Positions 1 to 64,000 of a DNA stretch of 64,000 nt are shown one piece after another; the first letter of the stretch is position 1; every line of letters begins with the position of its first letter. The stretch is from Prolixibacteraceae bacterium (GTDB lineage Bacteria; Bacteroidota; Bacteroidia; Bacteroidales; Prolixibacteraceae), in contig JAQUIJ010000006.1 in assembly GCA_028683385.1 (NCBI GenBank), forward strand, positions 62,001-126,000, in the 5' to 3' direction. A program made the position numbers and the translations under genes. The notes beneath the pieces were generated by a model. It searched no databases. It saw only the letters and a program-made list of their open reading frames with translations, and was not told where the DNA came from.

Positions 1-571
1 TATCAAAGTCAAGTAAGGTGCGACTCACCAATACAGAGGTCCCATTTTGGAAGAAAATTCGTGAATAGTTACGCTCTCCTTCACACCGGAGAATATCATT
101 GACTTTTACAATAGTGAATCCGTTGATTTCAGGCAAGGCAATTGTCTGATCAGCATCAGAGCCATGTATTAAATTCTTTTTTAAAACCTCAACCCGTTGC
201 TTTTCGTGGAGTACAGGGATATCATTAATGCGGTTAATGGTTGACCGAACATTTTCAATCAATACCGGCTTTACCAAATAATCGAATGCCGAATACTTAA
301 ATGCGGTTATTGCATAATCGCTGTACGAAGTGGTAAAGACCAATTTAAAATTAATTTTGGTGAGCCTTTCGAGAAGACTAAATCCAGTTCCATCAGGCAT
401 TTCAATATCTAGAAATACCAAATCGGGTTCCATTTCATTAATCAGCGAAATACCAGTCGCAACAGAATCGGCTTCTCCCGTAATCTCAATCTCCTGAAAG
501 TTTTGTTCAAGAATGCGCCTAAGTCCTCGTCTGGCCAATGAATCGTCGTCAATTATTACAGTATGATACAT
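1..571 (-). CDS. LytTR-family response regulator, C-terminus cut off by window edge
   Basis: The first 190 codons are present and the gene continues beyond position 1. I translated the minus strand from the ATG at 569-571. The N-terminal receiver domain begins MYHTVIIDDDSLARRGL, with the acidic DDD pocket, a phospho-acceptor Asp in VFLDIEMPDGTG (about residues 53-64) and the conserved Lys in DYLVKPV (about residue 105). From about residue 140 a LytTR DNA-binding domain starts, with the typical VNDILRCEGERNYSRIFF segment. Proteins of this family act in the cytoplasm as transcription regulators paired with a sensor histidine kinase. The kinase is not in the window and may lie upstream of the cut edge or elsewhere. 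The target genes cannot be inferred from the sequence. Confidence 0.9.
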   Translation of the reverse strand, partial: MYHTVIIDDDSLARRGLRRILEQNFQEIEITGEADSVATGISLINEMEPDLVFLDIEMPDGTGFSLLERLTKINFKLVFTTSYSDYAITAFKYSAFDYLVKPVLIENVRSTINRINDIPVLHEKQRVEVLKKNLIHGSDADQTIALPEINGFTIVKVNDILRCEGERNYSRIFFQNGTSVLVSRTLLDFD

Positions 572-707
572 CTAAATACCCTATCTTTTGAATTTTTAAA
601 AATAGTACAAATGATCGAACTTAAAGCTTTAAAGGTTTATTTTTTTTAGGTATTCAATCAATTCAGATTTCTTTTATCCAAATCAATAATTCGTATATTA
701 ATATCCC

Positions 708-715
708 TAATTTTG
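708..715 (+). promoter_or_regulatory. candidate Bacteroidota -7 box upstream of tsaB
   Basis: TAATTTTG fits the TAnnTTTG consensus known for the Bacteroidota primary sigma factor and lies 20 bp before the tsaB start codon. I do not see a clear TTTG -33 box at the expected distance. Confidence 0.4.
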
Positions 716-734
716 TTCTCAAATTTATTCAAGC

Positions 735-1445
735 ATGGCCTTAATTTTAATTATTGAAACCTCGACAGAGGTTTGTAGCGTTTCGCTTCTAAAAGATGGA
801 TCCCTCATTGATTTCATTGAATCCGGGGAGGGACAAAATCATGCACGTTTAGTCACTGTTTTTGCCGAAAAGCTATTATCCAGGAATAAACTACAGCCCA
901 ATGAATTGAGTGCTGTAACCGTAAGTAAAGGTCCGGGATCATATACAGGTTTACGTATTGGTGTCTCAACTGCAAAGGGAATTTGTTACGCCGGAAACAT
1001 ACCACTTATTGCCATAGGTACACTTGAAGCCATGGCAAAACATGTTGCATTAAATAAGAAAGAATTTGGAATTCCTGACGATAAACTTACCTTATTTTGC
1101 CCCATGATTGATGCCAGACGAATGGAGGTATTTTCGATGCTTTTGGATGAAAATGGTGCAGTATTGAAACCAATTTCGGCTGATATAATTGATGACACTT
1201 TTCTTTCCATTGAACTAAGCAACAGGCAGGTTGTTTTCTTTGGTAATGGTTCGGAAAAATGCGAGAAGGTTATCAAATCGCCAAATGCAATATTTTTACC
1301 GAATATAAAAGCTTCTGCCCGATATATGACAGAATTAGCCTGGCAAGCATACAACAATAATCAATTTGAAGACGTTGCTTATTTTGAACCATTTTATCTT
1401 AAAGATTTTGTAGCAACTGTATCGAAAAAAAATATGCTGGGATGA
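735..1445 (+). CDS. tsaB: tRNA threonylcarbamoyladenosine biosynthesis protein TsaB
   Basis: TsaB is the dimerization partner of TsaD in the complex that puts the t6A modification on A37 of ANN-decoding tRNAs. The protein has an ASKHA/ROK-like fold. Its N-terminus carries the IETS strand (residues 7-10), and the family signature GPGSYTGLRIG is at residues 66-76. At 236 residues it has normal length. It overlaps the next gene by 4 bp (ATGA), so the two are probably translationally coupled. Unlike TsaD, TsaB lacks the metal-binding histidines, as expected. Confidence 0.95.
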   Translation: MALILIIETSTEVCSVSLLKDGSLIDFIESGEGQNHARLVTVFAEKLLSRNKLQPNELSAVTVSKGPGSYTGLRIGVSTAKGICYAGNIPLIAIGTLEAMAKHVALNKKEFGIPDDKLTLFCPMIDARRMEVFSMLLDENGAVLKPISADIIDDTFLSIELSNRQVVFFGNGSEKCEKVIKSPNAIFLPNIKASARYMTELAWQAYNNNQFEDVAYFEPFYLKDFVATVSKKNMLG

Positions 1446-2182
1446 AAATTACTTTGATTTTCTTTTTGCTGTTTGCGTTCGTCATCCGACTTAATGCTGA
1501 ACCCTTGGAGGAAATGGAATACATTCTTCGGTTTGGATTTATTAAAGGTGGAAAGGCGACCTTAATTGCTGAAAATGAGAAAATAAATAAAAAATCAACC
1601 ATTCATTACCGAATGAGGGGAAGAACAACCGGGCTGGTTGATAAAATTTACGAGGTAAACGATATTTACGAAAGTTGGGTCGATCCTCAGACTTACCTTC
1701 CTGTCAAATCAGTGCGCAATGTAAAGGAACAGAAATACAGGTTTTATGACGAAGTTACCTACGATCATGTGAATGATTCGCTGTTCAGTCAAAAATCCGG
1801 TCGAAAAAAAGTACCAGAGAAAGTAAATGATCTGGTTAGTGTCTTCTTTTACATCAGGCAAAATCAATATTTCGAAGACTTACTCGCTGGAAAAAGCATT
1901 AAGATTCCAGTATATCATGGTTCTGAATTATTTATAATGGAATTGGAATATCTTGGTATTGAAACTATTGATACAAAAATTGGAAGGAAGCAATGCTATG
2001 TGGTTTCTCCCAAAGTCCCAAAAGGAAAACTCCTAAAGGGTTCGAACGAACTGAAGATATACATTACCAAAGACGCAAACAGACTTCCGATTTATGCTGA
2101 ATTTGAATTGGTACTTGGGGCACTCAAATGCGAGTTGAATTCATATAAAATCAATGGAGTGAATCAGATGGTACAAGAATAG
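1442..2182 (+). CDS. DUF3108 domain secreted protein
   Basis: A 246-residue protein with a signal peptide (about residues 1-19, cleavage after LNA). The mature part looks like a beta-rich DUF3108 protein: it opens with EYILRFGFIKGGKA, then has the conserved YESWVDPQTYLPVKSVRNVKE segment (about residues 80-100). Its function is unknown in the family; it is expected in the periplasm or on the outer membrane. The start overlaps the tsaB stop by 4 bp, which supports the ATG and a shared transcript. I infer the family from motif recognition only. Confidence 0.8.
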   Translation: MKITLIFFLLFAFVIRLNAEPLEEMEYILRFGFIKGGKATLIAENEKINKKSTIHYRMRGRTTGLVDKIYEVNDIYESWVDPQTYLPVKSVRNVKEQKYRFYDEVTYDHVNDSLFSQKSGRKKVPEKVNDLVSVFFYIRQNQYFEDLLAGKSIKIPVYHGSELFIMELEYLGIETIDTKIGRKQCYVVSPKVPKGKLLKGSNELKIYITKDANRLPIYAEFELVLGALKCELNSYKINGVNQMVQE

Positions 2183-2402
2183 AACGTTGGCAGTAACCGA
2201 AGCTATACCGGATTCTTACCTAAGATGACCTCAGATGAAATGGAAATACACAATAGGATTATACGTTATTGGCATATAGAATCCCCGTCAAACCATTGGA
2301 TTTGCAAGCGAACAATCAATTAATCAAATAATTAATTCATCAGTATTCAAAGGAAATATTCGAAAAAATCAGGATAAAAATTCTGAATCAGCAATATTTC
2401 TT

Positions 2403-2410
2403 TATTTTTG
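2403..2410 (+). promoter_or_regulatory. candidate -7 box upstream of efp
   Basis: TATTTTTG matches TAnnTTTG and sits 32 bp before the efp start. No good -33 TTTG is visible. The 260-bp gap from 2183 to 2442 otherwise holds nothing I can identify. Confidence 0.35.
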
Positions 2411-2442
2411 CACCCGATTTGAAATTATTCTAAACATTTTAT

Positions 2443-3015
2443 ATGGCTATTACTACTGCAGATATTAAAAACGGATTAACCATTGAATACAACGAGCAGT
2501 TGTTCCAAATTGTATCGTTTCAACACGTTAAACCAGGAAAAGGTCCGGCTTTCGTCAGAACGAAACTCAAAAACCTTAAAACAGGAAGAACCATTGAAAA
2601 CACATTTAGTTCGGGAGTAAGAATTGATGTTGTACGGGTTGAACGTCGTCCTTACCAGTACTTGTATCAGGACGAAACCGGTTTCAATTTCATGCATGCT
2701 GAAACTTTTGAACAAATTTCGATAGCTGCAGAGTTGATCGAAAATGCAGACTTGATGAAAGAAGGACAAATCGTGGAAATCAATGTCCATGCGGATACTG
2801 AAACTCCATTAACTGTTGAATTACCGCCTTTCGTAGAAATGGCTATTACTTCGACCATTGCCGGTGAAAAGGGAAATACTGCAAGTTCAAATGCATTAAA
2901 ACCTGCCACTATTGAAACCGGAGCCGAAATCATGGTTCCAATGTTTATCAACGAAGGCGATATCATTAAAATTGACACACGCGACCGTTCGTACTATGAA
3001 CGTGTAAAGAAATAA
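2443..3015 (+). CDS. efp: translation elongation factor P
   Basis: EF-P binds between the P and E sites of the ribosome and relieves stalling at proline runs. The 190-residue protein has the KOW-like N-terminal domain with the KPGKGPAF loop; the lysine at residue 33 lies at the tip that is post-translationally modified in many bacteria. Two OB domains follow, with the conserved C-terminal segment ending [13 protein letters not shown]. It is monocistronic, with its own candidate promoter and a terminator-like hairpin behind it. No EpmA-type modifying enzyme is in the window. Confidence 0.97.
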
Positions 3016-3040
3016 CTGATTGGTATTAAACATTCAGGAG

Positions 3041-3069
3041 ATGGCTTGCTGCGGCAGGCCATTTTTTTT
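3041..3069 (+). terminator. efp terminator hairpin
   Basis: ATGGCTTGCT pairs with the following GGCAGGCCAT (two G-U pairs) and is followed by eight T's. It touches the stop codon of the convergent gene downstream, so it fills the space between the two. Confidence 0.7.
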
Positions 3070-4531
3070 AGCTCTGTTTTTCAGCTAAAGCTTCGGCCTG
3101 AGAAATTTTTCGGGTATGAATATCAATGGCTACAATGATTGCAGTGAATCCCCAAAACGGAACCGAAAGTTTATCGGTATCCAGAAAATTATTCATTGTA
3201 CCGTGGATGTAATAAGTTATTAGCCCTAATAAAGCACCCATAACTAAGGTTTTTAAACGTTTGTCGTTTGTTCGGGAATAAGCATGAATTCCAGAATAAA
3301 TAACCAATACGAATAATATCAGCACAGAAACAGGTCCTAAAATTCCCGATTCAGCCATTGGTCCCAGGTATTCACTGTGTGCATTTCCACCGTTTGCTGA
3401 ATTCGTACTGATAATTGTTCGATCCTTTGTTAATTGATAGGGCGCATATTGGAACATATAAGTGCCAGGTCCATAACCAAAAATTGGCTTATCTTCAAAC
3501 ATCCGGATGGCACAACTCCAGCGATTTAGACGTTCCAGATTGGAGGCATCGGACGAAATATTCGACATCGACGTGAGATGTTCAGCCAGATTAGCTGAAG
3601 ATTCGGTATTGTTTCGTTCGAGATACATCAATATCGGGTGTTGAAATACCAGAATCAACGATGCTGTTATGATGAAAGTAATAAAGAGGTGCTTAAACCT
3701 GATTTTCAGGCGCATAATTATCCAGACGACCAGTACCGCAAACATACTCAGCCACGCAGCCCTGGCGTAGGAAAGAATAAGTCCCATCATCAAAATACCC
3801 AAACTGATTCGTACAAACCACCGAACCCAGGGAGAATATACTTTAGTAAAAGAAAATCCAAACAAAAACGGCAGATACATCGCAATGGCTGCTCCATAAG
3901 CCGTATGGTCGTTGTAAAAAGGATCCATTACAAAATGAGCTGCCTGCTTGTCCCAAAGTCCGTAACCCAAGTGCCGGTAGGTTGAATAGAATATGACCAG
4001 TGTTAATGAGATGATATACAGCCAGATGTATTTTTCAATATTCTTGCCCGACTCAAATAGTTTGGCTGTAAGCAGGTAGAATCCTACGATAAACCAGATC
4101 CGCGTCAACAAAAATTTCAACGAAACCAAAGGCATCGTACTTGTCAAACTGGTGACCAACATCCAGAATAAACTAAAATAAATAGCGAGTGATATTGGAT
4201 GCACTAAAATGTCTCGATCAAACTTCCTGCTGGCAAAACATTTCAGGATAAAAATGAGCAATATCCCAAACAATAAAGGTTCTGTCGGCAGAAACATGTT
4301 AAATCCTAATCCATGCACCAATTCGGAAAGTGGCAGTGAAAGTGGCGTGAAAAATACGACCAGGTATAGAAGCTTGTCCAAAGCAAAAACGGCAAGTAAA
4401 ACAATGGTAAATGCCATTGGTAAAGCATTGATAATCATCGAATGCTTCTTCACCAGGAAAAATGTATTCAGCAAAATAAACAGTGCTGAAATCAAGTAAA
4501 AAAGAGCAATTTTTATCCTGGCCTGATACAC
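3068..4531 (-). CDS. O-antigen ligase / Wzy-type polymerase family protein
   Basis: A 487-residue integral membrane protein with about 11-12 hydrophobic segments and one large periplasmic loop (about residues 300-390). Landmarks of the Wzy_C/WaaL family are visible: SYARAAW (254-260), LNRW (335-338), GYGPGTY (352-358) and NAHSEYLG (383-390). Such proteins ligate or polymerize undecaprenyl-linked glycans in the periplasm. The gene follows a Wzz-like gene by 3 bp on the same strand, so the two form an operon. No glycosyltransferases or flippase are next to them, so the glycan involved cannot be named; ligase and polymerase cannot be told apart here. Confidence 0.85.
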   Translation of the reverse strand: MYQARIKIALFYLISALFILLNTFFLVKKHSMIINALPMAFTIVLLAVFALDKLLYLVVFFTPLSLPLSELVHGLGFNMFLPTEPLLFGILLIFILKCFASRKFDRDILVHPISLAIYFSLFWMLVTSLTSTMPLVSLKFLLTRIWFIVGFYLLTAKLFESGKNIEKYIWLYIISLTLVIFYSTYRHLGYGLWDKQAAHFVMDPFYNDHTAYGAAIAMYLPFLFGFSFTKVYSPWVRWFVRISLGILMMGLILSYARAAWLSMFAVLVVWIIMRLKIRFKHLFITFIITASLILVFQHPILMYLERNNTESSANLAEHLTSMSNISSDASNLERLNRWSCAIRMFEDKPIFGYGPGTYMFQYAPYQLTKDRTIISTNSANGGNAHSEYLGPMAESGILGPVSVLILFVLVIYSGIHAYSRTNDKRLKTLVMGALLGLITYYIHGTMNNFLDTDKLSVPFWGFTAIIVAIDIHTRKISQAEALAEKQS

Positions 4532-4534
4532 CGT

Positions 4535-5488
4535 TTAGTTGTTTTTCTGATTTTCAAGAACCAAAATCACCAGCATTGCGACAAATAGTGAAGCAAAAGT
4601 AGAAGCTAAAATAATTAACCACCTGACAGGATATGATTTTTTTTCAGCAGGAATCGGACTCTGTATTTGGTGTCCGTAAACCAGTTTGTTTTTCGCATAA
4701 CTTAGTGAACGATCGTATGCCATTTTGATGGAATCTCTTTCAAAAATACAATTTTCCTGTGCTTTTGTTAAAAGATTATATTCACCTCCCTTTTCCTGCA
4801 AATTGTTCATCCACTGCTCAAGTTCTTTACCTCCTGCCGTATTCTTTTTGCCTTCAGAAAGTACTTTTACCATCCCTTTGGTTATCTGTTCAGCCTGCGA
4901 TTCATAGTCCAATATCTTGTATTTCCCTCTTAAAAAATTCAGCTTTTCTTCAAGAGAATCAATCTCGTGATTTACTTTTTTTAAACCTCTTCCGGTACTA
5001 CGAACAACTTCCTCGAATTTAACACGATGCAATGAGTTTATCTTTTCATTCACAAACGAAACAATAGAATCGCACATCAAACAGGCTCTTTTCGGATCAG
5101 TATCCAAAACTGAAATCTCAACAGTCTCATATTCAGTTTTTTTAAACCCGACATTGTCATTGAATTCAGCCAGCATGTATGTATGATAAAGCGGATCTTG
5201 CTTACTGATTCCGTACACATCGGCAAGATTAAACGCATCAATCACTTTAAATTTAATATCCTGCGAATTAGAAATCTCAAGCAGTTGTTCGCTTTCCGAT
5301 TCATCGCTGTAGGTGTAAATATTAAAACTTGGGTAAATGCGGGCCGTAGATTTAAATTTCGGCTTTATGAATAGTGAGGAAGAAAACAGGCTCGAAAAAA
5401 CGATGGCGAGAACACCCACAATAATTAAATGTTTCTTCCATTTCCAAAGGATTTCAAGTAGATTCTGATTGTCGAAAAAGTTTGCCAT
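4535..5488 (-). CDS. Wzz-type polysaccharide chain-length regulator
   Basis: A 317-residue protein with the Wzz/PCP layout: one transmembrane helix near the N-terminus (about residues 18-41), a long periplasmic part with coiled-coil segments (about 155-260, for example KKVNHEIDSLEEKLNFLRGKY), and a second transmembrane helix near the C-terminus (about 289-311). There is no fused tyrosine kinase domain. PCP proteins set the chain length of surface polysaccharides in the inner membrane. It sits 3 bp upstream of the O-antigen ligase family gene and is probably co-transcribed with it. Confidence 0.8.
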   Translation of the reverse strand: MANFFDNQNLLEILWKWKKHLIIVGVLAIVFSSLFSSSLFIKPKFKSTARIYPSFNIYTYSDESESEQLLEISNSQDIKFKVIDAFNLADVYGISKQDPLYHTYMLAEFNDNVGFKKTEYETVEISVLDTDPKRACLMCDSIVSFVNEKINSLHRVKFEEVVRSTGRGLKKVNHEIDSLEEKLNFLRGKYKILDYESQAEQITKGMVKVLSEGKKNTAGGKELEQWMNNLQEKGGEYNLLTKAQENCIFERDSIKMAYDRSLSYAKNKLVYGHQIQSPIPAEKKSYPVRWLIILASTFASLFVAMLVILVLENQKNN

Positions 5489-5566
5489 AGAAACGTATTT
5501 TGGTCGATGTTTTAACGAAACATTTGTGCGTTTAGTATTTTGTAAACCTGAAATAAATGCCGCGAC

Positions 5567-6859
5567 CTATTCAGCGATCAGCAGGAAATAATTCTTCTTC
5601 CCTTTCTGAATAAGAATATACTTTCCACCAATCAGAAATCCGCTATTTACAACAAATTCAGCATCCGTAACTTTATCCTTATTAATGCTTAATCCGTTTC
5701 CCTGAACAGTTCTGCGCAATTCGCCTTTCGAAGGAAAAACCATTGCTTTTTCAGCCAAAAGATCGACTACTTTAATGCCTTCGCCAAGTTCTTTTGCTGA
5801 AAGTTTAAACTGCGGAACTCCATCAAAAACAGAAAGGAAAGTTTCTTCATCCAGCTTATTAAGCAATTCGGCAGTTCCTTGTCCGAAAAGGATTTGGGAA
5901 GCCTCAACCGCCAAATCGTAATCTTCGCGCGAATGAACCATAACCGTAACTTCCTCGGCCAAACGTTTTTGCAACAAGCGTAAATGTGGAGCTTCTGCGT
6001 GTTTCAAAGTCAACTCGGCAACCTCTTCTTTCGAGAGCAGAGTAAAAATCTTGATGTATCGTTCAGCATCCTCGTCGGATGTATTCAACCAGAACTGGTA
6101 GAATTTGTATGGTGAAGTCAATTTTCGGTCGAGCCAGACATTTCCTGATTCCGTCTTTCCGAACTTGGTTCCATCAGCCTTTTTAATCAGCGGGCAAGTC
6201 AAAGCAAATGCCTCACCACCAGTTTTCCGGCGGATAAGTTCAGTTCCGGTAGTAATATTTCCCCATTGGTCTGATCCACCCATCTGCAACTTGGTGTTTT
6301 TTTCCTGATAAAGGTGAAGGAAATCAGTCCCCTGAACCAATTGGTAAGTAAATTCAGTAAACGACATTCCGGCGCCACTGTCCGAATCCAATCGTTTTTT
6401 TACCGAATCTTTCGACATCATGTAATTTACGGTGATGTGTTTTCCAATGTCGCGAATAAAATTCAGGAAGCTAAAGTCTTTCATCCAGTCGTAATTATTC
6501 ACCATCTCGGCTGCATTTGGTGCATCCGATTCAAAATCGAGGAATCTGGAAAGTTGCTGTTTGATGCACTCCTGATTGTGACGCAGTGTAGGTTCGTCCA
6601 ATAAATTACGTTCCTGCGATTTCCCCGATGGATCGCCAATCATTCCGGTAGCGCCGCCAACCAATGCAATGGGTTTGTGCCCGGCAATCTGGAAGTGCTT
6701 CAGCATCATTACGCTCACCAAATGCCCAATATGCAGTGAATCAGCGGTAGGGTCAATGCCCACATATGCTGAAGTTAATTCTTTATCGAGTTGTTCTTTC
6801 GTGCCAGGCATCATGTCGTGGATCATGCCTCTCCATTGTAATTCGTCAACAAAATTCAT
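5567..6859 (-). CDS. tyrS: tyrosyl-tRNA synthetase
   Basis: A class I aminoacyl-tRNA synthetase of 430 residues that charges tRNA-Tyr. The HIGH motif is exact at 43-46, and the KMSKS equivalent is KFGKT at 232-236, the usual TyrRS variant. Tyrosine-site elements such as SDQWGN (196-201) and a C-terminal S4-like RNA-binding domain (about 360-430) are present. It is transcribed alone. The convergent relation of its neighbours suggests its own promoter in 6860-6960. Confidence 0.97.
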
Positions 6860-7035
6860 TGTGCTTATTCTTGTAAATTAATTTTCGAGATTGCCGGATA
6901 TTTATAGGTTTCAAACCTTTCTGCTTCGAAACCTTATAATTCTACTGACTTTTCAGTCAATAAAAATCCGCCCAAAGATATAAAATCGATGTTTAACACG
7001 GATATAACCAGGAATAAAATGAGGATTCGTAGAAA

Positions 7036-7166
7036 GAGGATGTATCAAAAGTCATTGACCCCGTCATCCTGAACTTGTTTCAGGATCCCAAAGCATTGTA
7101 TATTAGATCCCGAAATAAATTCGGGATGACCCGATTAGCGAGCATTTTGACTTTTGATACAGCCTC
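7036..7166. repeat. 131-bp MITE/REP-like element with terminal inverted repeats
   Basis: The ends GAGGATGTATCAAAAGTCA (7036-7054) and its inverted copy (7148-7166) match at 18 of 19 positions. Inside are two further stem-loops: one around TCCTGAACTTGTTTCAGGA and one around TCCCGAAATAAATTCGGGA. These inner arms resemble each other in inverted orientation (GTCATCCnGAA type), a motif I know as a dispersed palindromic repeat in Bacteroidota. It has no coding capacity. It lies in the gap between tyrS and cvpA. Confidence 0.75.
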
Positions 7167-7204
7167 ATGACTTATTCCTAATTAACTTGGACTCCTGAAA
7201 AACT

Positions 7205-7753
7205 TCAAGTTGTTTTTGATTCTGGCTTTTGATCCTTACTCTTTTGATCAGGGCTACTCTTATCCTTAGAGTCCCATAATTTAATGAACGGGAACAAAGT
7301 TGGAACCAACTGTTTCATGGGTGTATAGATTTTTGATTCACTTTTTTGTTTCGTAGGAAGAATATGGACATTTTCATCAATGGGATCGAAGAGCATCAGC
7401 AGAATACTAAGAATTACAGCGGTTTTCAATACCCCGAAAATGATTCCGGCCAATCGGTTCAGGAATCCTAAAGCCACCGCCTTTATTGTGCTGTCAAGAA
7501 TTTTACCAAGAATATGAATCAGTATTACTATGCCAACAAAGGTGACCAGGAAAGCAACTGTACCAAGAGAACTTGAATGGTAATTAAATGTTTTGGAGAT
7601 ATATCCGGCAGTCCAGTCTGAAAATTTGATCGCGCCCCAAATACCTAAAATAAGCGCAGCTAATGACGCCGCTTCAACAATAAAACCTTTTCTAAAACCT
7701 TGAATGGCAGCAATAATCAGAATAATCCCGAGAACCAGATCAATATAATTCAT
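7205..7753 (-). CDS. CvpA family membrane protein
   Basis: A 182-residue protein with four hydrophobic segments in the first 125 residues and a polar, charged C-terminal tail (about 135-182, rich in Lys, Asp and Ser). The opening NYIDLVLGIILIIAAIQGFRKGF and the later LNRLAGIIFGVLKTAVILSI segment are typical of the CvpA/colicin V production family. CvpA is needed for colicin V export in E. coli and affects envelope integrity; its biochemical role is unresolved. It is a single gene with no obvious operon partner. Confidence 0.85.
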   Translation of the reverse strand: MNYIDLVLGIILIIAAIQGFRKGFIVEAASLAALILGIWGAIKFSDWTAGYISKTFNYHSSSLGTVAFLVTFVGIVILIHILGKILDSTIKAVALGFLNRLAGIIFGVLKTAVILSILLMLFDPIDENVHILPTKQKSESKIYTPMKQLVPTLFPFIKLWDSKDKSSPDQKSKDQKPESKTT

Positions 7754-7921
7754 AAATGTGGGTATTGGCTTTGTTAATACTGATGTAAAAGTAAGAAAAA
7801 TAAGATTCGGGCATCACCAAACTCAGGCACCTTCTCTTTTTGACCTTACACATGAACCGATGTTTCTTCAAACAAAAGTCAGAAATTTTAATAAATTTGA
7901 CCGCACCGAAAAACGATTTTC

Positions 7922-9439
7922 ATGCCAGTAATCAATTCGATCATTAATTGGGTCAATTTTAAGCGAATATACCAGATTGAGCTCTTTAAAAAACATCCGC
8001 ATGAAGTGCAACGCGAAGTGCTTTTTGAGCTTCTGGAAAAGGCCGCGAACACCGAATTTGGACTAAAGTACAAATTTAAAGCGATTAGTTCCGAAAAGGA
8101 ATTTCGGAAACGGATTCCGGTTCAGGGTTATGATGACATCAAGCCTACGGTTGAACGGATGATGCTTGGCGAGAAAAACCTATTATGGCCGGGCGAAACC
8201 AAATGGTTTGCCAAATCGTCAGGCACAACAAACGAAAAAAGCAAGTTCATTCCGGTCAGCAAAGATTCATTGGAAGATGTTCACATCCGGGGAGGCCGCG
8301 ATGTTATGGCCATTTACCTGAAGAACAATCCCGAATCCGGATTGCTATCAGGGAAAGCTCTTACTTTAGGAGGAAGTCACAAGGTTAATAATTATAACAA
8401 TAACAGTTATTACGGCGACCTTTCGGCAATCATTATCGAAAATATTCCTTTCTGGACTGACTTTTATAGAACTCCATCGACTGAAATTTCGCTACTCGAA
8501 GAATTTGAAGAGAAGATCGAAAAGATCATCGAATATTCACTTGACGAAAATGTTACTTCGTTCGCCGGAGTTCCGTCATGGTACCTGGTTTTGCTGAAAA
8601 GAGTTTTGGAGGTTACCGGCAAAAACAACATTCTGGAAGTGTGGCCCAATCTGGAAGTTTTCACACACGGAGGGGTTAAGTTTGAACCTTACCGTGAACA
8701 GTACGAAAAGTTAATTCCAAGTGCCAACATGCACTACATGGAAACCTACAATGCTTCTGAAGGATTTTTTGGAATTCAGGACGATCCGGATAAAAAAGAC
8801 ATGCTACTCATGCTCGATTATGGTATTTACTACGAGTTTATACCCATGGATGAATTCCGAGCCGATAGTTTGAATCCCATCTCTCTCGAAGATGTTGAAA
8901 TTGGTAAAAACTATGCCATGGTAATTTCGACGAACGGCGGACTTTGGCGTTACCTGATTGGCGACACGGTGCGGTTTACCCAAAGATATCCGTTTAAATT
9001 TGTCATAACCGGTCGTACCAAACATTATATCAACGCATTTGGCGAAGAAGTAATTATCGACAATGCAGAAAAAGCATTTCAAATTGCCTGTGAACGAACC
9101 AATGCCATTATCTCCGAATATACAGGAGGCCCTATCTATATGAAGGACCACCAAAAAGGAGCACACGAATGGATTATCGAATTCGAAAAGCAGCCCAACG
9201 ATCTGGATCATTTTATTCAACTGTTCGATGGAGCTTTAAAAACAATCAATTCTGATTACGAAGCCAAACGACACAAAAGCCTTAGCCTCGAAATGCCTCA
9301 TGTGATTGTGGCAAAACCGGGATTGTTTTACGAGTGGATGAAAAGTAGAGGCAAAGCGGGAGGTCAGAATAAAATTCCACGACTGGCAAACGACCGACAC
9401 TACCTCGATCAGTTAATTGAATTAAACAAATCACTTTAA
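7922..9439 (+). CDS. GH3 auxin-responsive promoter family protein (acyl-amido synthetase homologue)
   Basis: A 505-residue member of the GH3 branch of the adenylate-forming enzymes. Plant GH3 proteins conjugate amino acids to jasmonate, auxin or salicylate. The ATP-binding motif SSGTTNEKSKFIP is at residues 99-111, the second motif reads YNASEGFFG (about 278-286), and the third reads WRYLIGDTVRF (about 342-352). All three are intact, so the protein should be active. Its substrate in bacteria is not known to me. It is cytoplasmic (no signal peptide) and monocistronic. Confidence 0.85.
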   Translation: MPVINSIINWVNFKRIYQIELFKKHPHEVQREVLFELLEKAANTEFGLKYKFKAISSEKEFRKRIPVQGYDDIKPTVERMMLGEKNLLWPGETKWFAKSSGTTNEKSKFIPVSKDSLEDVHIRGGRDVMAIYLKNNPESGLLSGKALTLGGSHKVNNYNNNSYYGDLSAIIIENIPFWTDFYRTPSTEISLLEEFEEKIEKIIEYSLDENVTSFAGVPSWYLVLLKRVLEVTGKNNILEVWPNLEVFTHGGVKFEPYREQYEKLIPSANMHYMETYNASEGFFGIQDDPDKKDMLLMLDYGIYYEFIPMDEFRADSLNPISLEDVEIGKNYAMVISTNGGLWRYLIGDTVRFTQRYPFKFVITGRTKHYINAFGEEVIIDNAEKAFQIACERTNAIISEYTGGPIYMKDHQKGAHEWIIEFEKQPNDLDHFIQLFDGALKTINSDYEAKRHKSLSLEMPHVIVAKPGLFYEWMKSRGKAGGQNKIPRLANDRHYLDQLIELNKSL

Positions 9440-9618
9440 TAATCAATAGTCATCTGTCATTGGGAAAAGTATTTAGCGCTTTCCGAAAAACAAATGACTT
9501 ATTCTACCAACTATTCTATCATGTCGGTTGACTCCAACGTGAAAATTTAAATATTTGTCGTTATCTATTACCTTTATTATATTTTGTATTTTAGTTCAAA
9601 TTTTAAAGTATAAATCAA

Positions 9619-10233
9619 ATGCATATTGCTTTAGCTGGAAACATTGGTGCCGGAAAGACTACGCTCACAGAATTATTAGCGAAACACTATAAATGGAGCC
9701 CACATTTCGAAGATGTTGATGAAAATCCATACCTGAATGACTTTTATGAAGATATGCAACGTTGGTCGTTCAATCTTCAGATTTATTTTCTTAACAGCAG
9801 GTTTAAGCAGGTTGTTGATATCCGAAGTTCAACCAAAACGGTTATTCAGGATCGAACGATTTATGAAGACGCCGAAATTTTTGCGCCGAATCTTCATGCT
9901 ATGGGGTTGATGACCACCCGCGATTTTAACAATTACCATTCCCTGTTCCAGATGATGAACAAACTTGTTCAGGCTCCTGATTTGCTGATTTACCTTCGGG
10001 CATCTGTGCCAACTCTGGTTAACCAGATTCAAAAACGGGGAAGAGATTATGAGAGTTCAATCCGCATCGACTACCTGAAGCAACTGAACGAACGTTACGA
10101 AGCATGGGTAAACCGTTACAAAGCTGGCAAATTACTGATTGTTGATGTTGATCGCATCGATTTTCAGAATAATCCGGAAGATTTAAGTGGTGTAATTGAT
10201 CGAATTGACGCCCAAATTCACGGACTTTTTTAA
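9619..10233 (+). CDS. deoxynucleoside kinase
   Basis: A 204-residue dNK/dGK-type kinase that phosphorylates deoxynucleosides at the 5' position for salvage. It has the P-loop GNIGAGKT (7-14), the DR dyad in QDRTIYEDAEIF (78-79), and the lid-type arginines in KRGRDYESSIRIDYL (about 138-152). Length fits the bacterial family. Which base it prefers cannot be read from the sequence. The gene stands alone and is followed by a strong inverted repeat. Confidence 0.9.
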   Translation: MHIALAGNIGAGKTTLTELLAKHYKWSPHFEDVDENPYLNDFYEDMQRWSFNLQIYFLNSRFKQVVDIRSSTKTVIQDRTIYEDAEIFAPNLHAMGLMTTRDFNNYHSLFQMMNKLVQAPDLLIYLRASVPTLVNQIQKRGRDYESSIRIDYLKQLNERYEAWVNRYKAGKLLIVDVDRIDFQNNPEDLSGVIDRIDAQIHGLF

Positions 10234-10261
10234 TTACTGAAGTTCACTCAGGAAAAAACTG

Positions 10262-10319
10262 AATAAGCCTTCAATTAGGAGAAAAGTCAAATATCTTTTT
10301 CTGAAATTGAAGGCTTATT
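10262..10319. terminator. long inverted repeat behind the deoxynucleoside kinase gene
   Basis: The 15-bp arm AATAAGCCTTCAATT (10262-10276) is repeated perfectly in inverse at 10305-10319 with a 28-base loop. The following T-tract is weak (TTATTAAAA), so termination is likely but not certain. Confidence 0.55.
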
Positions 10320-10478
10320 TATTAAAACCATATTTCATTTTAATTTCACTCCTCCTTATTTCAGGTAAATAAGATCTTTGTATGATGAAATGAGCATGAT
10401 TCATGGAAACATCAACAGAAATGAATATTTTCTATCATGCGAATTCCATTCGACAATTAAAAAACAGATTATATACGA

Positions 10479-11072
10479 ATGAAACTTGTATTTGCAACAA
10501 ACAACCCACATAAACTTCAGGAAATAAAACAATTGCTGGGCAATTCAATCGAATTACTCAGCTTAACCGACATTAACTGCGATGTTGATATTCCTGAAAA
10601 TCAGGATACCATAGAAGGAAATGCTGCGGAAAAATCGTTTTATATCTGGAAGAATTACGGATTGAATTGCTTTGCCGACGATACTGGTCTTGAGATTGAA
10701 GCACTAAATGGTGCCCCCGGAGTTTATTCAGCCCGGTATGCCGGAGAAGAAAAAAGTCCGGAGAAAAACATGGACCTGGTTTTGCATAAGTTATCTGAAA
10801 TAAAAAACAGAAAAGCACGTTTTAAAACAGTCATTTCGTTGGTAATCGACGGGAAAGAAATCCAGTTTGAAGGAATCGTAAACGGCCAGATTCTTTTGGA
10901 GAAAAGAGGAAAAACCGGCTTTGGCTACGACCCAATCTTTCAACCCGAAGAATCGCATCTCAGTTTTGCAGAAATGACAATGGAAGAAAAAAGCAAAATC
11001 AGTCACCGGGGACGTGCCGTTCAAAAATTAGTTGAGTATTTAACCCATTCAAATCAGAATGAAACCATATAA
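10479..11072 (+). CDS. rdgB: dITP/XTP pyrophosphatase (RdgB/HAM1)
   Basis: Hydrolyses non-canonical purine nucleoside triphosphates (dITP, XTP) to monophosphates and PPi, keeping them out of DNA. The 197-residue protein starts with the substrate-binding [10 protein letters not shown] segment, has the metal and base recognition segment [25 protein letters not shown], the GFGYDPIF motif and the C-terminal SHRGRA motif. It overlaps porZ by 14 bp and heads a porZ-recO operon. Confidence 0.95.
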
Positions 11073-13395
11073 GTATCTGTTATTCATTGCATTAATTCTC
11101 ATCACCAGTCACGCCGCGTTTTCACAGTCGGCCATTGGTGAATGGACCGATTATCAATCGTATGCCAGCGCAAAAAACGTAGCTGATACGGGGGATAAAG
11201 TGTATTGTGTTACGAAAGGCGGATTGTTTTCATATAACAAAACCGATAACAGCATCCGGAAAATGTCGGGAATTAATGGCCTTTCTGATGTTGGAGTTCA
11301 ACGACTAGCCTATAGCAAAGAAAATGATGTATTGCTTATTGCGTACCAGAATGCCAACATCGATCTGCTAATTGGCAACACCATTTTTAATCTGTCTGAT
11401 ATTAAGCGTAAACAATTGTCTGCCGATAAGACCATTAATAATATCATGTTCTCCGGAAAGTTCGCTTATCTGTCCTGTGGGTTCGGAATTGTGGTTATTA
11501 ACCTTGAGCGAAAAGAAATTAAAGACACCTACTTCATCGGAAATGGAGGAGACTATCTCAATGTTCTGGATTTGGCTTCCGATGGAACCAATTTTTATGC
11601 CGCAACAATTAATGGCATTTACAAAGCAAGTGTTGCGGAACCAAACCTTCAGAATTACAACAATTGGGTGAGGCAAACCAACATTGCGCATCCGGATAAA
11701 AAATTTAATGCCATCGAATTATTCAATGGGAAAATTATTGCAAACTATACCCCTGATGAGTGGTACAGCGACGAAATGTACCAACTGGATGGTAATGTAT
11801 GGACCTCATTTTTGCCAGAAATCCGATATGCAACTGATATTTCCACCACCGGAAACTATATTGTTATCTCGAGTCGAAACCAGGTTGTAGTATATGACAA
11901 TAAGCTTGAAAAGATGATGCATGTCCAGAAATATATATTTTCAGGATATGAAGAACCAACCATAGAGCCACTATGTGCCAGCCTGGACGCACAAAATGTG
12001 TTATGGATTGCCGATCAAAATTATGGCTTGATCAAAATGGGTACTCAGAGCGAACGAATTGTTCCAGAAGGTCCTTCTGACAACGAAATATTTTCACTTG
12101 CAATGAATGGTCAAGATCTTTGGATCGCATCCGGAGGAAGAAAAGCCGATTGGAATAACTTATTTAACCCACCTCGATTTCAGCTCAACCGTGAGGGAAA
12201 ATGGTCAGTTTTCGACAGCAAAGCTTTTCCAACTCCTAACGACTTCAGAGATGTGGTCTGCGTAACTGCCGACCCGAAGAATCCCGATCATTTTTTTGCT
12301 GGCTCGTGGGGTGGGGGTGTACTCGAATTTGATGCCGGAAAATTTAAAAAACGATACGATAACTTCAATAGCACACTTCAAACCCAACTGCCCAACAAAC
12401 CCAACGATGCATATGTTCGTATTGGCGGAATGGCCTTTGATTCCAAGGGTAGTCTGTGGGTAACCAATAGTGGTGTTGCTAACGTACTTTCGTCTTTTCA
12501 GACTGACGGCACATGGAAATCCTACGAATTAAGCGGTATTGCCAATAATCCTTACATATCGAAAGTGGTAGTTACCCCAAAAGATGACAAATGGATAATG
12601 GTTTCGCGTGGATACGGGTTATATGCACTAAATAGTACCAACAGTGTGTCGAAAGCGCAGAAAGTAGTAGCTCTGTTTAAAAACCAGGAAAACGATTATA
12701 AAACCGAGATGGGTGAACTGTATGCAATGGCATTAGACCAAAATGGCGAATTGTGGTTGGGTACTTCAGGAGGAGTTGCAGTGTACAGCAATCCTGAAAA
12801 AATCTGGAAAGATGAGTTTATGTATGCCACGCGCCCCGGGTTAAATCAGCATGATACTTTATTTCACCCTTTGCTCGAGAAAGAAACAATTACAGCAATT
12901 GCAGTTGACGGTGCAAACCGAAAGTGGTTTGGCACCAAATCGTCGGGAGTATTTCTAATATCGGCTGATGGCAAAACCGAACTTGAGCATTTTACATCAG
13001 AAAATAGTCCGCTGCTAAATAATCAAATCAACGACATTGCAATTAATCCGACCACAGGCGAAGTATTTATTGGCACTGGTTCCGGACTTATTTCATACAT
13101 GGGCGAAGCTACAGCCGGCAACGACGAATTCAGCGATGTGTATGTGTACCCCAATCCGGTGCGCGAAACCTACGATGGCCCAATTGTTATTAAAGGTCTT
13201 GTTGATGAAACTGATGTGAAAATTACTGACATCAGCGGCGATTTGGTTTACAAAACAACTTCGTTAGGAGGACAGGCAATTTGGGATGGAAAAAACCTCA
13301 ATGGGAATAGGTGTAAAACGGGCATTTATTTAGTCTTTTTATCGGATGCACTTGGTGAGAAAACCAAGATTACCAAACTCATGTTCATTCATTAA
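11059..13395 (+). CDS. porZ: type IX secretion system protein PorZ
   Basis: A 778-residue secreted protein with a signal peptide (about 1-22). It starts with the PorZ beta-propeller pattern: [19 protein letters not shown], then [55 protein letters not shown]. Repeated [19 protein letters not shown] blades form two propellers. The C-terminus (about 690-778, from DVYVYPNPV to ITKLMFIH) is a FlgD-Ig/type IX sorting-domain fold. In Porphyromonas PorZ sits in the cell-surface attachment complex with PorU, PorV and PorQ and delivers A-LPS to the sortase. Length matches the family. Its position directly before recO is an arrangement I remember from other Bacteroidota; other Por/Gld genes are not in this window. 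Confidence 0.85.
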
Positions 13396-13406
13396 CGCGC
13401 CTTGCT

Positions 13407-14132
13407 GTGATCGAAAAAACACGTGGGATCTTTCTTCATGCTGTTAAATACTCAGAAACCAGCCTGATAGCATGCATTTATACTGAACATTATGGGCGGC
13501 AATCGTTTATAATAAACGGCGTTCACGGCAAAAATTCGACGGTTAGGGCAGCAGTATTTCAGCCACTTTATTTGCTCGATCTCGAAATCTATTATAAAGC
13601 AGGAAGGGAAATCCACCGGATAAAAAACGCCCGGATATCTTTACCCTATTCTACAATACCATTCGACATCCGGAAAAGCACTCAGGTTCTTTTTCTGGCG
13701 GAAGTTTTGTATAAATGTCTGCGCGAAGAAGAAACGAATATTGAACTATTTGATTATTTATACCACTCGCTGACTTTACTCGACCTTACCGAGGCCGGAA
13801 TAAGTAATTTTCACATCTGGTTTCTTTTTAAACTGACTCGTTTTTTAGGTTTCAGTCCAAGTCGTGAAGATGCCGAAAGATGTAACTTTTTTGATTTGCA
13901 AACCGCGCGATTTGTGAGCCACGAACCATTGCACAGTCAGTTTACCGACAAGCATTTAACAGTCCTTTTTATACGTCTGTTTAATGTTGATTCGTCGTCG
14001 ATTGAAAACTTAGACTACACTCAGCACGAAAGAAGATTGGTGCTCGAAAAGTTGTTGGAATTTTATCACATCCATTTGGGCAATCTGGGCGAGTTTAAGT
14101 CGTTAGAGGTACTGAAGGAAGTTTTAAAATGA
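13407..14132 (+). CDS. recO: DNA repair protein RecO
   Basis: RecO works with RecF and RecR to load RecA on SSB-coated single-stranded DNA. The 241-residue protein starts with an OB fold (KTRGIFLHAVKYSETSLIACIYTEHYGRQSFIINGVHG), followed by the helical C-terminal domain. The start codon is GTG at 13407, only 11 bp behind the porZ stop; no ATG is available nearby and the family alignment begins here. Co-transcription with rdgB and porZ is likely. The zinc-finger cysteines found in some RecO proteins are not obvious. Confidence 0.92.
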   Translation: MIEKTRGIFLHAVKYSETSLIACIYTEHYGRQSFIINGVHGKNSTVRAAVFQPLYLLDLEIYYKAGREIHRIKNARISLPYSTIPFDIRKSTQVLFLAEVLYKCLREEETNIELFDYLYHSLTLLDLTEAGISNFHIWFLFKLTRFLGFSPSREDAERCNFFDLQTARFVSHEPLHSQFTDKHLTVLFIRLFNVDSSSIENLDYTQHERRLVLEKLLEFYHIHLGNLGEFKSLEVLKEVLK

Positions 14133-14193
14133 TTTAATAATAAAATAATGCGATTACCTGATGTCGTCAATAGACGAGAAATGTATATTTTCT

Positions 14194-14201
14194 TAACTTT
14201 G
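14194..14201 (+). promoter_or_regulatory. candidate -7 box upstream of the aminotransferase paralogue
   Basis: TAACTTTG matches TAnnTTTG, 19 bp before the ATG at 14221. The short leader it implies is normal for this phylum. It suggests the gene is expressed on its own rather than from the recO transcript. Confidence 0.5.
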
Positions 14202-14220
14202 TGCTCCAATTAGTTGAAAC

Positions 14221-15372
14221 ATGGCTCTATCGAAATCGCTAAATATTAAAGGAAGTATATTCTCCACTGTCAATAAACTGGTTACAGAAACTGGGGCTAT
14301 TGATCTGTCTCTAGGCAAAACAGATTTCCCTTGTCCTGAAAAATTAGCCGACATGGCTGCAATGTACATTCGGTCAGGATATAACAATTTTGCTCCGCAC
14401 GAAGGGATTAGCGAATTGCGTGAAGTTATTTCCGAAAGAGTACAGAGCATGTACAACCATTTCTACAATCCTGAAACCGAAATAACCATTACCGCAGGAC
14501 CCATTCAGGCGATAATGACTGCCATTAGCACTTCGGTAAAAGACGAAGATGAAGTTATTCTTTTTGAACCTGCATACGAGTCATATGCGCCGGCAATCTC
14601 ACTTAACGGAGGTCGCCCGGTTTATGTAGCCCTGAAGCAACCAAATTTCCACATCGACTGGGAAGAAGTGCGTAAAATGATTACGTCGAAAACCCGGATG
14701 ATCATTTTGAACTCGCCTCACAATCCAACAGGAGCTGTGTTAACCGAGTCTGATCTTATTCAGTTGCAGCATTTAACCAACGGAACAAACATCACCATAT
14801 TAAGCGACGAGGTTTTTGAATCAATCGTTTTCGACAACAATACACACCAGAGTGTTTCCAAATTTGAAAAACTAGCGAACCGTAGTTTTGTGGTTTCATC
14901 GTTTGGCCCGGTTTTTAACATTAACGGCTGGGGACTTGCCTACATACTTGCTCCTGAAAAGTTAATGAACGAATTCCGGAGAATTCAGCAGTTCCAGATT
15001 TACAATGTCAATACACCTCTCCAATATGCTCTTTCAGAATATCTGCGAACAGAAGATTCAAAGAAGGATATTTCGGAATTGTACCAAGGTAAACGCAATT
15101 ATTTTAACCGTTTGATGGGCGATAGTCTGTTCAAAATTATTCCTTCGCAGGGAAGCTATTTTGAAGTTCTGGATTATTCTGCCATTTCTGATGAATCGGA
15201 TGTTGATTTTACCTTTCGATTAGCCAGTGAATATGGCGTTGGGGTAATTCCGGTTTCGGCTTTTCTTCACGAAAAAAACAAATTGAAACTGGTTCGGATC
15301 TGCTTTGCAAAGAACAACGAAACGCTCGAAAAAGCTGCCGAAAGATTACGGATGGTGCCATCCTTGAAATAG
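14221..15372 (+). CDS. class I/II aminotransferase-like protein lacking the PLP lysine
   Basis: A 383-residue fold-type I protein most like the methionine aminotransferases of the YbdL group. Many landmarks are kept: FAPHEGISELREVI, the ITAGPIQAI helix start, NSPHNPTG (164-171), SDEVFESIVFD with the pyridine-binding Asp at 196, and the substrate-carboxylate Arg at 360 in VRICFAKN. The Schiff-base segment, normally SFGKTxHxTGWK, here reads SSFGPVFNINGWGLAY: residue 230 is Pro (codon CCG at 14908-14910) instead of Lys, and the second basic residue is Gly. The frame is otherwise intact, so this is not a decayed gene. It either does not catalyse transamination or does other chemistry. The start is supported by the upstream promoter box. 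Confidence 0.8.
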   Translation: MALSKSLNIKGSIFSTVNKLVTETGAIDLSLGKTDFPCPEKLADMAAMYIRSGYNNFAPHEGISELREVISERVQSMYNHFYNPETEITITAGPIQAIMTAISTSVKDEDEVILFEPAYESYAPAISLNGGRPVYVALKQPNFHIDWEEVRKMITSKTRMIILNSPHNPTGAVLTESDLIQLQHLTNGTNITILSDEVFESIVFDNNTHQSVSKFEKLANRSFVVSSFGPVFNINGWGLAYILAPEKLMNEFRRIQQFQIYNVNTPLQYALSEYLRTEDSKKDISELYQGKRNYFNRLMGDSLFKIIPSQGSYFEVLDYSAISDESDVDFTFRLASEYGVGVIPVSAFLHEKNKLKLVRICFAKNNETLEKAAERLRMVPSLK

Positions 15373-15425
15373 AGTTTTCCAAACAAAAGTACCGAGATTC
15401 ATGAATGATTCATTGCAATATCTAC

Positions 15426-15823
15426 TTATTGCTTACTGGTTTCGTATGTCTGTATTTGTTCCCTTAAATTTGCGATAATCATTTCCACTGGCAGGTCTGC
15501 ATTCGGATCAAGCTGAATCATTTCAAGCCGGTCTTTGTGCTTTGTCCCTACGGTGTGAGGAATTATACTTTTATCAGTAACAAAACCCAACATCAGCTTT
15601 TTACGGTTTACCCACAGAAATGCCAGCTTTTTCCCCTCAAAACAAAAAACGGAATCTGGTATTTTCGCTCGTGAGTAATCCGATTATCCAAATTCAGAAT
15701 AAGATGTTTCATCGCCAGCAAACATCCCTGAAAAGGTTCCGGATGCCTGAGGTAATAATCTTCAAGCTTAGTATTCATATCTGATTCCTTTGCCCTAAAG
15801 GTAAGCTGTTGTATGCTGTACAC
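15426..15823 (-). pseudogene. DUF1801 family gene with a frameshift
   Basis: The reading frame begins at 15823 and runs as MNTKLEDYYLRHPEPFQGCLLAMKHLIL... to KYQIPFF, then is broken. After the homopolymer A-run at 15644-15649 (T6 on the coding strand) the next frame continues without a stop as FCFEGKKLAFLWVNRKKLMLGF... to the TAA at 15426-15428. One extra base would restore a single protein of about 130 residues with the DUF1801 pattern (YxIPFFxxxGKxxxYLWVxKK). It may be a true pseudogene or a homopolymer sequencing error. The likely real start is the internal ATG at about 15778 (MNTKLEDYY). DUF1801 proteins have a YdhG-like fold and no settled role. Confidence 0.75.
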
Positions 15824-15907
15824 CTAATTTTTGCGGTAATTCGTTGATTTTTCGTAATGAATAAGCGATTGTCGCTACACATTTATATAAATTTTAAACC
15901 GGAAGAA

Positions 15908-17149
15908 ATGAACTTGAAGAGATTAGTATTCTTAGTTTGCTTGCTGTCAATAATTTTAGCAACGCTAACTTCATCAGCTCAATTGCAATGGCGGGGACCA
16001 AATCGTGACGGAATTTATCCAGAAACCAATTTACTTAAGCAATGGCCTGCTGAAGGACCCAAAATGCTCTGGTCGTTTCAGGAACTCGGAACCGGGCAAG
16101 GCAGCGTCGCTGTTTCAAAAGAGAAAGTTTTTGTCACAGGTATTCCGGATACACTTACTTCGGAAGGTTTTCTGTTTGCATTCGACACCAAAGGCAAGTT
16201 ACTCTGGAAGAAAAGTTACGGCAAAGACTGGACTGGCATTTTCCCTGGAGCGCGCTCCACTCCAACTGTTGTTGACAATCTGGTTTACGTTGAAAGTGGA
16301 AACGGATCGGTGCATTGTTTGAAGGCTGACAATGGAGAGCAGGTTTGGAGCGCTGACTTCTTTAAAGATTTTCAGGCCGATTCGGTTCAGTTTGGGTTTT
16401 CCGAATCCATACTGATCGATGGTGATAAATTGTATTGCACACCAGGCGGAAAGGAAAACAATATGATTGCATTAAATCGCTTTACAGGTAAAATGATCTG
16501 GTCGAGTCCCGCATTTCGCGAAAAAGCGACCTATTGTTCTCCGATTTTAATCAATCACAACGGACATCGCTTGCTTGTCAACCTGACTTCTACCTCGATC
16601 ATCGGTTTAGATGCCAATAACGGCGAAATGCAATGGCGTGTTCACCAGTTTCAGGACAATAAGATCCATGCCAACACACCGGTTTATTTCGATGGAAAAC
16701 TATTGATTTCAAGTGCATCGCGAAAAGATAGTTCAGGATTGGTCATGCTTCAGCTTTCGCCTGACGGTAAAAAAGCCGAGATTGTCTGGCGAAACAAGGA
16801 ATTCATCAATCTGATGGGCGGCTTTATCCTGAAAGATGGCTTTGTGTATGGCGGAGCATATTTACAACCCAAATGGTTCTGCATCGACACACAAACCGGG
16901 CTAACCAAATACATTGCCAAAGAATTGGGCGGTGGACCTGTAATTTATGCTGACGGATTGTTCTATTGTTATGCCGAAAAAGATGGAGAAATGGCATTAG
17001 CCAGCGGCAACTCAGAACAATTCAACATTATCGGCAAGTTTAAAATTCCGCTTGGAACAGCCCAACATTGGGCACATCCGGTGATTGATGACGGCAAACT
17101 TTACATCCGGCACAACGAAGCGCTCATGGTTTACGACATCAAAAACTGA
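15908..17149 (+). CDS. secreted PQQ-binding-like beta-propeller protein
   Basis: A 413-residue protein when started at the ATG at 15908, which directly precedes a clean signal peptide (MNLKRLVFLVCLLSIILATLTSSAQ); an in-frame ATG at 15857 would add 17 residues before it and is less likely. The mature protein opens with QWRGPNRDGIYPETNLLKQWPAEGP and has repeated blades of the PQQ/WD type (LLWKKSYG, VYVESGNGSVHCLKADNGEQVWSADF, MIALNRFTGKMIWSS, IIGLDANNGEMQWRV). Such proteins are usually non-enzymatic scaffolds or binding proteins in the periplasm. Function is unknown. A hairpin terminator follows. Confidence 0.8.
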   Translation: MNLKRLVFLVCLLSIILATLTSSAQLQWRGPNRDGIYPETNLLKQWPAEGPKMLWSFQELGTGQGSVAVSKEKVFVTGIPDTLTSEGFLFAFDTKGKLLWKKSYGKDWTGIFPGARSTPTVVDNLVYVESGNGSVHCLKADNGEQVWSADFFKDFQADSVQFGFSESILIDGDKLYCTPGGKENNMIALNRFTGKMIWSSPAFREKATYCSPILINHNGHRLLVNLTSTSIIGLDANNGEMQWRVHQFQDNKIHANTPVYFDGKLLISSASRKDSSGLVMLQLSPDGKKAEIVWRNKEFINLMGGFILKDGFVYGGAYLQPKWFCIDTQTGLTKYIAKELGGGPVIYADGLFYCYAEKDGEMALASGNSEQFNIIGKFKIPLGTAQHWAHPVIDDGKLYIRHNEALMVYDIKN

Positions 17150-17171
17150 TCTTAGAAAATAGCTACATAAA

Positions 17172-17212
17172 GAAATCGGCTGAACTCCATGGAATTCAGC
17201 CGATTTCATTTT
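17172..17212. terminator. bidirectional terminator between convergent genes
   Basis: GAAATCGGCTGAA (17172-17184) and its perfect inverted copy (17195-17207) form a 13-bp stem with a 10-base loop, followed by ATTTTAACTTTTA. It serves the propeller gene on the left and can also serve the SPOR gene on the right. Confidence 0.8.
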
Positions 17213-17230
17213 AACTTTTATATCAGTTTC

Positions 17231-17746
17231 TTATTTCTTAATCAGCAACCAACTGTCAGCATATTTTGGATATTGAGTCCTGATATTCTGAACACGACTT
17301 CTGGCAGCAGCTTCGTCATTGAACGAATCGACACATAGGCGGTAGTAGCCAGTTTCGCTGTGAAGGATATACGGTTTAAATCCTTGTTGTATCAGCTCCT
17401 GTTTAAATTTTCCGGCATTCTCATTGCTACTGAAGCTTCCGACAATTACATTATATTTTTTATTGCCATATGCTGCCTGATCTTCTGAAGTCATTGTAAA
17501 ACTTTCGCTGCGCATTGAAACTGGTTTTGCGGTTGATGTTCCAGTTGTTGCTTTATCGGCAGTTTCATACATGGTATCCGATACCGGATTCTCACGAACC
17601 GTGCTTTTAGGTGCTGGTACTGAAAACACTTTGGTTTCTGCTGAAGTTTCTGTTTGCGGAGCCTGACTTTTTTTCGATGATTTGAACACTTTACATCCGC
17701 TTGTAAGTAGCGCCAAGGTAAATGCAACTAAGATTATTCTTTTCAT
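17231..17746 (-). CDS. SPOR domain lipoprotein
   Basis: A 171-residue protein with a lipoprotein signal peptide (lipobox LTSGC, Cys18). A low-complexity Ser/Thr/Lys linker (about 20-90) leads to a C-terminal SPOR domain (about 95-170): KYNVIVGSFSSNENAGKFKQELIQQGFKPYILHSETGYYRLCVDSF. SPOR domains bind peptidoglycan stripped of stem peptides, mostly at division septa. Anchored by its lipid, it probably contacts the wall from the outer membrane. It is a single gene; the neighbours give no specific role. Confidence 0.88.
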   Translation of the reverse strand: MKRIILVAFTLALLTSGCKVFKSSKKSQAPQTETSAETKVFSVPAPKSTVRENPVSDTMYETADKATTGTSTAKPVSMRSESFTMTSEDQAAYGNKKYNVIVGSFSSNENAGKFKQELIQQGFKPYILHSETGYYRLCVDSFNDEAAARSRVQNIRTQYPKYADSWLLIKK

Positions 17747-17911
17747 GGTATTATTGGATTAAAGTTGATTACAAAATTACTAAAGATGAAACACAGATTT
17801 ATCAAAACGATGTAAGTCAATGAATTATTTATTAACAACCATTTGTTAACGAATAAAACTAAACATCAATACGTTAACTGTGCCCGAACTTCAAAGAAGT
17901 AAATATTCAGA

Positions 17912-18157
17912 TTAAAAATTTAGCATTTTCTTCAGGAATCGTTGCCCTTTGACCGACCGGTAAAAACTGGCTTGCCTGATTGCTCTCATCCGATTGTCAT
18001 AACTCTCTGAAAACATAAGTACCCAAGGACCCTTCCCTTTTGTCGGAGCGATCTCATCGGCATTATGCATTTCAAGAACTTTTTCAAGATCTTCGAAATA
18101 GCCGTGATAAAATGTTCCGGACTCTTGTGAGTATATGACGTAAGAGAAATACTTCAT
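17912..18157 (-). CDS. GIY-YIG domain protein with degenerate catalytic residues
   Basis: An 81-residue protein of the small single-domain GIY-YIG family. The first strand YFSYVIYS (3-10) and the second YHGYFEDLEKVLEMHN (17-32) align with the usual YYVYILYS and YIGYTSDLEKRLKEHN. The catalytic Arg position is Val27, and the metal-binding Glu expected in AMKREKYLK is Ala63 in AIRQASFYR. PWVLMFSESY and the C-terminal KGQRFLKKML are kept. It therefore probably lacks nuclease activity, or has an altered one. It is monocistronic and cytoplasmic. Confidence 0.8.
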   Translation of the reverse strand: MKYFSYVIYSQESGTFYHGYFEDLEKVLEMHNADEIAPTKGKGPWVLMFSESYDNRMRAIRQASFYRSVKGQRFLKKMLNF

Positions 18158-18309
18158 TCTAAATATTTATTGATTGAACTTAAAAACGTTTAAAGGCAAT
18201 TCAACCCTCGCAACAAGAGTCACTGCAAAATTAGAAAAAACGTGCTTGCTTTAACGCTTTACTGCTAATCAATTCTGGTATTCATAAAATGAGAGATTTC
18301 GACAACCCT

Positions 18310-19857
18310 TTATACATGAACGAAATTCAACCATGAACTATTGTCCTGGTAATCTTCAATAAGTTTGGTCTGGTTCTGATGCTTAAAGCTGCTCATCAAC
18401 GAAACAATTTCCTGATTAAGCATGGCTAATCCGTTTTCAATCAACTCACTACGGAATCCTTTTTCACCCAGATTGATGACCATTTCGAACGAAACGATCC
18501 GGCCTAAAACCTGACCCAATTCAACCGCTTTACGTTGTGGAAGATTAGTATCCAACTCAAAATCAAGCATATCTTTCAGGAAAGAAGCCGATTTTGAAGT
18601 TAAGTTAAAGCTTTTCAGGAATTGAAATAAATTACTTTCCTTGGCTTTTTTCATCATTTTAACCAAACTCTCGGTTATCTGGGAATACAAAATATCATTC
18701 GAACCTTCAAAAATCTGGAATGGACGGCTATCAGTTATGCCTCTTCCGGCAATATGATTTAGTTTGTATGCCTGCGCTCCAACCAACTGAGTGGCCGATT
18801 GGGCCGCCTCCTGCATGAGGTCAGTAACCACACTTTTTACTGAATTCGCTTCAAAACCATGGGGTGAAAGATCGTTTTCGACTCCTGCTTTTTCGCTGCT
18901 ATTGGCACACATGGCCGAACAAATGGTGTATGAGGCCTGAAGTTTGGCCAGACGTTGCTGAACCTGATCATAGGTGAAAAGCGTTTTCCCACCGATTTGG
19001 CGTTCATTAATATGTGCGATTGATTCGTCGAGTAACCGATGAATAAAGCCCATGGCCATTCCCGGGAATTGCATGCGGCTTCGGTGTAGCAGGTCAAGCA
19101 TCATCTTCACTCCGGTAGTTTCAGGCACAAGTTTCTGAAGTTTCGGAATCTCCACATCAATCCTGTTTCGTCCGTATGGTATCTGGTACAACCCTAAATT
19201 TTCATAAAATTCTTCAACCACAATCTGTTGTCCGGGGCTGTTCACGTCGCAAATAAAGAAATCGATATCGCGTTTCAAATCACCCGATTGACTACGTTCG
19301 CGGGCTGTAAGCAACCAATATTCGGCCCAGCCGGTTAATCCGGCCCAATGTTTTTTTCCTTGAACATGAAATTTTCCATTCTTTTCGGTAAACGATGTTT
19401 GCATGTTCAGCGCGTCGCTTCCAAAATCAGGTTCGGTAATCATTAACCCACCCATATTTTGTTGTTTCAGGAAACGTTCAAAAATCGGAGATTTTGCTTC
19501 TTGTTGCGCGTATTTTCCCACAGGTTGAAGGAAAAGCGCCGAGTTTATACCAAATGTAAGTGAAAGTGCCAACGATTCGTACGAAGCAGCGGCCAGCAAA
19601 GCTATGTTTTCTTCCATGTGGCATCCACGACCACCAAATTCGGAAGGAATACCAACCGAAAGGGGATTTAAACTCATAATTTCACGCATCACGAATGGGG
19701 GCATTCCACGCTTAGTGGCCATCTGATCAATATCTGCACGAACATGAAATACAAGTTTCATTTTAGCTTTTAAATTATTCAAGAATGACTCGAACGGGAT
19801 ATTCTTGTTGTTTTGTCCGAGTGTTGGCGCTTCAACAGTTAAAATTTGATGATTCAT
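18310..19857 (-). CDS. acyl-CoA dehydrogenase family protein
   Basis: A 515-residue flavoprotein of the ACAD family. The order of domains is normal: N-terminal helical part, the middle beta-domain with the FAD/substrate segment MITEPDFGSDALNMQTSF (about 137-154) and GKKHWAGLTGWAEYW, and the C-terminal helical domain with ITDSRPFQIFEGSNDILYSQITESL, where the Glu in FEGSNDIL is in the catalytic-base position. It is longer than the usual 380 residues because of an extended C-terminus (about 410-515). It may act in fatty-acid or amino-acid oxidation. No electron-transfer flavoprotein or thiolase genes are nearby, so its substrate is not clear. Confidence 0.85.
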   Translation of the reverse strand: MNHQILTVEAPTLGQNNKNIPFESFLNNLKAKMKLVFHVRADIDQMATKRGMPPFVMREIMSLNPLSVGIPSEFGGRGCHMEENIALLAAASYESLALSLTFGINSALFLQPVGKYAQQEAKSPIFERFLKQQNMGGLMITEPDFGSDALNMQTSFTEKNGKFHVQGKKHWAGLTGWAEYWLLTARERSQSGDLKRDIDFFICDVNSPGQQIVVEEFYENLGLYQIPYGRNRIDVEIPKLQKLVPETTGVKMMLDLLHRSRMQFPGMAMGFIHRLLDESIAHINERQIGGKTLFTYDQVQQRLAKLQASYTICSAMCANSSEKAGVENDLSPHGFEANSVKSVVTDLMQEAAQSATQLVGAQAYKLNHIAGRGITDSRPFQIFEGSNDILYSQITESLVKMMKKAKESNLFQFLKSFNLTSKSASFLKDMLDFELDTNLPQRKAVELGQVLGRIVSFEMVINLGEKGFRSELIENGLAMLNQEIVSLMSSFKHQNQTKLIEDYQDNSSWLNFVHV

Positions 19858-20225
19858 TAAATTTAGACGTATTTGTTATTTAAAAATTATCACGACAGCG
19901 TAGCTAATAAACTGGAAATTTACAACACGCAGAATAAGGATAACATCTAATTGGGATGAAAGTTCTGTCTTGAGTAGATCATTTAGGGAAAAACAATAAA
20001 AATCAGTGCTTTGAATTAATTTTAATCATTCATATGTGTAATCTCTTTTGTATCTTTTAATCGCATTTACCTGATCTTACGCGGCATTCAAAACTTCAAA
20101 ATAACACCCAAACGGGAATTTTAGGGCTGCTTTTGGGATTTTAATCATCATTATGAAATTTTGGTTTCAGAAATGTTGTAATTTTAAAAAGTGAAGCCAT
20201 ACATATATTTCAAAATCGAAGAAAA

Positions 20226-21566
20226 ATGAAGAAGAAATCGAACAAATTTTTACCATACGGAATTGCAATCGTAGTAGTTCTAATCATTGTGCTGGTTGTT
20301 GGGAAAAAAGCAGGTTGGTTTGGAAAAGATTTTCAGATCAGCGTTTCCACTAAAATTGTTGAAAGCAAAACCATTACTGAATTAATTACTGCGAATGGGA
20401 AAGTTCAGCCTGAAACCGAGGTGAAGATTAGTCCCGATGTTTCCGGAGAAATTATTGAGATGAATATTCAGGAAGGAAATGAAGTCAAAAAAGGCCAGTT
20501 GTTGATGGTTATTAAACCCGATATGTATATTCAGGCATACAACAGGGCACTTGCCAGTTTGAGTTCGTCTCAGGCACGCCTGGCGCAGGCCGATGCACGT
20601 CAGATTGAAAGTGATATGGCATTTAAACGTGCCAACTCCTTGTTCAAACAGGATGCAATTCCTGTGTCAGACTTTGAAACAGCCCAGGCATCATATAAAG
20701 TAGCCCAATCGGAAGTAAAAGCTGCACAGTTTGCAGTAAAATCGGCCGAAGCATCGGTTGCCGAAGCGCAGGAACAATTGGTGAAAACCAAAATTTATGC
20801 GCCAATGGATGGCACCGTAGCCCGCCTGAATGTTGAAAAAGGCGAACGTGTGGTAGGAACAAATATGTATGCAGGTACCGAAACAATGGTTATTGCCAAT
20901 CTGCACCTGATGGAAGTGAAGGTTGATGTGAATGAAAATGATATTGTCAGAGTTAATATGAACGACACCGCACTGGTAGAAGTTGATGCCTATTTGGGTC
21001 GCAAATTCAAGGGTATTGTTACTGAAATTGCAAATTCGGCCAATACAACTGGTGCGTCAACCGATCAGGTTACCAATTTCAGTGTAAAAATACTTCTGCT
21101 CGAAGAGTCATATAAAGACCTGGTCGATTCTGTTGGAGGTAAAATATATCCTTTCCGTCCGGGGATGTCGGCTACTGTTGACATTCAGACTGAAACCAGA
21201 AAAAATGTGATTTCTGTTCCGATTCAGGCAGTAACTACCCGTTCGCTAAAGAATAATACAAAACCGGAAGAAAATAAGGATAACATCGAAAAGCCTGAGA
21301 CTGAAAATGAAGCTGTCACAACCCAAGAGAAAAAAACGCCGGAGGACGAAAAGGTTGAGGTTGTTTTTATTTATAAAGATGGTAAAGTAAAGAAACAACC
21401 GGTAAAAACCGGAATTCAGGATAGCGAGAACATCGAAATTCTGGAAGGCCTGAAAGCCGGCGATGAAGTTGTTGTTGCACCATTTAATGCAATCAATAAG
21501 CTGCTTAACGATAGCGCATCGGTAAAAAAAGTAGACGAAAAAGAATTATTTAAAGCCAAAAAATAA
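20226..21566 (+). CDS. MacA/HlyD-type periplasmic adaptor protein
   Basis: A 446-residue membrane-fusion protein: one N-terminal transmembrane helix (about 11-27), lipoyl half-motif (about 65-95, ISPDVSGEIIEMNIQEGNEVKKGQLL), an alpha-helical hairpin (about 100-190), second lipoyl half (KIYAPMDGTVARLNVEKGERV), beta-barrel and membrane-proximal domains. There is a Lys/Glu/Thr-rich insertion (about 345-385). Such adaptors link an inner-membrane ABC or RND pump to a TolC channel. Unusually, neither a MacB-like permease nor a TolC gene is next to it; the following 200 bp hold no intact gene. The pump must be elsewhere, or it was lost. Confidence 0.85.
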   Translation: MKKKSNKFLPYGIAIVVVLIIVLVVGKKAGWFGKDFQISVSTKIVESKTITELITANGKVQPETEVKISPDVSGEIIEMNIQEGNEVKKGQLLMVIKPDMYIQAYNRALASLSSSQARLAQADARQIESDMAFKRANSLFKQDAIPVSDFETAQASYKVAQSEVKAAQFAVKSAEASVAEAQEQLVKTKIYAPMDGTVARLNVEKGERVVGTNMYAGTETMVIANLHLMEVKVDVNENDIVRVNMNDTALVEVDAYLGRKFKGIVTEIANSANTTGASTDQVTNFSVKILLLEESYKDLVDSVGGKIYPFRPGMSATVDIQTETRKNVISVPIQAVTTRSLKNNTKPEENKDNIEKPETENEAVTTQEKKTPEDEKVEVVFIYKDGKVKKQPVKTGIQDSENIEILEGLKAGDEVVVAPFNAINKLLNDSASVKKVDEKELFKAKK

Positions 21567-21767
21567 GTGCCGTATTGATTACCAATTGGTTGCTATGAAG
21601 CAAATCACCAAAACCCAATTGGTCTTATTCTTTTGATAGCTGCAGTACTTATGGGCATGTTTATTCGGTTGTCCTTTTTTTGATTTCGTTGCCGGACTAT
21701 TTACTGAATTTTACTTAATCTAAAATGTATTCTATAATTTATTCTATAATTTATGCCAAATCAGGTC

Positions 21768-23771
21768 CTAAGGTTTTAGAATATCAATTATGATTGTGCG
21801 GTTTAAAAAGTCAATTTTCTGAGTTTTGTTTTCAAATGGGGCTATCGTTTGATCCAGACCAAAGTCAAAAACCTGAAATTCAACATCTTTTCTATTGGCT
21901 TGAAATAACTCATGTTCAATGATTTTCTGGATGTTATTTTCACGGGTTAACAATGATTTTAATTCATTATTCCCCAAATTGGCACTTTCAGAATGACCAT
22001 GTATAACTACCTTTGCTCCTGAAGGAATTTCCGGAGTAACAACAGTTCTTAAATACTGGCTTAATGTTTTGACCGATTCAGAGTTATTAAATTCATACAA
22101 AACGCTGAATCTCTTTATTTTGTCGGTTATGAACACCGGCCATGCAGTAAGAAGGGCTGTTGTATCTTTCCTCATAATCTGACCATTTTTTAATTGACCA
22201 ATCATAGAAATATCGAACTTGCCGGCATGTTTATCTCCCAATAAATATTTCTTTGGAATACTTACCGAGTCTTTTGTGAACGGGCCAAAACTTCGCACTT
22301 TGCTTTGATCTTCTGCAATTTTTAAAGACCACGACAAGAATACGTTATTGGATCCTTTTGTAGTAAAACTAACAACTCCCTCATTGTTGATTTCAGGTAC
22401 ATCATATATCTTCAATGGCGATAACTTATTATTATTCTGACCAACCTGGAATTTTAAGGCCAAAGCTTTTGATTTGGTTTGAACTAAAACCTGTCGATCT
22501 ACTTGCCTGATGACAGCAAGTTCAAACTTATTAGCTGATTGTGTTTTATGTATTTTTAATTTTTTCTGACTTTTAATTGCAATTTTCGAAGCACTTATTC
22601 CGTAAACCCGAACCAAAAACATTTTTATAGATTTAGCCATTTGTAAACCAGCTGAAACATCTTTCTTTGATGATCCAACCAGTGTAATTTTATTGGACGA
22701 ATCTTTTATCATAAAGTCCCCCAAAATGCTTAAAAAATTGTCCTCCTGAATCACTTTTCGGAATGAAGGATCCTTAAGATTTTCAGGTATTCTTATTTCG
22801 TTCAGGTCGTTTTTGAAATTCTTAAGCTGAACTTTCCCAGATTTACTAAAGGGATCTTTTATCTCAGAAGGTCTTAAATTGAAATATACATTGTTCTTTT
22901 CTGAAGGTAGCTTGGAATCATTCTTTTCTGGTGTAATTTCTTTAGGTTCGATAATTAAATATGATGTTTTAGGTTCAGTTGAAATAACAACAGGTAAAAA
23001 AATCTTCTCAGGCAATGCAGCTTTTATTCCGTGTCCAAACTTAAGTGCAATTCCCGCCCGGAGAGTGGTTAAATTCCATGATTCTGACGAAAGGATTTTC
23101 TGACCAAAATATGGCTGTAAAGCAAAAAAAGGAGAAAGGATCACTTGAGATTTTTTATTTTTAGCAGAAAGGAATAAATCGTATCCGCCACCTATTTGCA
23201 TGGATATTAGTGTTTTATTTATGTCACTGAATTCTCCGGCGGAATAAGCTGAGGTGCCTTGGTCTGGATGATCCGGATTAATTCTCAGATCGTATTGGAA
23301 ATGTTTATTAATATTAATAGACAATCGCGGTCCGGAAAATAAATAAAAATTTGATCTAAAAAGATTTAGTCGAATGCTTGGTTCAATTGTAAAATATGCA
23401 AGATGAGTGGATAAATCTTCAGTAAAAATTCCGGTAGATATTACCTGATTGAATGAACCTTTTTTACTGTCAAAACCTGCCTGAAGCATAAATCCTACTT
23501 TCGAATCTGAAGGATGATATTCAATAAGAGGTGATGCAAAAGGGCCTATCCCATTTCCTTCAAGAAAGGCGGATGGAACAAATAAGGTTGAATTCAAATT
23601 CAGAATTGATGCATCATGGTATAAATTATAATTGGCGCCAGCTACTGCTCCAAACCACCAGGATGATCTGGTAAACTTTGTATCCTGTGCAAGTAGATTT
23701 GATTGAAATCCAACAAAAAAAAGAACACCCCAGAAGTAAATTTTTAGGAACTGGTAGTTAAAAAAATGCAT
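21768..23771 (-). CDS. OmpA-like outer-membrane protein with N-terminal barrel
   Basis: A 667-residue secreted protein. I choose the ATG at 23771, which opens a signal peptide (MHFFNYQFLKIYFWGVLFFVGFQSNLLAQ); an ATG at 23810 would prepend 13 residues. Residues about 35-270 look like an outer-membrane beta-barrel (alternating aromatic strands such as SWWFGAVAGANYNLY, FYLFSGPRLSININ). Two regions resemble OmpA peptidoglycan-binding domains: a weak one (VGSSKKDVSAGLQMAKSIKMFLVRVYGISASKIAIKSQ) and a C-terminal one (KVVIHGHSESANLGNNELKSLLTREN). The usual RA dipeptide of OmpA domains is altered. It may tether outer membrane to the wall. It is a single gene. Confidence 0.7.
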   Translation of the reverse strand: MHFFNYQFLKIYFWGVLFFVGFQSNLLAQDTKFTRSSWWFGAVAGANYNLYHDASILNLNSTLFVPSAFLEGNGIGPFASPLIEYHPSDSKVGFMLQAGFDSKKGSFNQVISTGIFTEDLSTHLAYFTIEPSIRLNLFRSNFYLFSGPRLSININKHFQYDLRINPDHPDQGTSAYSAGEFSDINKTLISMQIGGGYDLFLSAKNKKSQVILSPFFALQPYFGQKILSSESWNLTTLRAGIALKFGHGIKAALPEKIFLPVVISTEPKTSYLIIEPKEITPEKNDSKLPSEKNNVYFNLRPSEIKDPFSKSGKVQLKNFKNDLNEIRIPENLKDPSFRKVIQEDNFLSILGDFMIKDSSNKITLVGSSKKDVSAGLQMAKSIKMFLVRVYGISASKIAIKSQKKLKIHKTQSANKFELAVIRQVDRQVLVQTKSKALALKFQVGQNNNKLSPLKIYDVPEINNEGVVSFTTKGSNNVFLSWSLKIAEDQSKVRSFGPFTKDSVSIPKKYLLGDKHAGKFDISMIGQLKNGQIMRKDTTALLTAWPVFITDKIKRFSVLYEFNNSESVKTLSQYLRTVVTPEIPSGAKVVIHGHSESANLGNNELKSLLTRENNIQKIIEHELFQANRKDVEFQVFDFGLDQTIAPFENKTQKIDFLNRTIIIDILKP

Positions 23772-24026
23772 TATCCCCAATCCTCGTTTTGAATTTGCAT
23801 TACATATCATAACAGAAATGATTTATTTCATTTAGCACAGGTATTTGATTTAAACATCACTTTCGATGTTTTTGTTTTGCTTGCTATGACTATTAAAAAT
23901 TGAATTGATTGTAGAAAATAGCAAAAAACTCAATAGTTAAAGTTAATTCAAAAAGTTGGAGGTGCCTTCAGATGTCAACAGAATTTTTTGAGTATCATTC
24001 TGTGGATAAAACATTTGTGTTGTATC

Positions 24027-24632
24027 TTACTTTTTTGTGACTATTCCGAAGAATAAGATATTCAACATTTCATCAACCGATTTCTGCAAATCTTCGTCCG
24101 ACAGGTTTTTCAGGATTAATGGAACTTCAAAACCCTGGAGTAGGGTTACAATCGTTCTCGCAGTAAGTTCCGGGTTTTGTATGGTATAGACTTCCTTTTC
24201 AATGCCTTCAAGCAACAATTCTTTGACCAAGTTAACTTCAGCATCAAAATGATTGGTTCGTAAACTGTTTACAAAATAAAGGTTGTCAAGCAAATCATTC
24301 TTAATAGCTTCATAATAATTGCCTACCTTTTTCAGTGTAAGCATCCGTACATAAATGTAAGTTTTCAACTTCTGCTGCGGATCGTCAATTGTTGAGATCT
24401 GATCATCAATTGTTTTTGCCCTAATTTCAGCTTCAGCATCAATTACCGCCTTAAAAATATCGTCCTTACTTTTAAAGTAGTAATATATCGTGCTTTTCCC
24501 TTTTCGTGCTTCCCTTGCGATGTCGTCCAAAGCCGTTTTTTTATAGCCAAAACGCACAAAAACCTGTCGGGCAGCCTGAACCAGCTGTTCGCGAACTTCG
24601 TCTCTTCCTGTATTTTGTGAACTACTTTCCAT
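24027..24632 (-). CDS. TetR/AcrR family transcriptional regulator
   Basis: A 201-residue repressor-type protein with the N-terminal helix-turn-helix (about 12-60: REQLVQAARQVFVRFGYKKTALDDIAREARKGKSTIYYYFKSKDDIF) and a variable helical C-terminal ligand domain. The target is unknown. It is divergent from the arylsulfatase gene and an imperfect palindrome lies 64 bp upstream of it, so it may control itself and that gene. An RND efflux operon lies about 1.6 kb away on the other side of the sulfatase, a possible but less direct target. Confidence 0.9.
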   Translation of the reverse strand: MESSSQNTGRDEVREQLVQAARQVFVRFGYKKTALDDIAREARKGKSTIYYYFKSKDDIFKAVIDAEAEIRAKTIDDQISTIDDPQQKLKTYIYVRMLTLKKVGNYYEAIKNDLLDNLYFVNSLRTNHFDAEVNLVKELLLEGIEKEVYTIQNPELTARTIVTLLQGFEVPLILKNLSDEDLQKSVDEMLNILFFGIVTKK

Positions 24633-24695
24633 CTCTTTCTTGTTTTGAACTTAGGTTGCACTAAGATAGTTGTTGTTTTTTGATTATTCAAGTAA

Positions 24696-24713
24696 CTGGA
24701 CCGTGTTGTCCGG
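24696..24713. promoter_or_regulatory. candidate TetR-type operator
   Basis: CTGGACCGTGTTGTCCGG is an imperfect palindrome (CTGGAC / CCGGAC arms, 5 of 6) with GGTC continuing at 24715-24719. It lies in the divergent region between the TetR gene and the arylsulfatase gene. Size and symmetry suit a TetR dimer; this is inference from position and shape. Confidence 0.35.
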
Positions 24714-24776
24714 TTGGTCGAAAAGCTTTGATTAAAGTTAATTCCGATGAATCGTTTAGCAATTGGAATTGATTAG

Positions 24777-24784
24777 TAAATTTG
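24777..24784 (+). promoter_or_regulatory. candidate promoter of the arylsulfatase gene
   Basis: TAAATTTG matches the TAnnTTTG -7 box. A TTTA at 24755-24758 lies 18 bp upstream and could be the -33 box. It places the ATG at 24806 some 21 bp downstream and rules out the in-frame TTG at 24782 as a start. Confidence 0.5.
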
Positions 24785-24805
24785 GCTCAACAAAACACCA
24801 GATCA

Positions 24806-26242
24806 ATGAAATCACAATTAATTGCCTTAACAGGACTCTCCTTATTTCATATCTTAAATCTTTCGGCTCAACAAAAACCTAATATCGTGTATATTCTTGC
24901 GGACGACATGGGATATGGCGATCTGAGTTGCTACGGGCAAAAACATTTCAAAACACCAAACATTGACAGGCTTGCCAATCAGGGAATGCTGTTCACACAA
25001 CACTATGCCGGATGCGCTGTTTGTGCTCCTTCTCGCTCTTCGTTAATGACCGGATTAACAACCGGGCACACACCCATCAGAGGTAACAAATCAATGAAGC
25101 CTGAAGGACAATATCCACTTCCAGATCGGTCATTTACTCTTGCTGAAATGCTGAAAGGAGCTGGATATACTACCGGAGCTTTTGGGAAATGGGGACTTGG
25201 TCCAGTTGGGTCGGAAGGTGATCCGAACAAACAAGGATTTGACGAATTTTACGGATACAATTGCCAAAGCCTGGCTCATAATTATTATCCCGATCATTTG
25301 TGGGATAATCAAACTAAAATTATACTGGAAGGCAATTCTGGCGATCAATTTGGCGAATATGCCCCGACTTTGATACACCAGCGGGCGCTTCAATTCATTG
25401 AAAAGAATAAGGACAAGCCTTTCTTTCTGTTTTATCCTACAACCATTCCTCACGCTGAATTAGTGGCTCCGGAAGAAAACATGAAGGAGTTTAGGGGCAA
25501 GTTCTTACCTGAAAAGAGCTATAAAGGAGCGGAGCCGGAATCAGAAGGTTTCCGCAAAGGATCTTATGGAACCCAAATGGAAGTTCATGCAGCTTTTGCG
25601 GCTATGATTACTTTACTCGATCAGCAAGTGGGCGAAATAGTTGCCAGGTTGAAAGAACTTGGCCTCGACAAAAATACAATCATCGTATTTTCGTCAGATA
25701 ATGGTCCACACATCGAGGGAGGTGCCGACCCGGAATACTTCGACAGCAACGGCCCGCTTAAAGGTTACAAACGCGATTTGTACGAAGGTGGTATCCGCGA
25801 ACCCATGATTGTTAGCTGGCAAGGGAAGATTGCCGCTGGCTCAAAAAGCGACCTTATTTCTGCTTTCTGGGATGTGATGCCAACCATCGCCGATATTGTC
25901 GGAATCAAAACTCTGGACAAGATTGACGGAATATCTTTTCTACCAACGCTTTTGGGAAAATCAGGACAGAAAATACACCAAAGTATGTATTGGGAATTTC
26001 ACGAAAACAATGGCCGCCAAGCCGTTCGCAAAGGCGATTGGAAACTTGTTCGTTACAATGTCTCTATTCCTGAAAAAATCACCACCGAATTGTACAACCT
26101 GAAAACTGATCTTGGCGAAGAACACAATGTCGCTGCAAAAAATCCGAAGATTGTCCAGGAATTGCTCCAAATTATGAAGAATTCAAGAACACCTTCGGAT
26201 ATTTTCAATTTTGGTTCTGAAAATGTTGTTTCAAAAGATTAG
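24806..26242 (+). CDS. secreted arylsulfatase (S1 family, formylglycine type)
   Basis: A 478-residue sulfatase with a signal peptide (about 1-22, ending LSAQQ). The metal site PNIVYILADDMGYGDLSCYG opens the mature protein. The C-x-P-S-R motif is CAPSR with Cys73 as the residue converted to formylglycine by an anaerobic or aerobic maturase; GxxTGxxPxxRGN continues normally. IIVFSSDNGPH supplies the second metal-site Asp-Asn pair. Such enzymes remove sulfate esters from glycans in the periplasm or at the surface. The maturase is not in the window. It is divergent from the TetR gene and only 13 bp from the convergent pump gene. Confidence 0.9.
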   Translation: MKSQLIALTGLSLFHILNLSAQQKPNIVYILADDMGYGDLSCYGQKHFKTPNIDRLANQGMLFTQHYAGCAVCAPSRSSLMTGLTTGHTPIRGNKSMKPEGQYPLPDRSFTLAEMLKGAGYTTGAFGKWGLGPVGSEGDPNKQGFDEFYGYNCQSLAHNYYPDHLWDNQTKIILEGNSGDQFGEYAPTLIHQRALQFIEKNKDKPFFLFYPTTIPHAELVAPEENMKEFRGKFLPEKSYKGAEPESEGFRKGSYGTQMEVHAAFAAMITLLDQQVGEIVARLKELGLDKNTIIVFSSDNGPHIEGGADPEYFDSNGPLKGYKRDLYEGGIREPMIVSWQGKIAAGSKSDLISAFWDVMPTIADIVGIKTLDKIDGISFLPTLLGKSGQKIHQSMYWEFHENNGRQAVRKGDWKLVRYNVSIPEKITTELYNLKTDLGEEHNVAAKNPKIVQELLQIMKNSRTPSDIFNFGSENVVSKD

Positions 26243-26255
26243 ATTTAACTCTATT

Positions 26256-29200
26256 TTATTCTCCTTCAATCACCACAACTTTTTCAGCTAATTTCTTTTC
26301 GCGCTTTCCTTCGACCCAGTAATATATTATTGGTAAAACCAGTAAGGTTAGGAATGTTGATGTAATCAGTCCGCCAATTACGACGGTGGCCAATGGGCGC
26401 TGAACTTCGGAGCCAGGGCCTGAGTTAAAAGCCATCGGGATGAAACCCAAACTAGCGACCAGTGCTGTCATCAAAACCGGACGTAATCGGTCGGTTGCCC
26501 CATCGATAATGGTTTTGCGCAAAGGCATTCCTTCTTTCCGGAGTTCGTTGATGTGGTCCAACAGCACAATGCCATTAAGTACAGCTACCCCAAACAAAGC
26601 AACAAAGCCAATGCTGGCCGAAACCGAAAGATACATACCGCGTATCCACAGTAAAAATATTCCTCCTGAAAGGGCAAAAGGCAGGTTCATTAAAATGATA
26701 ATGGCATAGCGCATCTTACCAAAATTGAGATACAGTAATCCAACAATGATAAAAAGTGACAGCGGAACAACCAACAGCAAATGGTTCATGGCGCGTTTCT
26801 GGTTTTCGAAAGTTCCGCCGTACTCCAGAAAATATCCGGAAGGCACATTCGCTTTTTTGCCGATTTCCGACTGTAAGTTGGCAACATACGTTCCGATGTC
26901 AATATTCTTGATGTTGATGCCTACGATTAGCCGACGCCAGCCATTTTCGCGTTGAATTTCGCGTGGCCCCTCCTGTGCAACAATGTGGCTTACTCGTTTG
27001 ATCGGAATAAATTCGCCATTGGGAAGAGGTACTGGTATTTCCTGAATTTTCTGCAATTCGGATCGGAATTCGATTGGATAACGAACCTGAATGTCGAACC
27101 GCCGTTGCCCCTGGTACAATTGCCCGGCAACCTGTCCGCCAATTCCGGCTTCAATGACCGATTGCACATCATTCACATTCAATCCAAACGAAGCAACCGC
27201 ATCGCGATCAATTTCAATGGTCAGATATGGTTGTCCAACAGGCTGTTCCACAAAAAAGTTTGCCGTCCCATTCATTCCTGAAACAATTCCTGAAATATTC
27301 TCACCAATTTGATTCAACTTATCCAGATCTTCTCCATAAATTTTAACCGCCAGATCTGATTTTACGCCGCTGGTTAACTCATCGACTCGCATGGCTATTG
27401 GTTGTGTAAAATTGTAAGCCAATCCAGGTTCTGTTTTCAGGAATGGTTCAATTTGAGCAATAATGTCTTCTTTTGTAATTCCTTTTCGCCATTCGTCAGC
27501 CGGTTTAAGCACAATCCAAACATCGGTCTGGTGAACGCCCATCCAGTCGTTGGCCAAATCGGAACGACCTGTTTTCGGAACCACTGTTTTAATTTCCGGA
27601 ATGTTTTCCATCAGTTTTCCGGCTAGCCAGTTCGCGTTGTCCATCGATTCTTTCAAGGTTACCGATGGCATCCGAACCTGTTCAACCAAAATAGAACCCT
27701 CGTCGAGTTCAGGAAGAAACTCAGTTCCCAAACGACTCATCACAATCATTGAAAGTCCAAAAATTACTACTGCACCGATGGTAACCGCCCACCGTTTATC
27801 GATGTTTGTTTCCAACCCTTTGTTGTATCTGGGTTTGATCCAGTCGATCACAAAATTGCGGCGCATTTTGACGCCTTTCCTGAAAATAATGGATGAAATA
27901 GCCGGAACAAAAACCAGAGCCAACAGCAATGAACCAAGCACTGCCGCTGCAACTGTAATGGCCATTGGCCGGTATAAAATCCCTTCCATTCCACTGAAAG
28001 TCATGATTGGAACATACACCATCAGGATAATTAAAACTCCAAAGAAGATGGGTCGAACCACTTGTTTCGCTGCCGAAATAACCAAATCATCCGATTTCTG
28101 ATCCTTATTTTGCTGCATCCGGTGAACGATATTTTCGACCATAACCACTGATCCGTCAACCACCATCCCGAAGTCAATGGCGCCCAAACTCATCAGGTTG
28201 GCCGCCAGCCCGAACTCTCGCATCCCGATAAATGCAAACAGCATCGAGAATGGAATAACCATGGCCACAATGATAGCTCCGGAGATTTCGCCCAGCAAGA
28301 GAAGCAAAACCACAATTACCAGAAAACCTCCTTCTACCAGATTAGTGGAAATGGTTGCCGTTGTACGGTCGATCAAATCAGACTGATCGTAGAATTTCTC
28401 GATCTGCACACCTTCGGGAAGCGACTTGTTGATTTCAGTAATTTTCTTTTCGATCTGTGAAATCACCTCACGGCCATTTCCTCCACGAAGCATCATTACA
28501 ATTCCACTTACAATTTCGCCTTTCCCATCGCGGGTAACTCCACCTTGCCGAATTTGCGTGCCAACCACTACATCGGCAACATCTTTAATAAATACAGGTT
28601 TGTTGTTGATATTTCTGACGATAATATTCCGAATATCCTCCGCCTTGTTAATTTGTCCGTATCCACGAATGATGTATTGTTCGCGATTGTGCTCCAGGTA
28701 ATTTCCTCCGGAGACACTGTTATTGTTGGCAATTGCCTCGGTTATCTCTTTTATCCCAATTCCGTATGTGCGTATCTTCTCCGGAATAATAACGACTTCG
28801 TATTGTTTGACAAAACCTCCAAACGAATTGATTTCAGTTACACCTTTTACAACCTTCAATTGCGGGGCAATCAACCAATCCTGAATTTCGCGCAGCTCGG
28901 TAAGCGATTTGTTTTCGCCTCGTACTGCATATTGGTAAATCTCGCCCAAAGCTGTTGAAATAGGTCCCAATTGCGGCGATGAAACATCGGGTGGTAAATC
29001 AGAAGAGATGGATTGCAACCGTTGGCTAACCATTTGGCGTGCAAAATAAATATCGGTTGCTTCTTCAAATTCAATGGTAACAGCCGACAAGCCAAATTGC
29101 GAAGTTGAACGAACCTGTTTTACTCCCGGTAAACCATTCATGGCGGTTTCAATAGGGTAGCTTACCAGTTTTTCAACGTCGAAGGGCGAATAGCGGCCAG

Positions 29201-29357
29201 CTTTGGTGATGACCAAAACCTGCACAGGTGTGACATCAGGCAACGAATTGATTGGCAATTGAATGAGTGAAAAATAACCCGCAACTGCCATCAGGAGAAC
29301 CAGCGAAAGTGCGACAAATTTTTGCCTGACACTAAATGTTATAATTTGATTGAGCAT
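26256..29357 (-). CDS. heavy-metal efflux RND pump (CusA/CzcA family)
   Basis: A 1033-residue inner-membrane proton-driven pump with 12 transmembrane helices and two large periplasmic loops. The HME-RND subfamily is indicated by the length, by SLGAIDFGMVVDGSVVMVENI in TM4 (proton-relay Asp), and by the N-terminal LNQIITFSVRQKFVALSLVLLMAVAGYFSLIQLPINSLPDVTPVQV. This subfamily exports Cu(I)/Ag(I) or Zn/Co/Cd; which metal is not decided here. It is the last gene of a three-gene operon (TolC, adaptor, pump) with gaps of 27 and 23 bp. Confidence 0.92.
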   Translation of the reverse strand: MLNQIITFSVRQKFVALSLVLLMAVAGYFSLIQLPINSLPDVTPVQVLVITKAGRYSPFDVEKLVSYPIETAMNGLPGVKQVRSTSQFGLSAVTIEFEEATDIYFARQMVSQRLQSISSDLPPDVSSPQLGPISTALGEIYQYAVRGENKSLTELREIQDWLIAPQLKVVKGVTEINSFGGFVKQYEVVIIPEKIRTYGIGIKEITEAIANNNSVSGGNYLEHNREQYIIRGYGQINKAEDIRNIIVRNINNKPVFIKDVADVVVGTQIRQGGVTRDGKGEIVSGIVMMLRGGNGREVISQIEKKITEINKSLPEGVQIEKFYDQSDLIDRTTATISTNLVEGGFLVIVVLLLLLGEISGAIIVAMVIPFSMLFAFIGMREFGLAANLMSLGAIDFGMVVDGSVVMVENIVHRMQQNKDQKSDDLVISAAKQVVRPIFFGVLIILMVYVPIMTFSGMEGILYRPMAITVAAAVLGSLLLALVFVPAISSIIFRKGVKMRRNFVIDWIKPRYNKGLETNIDKRWAVTIGAVVIFGLSMIVMSRLGTEFLPELDEGSILVEQVRMPSVTLKESMDNANWLAGKLMENIPEIKTVVPKTGRSDLANDWMGVHQTDVWIVLKPADEWRKGITKEDIIAQIEPFLKTEPGLAYNFTQPIAMRVDELTSGVKSDLAVKIYGEDLDKLNQIGENISGIVSGMNGTANFFVEQPVGQPYLTIEIDRDAVASFGLNVNDVQSVIEAGIGGQVAGQLYQGQRRFDIQVRYPIEFRSELQKIQEIPVPLPNGEFIPIKRVSHIVAQEGPREIQRENGWRRLIVGINIKNIDIGTYVANLQSEIGKKANVPSGYFLEYGGTFENQKRAMNHLLLVVPLSLFIIVGLLYLNFGKMRYAIIILMNLPFALSGGIFLLWIRGMYLSVSASIGFVALFGVAVLNGIVLLDHINELRKEGMPLRKTIIDGATDRLRPVLMTALVASLGFIPMAFNSGPGSEVQRPLATVVIGGLITSTFLTLLVLPIIYYWVEGKREKKLAEKVVVIEGE

Positions 29358-29380
29358 AATCGATTGTTTCTGGTGTATGA

Positions 29381-30589
29381 TTATTCTTCAGCAATTTTGT
29401 CAAACCGAGAGAGTGCCTTTAGACTAAAAACCTGACTAACAGCAATCTTTTCGTTTTTTGCAAGTCCGCTTTTTACCACAGCATATTTATCGCGGAATTC
29501 AGGGACTTCAACTTTTCGCTTTTCGAAGTTCGATTCGGTAATCTGAACAAAAACAATTGGGTCGTTGCCTTCATAGGTTAAGGCTTCCATCGGAATTGTA
29601 ATCACTTCAACTGGTGCCGAAGTAATGATTGAAAGGTGCAGGTTTTCTCCAGGTTTCGGCCAACTTTGGTCGGTTGCCAGCAATACATTGACAATCACTG
29701 AGCGGTTATTTTCATCCAGCCCCGGATTAATTGAAGTGACTACCGACTTCATGGCAAACGAATCGTTTTGACGTCGCGAGATTTTAACCGAGTCGCCCGC
29801 CACAATATACCTGGCATCTTCGGGAGAAACATAACCACGAACCAGGACATGGCTCATATCAAGAACCCGTGCCAGATTCTGAAGTGCATTAACCGACTGG
29901 CCCAGTTCAACGGAGCGTTGATCCATGATTCCGTTGATTGGCGAATGAATTTTAAGAGTTGGATCGATACTCTCTGCTGTTTTGAAAGCGGTAATCTCCT
30001 GATCGGGCACGCCGATGGCTTTTAGTTTCGATACAGCCGCGATAACAGAAGTTTTTGACCGCTGATAATCAGATCGGGCACGATCGAGTTCACTTTTCGA
30101 GCTGATGGTCTGCTCAACCAGTTGTTCGAGCCGCTGTAACCGAGATGTCTGAAAAGTTTCCTCCGAAACAGCCTGAAGAAACTCTGAAACCATGTTTCCA
30201 AATTCGAGACTTTCAATGCTAAAAAGCTCTTGCCCCATTTTTACCGATTGTCCTTCCTGAGCCAGAATTTTGCTGATTCGTCCGTCGATTGGGGTACTTA
30301 TAATGCTGATGTGATTGGGAGCCGGAAAAACAACTCCTGGCGCAGCAATACTGTATTTTTGCATACTGCTGGCAACGGCGATGGTCTGAATTTTTAATTC
30401 GCCTATCTCTTTTGCCGTAAGTTTGACTAGATTTTCAGGCTTGACGTTCGAAACAGACGGCGGAGTTTCCGAACCTGATTTTTCTTTTTGTGCAGATTCA
30501 GTTTTACTGCCACAAGAGGAAATACTAACTAAAAGGACAAGGAAAAGACTAATCAGGGTAATTTGTTTATTGAATAGATTTGTTTTCAT
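29381..30589 (-). CDS. CusB/CzcB-type efflux adaptor lipoprotein
   Basis: A 402-residue membrane-fusion protein. The N-terminus is a lipoprotein signal (SISSCGSK, Cys at about 26). Then come the lipoyl segment (ISIISTPIDGRISKILAQEGQSVKMGQELFSIES), a helical hairpin (about 135-195), the second lipoyl half (LKIHSPINGIMDQRSVELGQSV) and barrel domains. It has no His-rich or YHS/heavy-metal-binding N-terminal extension, as some CusB homologues do. It bridges the RND pump and the TolC channel encoded on either side. Confidence 0.9.
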   Translation of the reverse strand: MKTNLFNKQITLISLFLVLLVSISSCGSKTESAQKEKSGSETPPSVSNVKPENLVKLTAKEIGELKIQTIAVASSMQKYSIAAPGVVFPAPNHISIISTPIDGRISKILAQEGQSVKMGQELFSIESLEFGNMVSEFLQAVSEETFQTSRLQRLEQLVEQTISSKSELDRARSDYQRSKTSVIAAVSKLKAIGVPDQEITAFKTAESIDPTLKIHSPINGIMDQRSVELGQSVNALQNLARVLDMSHVLVRGYVSPEDARYIVAGDSVKISRRQNDSFAMKSVVTSINPGLDENNRSVIVNVLLATDQSWPKPGENLHLSIITSAPVEVITIPMEALTYEGNDPIVFVQITESNFEKRKVEVPEFRDKYAVVKSGLAKNEKIAVSQVFSLKALSRFDKIAEE

Positions 30590-30616
30590 ACAATTAAATT
30601 TCAGGACATTAACAGT

Positions 30617-31858
30617 TTAATATACAAGCTCCTTATTGAGGAATTTTTCGAGTTCAATGAGTTGAATATAGAATTCGCGCAAAGCCGACAAATACCTTTG
30701 CTGACTATTCAAGTATATTTGCTGCGCCTGAATCAGGTTTAGCAAGTCAACTTCGCCCAGCTTATAAGCGCTCAGTGTGAGAGCTTGTAATTTTTCAGCT
30801 TTGCTGCGTATGGTTTCATCGTATCTTTTAATGGTTGAGCGACTTACTTCGTAACTGTGCCAGGCATGTTCAATTTGTTCTTTAACGCCTGATCTGATTT
30901 CCTTTTGCTTCCATTGAATTTCTTCCTGATGTGCCAGATTCATTCTTATTTTTCCTTTTTGCTCAAGCGGATACCAGATCGGGAAACTTAAACCAAGCTC
31001 GAACCCATTAAAATTGTACCCTGTTCCATAATCTTGTTTGTAAAGATTGAATCGGATGTCGGGCAAAATATTACTTCTGGCTTCTTTCAGGAAATAACCT
31101 GATGCTTCCAATTCTTTAATCGACGATTGATAGGAAGGTTGTTCTGTCAAAACCGACAGAGCAGTAATCTGCGAAATTGCCACATCGTTGCTTTTAAGCG
31201 AATCCATAAATTCAATCGTATATTTTTGATTTTCAGGAGGCAATCCCATTAAGTTGAAAAGAGAATAACGTGCCTGATGCAACTGCCGGCGAGCATCGTC
31301 AATATCATTGTTCGACTCGGCCACCTGGAGTTCGGCTTTGGTCAAATCCATGCCATTCCCCATTCCGGTTTCGAACTGGGTGTAAACGGCATTGTATAAC
31401 TCTGTGGCCAGCTTTAGTTGTTGATCGCGAAGTTTCTGAAGGTGAAGAGCATAGATAACTTCAACATAGCGCGATTTTACATTTGCTTTTACTTTCCGTT
31501 CTTCTTCCTGAATGCTGAATTCCATCGCTTTTTCTTCCTGACGGATGCCTTTTAACCGATAAGCAGTAGTTAGCGGAAAATCAATCGATTGCGAAACAGT
31601 CATTCGTTTTTCCTGAAAAGGATCGGCAGCTTTGTTGTTGATTCCTTCTTTCATGTAGCTGAATTCGGGAGCCGAGATGCCCGTTTGGATGCGCCATTCC
31701 TCTTTTTTCTGATTCAGTTGCGACCGCATTTGATTGATCGGCGCATTGTTTTTGATGGCCTGATCAACAGCATCCTGAATAGTAAGTAGTTGTGCCTTTA
31801 CCGGGTAGAAGCAACCCAGCAGATATACCAGAAGCACGAATTTGGGTATTTTACTCAT
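30617..31858 (-). CDS. TolC family outer-membrane channel
   Basis: A 413-residue outer-membrane efflux protein with a signal peptide (about 1-22) and the two OEP repeats with long helices (LTIQDAVDQAIKNNAPINQMRSQLNQKKEEWRIQTG; TLSAYKLGEVDLLNLIQAQQIYLNSQQRYLSALREFYIQLIELEKF). It is the first gene of the TolC-adaptor-RND operon and forms the outer-membrane exit duct of that pump. It lacks a lipobox. Confidence 0.92.
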   Translation of the reverse strand: MSKIPKFVLLVYLLGCFYPVKAQLLTIQDAVDQAIKNNAPINQMRSQLNQKKEEWRIQTGISAPEFSYMKEGINNKAADPFQEKRMTVSQSIDFPLTTAYRLKGIRQEEKAMEFSIQEEERKVKANVKSRYVEVIYALHLQKLRDQQLKLATELYNAVYTQFETGMGNGMDLTKAELQVAESNNDIDDARRQLHQARYSLFNLMGLPPENQKYTIEFMDSLKSNDVAISQITALSVLTEQPSYQSSIKELEASGYFLKEARSNILPDIRFNLYKQDYGTGYNFNGFELGLSFPIWYPLEQKGKIRMNLAHQEEIQWKQKEIRSGVKEQIEHAWHSYEVSRSTIKRYDETIRSKAEKLQALTLSAYKLGEVDLLNLIQAQQIYLNSQQRYLSALREFYIQLIELEKFLNKELVY

Positions 31859-31994
31859 GATTTTCGGGTTATTTGATTTTCAGTGTTATAAGTTAATGAT
31901 TTTTAAGCTGAAAACCAGCTATTAAGCACATACAACAGAAAAAAAAAGAAAATGATTAATACGAATTCGGCCTGACGAGAGATTTAAGCTAATT

Positions 31995-32135
31995 TTAAGA
32001 ATTGCCAGGTTTATCAGCACTATTTGGTTTAAAGTAGGCATGAATCCTCTCCGCGATCTTGTTCTTACCCGCATAATCATTGACAAGAATTGTCGCTTTC
32101 TTTTCTACACTTTTTTAGAATTGATTGCGGAGCAT
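31995..32135 (-). pseudogene. possible short gene remnant with an in-frame stop
   Basis: The frame from the ATG at 32133-32135 reads six codons, a TAA at 32115-32117, then 38 further codons of coding-like sequence (KSVEKKATILVNDYAGKNKI, AERIHAYFKPNSADKPGNS) to a stop at 31995. I do not recognise the product. The codon pattern looks real, but the stretch is short and could be chance. It lies in the 372-bp gap between the divergent tolC-like and ABC-F genes, which otherwise holds only the ABC-F promoter. Confidence 0.25.
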
Positions 32136-32198
32136 ATTAAAAAATTGTGGATTTTATCTGTGATAAAAAAGTATAAAGTGTACTTAAGGTAAATCGTT

Positions 32199-32206
32199 TA
32201 TCTTTG
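32199..32206 (+). promoter_or_regulatory. candidate -7 box of the ABC-F gene
   Basis: TATCTTTG matches TAnnTTTG, 24 bp before the ABC-F start codon. No TTTG at the -33 distance is apparent. Confidence 0.5.
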
Positions 32207-32230
32207 CGCCTTCTAAAAAATTAAGATAGA

Positions 32231-33874
32231 ATGATTTCAGTTGACGGAGTTACGGTGGAGTTCAGCGGATCGGCGCTTTTTTCGGATGTCTCGTTTGTGA
32301 TTAACGAAAAAGACCGCATTGCCTTGATGGGAAAGAATGGAGCAGGAAAATCGACTCTGTTAAAAGTAATCGCCGGAGAGCGAACTCCCAATAAGGGAAG
32401 GATTTCGACGCCCAAAGATGCCGTGATTGCTTATTTGCCGCAGCATTTGTTAACCGAAGATAACCGGACTGTTTTTGAAGAAGCTTCTCAGGCTTTTGCC
32501 CGGATTTTTGAAATGGAACGCGAGATTGCGGCCTTGAACGAAGAACTCACTGTTCGCACCGATTATGAATCGGATTATTATGCCGATCTGATTGAGCGCG
32601 TTTCAACGCTTAGCGAAAAATACTATTCGATTGAAGAAATTAATTTCGATGCTGAAGTTGAAAAGATCCTGTTGGGACTTGGTTTCATGCGCGAAGATTT
32701 TACACGCCCGACCAGCGAATTTAGCGGCGGATGGCGAATGCGCATTGAGCTGGCCAAAATTCTGTTACAAAAGCCAGATCTGATTTTACTGGATGAGCCA
32801 ACCAACCACATGGATATTGAATCGATTCAGTGGCTGGAAGAGTTTCTGATCAACAGCGCCAAAGCGGTGATTGTGATTTCGCACGACAGGGCATTTGTCG
32901 ACAACATCACCACCCGCACCATCGAAGTGACGATGGGTCGCATTTACGATTACAAAGTTAATTATTCGCATTACCTCGAATTGCGCAAAGAGCGCCGCGA
33001 GCAACAGCAAAAAGCTTTCGACGAACAGCAACGGTTTATTGCTGAAACAACCGAGTTCATTGAGCGCTTTAAAGGAACTTATTCGAAAACCCTTCAGGTT
33101 GGATCGCGCGTAAAAATGCTCGAAAAACTTGAAATCGTCGAAGTGGATGAAGTTGATACATCCGCTCTCCGACTGAAATTTCCACCTTCTCCACGCTCTG
33201 GAAACTATCCGGTGATTGTAGAAGATATGACAAAAAAATACGGTGATCATGTGGTTTTCAAAAATGCTTCGTTGACGATTGAGCGTGGCCAAAAAGTAGC
33301 TTTTGTTGGTAAAAATGGTGAAGGAAAGTCTACTTTGATAAAAGCCATTATGAACGAAATTGACTTTGAAGGCAAAATGACGCTCGGGCACAATGCCCTG
33401 ATTGGCTATTTTGCACAAAATCAGGCTTCGTTACTCAATGAAGACCTCACCGTTTTTCAAACGATTGACGATGTGGCTGTGGGCGATATCCGGACAAAAA
33501 TTAAAGATATGCTGGGCGCATTCATGTTTAGTGGCGACAACATTTCGAAGAAAGTCAGGGTGCTTTCAGGAGGCGAACGTACCCGACTGGCCATGATTAA
33601 ATTACTGCTCGAACCGGTTAATTTGCTCATTCTCGATGAGCCAACCAATCACCTGGACATGCGCACCAAAGACATTCTGAAAAGTGCGCTGAAAGATTTC
33701 GATGGAACGATCATTCTGGTTTCGCACGATCGCGATTTCCTGGATGGACTGGCTGAAAAAGTTTACGAGTTCGGCAACAAACAAATCAAGGAACACCTTT
33801 ACGACATCAAAGGCTTCCTTCAGAAGAAAAAGCTGGATAACCTGAGAGAAATTGAGCGTACGATAAAGAAATAA
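32231..33874 (+). CDS. ABC-F family ATPase
   Basis: A 547-residue soluble protein with two ABC ATPase domains and no membrane part. First domain: Walker A GKNGAGKST, signature FSGGWRMR, Walker B LILLDEPTNHMD. The interdomain linker (about 250-310, basic helices such as ELRKERREQQQKAFDEQQRFI) is the P-site tRNA interaction motif. Second domain: GKNGEGKST, LSGGERTR, LLILDEPTNHLD. ABC-F proteins act on the ribosome to relieve stalling; some give antibiotic resistance, most are housekeeping. Nothing here indicates a resistance role. A strong terminator follows. Confidence 0.93.
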   Translation: MISVDGVTVEFSGSALFSDVSFVINEKDRIALMGKNGAGKSTLLKVIAGERTPNKGRISTPKDAVIAYLPQHLLTEDNRTVFEEASQAFARIFEMEREIAALNEELTVRTDYESDYYADLIERVSTLSEKYYSIEEINFDAEVEKILLGLGFMREDFTRPTSEFSGGWRMRIELAKILLQKPDLILLDEPTNHMDIESIQWLEEFLINSAKAVIVISHDRAFVDNITTRTIEVTMGRIYDYKVNYSHYLELRKERREQQQKAFDEQQRFIAETTEFIERFKGTYSKTLQVGSRVKMLEKLEIVEVDEVDTSALRLKFPPSPRSGNYPVIVEDMTKKYGDHVVFKNASLTIERGQKVAFVGKNGEGKSTLIKAIMNEIDFEGKMTLGHNALIGYFAQNQASLLNEDLTVFQTIDDVAVGDIRTKIKDMLGAFMFSGDNISKKVRVLSGGERTRLAMIKLLLEPVNLLILDEPTNHLDMRTKDILKSALKDFDGTIILVSHDRDFLDGLAEKVYEFGNKQIKEHLYDIKGFLQKKKLDNLREIERTIKK

Positions 33875-33930
33875 GACATAATTCATCCGAAGACTGGAGT
33901 TCATTGGATGAGTAAAATTTTCACATCTTT

Positions 33931-33970
33931 AATGATCCGATGAGGCTAATTCATCGGATCATTTTTATTT
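33931..33970 (+). terminator. rho-independent terminator of the ABC-F gene
   Basis: AATGATCCGATGA (33931-33943) is inverted perfectly at 33951-33963, with a 7-base loop and a following TTTTATTT. Confidence 0.85.
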
Positions 33971-34001
33971 GGAATAGTTACTAAATTTAAAAATTGGCAC
34001 C

Positions 34002-34139
34002 TCACTCATCAGGTGAATCCTTCATTTTATCTTCAGGCCTGAATATTTTGTCTTCACCGGTAAAAAAGAGCCATTCAACGAAAAAAATGATTTTTTCTGA
34101 TCCGACCTTCCTAATTTTAGTAACGAAATCAACTTTCAT
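34002..34139 (-). CDS. small ORF of 45 residues, unknown
   Basis: An intact frame from the ATG at 34137-34139 to the TGA at 34002-34004. It encodes MKVDFVTKIRKVGSEKIIFF, then VEWLFFTGEDKIF and an acidic-basic tail ending KDSPDE. A short hydrophobic stretch (IIFFVEWLFF) is flanked by charged ends, as in small membrane-associated proteins. I do not recognise a family. It is divergent from the head-GIN gene, with the conserved 61-bp module (34168-34228) between them. It may be chance. Confidence 0.35.
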   Translation of the reverse strand: MKVDFVTKIRKVGSEKIIFFVEWLFFTGEDKIFRPEDKMKDSPDE

Positions 34140-34167
34140 GCGTCTATTCAATTAAAACAATTAAACT

Positions 34168-34228
34168 ATGAAATAGCCATTAGTACAACAATACAAACAA
34201 ACCTTAAATGTATAAATGGCTATTCCAT
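34168..34228 (+). promoter_or_regulatory. conserved 61-bp upstream module, copy 1
   Basis: This begins ATGAAATAGCCAT and ends with AAATGTATAAATGGCTATTC plus CAT. The same outer 13 and 23 bases, at the same distance, occur inverted at 58974-59034. AATAGCCATT and AATGGCTATT form inverted arms of 10 bp. Read in the direction of the downstream head-GIN gene (ATG at 34300), it has the same orientation as copy 2 has to its own downstream gene. The inner 25 bases are poorly conserved, which suggests a protein-binding site pair or an RNA stem. Confidence 0.6.
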
Positions 34229-34299
34229 TCGTTGATGAAAAAATTGAAATACTGAATTTGATACGAAAATTATAGAAATCTAATTTGAAAACTACACAA

Positions 34300-35022
34300 A
34301 TGAAAACGAAACAAATTCAATTGATCGGAGTCTTTGCATTTTTAACCTTATTTCTTTCATCTTGTTGGTTCATGGGGCCGTCTGTTAAAGGCAATGGAAA
34401 TGTGACCGAAGAAATCCGGCAAGTTGGTGAGTTCGATCAAATTCAGGTAAGTCGTGGAATGAATGTTTACGTTACGCAGGGAAGCCCGGCAAAAGTAGTT
34501 GTAATTGCAGATAACAACTTGCACGAAGTGATTGAAACCAAGGTAGAAGGAGGCGTTTTGAAAGTATATGTCAACGAAAATGTTCGTTGGGCAAAGGAGA
34601 AAAAGGTCATGGTAACTGTCGAAAAAGTTACTGGAGTTCAAACTTCATCCGGATCGAATGTTTGGTCGCAGAATCAGATCATGTCTGAAAACCTAGAGAT
34701 GAAAGCCTCATCAGGAGCAAACCTCACCATGGATGTAAATGCCAAATACCTAAAAGCTGATTGTTCATCCGGAGCAAACATTAAACTTTCGGGTCTGGCC
34801 AAAGACGCTGACCTGGAAGCATCTTCAGGAGCAAATTTGAAAGGCGAAGAACTGAAGGCCGACAATTGCAAAATGAGAGCATCGAGCGGCGGTAATGTTT
34901 CGTCAACGGTGAATGGAAGATTGGAAGCAAAAGCATCGAGCGGTGGTAATGTAGTGTACTTTGGCGAACCAACCGAAACCGATGTAAATACGTCTTCAGG
35001 CGGAAATATCCACAAAAAGTAG
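34300..35022 (+). CDS. head-GIN domain (DUF2807) lipoprotein, Asn-ladder type
   Basis: A 240-residue protein started at the ATG at 34300; an in-frame TTG at 34285 would add 5 residues. It has a lipoprotein signal (LFLSSCWF). The mature part is a DUF2807 'head GIN' domain (VGEFDQIQVSRGMNVYVTQG) followed by a right-handed beta-helix of seven short coils. Each coil carries an SSG turn followed by Asn: SSGSN, SSGAN (three times), SSGGN (three times). Family members are surface proteins of unknown function. A paralogue follows 62 bp downstream, probably in the same operon. The conserved module at 34168 precedes it. Confidence 0.85.
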   Translation: MKTKQIQLIGVFAFLTLFLSSCWFMGPSVKGNGNVTEEIRQVGEFDQIQVSRGMNVYVTQGSPAKVVVIADNNLHEVIETKVEGGVLKVYVNENVRWAKEKKVMVTVEKVTGVQTSSGSNVWSQNQIMSENLEMKASSGANLTMDVNAKYLKADCSSGANIKLSGLAKDADLEASSGANLKGEELKADNCKMRASSGGNVSSTVNGRLEAKASSGGNVVYFGEPTETDVNTSSGGNIHKK

Positions 35023-35084
35023 GCGTGCAATTTGCCTCAAAGCCAAACAATTGAAACAACAGAAACTATAGAAACACAAAACAC

Positions 35085-35789
35085 ATGAAAACAATTAAAC
35101 TAATTACATTCTTTCTCTTCGTTGCTGCCTGCGTGCAGGCAACAGGCGTCAATGCAGGCCGCCAGTCACGCCAGGTCACTGGATTTCATGGAATTTCGGT
35201 ATCGAGCGGAATCGATTTGTACCTGACCCAGAAATCTGTCGAAGAAGTTGCAGTTGAAGCCCAGTCGGAAGATTTGGACAAAATTATTACTGAAGTTGAA
35301 GGCGGAATCCTGAAAATTTACATCAAGGAAAAATCGTGGTTTAACATGAATTGGAACAGTAAACCACGCAAAGTTTATGTATCGTTTAAAACCCTCGACA
35401 AGCTGGAAGCTTCAGCAGGTTCGGATGTTATTTCGGAAGGACGCTTAAAATTGGACAAACTGAATTTAGATGCCAGTAGCGGATCGGACGTTAAACTTGA
35501 ACTGGAAGTGACCGATTTGAGCGTTGGGTCAAGCAGCGGATCTGATGTCTCGTTGAAAGGTACTGCAACCGACTTGGAGGTTAGCGCCTCAAGCGGGAGC
35601 GATATCGATGCCAGCGACCTACAGTCGAAAAACTGTAACGCCAGCACTTCGAGCGGATCGGACATTAAAGTAAATGTGACAGATAAACTTGATGCCAGTG
35701 CAAGTAGTGGAGGCGATATCTACTACTCCGGAAATCCAAAAACTAAAGACATCAACGAGTCGAGCGGTGGCGATGTTCACAGCAGATAA
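35085..35789 (+). CDS. head-GIN domain (DUF2807) secreted protein, Asp-ladder type
   Basis: A 234-residue paralogue of the preceding protein. It has a signal peptide (about 1-22, CVQATGVNA), no lipobox in good context, then VTGFHGISVSSGIDLYLTQK and a beta-helix with seven coils. Here the turn residue after SSG is Asp, not Asn: SAGSD, SSGSD (four times), SSGGD (twice). The pair thus presents a ladder of amides on one protein and a ladder of carboxylates on the other. The role is unknown; a metal- or surface-binding function of the Asp ladder would be inference. Confidence 0.83.
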   Translation: MKTIKLITFFLFVAACVQATGVNAGRQSRQVTGFHGISVSSGIDLYLTQKSVEEVAVEAQSEDLDKIITEVEGGILKIYIKEKSWFNMNWNSKPRKVYVSFKTLDKLEASAGSDVISEGRLKLDKLNLDASSGSDVKLELEVTDLSVGSSSGSDVSLKGTATDLEVSASSGSDIDASDLQSKNCNASTSSGSDIKVNVTDKLDASASSGGDIYYSGNPKTKDINESSGGDVHSR

Positions 35790-35963
35790 GCAGGTTTAAA
35801 GTTCCATGTTAAATATTTAAAGTTTAAAACTCAGCCTAGAGCTGACAGGATTTTTATTGCCTTAAAGGAAACAACAAAACAATTCAAAATATTGACCTAA
35901 AGCCATGTGGGTCAATTGATTTAAACAATTCAAAACAATTAAACAATTCAAAAACAGAACACC

Positions 35964-36554
35964 ATGAAAACAATGTTAAAAGTTACATTTTTGTTCGCTC
36001 TTGTAGCATTTGCGAACATCTTATTTGCAGCAGGAAACTTGAAAGTAAACATTCTTCCTGTAAATTCTGAGAAAGCAGTAGTTGCCGTCTCAACACTCAG
36101 CGACAGCAATTTTAACCTTACTATTACCGATGACATGGATAATATTATTTATTATCAGGAAAATTTGAGTACAGAGGGAAATTACCGTAAGGTTTATAAT
36201 TTGGCTGATCTTGAAGATGGAGCATACAAATTAACTGTAGTCAGCGACGATTTAACTGCCGAACGTCAGTTTAACAAATCGCATGGAAAAATCGTAGTGG
36301 GGGAAGAAAAAACAACAATCGAACCTTTCTTTGGATACGAAGCTGGCATTTTGAGATGCTCGTACCTGAATTTCAACAAAGAAGACATGGCGCTTCACTT
36401 CTTTAAAAATAATGAGTTAATCTACTCCAAAAGTGTTGGTAAGGGATTCAATTTACAGGAAGCATTGAACCTTTCGAAACTAGATAAAGGAAAATATGAA
36501 GCAGTTCTTTATGCCGGCGAAAAACGATTCTCATACCCAGTTCAAATACAATAA
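35964..36554 (+). CDS. secreted protein of unknown function, paralogue A
   Basis: A 196-residue protein with a signal peptide (about 1-23, MKTMLKVTFLFALVAFANIL, cleaved near FAA). The mature part is beta-rich with an Ig-like or T9SS-like pattern (NFNLTITDDMDNIIYYQENL, YNLADLEDGAYKLTVVSDDL). It ends SYPVQIQ. I do not recognise a named family. Its neighbour at 36934 has the same length and shares both ends almost base for base, with a divergent centre. A hairpin terminator follows at 36602. Confidence 0.75.
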   Translation: MKTMLKVTFLFALVAFANILFAAGNLKVNILPVNSEKAVVAVSTLSDSNFNLTITDDMDNIIYYQENLSTEGNYRKVYNLADLEDGAYKLTVVSDDLTAERQFNKSHGKIVVGEEKTTIEPFFGYEAGILRCSYLNFNKEDMALHFFKNNELIYSKSVGKGFNLQEALNLSKLDKGKYEAVLYAGEKRFSYPVQIQ

Positions 36555-36601
36555 ATAACTCCAATTGATCTTGTGAGTTGGTTTTGTACTTGTGTTAGTT
36601 T

Positions 36602-36637
36602 GAACCTTTCAGGTATGCGATCCTGAAAGGTTCTTTT
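36602..36637 (+). terminator. terminator behind paralogue A
   Basis: GAACCTTTCAGG (36602-36613) pairs perfectly with CCTGAAAGGTTC (36622-36633), followed by TTTT. Nearly the same stem ends the downstream region of paralogue B at 37715-37743. The rest of 36638-36933 holds no gene that I can see. Confidence 0.75.
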
Positions 36638-36933
36638 AATGCCAGAATTCATCTCCTTCAACTGTCTGTTGTCAGGATGCATAAGATTACGCTTATTCGA
36701 TCGAAAAACATCAGTAAGAAAATACGGACAAATGAAACGTCTAGTGGTCTGAATGTAAATAAAACAGACAACAAGTGTAAAATTGTTTGACATCTACAAA
36801 GCACTAATAAGTCTGTATGTAGCTGAATAACTTACATTTATATCTCTGGCACTATACTGGCATAATGTCAATAACAAAACAATTCAGTCGTAGAAAACAA
36901 TTAAACTGTCCAGAAAACAAAAAACAGAACACC

Positions 36934-37524
36934 ATGAAAACAATGTTAAAAGTTACATTTTTGTTCGCGCTTGTAGCATTTGCGAACACCTTATTTGCAG
37001 CAGGAAATCTAAAAATAAACATGCTTCCTGTAAACGCCGAAAAAGCAGTAGTTACCATCTCTTCAATCTCAAACAGTGACCTCAACATTACAATTGCTGA
37101 TGAAAATGGTAGAATAATTTATTTCAAGGAAAACTCGAATGCAGGAGAAATTTATCGTAAAGTTTTTGACTTCTCGGTTCTTGAAGATGGGATATACAAA
37201 CTTACTGTCGTAAGCAACGATATTACAGCAGAGCGCCAATTTGAAAAGTCACATAGAATGATCAAAGTAGGCGAGGAAAAAACAACTCTTGAGCCTGTCT
37301 TTGGATACGAAGCTGGCATTTTGAGATGCTCGTACCTGAATTTCAACAAAGAAGACATGGCGCTTTACTTCTTTAAAAATAATGAGTTAATCTACTCCAA
37401 AAGTGTCGGTAAGGGATTCAATCTACAGGAAGCATTGAATCTTTCAAAACTCGAAAAAGGGAAATATGAAGTAGTACTTTTCGCAGGCGTAAAACAATTT
37501 ACATACCCAATTCAAATACAATAA
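36934..37524 (+). CDS. secreted protein of unknown function, paralogue B
   Basis: Also 196 residues when started at the ATG at 36934 (MKTMLKVTFLFALVAFANTL), which has the same sequence context (AACACC before ATG) as paralogue A; an in-frame ATG at 36865 would add 23 residues before the signal peptide. The signal peptide and the stretch FGYEAGILRCSYLNFNKEDM through SKSVGKGFNLQEALNLSKL are shared with A, in DNA as well as protein, while residues about 28-115 differ strongly. This suggests duplication followed by gene conversion at the ends. Function unknown. Confidence 0.75.
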   Translation: MKTMLKVTFLFALVAFANTLFAAGNLKINMLPVNAEKAVVTISSISNSDLNITIADENGRIIYFKENSNAGEIYRKVFDFSVLEDGIYKLTVVSNDITAERQFEKSHRMIKVGEEKTTLEPVFGYEAGILRCSYLNFNKEDMALYFFKNNELIYSKSVGKGFNLQEALNLSKLEKGKYEVVLFAGVKQFTYPIQIQ

Positions 37525-37547
37525 ATAGATCCGATTGATCTTGTGAT

Positions 37548-37693
37548 TTAGAAACTGTTTAAATTTAGTTCATTTTGATTTTTCGGATTACCCCGAACCC
37601 TGAAGGGAGCCCGAAAAATCAAAAAAACACCCTTTAGGGTAGGGGTAATTTTTTTGATTTTGGGTATCTTTTCAAATTTTAAACAGTTTCTTA
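37548..37693. repeat. MITE-like element with terminal inverted repeats and TTA direct repeats
   Basis: GAAACTGTTTAAA (37551-37563) is inverted perfectly at 37678-37690; TTA flanks both ends (37548-37550 and 37691-37693) as a possible target-site duplication. Inside, TTTTGATTTTTCGG (37573-37586) pairs with 37611-37624, while ATTACCCC...CCCTGAAGGG (about 37588-37607) can instead pair with CCCTTTAGGGTAGGGGTAAT (37630-37649). It has no coding capacity. Confidence 0.6.
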
Positions 37694-37714
37694 GTCTTTT
37701 ACTCATTTAGTTTT

Positions 37715-37746
37715 AACCTTTCAGGCTCGAACCCTGAAAGGTTTTT
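37715..37746 (+). terminator. terminator hairpin between paralogue B and pgeF
   Basis: AACCTTTCAGG (37715-37725) pairs with CCTGAAAGGTT (37733-37743), then TTT. It resembles the hairpin at 36602. On the minus strand it lacks a T-run, so it mainly serves the plus strand. Confidence 0.65.
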
Positions 37747-38518
37747 AGATTAACCTAATTCCACTCACCATCCGGCCAGTGTCGGCTCCATCGCGGCGAG
37801 CCGAATAAAACAGATCGGCCTGTTCGAATGAGCAGAGCCCCATCAGTTCAATGTTTTTTTCTGAAATACCCGATTCTATCAGTACGGTTTGATTGGCTTC
37901 CCACAAATCAAAGTATGCTCTTCCTTCATTCATCGAAGGCTTGAGTAATGCAGAAGAATTGGTGAAATTAGCTTCAACAACTGACACAACTTCTGGTCCA
38001 ACTTCGTAGGCATGCATGTGAATGGAAGGCCCGATTCCGGCAACAATGTCATCCGGATTGCATCCAAATGTTTCGGTCATCTGCTGAACGGTTTTCTTTG
38101 CGATTTTCGAGATTGTTCCTTTCCAACCAGCATGAATTGCTGCGACCACATTGTTCTGCGGATCGAATAGCAAGATTGGTACACAATCGGCCGTTTGAAC
38201 ACAAACAAACAATCCGGGTTCGTTGGTGATTAACGCATCAGTATCGTCAATTGTACTTTTATAATTTTCGGGGGAAACAACAACAACCCGATCGGAATGC
38301 GTTTGACGGGGAAAAACAAACTGACTAGCATCTGATTCGCACGAAACTGCCAATTCTTTGCGAAATCCAGCGTAAACGGATTCAGAATCGCCCGTAAAGC
38401 GTGGCTTATTACCCGATACCCAACCTTCTTTTGTAGTAACGAAATGGGTAATATTTTTATACTTCTTAAAACTTTCGAATTTAAAAATGGATAACCGTCC
38501 CTGAAGCAACTTTCTCAT
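37745..38518 (-). CDS. pgeF: peptidoglycan editing factor PgeF (YfiH/DUF152 family)
   Basis: A 257-residue protein of the CNF1/YfiH-like multicopper-type fold. The metal-site residues are His74 in FPRQTHSD, Cys112 in QTADCVPIL and His129 in AAIHAGWKGT, all intact. In E. coli the homologue prevents misincorporation of L-Ser in peptidoglycan precursors; other members have purine-nucleoside phosphorylase or laccase-like activity. Length is normal. It stands alone on the minus strand. Confidence 0.9.
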   Translation of the reverse strand: MRKLLQGRLSIFKFESFKKYKNITHFVTTKEGWVSGNKPRFTGDSESVYAGFRKELAVSCESDASQFVFPRQTHSDRVVVVSPENYKSTIDDTDALITNEPGLFVCVQTADCVPILLFDPQNNVVAAIHAGWKGTISKIAKKTVQQMTETFGCNPDDIVAGIGPSIHMHAYEVGPEVVSVVEANFTNSSALLKPSMNEGRAYFDLWEANQTVLIESGISEKNIELMGLCSFEQADLFYSARRDGADTGRMVSGIRLI

Positions 38519-38870
38519 ATCAGTAAAATTTGGCGCAATATTACTCAGCCCGAAGATGGTTAAATATGACTTGTATCACACAATTCAAACTTAAAAGCAG
38601 CTCCAAACCAATATTGCTGATTCTGATAACGGAACTGAAACAAATTTATTACTGAACGTTCTTCTTGTGCTTAAGCAATACCAGCATTAATTGTTATTTT
38701 ATGTTGACAAACACACGTTGCCCGACGCAACCTTTTTCGGCTTTTTAGAATCAATAGTATATGTTTACCAATTACCAACTTACTTAAAAACCAAAAACAT
38801 GGAACGGCCTCCACCTAAAACTCACCTTATTTTGAAAACAACAAATTTGTTAACGAAAAAACTAAAGACA

Positions 38871-39275
38871 ATGAAAACAACAATTTTTAGATTCAGCGTA
38901 TTCATCCTGTTATTCACTTTAATGGGGGCAGGTTGTGAGAAAAAAGAGGATGTAATAGCAGATGATTATGTTCTGGTTGAGAATATAAGTGCCAAAGTGT
39001 TTAAATCCCTTAAAAGTTTGGATGAGAATAATAATCCAAAAGATTATGATTGGGCTATTTCTACAAACGAAGACTATTTTGGTTTAGCTGAAACTCCAAT
39101 CGATGACAATATTTTAGCTCCCTTAAACCTAACTGATGACTTCAAGATATCAGGATTAAAAATCGTAATAAGTGGAAAAAAATATCTAAAGCGAAATCAA
39201 GTTTTAACAAGTCCAAACTTTAAGAATGGATTTGGATATGCCTTTGAGATAACAGCCATTAAAAAATTAAACTAA
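38871..39275 (+). CDS. small lipoprotein next to the M43 metalloprotease
   Basis: A 134-residue protein begun at the ATG at 38871, which gives a lipoprotein signal (TLMGAGCEKK, Cys22); an upstream in-frame ATG at 38691 would add 60 residues with no signal function. The mature part has a repeated-strand look (ISAKVFKSLKSLDENNNPKDYDWAIST, FKISGLKIVISGKKYLKRNQVL). I do not recognise a family. It precedes the protease gene by 11 bp and is probably co-transcribed, so it could be an anchor, chaperone or inhibitor of the protease; this is inference. Confidence 0.65.
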   Translation: MKTTIFRFSVFILLFTLMGAGCEKKEDVIADDYVLVENISAKVFKSLKSLDENNNPKDYDWAISTNEDYFGLAETPIDDNILAPLNLTDDFKISGLKIVISGKKYLKRNQVLTSPNFKNGFGYAFEITAIKKLN

Positions 39276-39286
39276 ACAACAATTTT

Positions 39287-41098
39287 ATGAGAAAATTTCT
39301 ATTGCTTTTGATTATTGCCTTAAATTTCGTTGTTAATAATACCACGGCTCAAAAATGTGGTTCATCACTAAACATGCCGTTGATACAAAAGGAAAACCCC
39401 GAATTGTATAATCGACTTTTACAGATTGAAAACCATACTAATGCATTTATTAATAATACGCAGTTAAAATCAGCAACAGTTAGTAATATAATCAGGATAC
39501 CAGTGGTCGTCCATGTCCTGTGGAATACTTCTAGTCAAAATATTTCTGATGATCAGGTTCAATCCCAAATCGAAGTATTAAATGAAGACTTTAGAAGACT
39601 AAATGCAGACAAATCTAATACTCCAAGTGCCTTCTCCTCTGCTGCCTCAGATCCTGAAATTGAATTCTTCCTTGCCTGTATTGATCCAAATGGTAACACT
39701 ACTAACGGAATAACACGAACTCAGACCAATTTAACATCTTTCAGTATTAAGACTAACGCTGATGGAACCATAAATGAAACAACTACAAGGATAAAGTTCA
39801 CTTCTTTAGGAGGGCGTGATGCCTGGCCCTCAAACAGGTACCTTAATATTTGGACATGTAATTTGTCAAGCACTTTGCTTGGATATGCACAGTTTCCAGG
39901 TATTGGACAGGCAAATACTGATGGGGTTGTCATTAAGTACAATTGTTTTGGTAAACGAGGAACTCTAGACCCTACCTTTAACAAAGGGCGTACATCAACC
40001 CACGAGATTGGTCATTGGTTAAACTTGAGGCACATTTGGGGTGATGATGACAATAAAGATGGAACATGTACTTCAAATGAATGTTCTGGATCTGATTTTG
40101 TAGCCGATACCCCAAATCAGGGAGAGAGTAGCAGCGGAACTCCCACTTTTCCCAAACTTGATTGTTGTACCAATGTAACTCCAGGTGTTATGTTTATGAA
40201 TTTTATGGATTATACGGATGATGCAGGCCTGAATTTATTTACAACGGGTCAAACTAATAGAATGAGGGCTTTATTTGCAACTGGTGGTTTCAGGCAGTGT
40301 TTTGTATCTAATCCGGTCATAGATAATTGGTGTCAATCTTTAATTTTCTATTCCGGCTCCTCCGTCGTCTGCTCTTCAGGTACAACATTTACTGTAAACA
40401 ATGCTACAGGATACACCGTTAGCTGGACATGCAGTACAAACATCTCGTTTGATCATCAAACCGGTAACAACAAAACATTTACAGCCGCTGGTACAGGTAC
40501 AGGGACAATACAGGCAATTTTAATTTCAGGCTGTGGTAATATTACCTTACCAGCAAAAACTGTTTGGGTAGGGCTACCTGTAATTACAAGCATTTCAGGC
40601 CCTTCTAGCGTAAGTGTCAACCAACCAGCATCATTTACTACTCAACTTTCTTTGGACAGTTATCCTGATAGTTATTATTGGACAACAAGTCCATCGTCTG
40701 GAGTAACTATGTATCCTGATGGACGATATGCAAGTATGTCATTTGCCAATTCGGGCACTTATCAAGTGGTTGCACGGGCGCATAACAGCTGTGGATGGAG
40801 TGATTATTTTGTAACCTATATAGATGTATTAGATGGTTTTTCTTTGGCGATTTCGCCCAACCCAACTACCACCGAAGCAATAATTGAGCTTGTTAGCACC
40901 TCTACCGAAAAAGCCACGAAGGAAACCGAATGGAACCTTGAAGTTTACGATGCTATGCAAAGCATGAAAGCCAAAGTAGAAAAGATAAAAAGCAACAAAC
41001 AAACACTCAGCACCTCTGGCTGGAAAGAAGGTGTTTACGTTGTACGTGCTATAATTGGCAAGGACATAATTACCGGGAAGCTGGTGGTTAAACCATAA
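39287..41098 (+). CDS. secreted M43 (pappalysin-like) metalloprotease with type IX sorting domain
   Basis: A 603-residue protein with a signal peptide (about 1-21, ending NTTAQ). The catalytic domain holds the zinc motif HEIGHWLNLRH (His239, Glu240, His243, His249), followed by IWGDD, Cys-rich loops and the Met-turn MNFMDYTDD. After it come PKD/Ig-like repeats (about 365-510, VGLPVITSISGPSSVSVNQP). The C-terminal about 75 residues, from LAISPNPTTTEAII to ITGKLVVKP, are a type A sorting domain, so it should be exported by the type IX system (PorZ is encoded at 11059) and released or attached at the surface. The gene pair with the upstream lipoprotein is more A+T-rich than its surroundings, perhaps recently acquired. 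Confidence 0.9.
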   Translation: MRKFLLLLIIALNFVVNNTTAQKCGSSLNMPLIQKENPELYNRLLQIENHTNAFINNTQLKSATVSNIIRIPVVVHVLWNTSSQNISDDQVQSQIEVLNEDFRRLNADKSNTPSAFSSAASDPEIEFFLACIDPNGNTTNGITRTQTNLTSFSIKTNADGTINETTTRIKFTSLGGRDAWPSNRYLNIWTCNLSSTLLGYAQFPGIGQANTDGVVIKYNCFGKRGTLDPTFNKGRTSTHEIGHWLNLRHIWGDDDNKDGTCTSNECSGSDFVADTPNQGESSSGTPTFPKLDCCTNVTPGVMFMNFMDYTDDAGLNLFTTGQTNRMRALFATGGFRQCFVSNPVIDNWCQSLIFYSGSSVVCSSGTTFTVNNATGYTVSWTCSTNISFDHQTGNNKTFTAAGTGTGTIQAILISGCGNITLPAKTVWVGLPVITSISGPSSVSVNQPASFTTQLSLDSYPDSYYWTTSPSSGVTMYPDGRYASMSFANSGTYQVVARAHNSCGWSDYFVTYIDVLDGFSLAISPNPTTTEAIIELVSTSTEKATKETEWNLEVYDAMQSMKAKVEKIKSNKQTLSTSGWKEGVYVVRAIIGKDIITGKLVVKP

Positions 41099-41116
41099 TT
41101 TCATAGACTGCTATAG

Positions 41117-41152
41117 GATTCCGCCCGTTTTTAAACAGACGGAATCTTTTTC
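41117..41152 (+). terminator. terminator behind the metalloprotease gene
   Basis: GATTCCG (41117-41123) pairs with CGGAATC (41140-41146), with an inner GTTT/AAAC pair, then TTTTTC. Confidence 0.7.
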
Positions 41153-41159
41153 TTCCCCA

Positions 41160-41400
41160 AAAATCGGGTTTCCAAGCCCGACTCATTTCAGTTCGTTCTA
41201 AAAACCGAGTTTCCAGGGCAAACTGGTTTCAGTTCTAACAATCGACTGAGTTTTCAGGGCAAACTCGATTGAATTCTGCTAAGAAACTGAGTTTTCGGGT
41301 CGCTTTTTTTCTTTTGAGCTAAGAAACTGAGTTCCCAGTCCCAAAAGATTCAGGTTCGGATAATCGACCGGGTTTCCGGTCAATACATTTTTCAAATTAG
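41160..41400. repeat. degenerate tandem repeat, about six 40-bp units
   Basis: Units begin at about 41160, 41200, 41240, 41281, 41321 and 41361. Each contains a variant of AACTGAGTTTCCAGG, then CAAACT and a TTTCAGTTC-like end. The spacing is a steady 40-41 bp while bases have drifted. It is not a CRISPR array, since there are no conserved repeats with unique spacers. It has no coding capacity and lies between the metalloprotease and the DUF6261 gene. Confidence 0.65.
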
Positions 41401-41547
41401 CCCAAAATGAAAGTATTTTTCAATCGTATAAACATCAGTCTGGTATGAAATTTCAGAAAATATTCAATTTAACATGCTCATTGAATGATTATTTGAAAAT
41501 TATGTGGTAAATTGTATCATAATCTTTCACTCTTAATTTATATCCAA

Positions 41548-42294
41548 ATGAAATTCAAACTTGAACCATTACGTCTGGCTGGATTAAGTAACATGGAAGC
41601 CGGACAATTAATCATCCGTCATTTAAGCGATCTGGAGTCCATCGACTCTTCGTTGTTCACCGATGCGCCTTTTAACTCTTACCTGCAAACACTATCCAAT
41701 CAATCGGTATTGTTCCAAAAAGGACTTGCCCAGGTACGTAAAAACGAGGAAACGCAAAAAATTGATTTGGCCGATGCTGATCGCGACAAATCTACTGTCG
41801 CTTTTGGAAGGGCACTGAAATTATACGCGGTATCCGACGATCCGGAAGAGGTGGAGGCCAGCCGCGGGTTGAGTATTTTATTTGATAGTTTTAAAAATCT
41901 GGCCACACTTAGTTACGAAGCCGAAACGATTGCGATTGATAAGCTGGTTAGCGAACTGGCAAGTCCGGGTTATAGTTCGAAAGTAAACTTGTTACAAATG
42001 GGCCGGTATGTTGAACGATTACAGAATACCAACAATAACTTTAAGTCACTTTTTGGCGGACGAATGGTTACTGCAGCCACGACCGAAAGTTACGACCTGA
42101 AAGCTATCCGTAGCGAAACGATTACTAAATACGGTGAGTTTACCACTTATGTGCTTGCTATGGCTAAAGCGTTGGAAGCTCCGCTGTTTGTTCAAACCCT
42201 CAGCCTGCTGAATACGGCCCGTAAATATTATGCCGACCTGCTGGCACGACGCACGGCCATTAATGACAAAAAAACAGAACCGACTGCGCAATAA
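41548..42294 (+). CDS. DUF6261-like protein of unknown function
   Basis: A 248-residue cytoplasmic protein when started at the ATG at 41548 (MKFKLEPLRLAGLSNMEAGQ); the in-frame TTG at 41512 is unlikely. It is all-helical, without signal peptide or membrane segment. The overall pattern (an opening with LRxxEHxQ-like residues, ALKLYAVSDDPEEVEASRGLSILFDSF in the middle) recalls the Bacteroidota-specific DUF6261 family, whose role is unknown; my family assignment is tentative. It is single and followed by a strong terminator. Confidence 0.6.
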   Translation: MKFKLEPLRLAGLSNMEAGQLIIRHLSDLESIDSSLFTDAPFNSYLQTLSNQSVLFQKGLAQVRKNEETQKIDLADADRDKSTVAFGRALKLYAVSDDPEEVEASRGLSILFDSFKNLATLSYEAETIAIDKLVSELASPGYSSKVNLLQMGRYVERLQNTNNNFKSLFGGRMVTAATTESYDLKAIRSETITKYGEFTTYVLAMAKALEAPLFVQTLSLLNTARKYYADLLARRTAINDKKTEPTAQ

Positions 42295-42319
42295 ATGAAT
42301 TGTGGTGGATGAACAACCC

Positions 42320-42366
42320 AAACCCGCTAACCCTTTTTATAAAGCGAAAGCGGGTTTATTTTTTTC
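42320..42366 (+). terminator. terminator behind the DUF6261-like gene
   Basis: AAACCCGCT (42320-42328) pairs with AGCGGGTTT (42349-42357), followed by a run of T's interrupted by one A. The remaining gap to phoU (42367-42550) holds nothing I can identify. Confidence 0.85.
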
Positions 42367-42550
42367 AACACTTTGTTTCGTGCGAAACGAGTTTATTGCC
42401 TTGTTCAGCTCCTTCTCGCAGACGATTTTGTGTTATATCTTTATTTTCTATAAATATTTCACTCCTCTGGAGTTGAAGACATAATGCTGATTTTTTCCTC
42501 TCCCTCTGTCAATTGAGACTGATCACTTTCCTTTTTCCTTTTCCTAATGA

Positions 42551-43216
42551 CTATTGCATATTCTTCTTGTGCTTCACGATTTCGCCTTCAACTACAAAGG
42601 TGATTGACTCGGCGATGTTGTTGGAGTAGCTGGCAATACGCTCAATGAGGTTCACAATAATCAAAATATTGGATGCCACTACCACAACTTCTGATTTGTG
42701 CATCATTTCTGACAGAATCTTTGCAGCGATGGTTTCGCAACCTTCTTTTAACAAAGACGAACGACGATAAATTTTCTGGCAGTATTCCAGGTCGTGTGTT
42801 TTAACCAATTCCACAACATCGGCAAAAAGCAAGGTGGTTATTTCGCTCACATTTTCAACGCCCAGGTCGGCCACCAGTTGGCGGTAGTCTTCGAGTGGCT
42901 CAATGCGTTTGGCAATGCTTACTGCATGGTCTCCAACTCTTTCCAAATCGTTGTTGATTTTCAGGGCTGAAAGAATATAGCGCAGGTCGGATGCAACGGG
43001 TTGTTGCAAGGCAAAAATCTTTTGGCACAGCCTGTCAATTTTTACATCAAGCGTATCAACCGCATTATCATCGTTGATCACTTTCTTGGCCAGCTTCAGG
43101 TCATATTCTTTTAATGCCCTAAGCGCATCGTTTATTTGCTGGTTCACTTGCGAACACATCTGCACCACCTTGTGGTCCAGCTTCTCAAGCTCCGAATCGA
43201 ATATTCTGTTTTCCAT
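42551..43216 (-). CDS. phoU: phosphate transport regulator PhoU
   Basis: A 221-residue helical protein made of two PhoU three-helix repeats, each with the E/DxxxD metal-binding pattern. I place the start at the ATG at 43216 (MENRIFDSELEKLDHKVVQMC), which is the family start; the open frame reaches back to 43330 but that part overlaps pstB and looks non-coding. PhoU connects the PstSCAB transporter with the PhoR/PhoB two-component system and damps it when phosphate is plentiful. It is the last gene of the pst operon; phoR and phoB are not in the window. Confidence 0.93.
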   Translation of the reverse strand: MENRIFDSELEKLDHKVVQMCSQVNQQINDALRALKEYDLKLAKKVINDDNAVDTLDVKIDRLCQKIFALQQPVASDLRYILSALKINNDLERVGDHAVSIAKRIEPLEDYRQLVADLGVENVSEITTLLFADVVELVKTHDLEYCQKIYRRSSLLKEGCETIAAKILSEMMHKSEVVVVASNILIIVNLIERIASYSNNIAESITFVVEGEIVKHKKNMQ

Positions 43217-43326
43217 GCGTTTTAGTTCCTGAAGGATTGAATTATTGAAGGATTGTTGTTGTGTTGCCAGTTGCAGAATACGAGTTGCGGGTAAAAAAAC
43301 TCGAAACACGCAACCTGTAACAGTTT

Positions 43327-44085
43327 TCAACCAAACCGTCCGGTAATGTAATCTTCGGTTTGTTTTTTATCCGGATTGGTAAATAGCTTCTTGGTCTTAT
43401 CGTATTCGATCAGTTCGCCCAGATAGAAAAAAGCCGTGTTGTCGCTGATTCGTGCAGCCTGCTGCATGTTGTGAGTCACAATTACAATGGTGTAGTTTTC
43501 TTTCAGTTGAACGATCAGTTCTTCAATTTTCGAAGTCGACAGCGGATCGAGTGCACTGGCCGGTTCGTCCATCAACACGATTTCAGGATTAACTGCCAAC
43601 GTTCTTGCAATACAAAGTCGTTGCTGCTGTCCTCCGGATAGTCCCAGGGCTGAATCGCCCAAACGGTCTTTCACTTCGTCCCAAATGGCGGCATTTTTCA
43701 GCGCTGTTTCAACAATTTCATCGAGCTGTTTCCGGTCTTTCAGTCCGTTGATACGCGGGCCATAAGCGATGTTTTCGTATATCGATTTTGCAAACGGATT
43801 CGACTTCTGAAATACCATTCCCACCTTTTTCCGGAGGGTGACCACGTCAATGTTATGGTCGTAAATATTTATGCCGTCAATCAGTATGTTTCCTTCAATT
43901 TTCACGCCGTCAATCAGGTCATTCATGCGGTTTAAGCTTCTGAGGAATGTCGATTTCCCACATCCTGACGGGCCAATAAAAGCAGTCACCTTTTTCTCCG
44001 GGATTTTGATGGAAATTTTTTTCAGAGCCTGTTTTGCTCCGTAATAAAGATCCATGTTCTCGGTAAGTATTTTTTCAACAGTCAT
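43327..44085 (-). CDS. pstB: phosphate ABC transporter ATP-binding protein PstB
   Basis: A 252-residue ATPase of the phosphate importer. Walker A is GPSGCGKST, the signature [16 protein letters not shown] and Walker [15 protein letters not shown] are intact. The start at 44085 ([16 protein letters not shown]) lies one base after the pstA stop; the frame is open back to 44127 but this would overlap pstA. Typical length for PstB. Gene order pstC-pstA-pstB-phoU is the classical one. Confidence 0.96.
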
Positions 44086-44086
44086 A

Positions 44087-44995
44087 TTAATTTGATTTTT
44101 TCTGTCTGATTCGGTATCGTAAAACAATGGCTGAAATATTCAGGATAAACGTAAGCGCCAAAAGAACTAACGTAGTTCCAAATTGTATGGGCAGGGTCTG
44201 ATCGACATTGGCCGATTGCGTGGTCATTACATAAATGTGGTATCCCAAAACCATAAACTGGTCGCTGAATGAGGCGGGAAGTGTTGCAACATAATAGGCC
44301 ACTCCGGTGAAAAGAATTGGAGCAACTTCGCCAGCCCCGCGGCTAACAGCCAAAATAGTTCCGGTCATAATTCCTGAAATAGAACCCGGAAGAACGACTT
44401 TCCAGATGGTTTGCCATTTGGTAGCTCCCAATGCCAGGCTAGCCGCACGTAAATCTTTTGGTACCGTTTTCAAGGCTTCTTCAACCGAAACGATGACAAC
44501 TGGTAACGTGAGTAGCGCCATAGTTAAACTGGCCCAGAGAATATTGGGTTGTCCCCATTTTAACTGGCCGCCCATAAAGGTATTGTCCATTTGTACACCT
44601 ACAAACTTGATGAAGAAGCCGAGACCAAACAGGCCGTAAATAATGGATGGAATTACAGCCAGCGTGCGCACCGCAAAACGGATAACCTTTGCAATAATGG
44701 CATTTTCGTTGGCATATTCGGTGAGGTAAATGGCGGTAATTGTACCGAACGGAACAGCGGCAACCGACATGATTATAACCAGTAAAGCTGTTCCGTATAT
44801 TGCCGGAAAGATTCCGCCTTTGGTCATCCCGTCTTCAGGGAAACTGGTCAGGAATTCCCAGGAGATCTGGTCTTTTCCGCCAATGACAATTACGGCGATC
44901 ATCACCACGATAATCGCTATAATCAGTAATGCTGATGAAAGCGTGAGCCCTTCGATCAGAATACCTTTGATATTATTTTTGAAGCTCTTGATCAT
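44087..44995 (-). CDS. pstA: phosphate ABC transporter permease PstA
   Basis: A 302-residue inner-membrane permease with six transmembrane helices and the EAA-type coupling loop ([38 protein letters not shown]). The 4-bp overlap with pstC (ATGA) indicates coupled translation. It forms the channel with PstC. Confidence 0.95.
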
Positions 44996-46179
44996 TTTCC
45001 CTGTATTCTTTTCATTAATTTTCCTTTCACGTAGAATTCAGCAATGGCATTCAGGATAAAAGTGAAGATGAACAACAACGATCCGATGAGAAAGAGCACA
45101 TTGTAATGGGTATCACCAAAAACCACTTCGGCCATTTCGGCGCCAATGGTGGCGGCTAGTGTGCGAACCGATTCGAACGGATTTAAGCCCATTAGTGCCG
45201 CATTACCGGTTGCCATTAGGGCAATCATGGTTTCGCCAAACACGCGGCCAATTCCAAGAAGTACCGCGGCAAAAATTCCCGGTGTTGCTGCCGGAAGAAT
45301 GACAAAAAAAGCAGTCTGCCATTTGGAAGCACCCAAGGCCAGGCTGGCTTCGTTGAATGTTTTCGGAACAGCGGTAAGTGCATCTTCGGTGATGGTGAAA
45401 ATAATCGGGATAGCTGCAATACCCATGGCAATACCACCAACAAACGAGTTTAGGCGGGTATCGTAATGAAACATACTCTGTAGAAAAGAGGCGAGTACCA
45501 TTAAAGCAAAAAAACCGATCACTACTGACGGAAATCCGGCCAACAGTTCGATGGTTGGTTTTATAATTTCTTTCATCCGCCGGCTTGCAAACGACGCCGT
45601 GTACAATGCAGCCAGAATAGCAATGGGTGCGGCGAATAAAATGGAAATAACGGTAATCTTAAATGTGCCAATTATTAGAGCGATAATTCCATAACGGGGA
45701 TTTTCCGAAACTGGCACCCAGTCTTTGGTCAACAATGATTTTAGTGCACTTCGATTGTCGTCGAAACCACTTCCGGCGCTGACGGTATAGCTTTTATCCG
45801 AATCGGCAGATTGCGATGACTTATCGGTAACTTCACCATAAGTCTCCTGAACGTTGCTATCCGCTGATTGGTCTGTCACTTCGCCGTAAGTTTCCTGAAC
45901 TTCCGGAGCGTTCGATTGATCAGTGACTTCACCGTATGTTTCCTGCACTTCAGCCGAGGCCTCAGTTTTTGCAGGCGCTTTTCCTGTCTTGAAAATTGGG
46001 AAGGATTCCCTGAATACAAAAATGAAAATCAGGACAACGATCGTGATTGACAAATAAGCAACCCCTTTGATTATTTTCTCGGCCAGATAATCGCTCCACC
46101 TGAATTTTCGTTGGGTAATGTCGATCAGACCAGAACTATTTTCCGTTGATTTTTTCCCCTTTTTGGTTTTTTTTGTCAT
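44992..46179 (-). CDS. pstC: phosphate ABC transporter permease PstC with a repeat-bearing periplasmic insert
   Basis: A 395-residue permease, about 100 residues longer than E. coli PstC. I start at the ATG at 46179 (MTKKTKKGKKSTENSS). After the first transmembrane helix (about 42-66) comes an acidic, low-complexity periplasmic stretch (about 67-140) containing a 16-residue unit, VQETYGEVTD plus a variable six, three times in a row. The rest is normal: EEA-like coupling loop EDALTAVPKTFNEASLALGASKWQTAFFVILPAATPGI and six core helices. The insert is not needed for transport in known homologues and may contact PstS or the wall. Confidence 0.92.
   Translation of the reverse strand: MTKKTKKGKKSTENSSGLIDITQRKFRWSDYLAEKIIKGVAYLSITIVVLIFIFVFRESFPIFKTGKAPAKTEASAEVQETYGEVTDQSNAPEVQETYGEVTDQSADSNVQETYGEVTDKSSQSADSDKSYTVSAGSGFDDNRSALKSLLTKDWVPVSENPRYGIIALIIGTFKITVISILFAAPIAILAALYTASFASRRMKEIIKPTIELLAGFPSVVIGFFALMVLASFLQSMFHYDTRLNSFVGGIAMGIAAIPIIFTITEDALTAVPKTFNEASLALGASKWQTAFFVILPAATPGIFAAVLLGIGRVFGETMIALMATGNAALMGLNPFESVRTLAATIGAEMAEVVFGDTHYNVLFLIGSLLFIFTFILNAIAEFYVKGKLMKRIQGK
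45823..45948. repeat. three 48-bp direct repeats inside pstC
   Basis: Three in-frame copies of a unit encoding VQETYGEVTD, with their first codons at 45948, 45900 and 45852 (minus strand), exactly 48 bp apart. Synonymous changes between copies (for example ACCATAAGT, GCCGTAAGT, ACCGTATGT on the plus strand) show that the protein sequence has been held while DNA drifted. Confidence 0.85.
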
Positions 46180-46270
46180 AAATCGAAGATGTAGTTCAAA
46201 AGACACACTATACCTAAGTTCCTATGAAAAAACTCAGGAACTTAGGTACTCAGGTATTTAGATGCTTTTT

Positions 46271-47110
46271 TTATTTTACCGGGAAATAACCAACTTCAAC
46301 AACCATTTTTTGACCTTCAGGACTTAAAATCCAGTCAATGTATTTTTTGAGTTCACCAGTTGGCCTGTTTTTCAAATACATGAATAAGTAACGGCTAATT
46401 GGATACTGGTCGTTTTTAATGGTTTCAGCATTGGCTGCATAAGCCGGGCTATTTTCATCCTTTTTTACTTTGCAGATTTCAATGCCTTCAGCATAAGCTG
46501 CTCCACCATAACCGATTCCGTTTGGATCTTTCTTCACTGCATTAACCACAGCAGCAGTTCCTGGTAAGGTCTGGCAATTTGAAGCATAATCGCCTTTCAC
46601 TACGTTTTCCTGAAAGAAAACATAAGTACCTGAACTATTTTCGCGTCCATAAAGTTTGATGTCAGCATCAGCGCCTCCAACTTCTTTCCAGTTTGTAATT
46701 TTGCCACTAAACATGTCGCCCAATTGTTTAATGGTCAGTTCTTTTACCTTGTTCGAAGGATTCAGATAAACAGTAATTCCGTCTTTAGCACAGGCAACTT
46801 CAACACCAAGCGTATTGTATCGGGCTTTCAGTTTGTCTTTTTCCGATGCTTTCATTTTACGGCTGGCATTGGCTATGTCGGTAGCTCCGTTAATTAAGGC
46901 CGAGATCCCAACTCCTGAACCGCCTCCGGTCACCTGAATGGCTGTGTTTGGATTGCTTTTCATGTAAACTTCGGCCCATTTCTGAGCAAGAATAACTAAG
47001 GTATCAGAACCTTTTACTACAATTTTATTGCTGGCAGGTGCAAAAGCGAAACCTACCATACCCAATAAAATGGCGATTATTGCAAACTTTTTAATATTCA
47101 ATGTTTTCAT
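46271..47110 (-). CDS. pstS: phosphate ABC transporter substrate-binding protein PstS
   Basis: A 279-residue periplasmic protein begun at the ATG at 47110 (MKTLNIKKFAIIAILLGMVG), which gives a signal peptide; a frame extension to 47143 is unlikely. It has the KGSDTLVILAQKW start, the phosphate-loop VTGGGSGVGISALINGATDIANASR and SSGTYVFFQENV with the second phosphate loop. This is the smaller PstS type common in Bacteroidota and distinct from the 340-residue E. coli protein. It lies 33 bp after the porin gene. Confidence 0.92.
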   Translation of the reverse strand: MKTLNIKKFAIIAILLGMVGFAFAPASNKIVVKGSDTLVILAQKWAEVYMKSNPNTAIQVTGGGSGVGISALINGATDIANASRKMKASEKDKLKARYNTLGVEVACAKDGITVYLNPSNKVKELTIKQLGDMFSGKITNWKEVGGADADIKLYGRENSSGTYVFFQENVVKGDYASNCQTLPGTAAVVNAVKKDPNGIGYGGAAYAEGIEICKVKKDENSPAYAANAETIKNDQYPISRYLFMYLKNRPTGELKKYIDWILSPEGQKMVVEVGYFPVK

Positions 47111-47143
47111 TTTTTCTGTTTTTAATATTGTTATAATTTTCAA

Positions 47144-48511
47144 TTAAAATTTAGCCTGAATTCTAAACGTCAAAACGTTGTTGTTAACATTCTTGCTGTA
47201 GTCAATTCCGTTTTTTACAACCGTTCCATCAGCTTTGGTATAGTTTTCGGTCAGTAGTCCGGCAGCGCTTACCTTTTCATTATTTACGATGTCGTAGTTT
47301 AACGAAATGCGGATGTTGTCGTCGAAATAGTGATGTAATGCAAATCCGAAAGTTGTAGTAGCCAGGTCGCTTTTACCACTTACCCTGTTTTTTAAAGTAG
47401 TAGCATCTGTCGAAGTGTATTTTGCAATTGTAACATCCTTACCGGTAATGTCTGTATTCGGATCGTAGTAATCGTAACGAAACGAGAATTGGTTCTTCTT
47501 ACCCAGATTCTTAATCCAATAAAGGTAATATCCTGAGAAATTATTCTGGAAATTGGCAACTCCCGGAATTGCGGCTGTTGTTCCTGATGCAGCAACCGGA
47601 GAATAACCAATTGAAGCATTTTTCCCGGCAAGGTATTCGCCTTTCAACGACATTCCACCCAAAAGATCGGCAAACAACTGGAACTCGCCACCAAACCAAT
47701 TCCTTTGAACGGCATCTCCAACATTAATATCTTTAATGGTAGTATAGTCGCTGCTTAAAGTCTTCAGGGCATTCGATTTTAATGATCCGAAGTAGCCGCT
47801 GGCACCAAAATCAAGTCCGCCGAAACTTCCTAAACTTAGGTTGTAAGTAGCGCGAATCATGATGTCTTTATAGTTATCAAAATCTTTGTTCTCGTTGCTG
47901 TTCAGGTTTGTTCCTGCGTTGTTGGCAATGGTTAACCCATCATTACCATTCAGCAAAGCCAGTTGCACGTGAACCGGGGTATTTTCAGGATTATATTCGA
48001 GTTTAGCTCCAAGTGCGTATTCGCCTGGATATAAAGTGCGAATGATCAACGACCGTTCAAGGTTTTCAAGCTGACCCGAGGAATACTCAACTTCGTAGTT
48101 TGGGCGGTTAAATTTACCCATCCATAAACTAAACGAATTGGTCCAGCGGTCGTTTAAAACCACATAGGCCTCTCTCAGCGAAACTGAGCCTGGTAAAAAA
48201 TCAGGTTGCAACAGAAATTTCACTCCATCGGCTGCCTGATAAGTGAATTTTAATCTTGCACGTCGTAAAGAAAGATAATTTGTAGGCTGAGCATTCAGAC
48301 TTTCAAAATGTTGATACTGTGCCTGCATATAACCTGAAACTTTAATCTTGTTAAGTTTCGATAGATCAGCTTCATCAGTTGCAAGCCGTTCGATCAAACC
48401 TTCTACTTTGTCATTCACTTCAGTTAGCTTTTCGTTGACAGTTGCTTCCTGAGCATTTGCATTAAAAAACCATAGAGATAAGAGCAATAAAGCAATCAAA
48501 CTTTTTCTCAT
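47144..48511 (-). CDS. OprO/OprP-like phosphate-selective porin
   Basis: A 455-residue outer-membrane protein. It has a signal peptide (about 1-20, FFNANAQ), a short coiled segment (VNEKLTEVNDKVEGLIERLATDEADL), then a porin barrel in the OprO/OprP pattern (VSGYMQAQYQHFE, LRRARLKFTYQAADGVKFLLQPDFLPGSVSLREAYVVLND) and a terminal Phe in LTFRIQAKF. It is the first gene of the pst operon and probably the outer-membrane entry for phosphate or polyphosphate. The Pho-box-like array lies 50 bp upstream. Confidence 0.88.
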   Translation of the reverse strand: MRKSLIALLLLSLWFFNANAQEATVNEKLTEVNDKVEGLIERLATDEADLSKLNKIKVSGYMQAQYQHFESLNAQPTNYLSLRRARLKFTYQAADGVKFLLQPDFLPGSVSLREAYVVLNDRWTNSFSLWMGKFNRPNYEVEYSSGQLENLERSLIIRTLYPGEYALGAKLEYNPENTPVHVQLALLNGNDGLTIANNAGTNLNSNENKDFDNYKDIMIRATYNLSLGSFGGLDFGASGYFGSLKSNALKTLSSDYTTIKDINVGDAVQRNWFGGEFQLFADLLGGMSLKGEYLAGKNASIGYSPVAASGTTAAIPGVANFQNNFSGYYLYWIKNLGKKNQFSFRYDYYDPNTDITGKDVTIAKYTSTDATTLKNRVSGKSDLATTTFGFALHHYFDDNIRISLNYDIVNNEKVSAAGLLTENYTKADGTVVKNGIDYSKNVNNNVLTFRIQAKF

Positions 48512-48560
48512 GTTTCAATATTAGATTTTACTTGTTAAAAAACGATGTAAATTTTCTCCT

Positions 48561-48604
48561 ATATTGTTACAGTTCGATTACACATTTATTAATTGTATGT
48601 TACA
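48561..48604 (-). promoter_or_regulatory. Pho-box-like array of four 11-bp units
   Basis: Read on the minus strand, the units are TGTAACATACA, ATTAATAAATG, TGTAATCGAAC and TGTAACAATAT. TGTAA recurs at offsets 0, 22 and 33, and the second unit fits weakly. Paired 11-bp repeats with a CTGTnA core are the known binding pattern of PhoB. The array ends 50 bp before the porin start and thus sits where PhoB would activate the pst operon. A further CTGTAACA at 48661-48668 is out of phase. Confidence 0.65.
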
Positions 48605-48685
48605 GAAATATTATATGCCTGATTTTCAGTATAAATATTAAATATTTAAGATTATTAAAATGTTACAGACAGATAAAAAGTGCAA

Positions 48686-49807
48686 TTATTCGGAAGGCAA
48701 ATCGGGCGTCTGAATTCCCATTTCGTTTAGGACATCTCCTATTGCCAATACTAGTTTTTCAATGTCTTCCAAAAACAGTTGACCAATATTTCCAATCCTG
48801 AAACAGTTGGTATCGCTTAATTTTCCCTGGTAAATCACTTGTCCGCGCTGATGCAGACTTTCGTAGAATTGAGTAAAATCGAAATTCGCATGGTCAGGAA
48901 ATCGAAATGACGTGATGATATATCCCTGATCTTTTTTATCCAGATACGTTTTTAACCCGAGGGCTTCGGTTCCCTTCATCAATCGGCGATAGTTTTTCTG
49001 GTAACGTTCAGATCGTTTTGCAACTCCGCCTTCCGTTTTGAGTTCATCAATTGCTTTACGAAAGGCTAAAATGGATTGAATGGGCGGAGTGAAACGAAAC
49101 TGGTTGCTCTTTTTCATATCGATCCACTGGCTGTATAAATCGAGAGAAACGGTTCTGGCTTGTCCTGCGCATCTTTCGAGCGATTCTGATTTTGCAATCA
49201 CAAACGAAAACCCGGGAACTCCTTCGATACATTTGTTTGACGAAGAAATCAGGAAATCAATGTCCAGTGCCTTTAGGTTGATTGGTACAGCGCCAAAGCT
49301 GCTCATGGCATCCACTATAAATATTTTGCTGAATTTTTTCGCCAACAAGGCAATTCCTTCAATGTTGTTAAAAATGCCGGTTGTGGTTTCGCAATGAACA
49401 AGGGCGATGTGCGTTATCGTTTCATCGTCGAGCAGAATTTCTTCGGCATCATCAACCGAAGGAACTATATTTTCTTTGTATTTTAAAGTAGTTGTCCGGA
49501 TTCCATAAACATTGGCCATTTGCTTAATACGGTCGCCATAGGCTCCGTTGGTTAGAAGAAGCAGGTGTCCGAAACTGGGAATAACGGTCGAAATTACTGA
49601 TTCGACACCGAAAGTTCCAGAACCCTGCATCAGCACAGTATCGTACCCATCTTCCGGGGTCACTCCGGCAATGTTCAGCAATTCACTTCGTATTTCCTTT
49701 ACCACTTCCAGAAACTCCTTGTCACGCGAACCCATGTCGTGGAGCATGGCTTCTTTTACCGATTGTTTTGTATTTAGTGGCCCTGGGGTAAATAGTTTAT
49801 TGTCCAT
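48686..49807 (-). CDS. phnW: 2-aminoethylphosphonate--pyruvate transaminase
   Basis: A 373-residue PLP enzyme that converts aminoethylphosphonate and pyruvate to phosphonoacetaldehyde and alanine. The opening DNKLFTPGPLNTKQSVKEAMLHDMGSRDKEF is characteristic. PLP lysine is Lys192 in SSSNKCIEGVPGF, with VDAMSSFGAVP before it. It lies 11 bp after the MFS gene, in one operon with the AP-family hydrolase and phnX, and its stop is 174 bp upstream of the porin gene. Confidence 0.95.
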   Translation of the reverse strand: MDNKLFTPGPLNTKQSVKEAMLHDMGSRDKEFLEVVKEIRSELLNIAGVTPEDGYDTVLMQGSGTFGVESVISTVIPSFGHLLLLTNGAYGDRIKQMANVYGIRTTTLKYKENIVPSVDDAEEILLDDETITHIALVHCETTTGIFNNIEGIALLAKKFSKIFIVDAMSSFGAVPINLKALDIDFLISSSNKCIEGVPGFSFVIAKSESLERCAGQARTVSLDLYSQWIDMKKSNQFRFTPPIQSILAFRKAIDELKTEGGVAKRSERYQKNYRRLMKGTEALGLKTYLDKKDQGYIITSFRFPDHANFDFTQFYESLHQRGQVIYQGKLSDTNCFRIGNIGQLFLEDIEKLVLAIGDVLNEMGIQTPDLPSE

Positions 49808-49818
49808 ATTGATTGGTG

Positions 49819-51141
49819 TTATTCGATTATTGTTGATAATTCCGGAGTTTGGATTCGTGTATTCTCAGATTCAGCTTCCTGATTTTCTTTTCCGTAGTTC
49901 CATTTCAGGATGAGCAAAAAGGCTGCGATTAAGGTTACGATTACAAACAATCCAAAAAGCGTATCCCATCCGTATTTGCCAGAGACATATGCCACGGCAA
50001 CAGGTGAAAGCAACTGCCCGGCTGATCCGACTCCGTTAATCACTCCGGCAGCAAGCGCGGCTCCGTGATTTTTCCCGAAATCCATGGCCGCTGCTCCCGA
50101 CATGATTGAATCAGGCCCATAGGTGAAAAAGCCTATCAATCCGATTGAAACGATGGTTGGAACGATGCCGAGCGGACTGAGATGAGGTTGCAAATACAGC
50201 ACAAAAGCTAAACAGAAAAGCATGATTGAACTAATGGGGAAACGGCGCGATTTGAAAAGGTAATCGGAAGCATAGCCGGCGGCAAGTATGCCAAAAAAAC
50301 CGAAAGCCTCGTAAGCAATTGAGGTGTATCCGGCCTGTTGGTCGGAATATTTGAGGGCTTCAGACAAGTACAATGGAAGCCAGAAAAGGAAAGCGTATCG
50401 GGTAAACTTGACGAAAAAATACATGATTGCAGCAATCCAAACTGCTCCATTTTTCAGCACAGCCAACTGAGCCGTTTTTTCTTTTCGTTTACCTTTTGGT
50501 GTATCCGTGCTTTTTTCGAAGGATTCGAGATTCACGTCGGTTGGACTATTACGAGCCATCAGGATATAAACCAGCGAAATGAGCAGCAGCAGTATGGAAG
50601 GAACCAGAAATGCCCGACGCCACGATAAATTCGCCATGATAATCTGATTGGAGAGCCAGTAAGTGGCGAAAGCTGTTGCAGCCATCCCGCCAATCACATA
50701 ACAGGTGGTCCAGTACGACATGACTACGCCACGTTCTTTCTTTTTAAACCAGGGAGTCAGGTTTTTGATCAGCCCCGACCAACCTGACGATTGCCCGAAA
50801 CCATTTAATCCCATCAGGAAAAGAAACGAACCAACAGTTCCCATCCAACCCATCATCAGGTTTGAAATAACCGAAAGCAAAAGCCCGATGCCAACAATCA
50901 AACGTGGGCCGTGGCGGTCGCTCAGGTAGCCGTTCAGAAACTGGCCAATCATATACATAAGGCTGTAAACGGTAATGACAACTGCAAATTCATCTTTCGA
51001 GGTGTGCAGTTCGCGACTCAATACCGGCATGACCACACTGAAATTTTTCCGGCAAAAATACATTCCGAAATAAGCGAGCCAGGTTACTGAAAAGATTTGC
51101 AACCTCCACCTTTTCATTTCGGGCGAAATAGCTTTGGCCAT
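49819..51141 (-). CDS. MFS permease of the organophosphate-antiporter type, candidate AEP transporter
   Basis: A 440-residue protein with 12 transmembrane helices. The start EMKRWRLQIFSVTWLAYFGMYFCRKNFSVVMP and NGYLSDRHGPRLIVGIGLLLS, NGFGQSSGWSGLIKNLTPWF resemble the OPA family (GlpT, UhpT), which carry phosphorylated compounds. Since it sits between phnW and the AP-family gene with gaps of 11 and 3 bp, its cargo is probably a phosphonate such as AEP. This cargo is inference from context. Confidence 0.85.
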   Translation of the reverse strand: MAKAISPEMKRWRLQIFSVTWLAYFGMYFCRKNFSVVMPVLSRELHTSKDEFAVVITVYSLMYMIGQFLNGYLSDRHGPRLIVGIGLLLSVISNLMMGWMGTVGSFLFLMGLNGFGQSSGWSGLIKNLTPWFKKKERGVVMSYWTTCYVIGGMAATAFATYWLSNQIIMANLSWRRAFLVPSILLLLISLVYILMARNSPTDVNLESFEKSTDTPKGKRKEKTAQLAVLKNGAVWIAAIMYFFVKFTRYAFLFWLPLYLSEALKYSDQQAGYTSIAYEAFGFFGILAAGYASDYLFKSRRFPISSIMLFCLAFVLYLQPHLSPLGIVPTIVSIGLIGFFTYGPDSIMSGAAAMDFGKNHGAALAAGVINGVGSAGQLLSPVAVAYVSGKYGWDTLFGLFVIVTLIAAFLLILKWNYGKENQEAESENTRIQTPELSTIIE

Positions 51142-51144
51142 GTT

Positions 51145-52233
51145 TTATTTGGTATAAATATCCCTGATCGGTTTACCGATTGGATGCTCAGCCGTAAATT
51201 CCAGTCCAAGCAAAGCAGCAATCGTTGCGGCGTATTGCCTTTGATACAATTGCTCAGTCGTTTTTACTTCACCCAATGATTTTGTGTCGGGACCAATTAC
51301 AGCAATCCAGGTTTCACCCGAGTCTTTGATATTCTCCCCATGATCTTTCCATTGGTCTTTAATCAGATCTCCTCTGCCATGGTCGCAGGTGATAATCAAG
51401 GTTGTCTTGTTTTTATATTGAGGGTTGGATTGGACGATGGACCAAATATCGGCAAGCATGGCATCTTCGGCTTGGGCGCTTTTCAGGTATTGGTCATATT
51501 CGCCGGCATGGCCCAAATCGTCGGTTTCGTCAAAAGCAATGTACAGCACTTTAGGTTGGTAGGCTTTAAAGTATTCACGGGCAGCCATGTAAGTAATTAC
51601 ATCGGGACGAACATCAATAGGTCTGGGCGTAAGAAATTGCATGTCGTTGATCAGCTTCAGGTTCGAATTGTCGAACTTTAAAGTGTCAACATCCGAATTT
51701 ACATAAACGCCACTTCTTGGTTCGTTAATGATGTATGGGAAAACATCCCAGGTGCTAAATACTGCAACCTTCCCTTTGTAGCTTTTCTGTTGGTTGATGA
51801 ATTCCAGCACATTGGTGTTTTTATTCATTACCTTATCGTTCGAATTTACTGTCGGGTCGGCGTATCCGGTTAGCATTTCATTGTACCCGGGATACGAAAA
51901 CTGATATGGATTGGCCACATTTACTTTACTCCCGGCATTTCGGTTTCCGTGCAATTGTCCATTCGGTACTACAACATTCCAAATAAACGGGAAAAGCTTG
52001 CGCCTTCTTACCTCTAAATTATTGTTCCAGAAGCTTGCCGACGTCCCATCGTAATTTTTAGTGTAGTTTTTATTTTTCAACAAGGTTGAATCGGCGCCAC
52101 CAAATATTTCCTGCCAGCGCAAACCATCAAGAGTTACCAGAATGATGTTCTCTGTTTTTGTTTGCGCCTGTATTTTGCCGATTGTGAATTGGAAGAGCAG
52201 GATGAATACGGAAAGTGTGAATATCTTTTTCAT
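51145..52233 (-). CDS. secreted alkaline-phosphatase-superfamily hydrolase in the phosphonate locus
   Basis: A 362-residue protein with a signal peptide (about 1-23). The fold is the AP/nucleotide-pyrophosphatase type: metal-site Asp in IILVTLDGLRWQEIF, a probable nucleophilic Ser in QFSYPGYNEMLTG (the place of the Thr in NPP enzymes), FDETDDLGHAGEY and TCDHGRG with the second metal site, and His in KDHGEN. NPP-like enzymes split phosphodiesters. Since it is exported and sits with phnW and phnX, it may free AEP or phosphate from esters in the periplasm. Phosphonoacetate hydrolase (PhnA) is a cousin, but the signal peptide argues against that role. Confidence 0.8.
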   Translation of the reverse strand: MKKIFTLSVFILLFQFTIGKIQAQTKTENIILVTLDGLRWQEIFGGADSTLLKNKNYTKNYDGTSASFWNNNLEVRRRKLFPFIWNVVVPNGQLHGNRNAGSKVNVANPYQFSYPGYNEMLTGYADPTVNSNDKVMNKNTNVLEFINQQKSYKGKVAVFSTWDVFPYIINEPRSGVYVNSDVDTLKFDNSNLKLINDMQFLTPRPIDVRPDVITYMAAREYFKAYQPKVLYIAFDETDDLGHAGEYDQYLKSAQAEDAMLADIWSIVQSNPQYKNKTTLIITCDHGRGDLIKDQWKDHGENIKDSGETWIAVIGPDTKSLGEVKTTEQLYQRQYAATIAALLGLEFTAEHPIGKPIRDIYTK

Positions 52234-52257
52234 GGGATATTTAATGTTAGAAACGGT

Positions 52258-53136
52258 TTAGAAGAACATTGGGAAATAATTAAACAGTTGCTTTCCCTTT
52301 GTAACGGTGGGTAAATCCTGATGATTGGTCGGGACACTGGTCTCAATTTGTTGGTCAATTTCTTCCAGAACAGACCAACAATCCCAAACACCTTCGGCTA
52401 CAAAATTGGCACCGGCATTCAACAATTTACGACCGGCAACAGCAATCTTTTCGGCCAGCCAAACAGGGTCGGCAGCATTGGCCTCGGCGAGCGACAATCC
52501 CAACTCGTTTCCCGATTTGGTTAACCCGATTGTCCACACTCCCGCATTTTTACCTTCCTGAATGTCGGCAACCGTATCGCCGATTTTTACCATTTGGCTG
52601 AGCGGATAAACATCCATAATCTCGCAATTCAGGTAAATCATCCACGGTGCCGGGCGGCCAGCAGAAACTTCCGAAGAACTAATAATTGCATCGGGCAATA
52701 AACCTGCTGCGGTGGTTATTGGAATAATAGTATTCATCATTTCTTCGACATAACCTGTAGTTGTACCTACTTTGATGCCTTGCTTTTTGAGCGAATTAAT
52801 CAACTCAATAGCTCCGGAAATTGGGTCGCAATAGTCTTTTACAATTTCAGCCAAGGCTGGCTCCAATTCCGAATAAATACTTTCTACATCTGCTTCTGAT
52901 GGAACCCGGCCATATTCGGCCAGCCATTGTTTTTGTACCGTATCAAACCCGAAAAGCGCCCGAACGTGATCTTTCTTTGCCAATCCCATCGGAGTGCGTG
53001 CTTCTTCCATGGTGATAATAATTTCTCTTTTACGGAAAACTTCTATAAACACTTGCGTTGGCGCTATGCAACCGTAGTCGATGATCGTTCCAGCCCAGTC
53101 GAAAATGACTGCTTTAATGTTTTTGAGTTGATTCAT
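52258..53136 (-). CDS. phnX: phosphonoacetaldehyde hydrolase (phosphonatase)
   Basis: A 292-residue HAD-family enzyme that cleaves the C-P bond of phosphonoacetaldehyde to acetaldehyde and phosphate. The nucleophile Asp is Asp13 in AVIFDWAGTIIDYG; the Schiff-base Lys lies in TPMGLAKKDHVRAL; KIGDTVADIQEGKNAGVWTIGLTKSGNELG is the HAD Mg motif and cap region. I take the ATG at 53136; another four codons upstream (53148) is possible. It is upstream of the AP-family gene by 24 bp and completes the phnW pathway. Confidence 0.94.
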   Translation of the reverse strand: MNQLKNIKAVIFDWAGTIIDYGCIAPTQVFIEVFRKREIIITMEEARTPMGLAKKDHVRALFGFDTVQKQWLAEYGRVPSEADVESIYSELEPALAEIVKDYCDPISGAIELINSLKKQGIKVGTTTGYVEEMMNTIIPITTAAGLLPDAIISSSEVSAGRPAPWMIYLNCEIMDVYPLSQMVKIGDTVADIQEGKNAGVWTIGLTKSGNELGLSLAEANAADPVWLAEKIAVAGRKLLNAGANFVAEGVWDCWSVLEEIDQQIETSVPTNHQDLPTVTKGKQLFNYFPMFF

Positions 53137-53189
53137 ATTGCTTATCAATGTTTTATGTGAATGTTCATAACTTCCCTAATTGTTTTAAT

Positions 53190-53410
53190 CGGAGGGGCTT
53201 TGCCCCTTGCCCCAATTCCTTTTTTGTCTTGACACAAAAAAGGAATCAAAAAAGGTCAAGGCTGTGCCCGCTTCGCTCGAAAAACTAACGTTCGACGGCT
53301 AAAATCTTTTAAACTCGCCTGACGGCTCAAACAGAAAAGATTTTTTAACGCCGCCTTCACTTGTTTTTCGGCTCATCGGCCAAGGCCAGTCGCCACCAAC
53401 AAGAACCATT
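53190..53410. repeat. structured intergenic repeat with nested palindromes
   Basis: It begins with GGGGCTTTGCCCC (53194-53206), then ATTCCTTTTTTGT (53215-53227) is inverted perfectly at 53234-53246, and AAAATCTTTT / AAAAGATTTT arms follow around 53301-53345. I recognise the pattern (CTTGACACAAAAAAGGAA near GTCAAGGC, GACGGCT) as a dispersed noncoding repeat of Bacteroidota genomes. It lies between phnX and susD and may separate their expression. No ORF fits. Confidence 0.65.
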
Positions 53411-53466
53411 TCCATTTTAGGCAAAATACCAGACATCCATTATGTTTTAAATAATTTTTTTTACCA

Positions 53467-53495
53467 TAAAACCCTGACAGCAAAAGCTGCCAGGG
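53467..53495 (-). terminator. terminator behind the SusD gene
   Basis: On the minus strand CCCTGGCAGC and GCTGTCAGGG form a 10-bp stem around a TTTT loop, followed by TTTTAT. Confidence 0.7.
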
Positions 53496-53532
53496 AAATC
53501 AAACAGAGGAATGTATATATGAACGATGCTGT

Positions 53533-55023
53533 TTATTTGATGATCCACATTTCCGAATTAATGTCGTCGGTTGCAGCGCCAAATTGACTAGTCAGGGCTG
53601 CATTGTAATTGGTGGCGTTGGTCGTCCGTTCAGAACTTGGATACTGCCAGCGTTTGGCAATACGTCCGCTGTTCGCTGTTCCGGGGCCAGTGAGGAAAGT
53701 TGGCACACCTGTACGTCGGTAGTTGTTGTAAGCTTCCCATCCCGAATTCTGGAAGAACGCCAGGTATTTCTGAGTTAAAATCTGAGTAAGTGCTGTGGCA
53801 GAGGTGCTGCTTAATTTGACAGAAGGCTGCGCATAATAGGCAGTCCATTTTGTTTCAACATCAGTTACCCCGTGGAAAGTCCATGATGCTTTAATGCCTT
53901 TGGTGTAGTAATCTTCGGCATTGCCGGCAACCCAACCACGGTTAATCGCTTCGGCAATGCTAAAGCACACTTCGGAATAACCAATTTGAATACATGGTTC
54001 GCCAAGGTAGGAGCTGTAATAATGGCTTTTACTGATTGGCGAATATTCTCCGTTCAGCATTTTGGTTGACATGTCGTCCAAACTTTCGCCTGAACTTGCT
54101 CCAACATAAGCTTCGTAATCGGATGCTGTAAGTCCGGCTTTAATTTTGGCAGGAGCCGGATCGGCAACAATGAAAGTACGAGGGTCTTTCAACGATACCA
54201 GAGTATTCAGGTAAGTGGCCGCCATGTTGTTACGGGTGGCTGTCTGTCCGTAATTATCCTGATTCAGTGGGTATTTTGTGTCAGAGCTGTTGTAAGTGAA
54301 CTTCAGGTTATCGTCCAACGAAGTCATTGCCGGGTATTTGGTCGGGTTATTTACCACATTGGCAAATTGAGTTTTGATGTTCAGATCGGTATCCGATTCT
54401 TTTTTGCTCAGTGCTATCAGTACGCGAAGTTTGTAGCTGTTCACCACTTTTTGCCATTTCATAAGGTCGTTGCCAAGCATAAAATCACCTGTAAGAGATT
54501 GGTCGTTACTGTTAATGAGGGTCTGAAGTTCAGTATTCGATTCTTCGAGCCAGGTTAATGCCTGTTTAAATACCGCTTTTTGCGTATCGTATGTTGGAGC
54601 TGTATTTTCAAGGCTTTTCAACGCATCTGTCATTGGTACATCACCGAGCCTCAAACTCATATCGACAAAAAAGTAGGCTTTAAAAAATTTGCCGATGGCG
54701 GAATATGGATTGTTATCGGCTAAACCAACACGCTTTGCTTCCGAAATCATCTGGTTCACATTCTTCAACTGATCGTAATTGAAGTCGGTTGTTGTCCAGT
54801 CGTATTCCTGATCGTCGTAATAAGCGTAGTTGCTGCAGTGAAATTGACCCCATCTCATTTGGTCGCTCCATGGCGAGTAATACAGTTTGTAAAGTACTCT
54901 GGTAAATACCAGTGATGGAGGTACATCACCCGGACGGTTCGGATCTTTTTCAAGATCTGAAAATTTCTGGCATGACGATAATCCTACTGCGAATACCATC
55001 ATGAATATGATTAATTTTTTCAT
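53533..55023 (-). CDS. SusD/RagB-like outer-membrane lipoprotein
   Basis: A 496-residue lipoprotein (lipobox VGLSSC, Cys18) of the SusD-like superfamily: tetratricopeptide-like helices with DLEKDPNRPGDVPPSLVFTRVLYKLYYSPW near the N-terminus and EAINRGWVAGNAEDYYTKGIKASWTFHGV in the C-terminal half; QNSGWEAYNNYRRTGVP is the usual late motif. SusD proteins cap the paired SusC transporter and bind the substrate at the surface. It is paired with the SusC gene (37-bp gap). Its position next to phnX suggests a phosphonate-containing substrate. Confidence 0.92.
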   Translation of the reverse strand: MKKLIIFMMVFAVGLSSCQKFSDLEKDPNRPGDVPPSLVFTRVLYKLYYSPWSDQMRWGQFHCSNYAYYDDQEYDWTTTDFNYDQLKNVNQMISEAKRVGLADNNPYSAIGKFFKAYFFVDMSLRLGDVPMTDALKSLENTAPTYDTQKAVFKQALTWLEESNTELQTLINSNDQSLTGDFMLGNDLMKWQKVVNSYKLRVLIALSKKESDTDLNIKTQFANVVNNPTKYPAMTSLDDNLKFTYNSSDTKYPLNQDNYGQTATRNNMAATYLNTLVSLKDPRTFIVADPAPAKIKAGLTASDYEAYVGASSGESLDDMSTKMLNGEYSPISKSHYYSSYLGEPCIQIGYSEVCFSIAEAINRGWVAGNAEDYYTKGIKASWTFHGVTDVETKWTAYYAQPSVKLSSTSATALTQILTQKYLAFFQNSGWEAYNNYRRTGVPTFLTGPGTANSGRIAKRWQYPSSERTTNATNYNAALTSQFGAATDDINSEMWIIK

Positions 55024-55060
55024 TTCTGTATAATTGTGAGTTTGTAAATAAAACTTTGGT

Positions 55061-58000
55061 TTAGAAACTGATATTCAGGTTGAACCCAAAGCGACGGGTT
55101 GTAGGGGTTTGAAGTCCGGAAGAACCATTGCTTTCGTCGATGTATTGCTCGATATCGATATCGGTCCGTTCTGCAAAATACAACAGGTTACGGCCTACAA
55201 ACGAGATATTAGCCTGTTTGATAAAGGTTTTGCTTAATACAGTTTGAGGGATTGTGTAGGTTAAAACCACTTCGCGCAGTTTCACAAAAGTGCGGCTAAT
55301 GCGGTCAGCAACATCGGTTCCGTAGTAACGGCTGATGTAATCTTGCAGGTAAGTTGCCGTTGTGTTTGGTGCAAATTGCAACTTGTCGTAATTGGTAACC
55401 TGTCCGTCTGAATTGTATTCAATGGCCTGTCCGTTACTTACAACTACTCCTTCGCCAACGTATGATTTAATACCTTTGGTGTCGTTAATCCGGGCAGCTC
55501 CCATATCGCCAAGCACAGTGTTAATGTGGCGACCTCCCTGATATGTTTTCTTTTCAACATAGTCAAGAATATGTCCGCCAAATCGGCCGTCAAACTGAAC
55601 TTTCAGGCTTAAATTCTTGTATGAAAATGTGTTGTTTATCGCACCAACCCAATCCGAATTTGCATTTCCAAGATATTGGGCAACCGAGTTCCGAATAGGT
55701 CGACCACTGGCATCGTTTATAATTTTGCCATCCGAAGTTCTCACAAAGTCCGACCCATACATTTTGTCCATGCGGTCGCCTACTTTTAAATAGATGTTCA
55801 GTTTTTCAACTCCGGGGTAAATTTCTTTCAGATATCGTTGATAGGTTGAGTAGTTAGCCGAAATATCCCAGCTAAAGCCATTGACTTTATGCACCGGCGA
55901 TCCTGAAACATTGATTTCAATACCTTTTCGCTGAACTTTGATCCCATTCACTAAAGCCGACGAATACCCGGTTGCTCCTGAAATTGGCAAAGAAAAAATC
56001 TGAGGTCCGTCGATACTCGAAAAGTAGGTAACATCGAACATGAGTTTGTTTTCGAAAAGTCCCATATCCGTACCCACTTCCCATGCTGAACTTGAGTTTG
56101 GTTTCAGGTTAGGGTTCGAAATGGTGTTGGTAAAAGCAGCGGCTGGTTTTCCCTGAATCAGGTCAATGGAATATGATGAAGAATTCTGATAAGATGGGCC
56201 GTCGTAAGGCGAATAATAGTTACCGCCATAACCCGGAACCCACAATTGTCCAATAGTGCTTGATGTTAAGGCGCCACCGACTTGAGCATATGAACCTCTG
56301 ACTTTCCATGACTTAACGTAAGGAATAGTCATCAGTTTTGACAACTCGATACTGGTTGAAACCGATGGATAGAAATAAGTGTTGTGACTGGTTGGCAGGG
56401 TTGAGTTTTTATCGGCACGGCCGGTTAACGACAAGGTCAAAAAATCGTCGTAGGTAAGGTCGGCAGTGGCATAGGCACTCAACACTTGCATAGGAGCATA
56501 GAAGTTATACGATTTTACAGGGTTTTTTGAGTTACTCAGGTTATACCATCCCGGAACATTCATGTAATCGGTTGTGGCGTAGCTGCTTCTAAATGAGTAG
56601 GAACGAATATTTCCCCCGGCAGTGGCATGCAAACTTAGTTTTGGTACCACATAACGGTCGTACGATAAAAGTACATCGGTATTGTTTTCAAAAAGGTTAC
56701 GCTTGTCTTCGCGGTAATCGCCTTCGCCAGCTTCGCGACCATAAGGATGTGCCGAGTAAGGCAACTTTTCTGAACGGAATAAATCGTAGGTTGAAATGGC
56801 TGTTCGGGCTTGCAAATTAAAGTAATCGCTAATTTTGTATGATGTGGTTGCATTTCCTGTAAGGTCGTTTTTGTAGTGACCGCGTAACCATTCGTACGAC
56901 ATGAAGTAAGGATTGTGGTAACGTTGATATTCGGCATAAATGGATTGAACACCTTCTTTGCCGGGTTGCCAGTAGTTACGCATATCATCAATGTTCCAAT
57001 CGGCACCGCCCCAGGCAATGATGTTGTAGATAATACTGTTAGGACCATAGTTCACATCAGGAACATTGGGGGTGTATTGGCGACTATAAGCCATGTTGGC
57101 ACTTATACGAAGCTTCTTCGAAACGTTGTAGCCTCCGTTTAAATTGAAGTTGGTAATATTGAGCTTGGTATTTGGCACGATACCTTTTTGGTAACTGTGC
57201 GAAGCAGAGAAGCGAAGGTCGTATTTTTCGCCGCTTGCCGAAAGGGCTAAACTGTTGTTCGAAAGAAGTCCGGTTTCAAGAAAACGTTTCAGGTTATCTT
57301 TTCCACGGGCAACATATGGTGTTGGTTTAATATGGCCTGTGTAGGTTGAGCCATTCGCAAAAGTAGTCGTGTAAGAAGTTCCGGGTGTATATTCGCCATC
57401 GTATTGCGGAATCAATTGTCCGTCAAAGCGTGGTCCCCAAACATCATAGTCTCCATCATTCAATCCACCACCTTTCCCATCAGCAAATGCGTAGATTCCA
57501 TGGTCGCCGGGACCGTATTCGTCCTGAACTTTTGGAATGGCCAAAAAACCACTCTCGGTCATAGTGCTTGAATTGAAATCGACAGAGAAACCTCGTTTAT
57601 CAGAAGTTCCGCGTTTGGTCGTAATCTGAATGGCGCCGTATTGGCCTCTCGATCCATATAGTGCCGCAGCGGTAGGGCCTTTTAATACGGTATAGCTTTC
57701 AATGTCATCGGGGTTGATGTTCCAGGTATCGGTCTGAACCGGAACTCCATCAACGACATAGAGTGGAGCTGCTCCACGAAGTAGAACCGAAGGCGCTCCA
57801 AGAATTTCAGAAGAAGCGCCGACTGTTAAACCAGCTACTTTTCCGGTCAGGGCATTGATCGCGTTAGGTTCCCTGGCTTTAACCAACTCAGTACCTTTTA
57901 CGTCCTGAATGGAAAACCCGATGGTGCTTTTTTCTTTTACAATACCTAATGCTGTTACAACTACTTCTTTGATTTCCTGTTTCGAATCTTCTAAAGTAAT

Positions 58001-58270
58001 ATCGATCACTTTTTGATTGCCAACCGTAACTTCAATGGTTTCGAATCCGATATACGATGCGACCAAAATGTCTTTCGGTTCTGCCTTAATGGTGAAATGC
58101 CCATTAACATCCGATAAGGTTCCGTTAGTGGTTCCCTTTACCAGAATGGTTGCGCTTGGCAGACTCTCTCCATTGCTGGTTTTTACCGTTCCTTCAACAG
58201 TTGCCTTTTGGGCAAATACCGTTGATCCAATCAGAAGGAACATGATAATTAATAAGGTAAATTTTTGCAT
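55061..58270 (-). CDS. SusC/RagA-family TonB-dependent receptor
   Basis: A 1069-residue outer-membrane receptor with a signal peptide (about 1-20), a carboxypeptidase-like regulatory domain (about 22-100, VEGTVKTSNGESLPSATILVKGTTNGTLSDVNGHFTI), a plug (about 110-225, VNALTGKVAGLTVGASSE type, ending LRGAAPLYVVDGVP and PTAAALYGSRGQYGAIQITTKRG) and a 22-strand barrel ending FGFNLNISF. It pairs with the SusD-like gene, so it transports an oligomeric or bulky ligand, not simply a siderophore. The cargo is not established. Confidence 0.95.
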   Translation of the reverse strand: MQKFTLLIIMFLLIGSTVFAQKATVEGTVKTSNGESLPSATILVKGTTNGTLSDVNGHFTIKAEPKDILVASYIGFETIEVTVGNQKVIDITLEDSKQEIKEVVVTALGIVKEKSTIGFSIQDVKGTELVKAREPNAINALTGKVAGLTVGASSEILGAPSVLLRGAAPLYVVDGVPVQTDTWNINPDDIESYTVLKGPTAAALYGSRGQYGAIQITTKRGTSDKRGFSVDFNSSTMTESGFLAIPKVQDEYGPGDHGIYAFADGKGGGLNDGDYDVWGPRFDGQLIPQYDGEYTPGTSYTTTFANGSTYTGHIKPTPYVARGKDNLKRFLETGLLSNNSLALSASGEKYDLRFSASHSYQKGIVPNTKLNITNFNLNGGYNVSKKLRISANMAYSRQYTPNVPDVNYGPNSIIYNIIAWGGADWNIDDMRNYWQPGKEGVQSIYAEYQRYHNPYFMSYEWLRGHYKNDLTGNATTSYKISDYFNLQARTAISTYDLFRSEKLPYSAHPYGREAGEGDYREDKRNLFENNTDVLLSYDRYVVPKLSLHATAGGNIRSYSFRSSYATTDYMNVPGWYNLSNSKNPVKSYNFYAPMQVLSAYATADLTYDDFLTLSLTGRADKNSTLPTSHNTYFYPSVSTSIELSKLMTIPYVKSWKVRGSYAQVGGALTSSTIGQLWVPGYGGNYYSPYDGPSYQNSSSYSIDLIQGKPAAAFTNTISNPNLKPNSSSAWEVGTDMGLFENKLMFDVTYFSSIDGPQIFSLPISGATGYSSALVNGIKVQRKGIEINVSGSPVHKVNGFSWDISANYSTYQRYLKEIYPGVEKLNIYLKVGDRMDKMYGSDFVRTSDGKIINDASGRPIRNSVAQYLGNANSDWVGAINNTFSYKNLSLKVQFDGRFGGHILDYVEKKTYQGGRHINTVLGDMGAARINDTKGIKSYVGEGVVVSNGQAIEYNSDGQVTNYDKLQFAPNTTATYLQDYISRYYGTDVADRISRTFVKLREVVLTYTIPQTVLSKTFIKQANISFVGRNLLYFAERTDIDIEQYIDESNGSSGLQTPTTRRFGFNLNISF

Positions 58271-58390
58271 TTTTACTTGGTTAGAATTAATACTTTTCTT
58301 CTCTTTTTTTTGACATAGAAATGGCCGTTTACAGCATTTTGTGCCATAAAAACCAGTAAAATCAATAATTAATAAATTGCTTTTTTATAT

Positions 58391-58930
58391 TTAGAATACC
58401 AGATTTACCTGCTTGGTAAATAGGTTGGTCAACGAATTTGCATCATTGGTTTCGCCGATTGCTTTTTCAAAACTGGCAGTTTCGGCGGTAAGCACATTAA
58501 ATGCAACATCCAATACCTTATTAAATTCGGCTGATGCGGTTTCGGTTGTGAGTTCTCCCTTCTTTACTGATTTTTTCAAGTAACGCTCAATCTTCTTTAC
58601 CGCATCGTATATTACAGGTTTACGAATCATTGTGCGGGTTTGCGGGTTTCCGGGTACGATTGGAACCTCGTAGGTATATTTCGAATTGAGCAAGTACAAT
58701 TTTTCGGCTACCAGTTTCCCCAGAAAATGTTCGCCAATCATTTCGCTTGAAATAGCTTTCAACTCATTGTTGTTGTCAGAAGCCCTAAACTCAAAACTAG
58801 GTAATCCGGCAAGGGCAACCTTTGTTGTTTTAGTGTCGCCGGTAAAATTCATCGCCAAAGCCTCTTGTGCAAATACCCTCCCAACTATCGATGAGAAAAT
58901 AATAACTGTAAAAAGTAATTTTGTTTTCAT
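58391..58930 (-). CDS. small secreted protein of unknown function
   Basis: A 179-residue protein with a signal peptide (about 1-21, GRVFAQ). The mature part is helical with many Lys and Glu (YDAVKKIERYLKKSVKKGELTTETASAEFNKVLDVAFNVLTAETASFEKAIGE). I do not recognise a family. It lies between the PbfA-like gene and susC, 120 bp upstream of the latter, in the same direction. Copy 2 of the conserved 61-bp module lies 43 bp upstream of its ATG. Confidence 0.7.
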   Translation of the reverse strand: MKTKLLFTVIIFSSIVGRVFAQEALAMNFTGDTKTTKVALAGLPSFEFRASDNNNELKAISSEMIGEHFLGKLVAEKLYLLNSKYTYEVPIVPGNPQTRTMIRKPVIYDAVKKIERYLKKSVKKGELTTETASAEFNKVLDVAFNVLTAETASFEKAIGETNDANSLTNLFTKQVNLVF

Positions 58931-58973
58931 TCGTATACAATGTTTTTGATTTGTTGAAAGTCGTCACGTACTC

Positions 58974-59034
58974 ATGGAATAGCCATTTATACATTTTCGG
59001 TTGGTATAGGCATTTGCCCTTATGGCTATTTCAT
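58974..59034 (-). promoter_or_regulatory. conserved 61-bp upstream module, copy 2
   Basis: On the minus strand it begins ATGAAATAGCCAT and ends AAATGTATAAATGGCTATTC plus CAT, the same outer sequences and length as copy 1 at 34168-34228. It precedes the 179-residue secreted protein gene (ATG at 58930) by 43 bp. Both copies point the same way toward their downstream genes, which supports a shared regulator or leader. Confidence 0.6.
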
Positions 59035-59130
59035 GATCTAACTGTTTGTTTATCGGTACAAAGGTCTGTTTGTAATATTGTAATCTGATTATGAATGGAT
59101 TAATCTTCGATTAATATTTTGTAGCGTTTT

Positions 59131-60492
59131 TTATAAATCTTTAACCAAATTATTCTTGAAGGCCTGCGAAAGAATGGAAATTGCTTTTTGCAAATCTTCA
59201 CGGCTGATTGTCAACGCCGGTGAAAGTTGAAGCACATTTCCCTGTGAGACTTTAAAACTCAATCCATGAGCCATACAATCGTACATGATTTGTTCGGCTG
59301 CTTCACTTGCTTTCTCTTTTGTTTCACGATTTTTCACCAGTTCAATGCCCCACAAAAGGCCTAACCCGCAGATGTCGCCAATCATTGGGAACTGTTCTTT
59401 CAGAAGGTTTAATTCTTTGTGCATCCAAAGTCCATCATCTAAAACTTTTTGCAGAAGGTTTTCTTCTTCGATATAATTAATAGTTGCCAGCGCGGCCACG
59501 CTTCCCAACGGACTCTTTTCGTGGGTGTAATGGCCCAGTGAAATATTCTGAGCAACGTTATAATTATCGCGCGCCACCATGGCCGCAAATGGGATGATAC
59601 CACCTCCCAGTCCTTTCCCTAAGCAGATGATGTCGGGTTCAATGCCGAAGTTTTCGAAAGCGAACATTTTGCCTGTACGCCCAAGCGCAATCGGAATCTC
59701 ATCGAGAATTAACAGAACACCATGCCTGGTGCATATTTCACGAACCCGTTTCCAGTATGCTTTTGAAGGAATTTGCACATCGGTATTCCGAATGGTTTCA
59801 GCCAGAAACGCGCCAACCTCACCATCTTTTTCGATTACATATTCCAGATAATCGGCGTATTTTAACTGATCCTCTTCTGTATTTCCAAAAATACCCCGGA
59901 ATGTGGTTGGTGGAGGAATGTGCATTACCCCCGGAAGTAATGGTTCCATTTGTTTTCTGAAAATAGCTTCACCGCCAGCCGAAATGGCATCGAGCGAAGC
60001 GCCGTGAAACGAATCCCAAAGCGAAACGAGTTTGTGCTTTCCGGTAACCACACGTGCAAGTTTCAACGCTATGCCAATAACCGAAGTTCCACCCGGAGCA
60101 AATAAACTTCGGTTCAGGTTTCCAGGCAACAAATCGGCCAATTTCCGGGCCAGTTCAACAGCAGGCTGATTGGTGTACCTGCGCGGTGAAAACGGCAGGC
60201 TCTTGAGTTGTTCAGTAATTCGACTGATGACATAATCATTTCCGTAGCCCAACTGGTGAACATTGTTTCCGTGAAAATCCAGTAATTTTCTTCCGGAGAT
60301 CGTTTGCATCCCGCTTCCTTTACAGTTTTCCAACACATCGAGGCAAGGGGTCGACATCGACTGGTGTATAAAATAGCGGGCGTCGTCGGCCAGAATCTGG
60401 CGGGTTAAAGGATCAGTAATCGTCTGATTCCATTTCAGGCGCCCTTTGGTAAAATTGATGTCGCCTTCGGTTAGTAATCCGGTAATTTCCAT
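59131..60492 (-). CDS. pbfA: class III PLP enzyme, probable (R)-1-hydroxy-2-aminoethylphosphonate ammonia-lyase
   Basis: A 453-residue fold-type I enzyme with Asp264 in LILDEIPIALGRTGKMF and PLP lysine Lys293 in LGKGLGGGIIPFAAMVA. Segments such as ADDARYFIHQSMSTPCLDVLENC, LDFHGNNVHQLGYGN, SPRRYTNQPAVELARKLADLLPG and LGHYTHEKSPLG match what I recall of PbfA, which turns hydroxylated AEP into phosphonoacetaldehyde and ammonia. That product feeds PhnX, which is in the same cluster with PhnW. It is the most upstream gene of the minus-strand island. An ordinary acyl-chain transaminase is the alternative; the cluster favours PbfA. Confidence 0.8.
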   Translation of the reverse strand: MEITGLLTEGDINFTKGRLKWNQTITDPLTRQILADDARYFIHQSMSTPCLDVLENCKGSGMQTISGRKLLDFHGNNVHQLGYGNDYVISRITEQLKSLPFSPRRYTNQPAVELARKLADLLPGNLNRSLFAPGGTSVIGIALKLARVVTGKHKLVSLWDSFHGASLDAISAGGEAIFRKQMEPLLPGVMHIPPPTTFRGIFGNTEEDQLKYADYLEYVIEKDGEVGAFLAETIRNTDVQIPSKAYWKRVREICTRHGVLLILDEIPIALGRTGKMFAFENFGIEPDIICLGKGLGGGIIPFAAMVARDNYNVAQNISLGHYTHEKSPLGSVAALATINYIEEENLLQKVLDDGLWMHKELNLLKEQFPMIGDICGLGLLWGIELVKNRETKEKASEAAEQIMYDCMAHGLSFKVSQGNVLQLSPALTISREDLQKAISILSQAFKNNLVKDL

Positions 60493-61189
60493 TTTGATTT
60501 AGGTTAATGCTTATTCATGTGATGACCCGTTTTACCTTTCCTAATTAAATAAACGGGATGGCCATATATTTCTCATTTCATAAAAATCGCCGCTTGATCT
60601 GCTTCAGTGTTGTGCTGAGTTTAACAGTTGAATTTTGAATACGGCAATTCAAGAATAAGTTCAATCCAAACTTAGGATATCCGGGAATGTGATACGTTAT
60701 GAGATCGTTACCATAGTGATGAGCCAAAGTTATTAAACAGCCAAACAACGATTAAAGAAGTATTTCGGGTTGATTACGTTGTGATACAAAAAAGAAATAC
60801 TTGCTTTTTGGCCAACAAATCCCTTCAGTTTCAAAATTTCACTTCCCCGATAAAATCAAACTCTGATTCGAAACTTAAAGTTACTACCCAAACGACAAGA
60901 ACATAGTCATCTAGCTTTTCATCGAAGCTTAACACAGTCTTAATGCTTAATGCAGTATAAATGCGATAAAAGGTATGTTGATTAAGTATCTGGTATTGTG
61001 GCGATTAATTTCTGTTGTTACAATCTTGTTATTCAAATGTAACTGGACTGCAAACATAAATTAACCCATTTGTAATTCCTGAACTATTCCTTTGAGCCAA
61101 AATCAAAGCATAAAATCAAAGTTTTGAATGAATAGGGCATGATAAACGGCGCCACGAAGCATTCAATGTATTAACTAATTTATATTCGA
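60493..61189. other. 697-bp divergent intergenic region
   Basis: It separates the PbfA-like gene (minus) from the TonB-dependent receptor (plus) and must hold both promoters. I see no ORF that looks coding. At 61015-61020 and 61026-61031 a TTGTTA repeat spaced 11 bp resembles, weakly, the Pho-box-like units at 48561. Confidence 0.4.
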
Positions 61190-64000
61190 GTGAAACTGAA
61201 ACAAATTTTGCTGTTTGCCTTTTGGATGATCGTTGCGATTGCCGGCAAGTCACAAACTGGTGTTATTAAAGGAACAATTACTGATGCCAACACCAAAGAA
61301 TCGTTAATTGGAGCCACTGTAGTTATACAAGGAACTGCCAAAGGAGCTTCTTCCGATTTTGATGGAAATTTCCGGATCGACAACGTTAAAGCAGGTTCGT
61401 ACAACCTGGTTATTTCGTACATCTCATACGACAACCAAATTGTTAGGGCAGAGGTAACTGAAGGAAAGGAAACGGTACTGAATTTTGCTCTCAAATCGGC
61501 TTCAGTTGATATTGATGAAGTAAAAGTAGTTGCCAAACGACGAGACAATACAGAAGTTTCAATGGTATCGTCGCTCAAAGCAGGTAACCTTATTGTTAGC
61601 GGAATTTCAGCCCAACAAATTGGGAAATCGCAGGATAAAGATGCAGCAGAAGTCATTCGCCGCGTTCCGGGAATCACCATTACTGACGGGCGTTTCGTGA
61701 TTGTACGTGGATTGATTGAACGATACAATTCGGTAATGCTGAACGGAGCAACAGCTCCCAGTTTCGAAGCCGACAAACGGGCTTTTTCGTTTGATGCCAT
61801 TCCCAGCGGAATGATCAACAACATCCTGATTTATAAAAGTCCGGCGCCTGAGCTACCTGCCGATTTCGCCGGAGCGGCCATAAATGTGGAAACGAAGAGC
61901 AATGCCGACGAAAACAGTCTGGTTATCGCATACAATACGAAATATGTTGAACATACCACCTTCAATAACAAGTTCCAAACCTACCAGGGTGGGAAAACCG
62001 ACTGGCTGGGATACGACGATGGAACAAGGGATGTTCCGAAGGGAGTGCCATCGGCTGATGTGTTTAAAGGACTTTATACCTGGAAAAGTATCGATGATTA
62101 CATGCAAAAAACTACCGATCTGGTAAAGGTTTCGAAGCTGTTCAGTAACAATTGGGAGTCTAAATCAAAAGCCCCACTTCCTGATCAAAGTTTATCCATC
62201 ACGCTGCAACGGCGTTTTGTTCTGGGAAAAGTTTCGTTAGGCAATATTTCTTCCTTTTCATACAATTCGTCAAGCGATTACCTGAAAGTTAACCGAGAGG
62301 AATATCAGGATTATTCTGAATCACAAAACAGGGTGATTAAAGATTTCGATTTTCACGATCAGAAATCGAAAGAATCGACGAAAATTGGGTTCATCCATAA
62401 CTGGAACTTGCTTTATGGCAACAACCAGAAACTTGAATTCAGGAACCTGGTGAATCAGATGGGTAATAAAACCACTAACATCAGAGATGGGGTAAATTAC
62501 TACAATGTGGACACTATCCATGCGATTGACCTGCGCTACGAAAGTCGTTTTATTTATTCAGGACAGTTGGCCGGAGAGCAACATTTTAATCACGAACGAA
62601 CCAAGTTTAACTGGATGGCTGGATATGGGTACACCAAAAATTCGCAACCCGACAACCGCCGACTGACTTTTATTCTGGATAATAATCAAAATGGCGATCA
62701 TTACAATGAATACTTCCTTCGGATGCAAAATGTACCGAATGCTTATCTGGGCGGACGTTTGTGGCTAAACCTCAACGAGAATATTTACAATTACAAAGCC
62801 GATCTTGAACACTTGTTCAAAATTTTCAATAGCAACGCCGACTATACTTTAAAAGCTGGAGTTTCATACGAACGCAAAAAACGTGAGTTTAGCTCTCGCT
62901 TAATAGGAGCTGTTGCTTACAACAATCCACCCGATATTTTCTACAAGCCTGCCAGCGAGATTTTTTCAGAAGAAAATATCTATTTTGACCAAACAGCTCC
63001 ATTCAATCAGGACGGGATAACCTACCGTGATAATACTGCCGCGAAAGACAGTTACGATGGGGAAGACAAAATTTTGGCCGGTTACATCGGGTTAAAAATT
63101 CCAATTTCGAAAAAGATAAATGCATACGGTGGCGTGCGTTTCGAAAAGTTTAACCGGAAAATCAGCAATTTCTACGAAAAGACCGGGAATACCGACAACC
63201 TTGACATCGTTCGGGATACCATCAATTATTTCCCATCGATTAACCTGACTTACAACATCAACGATAAAAACCTGTTCCGCTTCTCATACGGCAAAACGAT
63301 TAATCGTCCGGAATTCAGGGAAATGTCGAATTTTGATTACCAGGACTTCGACATGTTCGCCATTATTCACGGGAACGATACGCTGAAAAGCGCCTACATT
63401 GATAATTACGACCTTCGTTACGAATGGTATCCTTCGGCAGGCGAAGTCGTTTCGTTAGCAGCTTTTTATAAAGATTTTACCGATCCGATTGAAGTATTCC
63501 TGATTCCAGCCGGAACGGGTTACGACTACAAACCTTTCAATACCGAAAAGGCCTATAGTATGGGGCTTGAACTGGATGCCCGCAAGCAATTCACCGAATT
63601 TGAACATTCAAGTGGATTCCTGAATTACCTAAAAAACCTGACCGTAATTTTCAACACTTCGCTCATAAAGAGCCAGATAAATACCTCACAGCAAGGCTTT
63701 GCCCGCGATAAGAAACGAATCATGCAAGGCCAGTCTCCCTACATCATTAACCTCGGGTTAAACTACACCAGTGAAGCGTCAAAATTTAATGTTGGCGTTA
63801 ATTTTAACCGGCTTGGGAAACGAATTGCCTATGTCGGAAACCCTCTGAACCCACATACCTGGGAACTTCCACGAAATTCACTTGACCTGACTATTCAAAA
63901 GGAATTGGGCAAACGAGTGACTTTTAAGGCTGGTGTTAAGGACATCCTGAATAATCCTGTACGTTTTGTTCAGTACTATGGAACGAACGATAACATTACA
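61190..64000 (+). CDS. TonB-dependent receptor with carboxypeptidase-like domain, C-terminus beyond window
   Basis: The frame is open for 937 codons from the GTG at 61190 to the window end. The GTG start gives VKLKQILLFAFWMIVAIAG as signal peptide; I see no ATG in good position. After the regulatory domain (GVIKGTITDANTKESLIGATVVIQGTAKGASSDFDGNFRI) follows a plug (QDKDAAEVIRRVPGITITDGRFVIVRGLIERYNSVMLNGA, then ELPADFAGAAINVETK) and barrel strands. No SusD gene is visible next to it, and the plug wording RVPGITITDGRFVIVRGL is that of classical TonB receptors, not SusC. Its ligand is unknown. Confidence 0.9.
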   Translation, partial: MKLKQILLFAFWMIVAIAGKSQTGVIKGTITDANTKESLIGATVVIQGTAKGASSDFDGNFRIDNVKAGSYNLVISYISYDNQIVRAEVTEGKETVLNFALKSASVDIDEVKVVAKRRDNTEVSMVSSLKAGNLIVSGISAQQIGKSQDKDAAEVIRRVPGITITDGRFVIVRGLIERYNSVMLNGATAPSFEADKRAFSFDAIPSGMINNILIYKSPAPELPADFAGAAINVETKSNADENSLVIAYNTKYVEHTTFNNKFQTYQGGKTDWLGYDDGTRDVPKGVPSADVFKGLYTWKSIDDYMQKTTDLVKVSKLFSNNWESKSKAPLPDQSLSITLQRRFVLGKVSLGNISSFSYNSSSDYLKVNREEYQDYSESQNRVIKDFDFHDQKSKESTKIGFIHNWNLLYGNNQKLEFRNLVNQMGNKTTNIRDGVNYYNVDTIHAIDLRYESRFIYSGQLAGEQHFNHERTKFNWMAGYGYTKNSQPDNRRLTFILDNNQNGDHYNEYFLRMQNVPNAYLGGRLWLNLNENIYNYKADLEHLFKIFNSNADYTLKAGVSYERKKREFSSRLIGAVAYNNPPDIFYKPASEIFSEENIYFDQTAPFNQDGITYRDNTAAKDSYDGEDKILAGYIGLKIPISKKINAYGGVRFEKFNRKISNFYEKTGNTDNLDIVRDTINYFPSINLTYNINDKNLFRFSYGKTINRPEFREMSNFDYQDFDMFAIIHGNDTLKSAYIDNYDLRYEWYPSAGEVVSLAAFYKDFTDPIEVFLIPAGTGYDYKPFNTEKAYSMGLELDARKQFTEFEHSSGFLNYLKNLTVIFNTSLIKSQINTSQQGFARDKKRIMQGQSPYIINLGLNYTSEASKFNVGVNFNRLGKRIAYVGNPLNPHTWELPRNSLDLTIQKELGKRVTFKAGVKDILNNPVRFVQYYGTNDNIT

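Follow-up and report, generated by a model that had tools for sequence, protein, structure and literature searches.

A candidate phosphonate-utilisation locus with a SusC/SusD pair in a Prolixibacteraceae genome, and a SusD clade linked to C–P catabolism by synteny

What might a SusC/SusD pair import when its genes lie among those for the breakdown of 2-aminoethylphosphonate (AEP)? The question is raised by a locus in a stretch of 64,000 nucleotides (the window) from a Prolixibacteraceae genome. According to passages of PMC6697681, most biosynthesis clusters for phosphonates are predicted to serve the decoration of glycans and lipids. The AEP importers described as characterised in passages of PMC8316502 are ABC and MFS systems.

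The locus and its genes

The eight open reading frames named in the first-pass annotation were all found in place on the minus strand, in the order PbfA, small secreted protein, SusC, SusD, PhnX, exported alkaline-phosphatase (AP)-superfamily hydrolase, GlpT-like MFS permease and PhnW (Table 1). Scores against curated cut-offs support both its gene names and its reading of the locus as catabolic for AEP and hydroxy-AEP.

Table 1. Features of the locus and its surroundings (window positions)
Feature	Position	Strand	Basis
PbfA	59131..60492	-	NF049939 708 bits, cut-off 525
Small secreted protein, 179 aa, predicted accessory to SusC	58391..58930	-	Signal peptide (heuristic)
SusC-type TonB-dependent outer-membrane importer	55061..58270	-	TIGR04056 513 bits, cut-off 368
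SusD-type surface lipoprotein, importer lid	53533..55023	-	PF12771 SusD-like_2, 232 bits
Terminator-like hairpin in the SusD/PhnX gap	53472..53495	-	10 pairs, 7 of them G-C, T-rich tail; pattern match only
PhnX, phosphonoacetaldehyde hydrolase	52258..53148	-	TIGR01422 313 bits, cut-off 220
Exported AP-superfamily hydrolase, proposed phosphonate-ester hydrolase	51145..52233	-	PF01663 weak; AP fold
MFS organophosphate-type permease, proposed inner-membrane aminophosphonate carrier	49819..51141	-	MFS_1 185 bits, full-length
PhnW, AEP-pyruvate transaminase	48686..49807	-	NF010006 470 bits, cut-off 296
Phosphate operon (context only): porin-like protein, PstS, two permeases, PstB-like ATPase, PhoU	42551..48511 (pst operon proper 42551..47143)	-	PstS TIGR02136 244 bits, cut-off 207; BPD_transp_1 twice; ABC_tran and PhoU Pfam matches

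The SusC and SusD genes are side by side on the same strand with a gap of 37 bp. The SusC is made of CarbopepD_reg_2, plug and barrel domains, and the lipoprotein cysteine of the SusD (C18) is invariant across 27 aligned sequences. The clade-specific residues of the SusD include K112, R264, Y69, Y251 and Y420; its nearest solved relatives (3mx3, 3ejn and 4ler) are named without a ligand. The 179-residue protein lies directly 5′ of SusC in all 14 collected loci that carry it. At E 0.001 neither Pfam nor NCBIfam gave a family match for it, and its moderately confident model (pLDDT 81) had no PDB match at E ≤ 0.001.

PhnW also passes the cut-offs of TIGR02326 (455 bits, cut-off 401) and TIGR03301 (432, cut-off 361), and it matches the solved PhnW 9kk8 (E 6.5e-103). 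Residues 10–267 of PhnX match the solved PhnX 2iof (E 5.7e-78). The FDWAGT motif and the lysine before the DHVRAL region are in register in this alignment, and we take these to be the nucleophile and lysine motifs. With both enzymes over their equivalog cut-offs and the PhnX active-site motifs kept, the hydrolytic AEP pathway is predicted to be encoded here. PbfA was found in nine of the 18 closest orthologue loci (L015–L031, L054).

The remaining two proteins are assigned at a coarser level. The AP-superfamily hydrolase scores 29.8 bits against the PF01663 cut-off of 23, a weak match, and has a signal peptide by the heuristic. Its model adopts an AP-superfamily fold, with LtaS as the best PDB match (TM 0.54); the matches to LtaS, YejM and sulfatases, at TM about 0.5, place it at superfamily level only. 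No hit in a profile search against PDB sequences was below E 0.015. The best subfamily matches of the MFS permease are the organophosphate carriers PgtP/GlpT/UhpC/UhpT, and the 25 of 32 matches listed are all below cut-off (best TIGR00881, 238 against 408). In a plasmid search no match to this protein exceeded 36% identity, and the gene context was uninformative. Its gene ends 11 bp from phnW.

The hairpin between SusD and PhnX suggests that the locus may form two transcription units split at this point. The terminator scan overall found 15 sites against 14.0 in shuffled sequences, and the promoter scan 24 against 27.7. The pst operon lies directly downstream of the phn locus on the same strand; the first protein of the phosphate operon had no family match and is called porin-like by inspection only. 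This adjacency is only suggestive of induction by phosphate depletion. The pst operon was rejected as part of a conserved module: beside close orthologues, some on short contigs, no pst genes were seen, the sole pst-type match being a 24% PhoU-like protein in L028.

The SusD clade and its C–P neighbourhood

We gathered 73 SusD relatives by SusD sequence alone and searched the fetched stretch around each for a C–P pathway gene. Such a gene was present in 55 of the 73; of the 18 closest orthologue loci (≥66% identity), 13 had one. The fetched stretches around 13 less closely related SusD loci, taken from genomes selected because they have PhnX or the TIGR03364 phosphonate oxidase, contained none (55/73 vs 0/13, Fisher 2.4e-7). 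In the SusD tree, 78 rows form one group (SH-aLRT 99) and 60 of these have C–P genes; the 60 include the window itself and four loci (L102, L104, L113, L130) that came from genomes selected for their C–P genes. The conserved synteny of SusCD with phn genes, by which the first-pass annotation proposed to judge its reading, is widely borne out. The link between SusCD and phosphonates is no isolated case.

The clade is linked to several C–P chemistries, namely PhnX, PhnA/PhnY and the Phn-HD oxygenase. Among 129 proteins scanned, matches at E ≤ 1e-40 comprised 36 to the TIGR03364 oxidase, 25 to the PhnX-like TIGR03351, 19 to the Phn-HD oxygenase, and 13 each to PhnX, PhnW and PbfA. PhnA (3/3) and PhnY (2/2) were over cut-off wherever tested. 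Co-occurrence was followed in 250 genomes of another order, where all rows listed belong to one family of closely related genomes. With a line at 600 bits, chosen after a gap in the scores was seen, 76 of the 79 genomes with a SusD at or above it also have TIGR03364, and 58 of 81 such copies lie within 15 kb of it. Only three of 35 copies scoring 430–600 bits do so. Synteny and co-occurrence thus show this SusCD clade to be a phosphonate-linked, predicted importer that would serve several C–P-cleaving pathways across Bacteroidota.

SusCD orthologues that regularly occur without phn genes, named at the outset as evidence against the link, are not the general case, but exceptions are real. At L018, a close orthologue locus, no C–P gene lies within some 10 kb in either direction, and neither PhnX nor TIGR03364, the two families searched in its genome, is over cut-off. 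The 18 loci of the clade without C–P genes sit in 17 genomes, 12 of which have PhnX or TIGR03364 over cut-off elsewhere; in five genomes with a clade SusD neither is.

The converse was examined from the side of the C–P genes. Among 12 PhnX genomes sampled in the order of the window, SusCD is beside PhnX in four (the window, L101, L102 and L104), and the fetched stretch of the other eight has no SusD. SusCD is not universal for PhnX loci. In the class sample, several contigs of which are short, the pair is beside TIGR03364 in two of 14 loci (L106 and L113); at least three of the 12 others (L111, L112 and L117) have a different TonB receptor together with an AP-superfamily enzyme. The SusCD pairs of L101 and L106 fall outside the phosphonate-linked clade, and SusCD has therefore probably been recruited to phosphonates more than once. 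The eight SusD-less PhnX loci have PhnW, PhnX and DUF5690. In L094 the edge of the stretch holds a SusC some 7 kb away from PhnX, a SusC piece lies four genes off at the end of the stretch in L099, and L100 has a 38-bit SusC match. The esterase contrast carries little weight in a sample of this size: with the window counted by hand, one of the six esterase models (see below) matched within four genes at none of the eight loci vs two of the four with SusCD. Ten neighbours of the SusD-less loci were scanned with Pfam: in L094 the gene directly 3′ of PhnW encodes a PAP2 protein, and L095 has a TPM_phosphatase-domain protein close by.

Proposed route and alternative readings

We lean towards a phosphonate-utilisation locus that has the layout of a polysaccharide-utilisation locus but is aimed at phosphorus. 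The cargo of SusC/SusD would be an aminophosphonate that is still attached by an ester bond to a piece of lipid or glycan; the pair would bind it and import it to the periplasm. There the exported AP-superfamily hydrolase would cut the ester and free AEP or hydroxy-AEP, which the GlpT/AepP-like MFS permease would then carry through the inner membrane; phosphate might leave in exchange. In the cytosol, by the established chemistry of the families to which their equivalog scores assign them, PhnW (from AEP) and PbfA (from (R)-hydroxy-AEP) would give phosphonoacetaldehyde, and PhnX would convert it to acetaldehyde and phosphate.

The first-pass proposal of a larger phosphonate cargo draws no more than indirect support from exported esterases linked to the clade. 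Members of six predicted exported families are present in 39 of the 55 C–P-positive loci. The signal heuristic is positive for all members of five families, and the sixth has a twin-arginine motif in 9/9; the heuristic is crude, being also positive for 33 of 36 FAD oxidases and 3 of 14 PhnW, so that "exported" is only a prediction. The proposal is weakened by esterases near SusD loci without C–P genes: four of the 18 clade loci lacking such genes have one, and five of 13 control SusD loci match an esterase model, strongly in L121 and L126 and weakly (47–49 bits) in L123, L124 and L131. Homologues of the AP hydrolase occur in 13 collected loci.

A broader claim, that the clade is a phylum-wide importer dedicated to lipid- or glycan-bound aminophosphonates, plugged into unrelated C–P routes with six interchangeable exported esterase families and DUF5690 as the usual inner-membrane carrier, is possible and we hold it tentatively. 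Phosphonolipids and phosphonoglycans would then have dedicated consumer machinery. Where bound phosphonates are consumed in soil or water, a SusCD clade that tracks C–P catabolism would supply a genetic marker of the process and a route that can be tested. SusCD would then be seen to act on more than glycans and phosphate esters, and DUF5690 and several of the exported esterases would gain candidate functions.

The pair might instead take up dilute aminophosphonates that are small and free, namely AEP, hydroxy-AEP or N-methyl-AEP, with the esterases acting on other phosphate esters. Besides the esterases near C–P-free loci, this would suit the 16 of 55 C–P-positive loci whose fetched stretch lacks all six families, and also the 18 closest orthologue loci, none of which has a homologue of the AP hydrolase of the window (nine have an esterase of another family and nine have none). 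We consider it unlikely. SusCD pairs usually take oligomers, most C–P-positive loci do have an esterase, and the eight same-order loci with PhnW, PhnX and DUF5690 and no SusD match in the fetched stretch suggest that free AEP does not need SusCD.

Somewhat less likely again is the import of general phosphodiesters or phosphate-rich polymers under phosphate starvation, the phn genes being mere co-tenants of a phosphorus island. A passage of PMC8115612 reports that Flavobacterium PusCD is induced by phosphate depletion. The locus abuts the pst operon, the linked esterases include GDPD and PF04185 phosphoesterases, and the GDPD loci L066 and L069 have no C–P gene in the fetched stretch. The genomes of both, however, have TIGR03364 elsewhere, and apart from the PhoU-like match in L028 no pst genes were seen beside close orthologues. 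The clade is also linked to C–P enzymes of unrelated chemistry, and the 13 more distant SusD loci in such genomes are not.

Two further readings are very improbable. SusCD pairs are numerous in such genomes, and a glycan importer could adjoin phn genes by chance, as the long phn-free flanks of L018 might hint; we reject a chance neighbourhood on clade-wide synteny and co-occurrence, and a Pfam scan of 20 window proteins turned up no carbohydrate-active enzyme family. PhnW-type enzymes can run in the biosynthetic direction, and the locus might decorate the cell surface with AEP, but PhnX and PbfA are degradative and the host genome, rated 100% complete, has no PEP mutase over cut-off (its sole superfamily member passing the Pfam cut-off scores 81 bits against the PEP-mutase cut-off of 320), so PhnW is unlikely to be biosynthetic.

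Comparison with known systems

The preferred reading, a locus for phosphonate conjugates, shares with polysaccharide-utilisation loci the logic of SusC/SusD, exported hydrolase and inner-membrane carrier; in place of carbohydrate-active enzymes, it has genes of phosphorus catabolism. In our reading it is the phosphonate counterpart of the "Pus" systems of Flavobacterium, with a putative cargo. As described in passages of PMC8115612, these likewise combine SusCD, phosphoesterases and an inner-membrane organophosphorus carrier. The window has an adjacent SusC/SusD pair and, by family only, an AP-superfamily enzyme and a GlpT-type MFS. That a SusCD-coupled version is undescribed, as the first-pass annotation supposed, is not borne out: one sentence of that 2020 paper states that PusCD complexes co-localise with "phosphonate-degrading enzymes". 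The terms "phnX" and "phosphonoacet" are absent from its main text. PUSI and PUSII are described there, in the passages concerned, with phosphodiesterases and PhoA1, whereas here a full PhnW/PhnX/PbfA set is present and a single SusD clade, spread over several families, carries the link.

The same PhnW, PhnX and PbfA make up the hydrolytic phnWX and pbfA clusters in passages of PMC8154272 and PMC12366243, the latter noting that outside Proteobacteria, in other phyla, pbfA accompanies phnX. Neither main text contains "SusC", "TonB" or "outer membrane". The AepP of Pseudomonas putida, a GlpT-related MFS permease for 2AEP that passages of PMC8316502 also report in Kriegella aquimaris (Bacteroidetes), is like the permease here in being an organophosphate-type MFS encoded with PhnW/PhnX. 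The likeness is at the level of the broad organophosphate-antiporter family, the subfamily scores being below cut-off. "TonB" is absent from that paper, and its sole match to "susc" is "susceptible". The FAD oxidases PbfB/C/D, in passages of PMC10590968, feed N-methyl-AEP into phosphonoacetaldehyde; unlike those systems, the window locus has no such FAD oxidoreductase gene. "SusC", "TonB" and "outer membrane" are absent from that paper. TIGR03364 is named in it once, and TIGR03364 proteins occur in 36 of the collected loci.

Gene content and layout of the window locus

The first-pass annotation had placed eight genes in a row on one strand, and all eight are present in the ORF list. NCBIfam and Pfam scans of the window identified PbfA, SusC, SusD-like_2, PhnX, an AP-superfamily enzyme, an organophosphate-type MFS carrier and PhnW, with PbfA, PhnX, PhnW and SusC exceeding the curated cut-offs. 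The 179-aa protein after PbfA matched no family in either collection. The gaps from PhnX through the AP hydrolase and the MFS carrier to PhnW are short (24, 3 and 11 bp, respectively), and that between SusC and SusD is 37 bp. The SusD-PhnX gap measures 384 bp and contains a terminator-like hairpin. Over residues 10-267, PhnX can be aligned to the solved enzyme 2iof, and its nucleophile and lysine motifs fall in register. On the same strand, 3' of the locus, lie a porin-like gene (so named by inspection, without a family match), pstS, two permease genes, a pstB-like gene and phoU. A divergent 957-aa TonB-dependent receptor, which matched the SusC model only weakly, runs past the window edge; after it comes a 1441-aa protein that carries a type IX sorting domain.

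Coordinates of the features discussed (L handles denote stretches fetched around matches)
Feature	Stretch	Coordinates	Strand
Eight-gene locus, PbfA to PhnW	window	60492 to 48686	minus
Terminator-like hairpin	window	53472-53495	
TonB-dependent receptor, then type IX protein	window; L133	61190-64000; 1191-8399	
Another SusCD pair	L121	6142-17448	
HTH_3 + cupin_2 regulator	L036	2044-2610	
Saccharopine-dehydrogenase-like gene	L016	11602-12762	

Phosphonate biosynthesis by the host appears unlikely from its gene content. The 5.9 Mb genome, with a completeness rating of 100%, has one PhnW over the cut-off, and a single member of the PEP-mutase superfamily passes the Pfam threshold there. A biosynthetic route is improbable because this protein scores 81 bits for PEP mutase, far under the cut-off of 320 (methylisocitrate lyase: 118 bits, cut-off 354).

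In Flavobacterium, phosphate depletion induces the PusCD complexes of the phosphate utilisation systems (PUS), and one sentence of the same source states that they co-localise with phosphonate-degrading enzymes (PMC8115612). SusCD with such enzymes is common to both systems, whereas the coupling to PhnW, PhnX and PbfA belongs to the window. Among the titles, abstract openings and passages covered in the literature searched, which takes in few subscription journals, none describes this coupling. We rate the locus as a variation on the PUS kind, of the AEP/hydroxy-AEP type.

Association of the SusD clade with C-P genes

A scan of genome contigs with the window SusD as the query gave 79 loci, in which ORFs were called and clustered, and family scans were run on cluster representatives or members. 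Five loci with distant SusD matches (L089-L093; E 3e-9 or weaker) were excluded, as was L088, which has only a SusD fragment beside TIGR03364 and PhnX-like genes. In stretches of up to 10 kb either side of SusD, at least one C-P gene (PhnW, PbfA, PhnX or PhnX-like, TIGR03364 oxidase, Phn-HD oxygenase, PhnA or PhnY) was present at 55 of the 73 loci. Contig ends cut several of the 18 negative loci (L017, L023, L029, L053). The 17 genomes holding these 18 were searched with two families, PhnX and TIGR03364, and 12 had an over-cut-off match elsewhere (PhnX in 2, TIGR03364 in 10); the genomes of L017, L018, L023, L053 and L062 had neither over the cut-off.

As a control, 13 more distant SusD loci were taken from genomes chosen for PhnX or TIGR03364, three of them from the window's own genome and two on 4-5 kb contigs. 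None of the 13 had a C-P gene (Fisher p 2.4e-7 against 55/73). A wider count, which takes in the window and L102, L104, L113 and L130, reached via genomes picked for C-P genes, is 60/78 (p 1.1e-7). All 78 SusD rows formed one group with an SH-aLRT of 99 in a quick tree with many long outgroup branches.

Co-occurrence was counted in 250 genomes of another order, where every row listed belongs to one family. TIGR03364 was found in 110 and SusD at E<=1e-130 in 96. With the SusD line set at a gap in the scores (600 bits), 76 of 79 SusD genomes also had TIGR03364, 34 had TIGR03364 without SusD and 137 had neither. TIGR03364 lay within 15 kb of 58/81 SusD copies of at least 600 bits, and of 3/35 copies of 430-600 bits. 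All these figures are inflated by kinship among the genomes.

Phosphonate genes with and without SusCD

PhnX was rare (3/198 genomes in the class sample and 12/393 in the order sample, the window's genome in both counts). SusCD adjoins it in four of the 12 order-sample genomes: the window, L101, L102 and L104. The fetched stretches of the remaining eight PhnX loci (L094-L100, L103) held no SusD match, and PhnX and PhnW were accompanied by DUF5690 in all eight. Three of them (L094, L099, L100) have a SusC-like match, farther off or weak. The L094 PhnX was placed from search coordinates; it is missing from the ORF list because an antisense ORF took its place. TIGR03364 occurred in 14/198 class-sample genomes, with SusCD adjoining in two (L106, L113). 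Most sampled PhnX and TIGR03364 loci have no adjoining SusCD; SusCD is therefore an addition to phosphonate catabolism and not a requirement.

At L111, L112 and L117, TIGR03364 adjoins an AP-superfamily enzyme and a TonB receptor of another, non-SusC kind, an arrangement that may provide a second path for phosphonates across the outer membrane. L111 and L112 also carry a large laminin-G/type IX secreted protein by TIGR03364. At L101, a SusCD that falls outside the clade accompanies PbfA, PhnX and PhnW, together with an MFS carrier, two calcineurin-type enzymes and an AP hydrolase from the same family as the one in the window. Since this AEP gene set sits with a non-clade SusCD, L101 suggests a separate recruitment of SusCD to phosphonate genes.

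Predicted esterases, cargo and further neighbours

Six families of predicted exported esterases are linked to the clade: the window's AP type (14 members, window counted), a second AP type (13), a calcineurin type (twin-arginine motif in 9/9 members), a beta-propeller protein with a PF04185 phosphoesterase (7), a PHP/CehA-like type (5) and GDPD (4). At least one is present in 39/55 C-P-positive loci versus 4/18 C-P-negative clade loci. In 23/73 loci, the first same-strand gene directly downstream of SusD belongs to these families (AP 10, second AP 4, propeller 3, GDPD 3, calcineurin type 3). Because predicted extracytoplasmic phosphoester-cutting enzymes adjoin an outer-membrane importer and enzymes for free aminophosphonates, an ester-linked aminophosphonate would fit as the cargo. 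This reading is weakened by the esterase-model matches at 5/13 control SusD loci, two of them strong, and by the window's AP hydrolase, which has a homologue in 0/18 of the closest orthologue loci (at least 66% identity); 9/18 of these have an esterase of another family. The nature of the cargo is inferred. In published work, phosphonoglycans and phosphonolipids are the predicted products of most phosphonate biosynthesis clusters (PMC6697681), and N-methyl-AEP is described as lipid-bound in invertebrates (PMC10590968). The window's own genome has another SusCD pair (L121) without C-P genes in that stretch; some 4 kb downstream of the pair lies a beta-propeller phosphoesterase protein.

Many SusCD loci also have DUF5690 (PF18943), an MFS-like protein that probably serves as an aminophosphonate carrier; no paper on it was found in the literature searched. 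A protein cluster represented at L036 and 28 further loci accompanies the SusCD-TIGR03364-DUF5690 genes. Its scanned member is an HTH_3 + cupin_2 regulator, a candidate for phosphonate-responsive control. At L016, L021 and L022, SusD and PhnX are separated by a saccharopine-dehydrogenase-like gene, which at L026 precedes PhnX; its product is of a different family from PbfF, the racemase described in the literature, which belongs to pfam02826.
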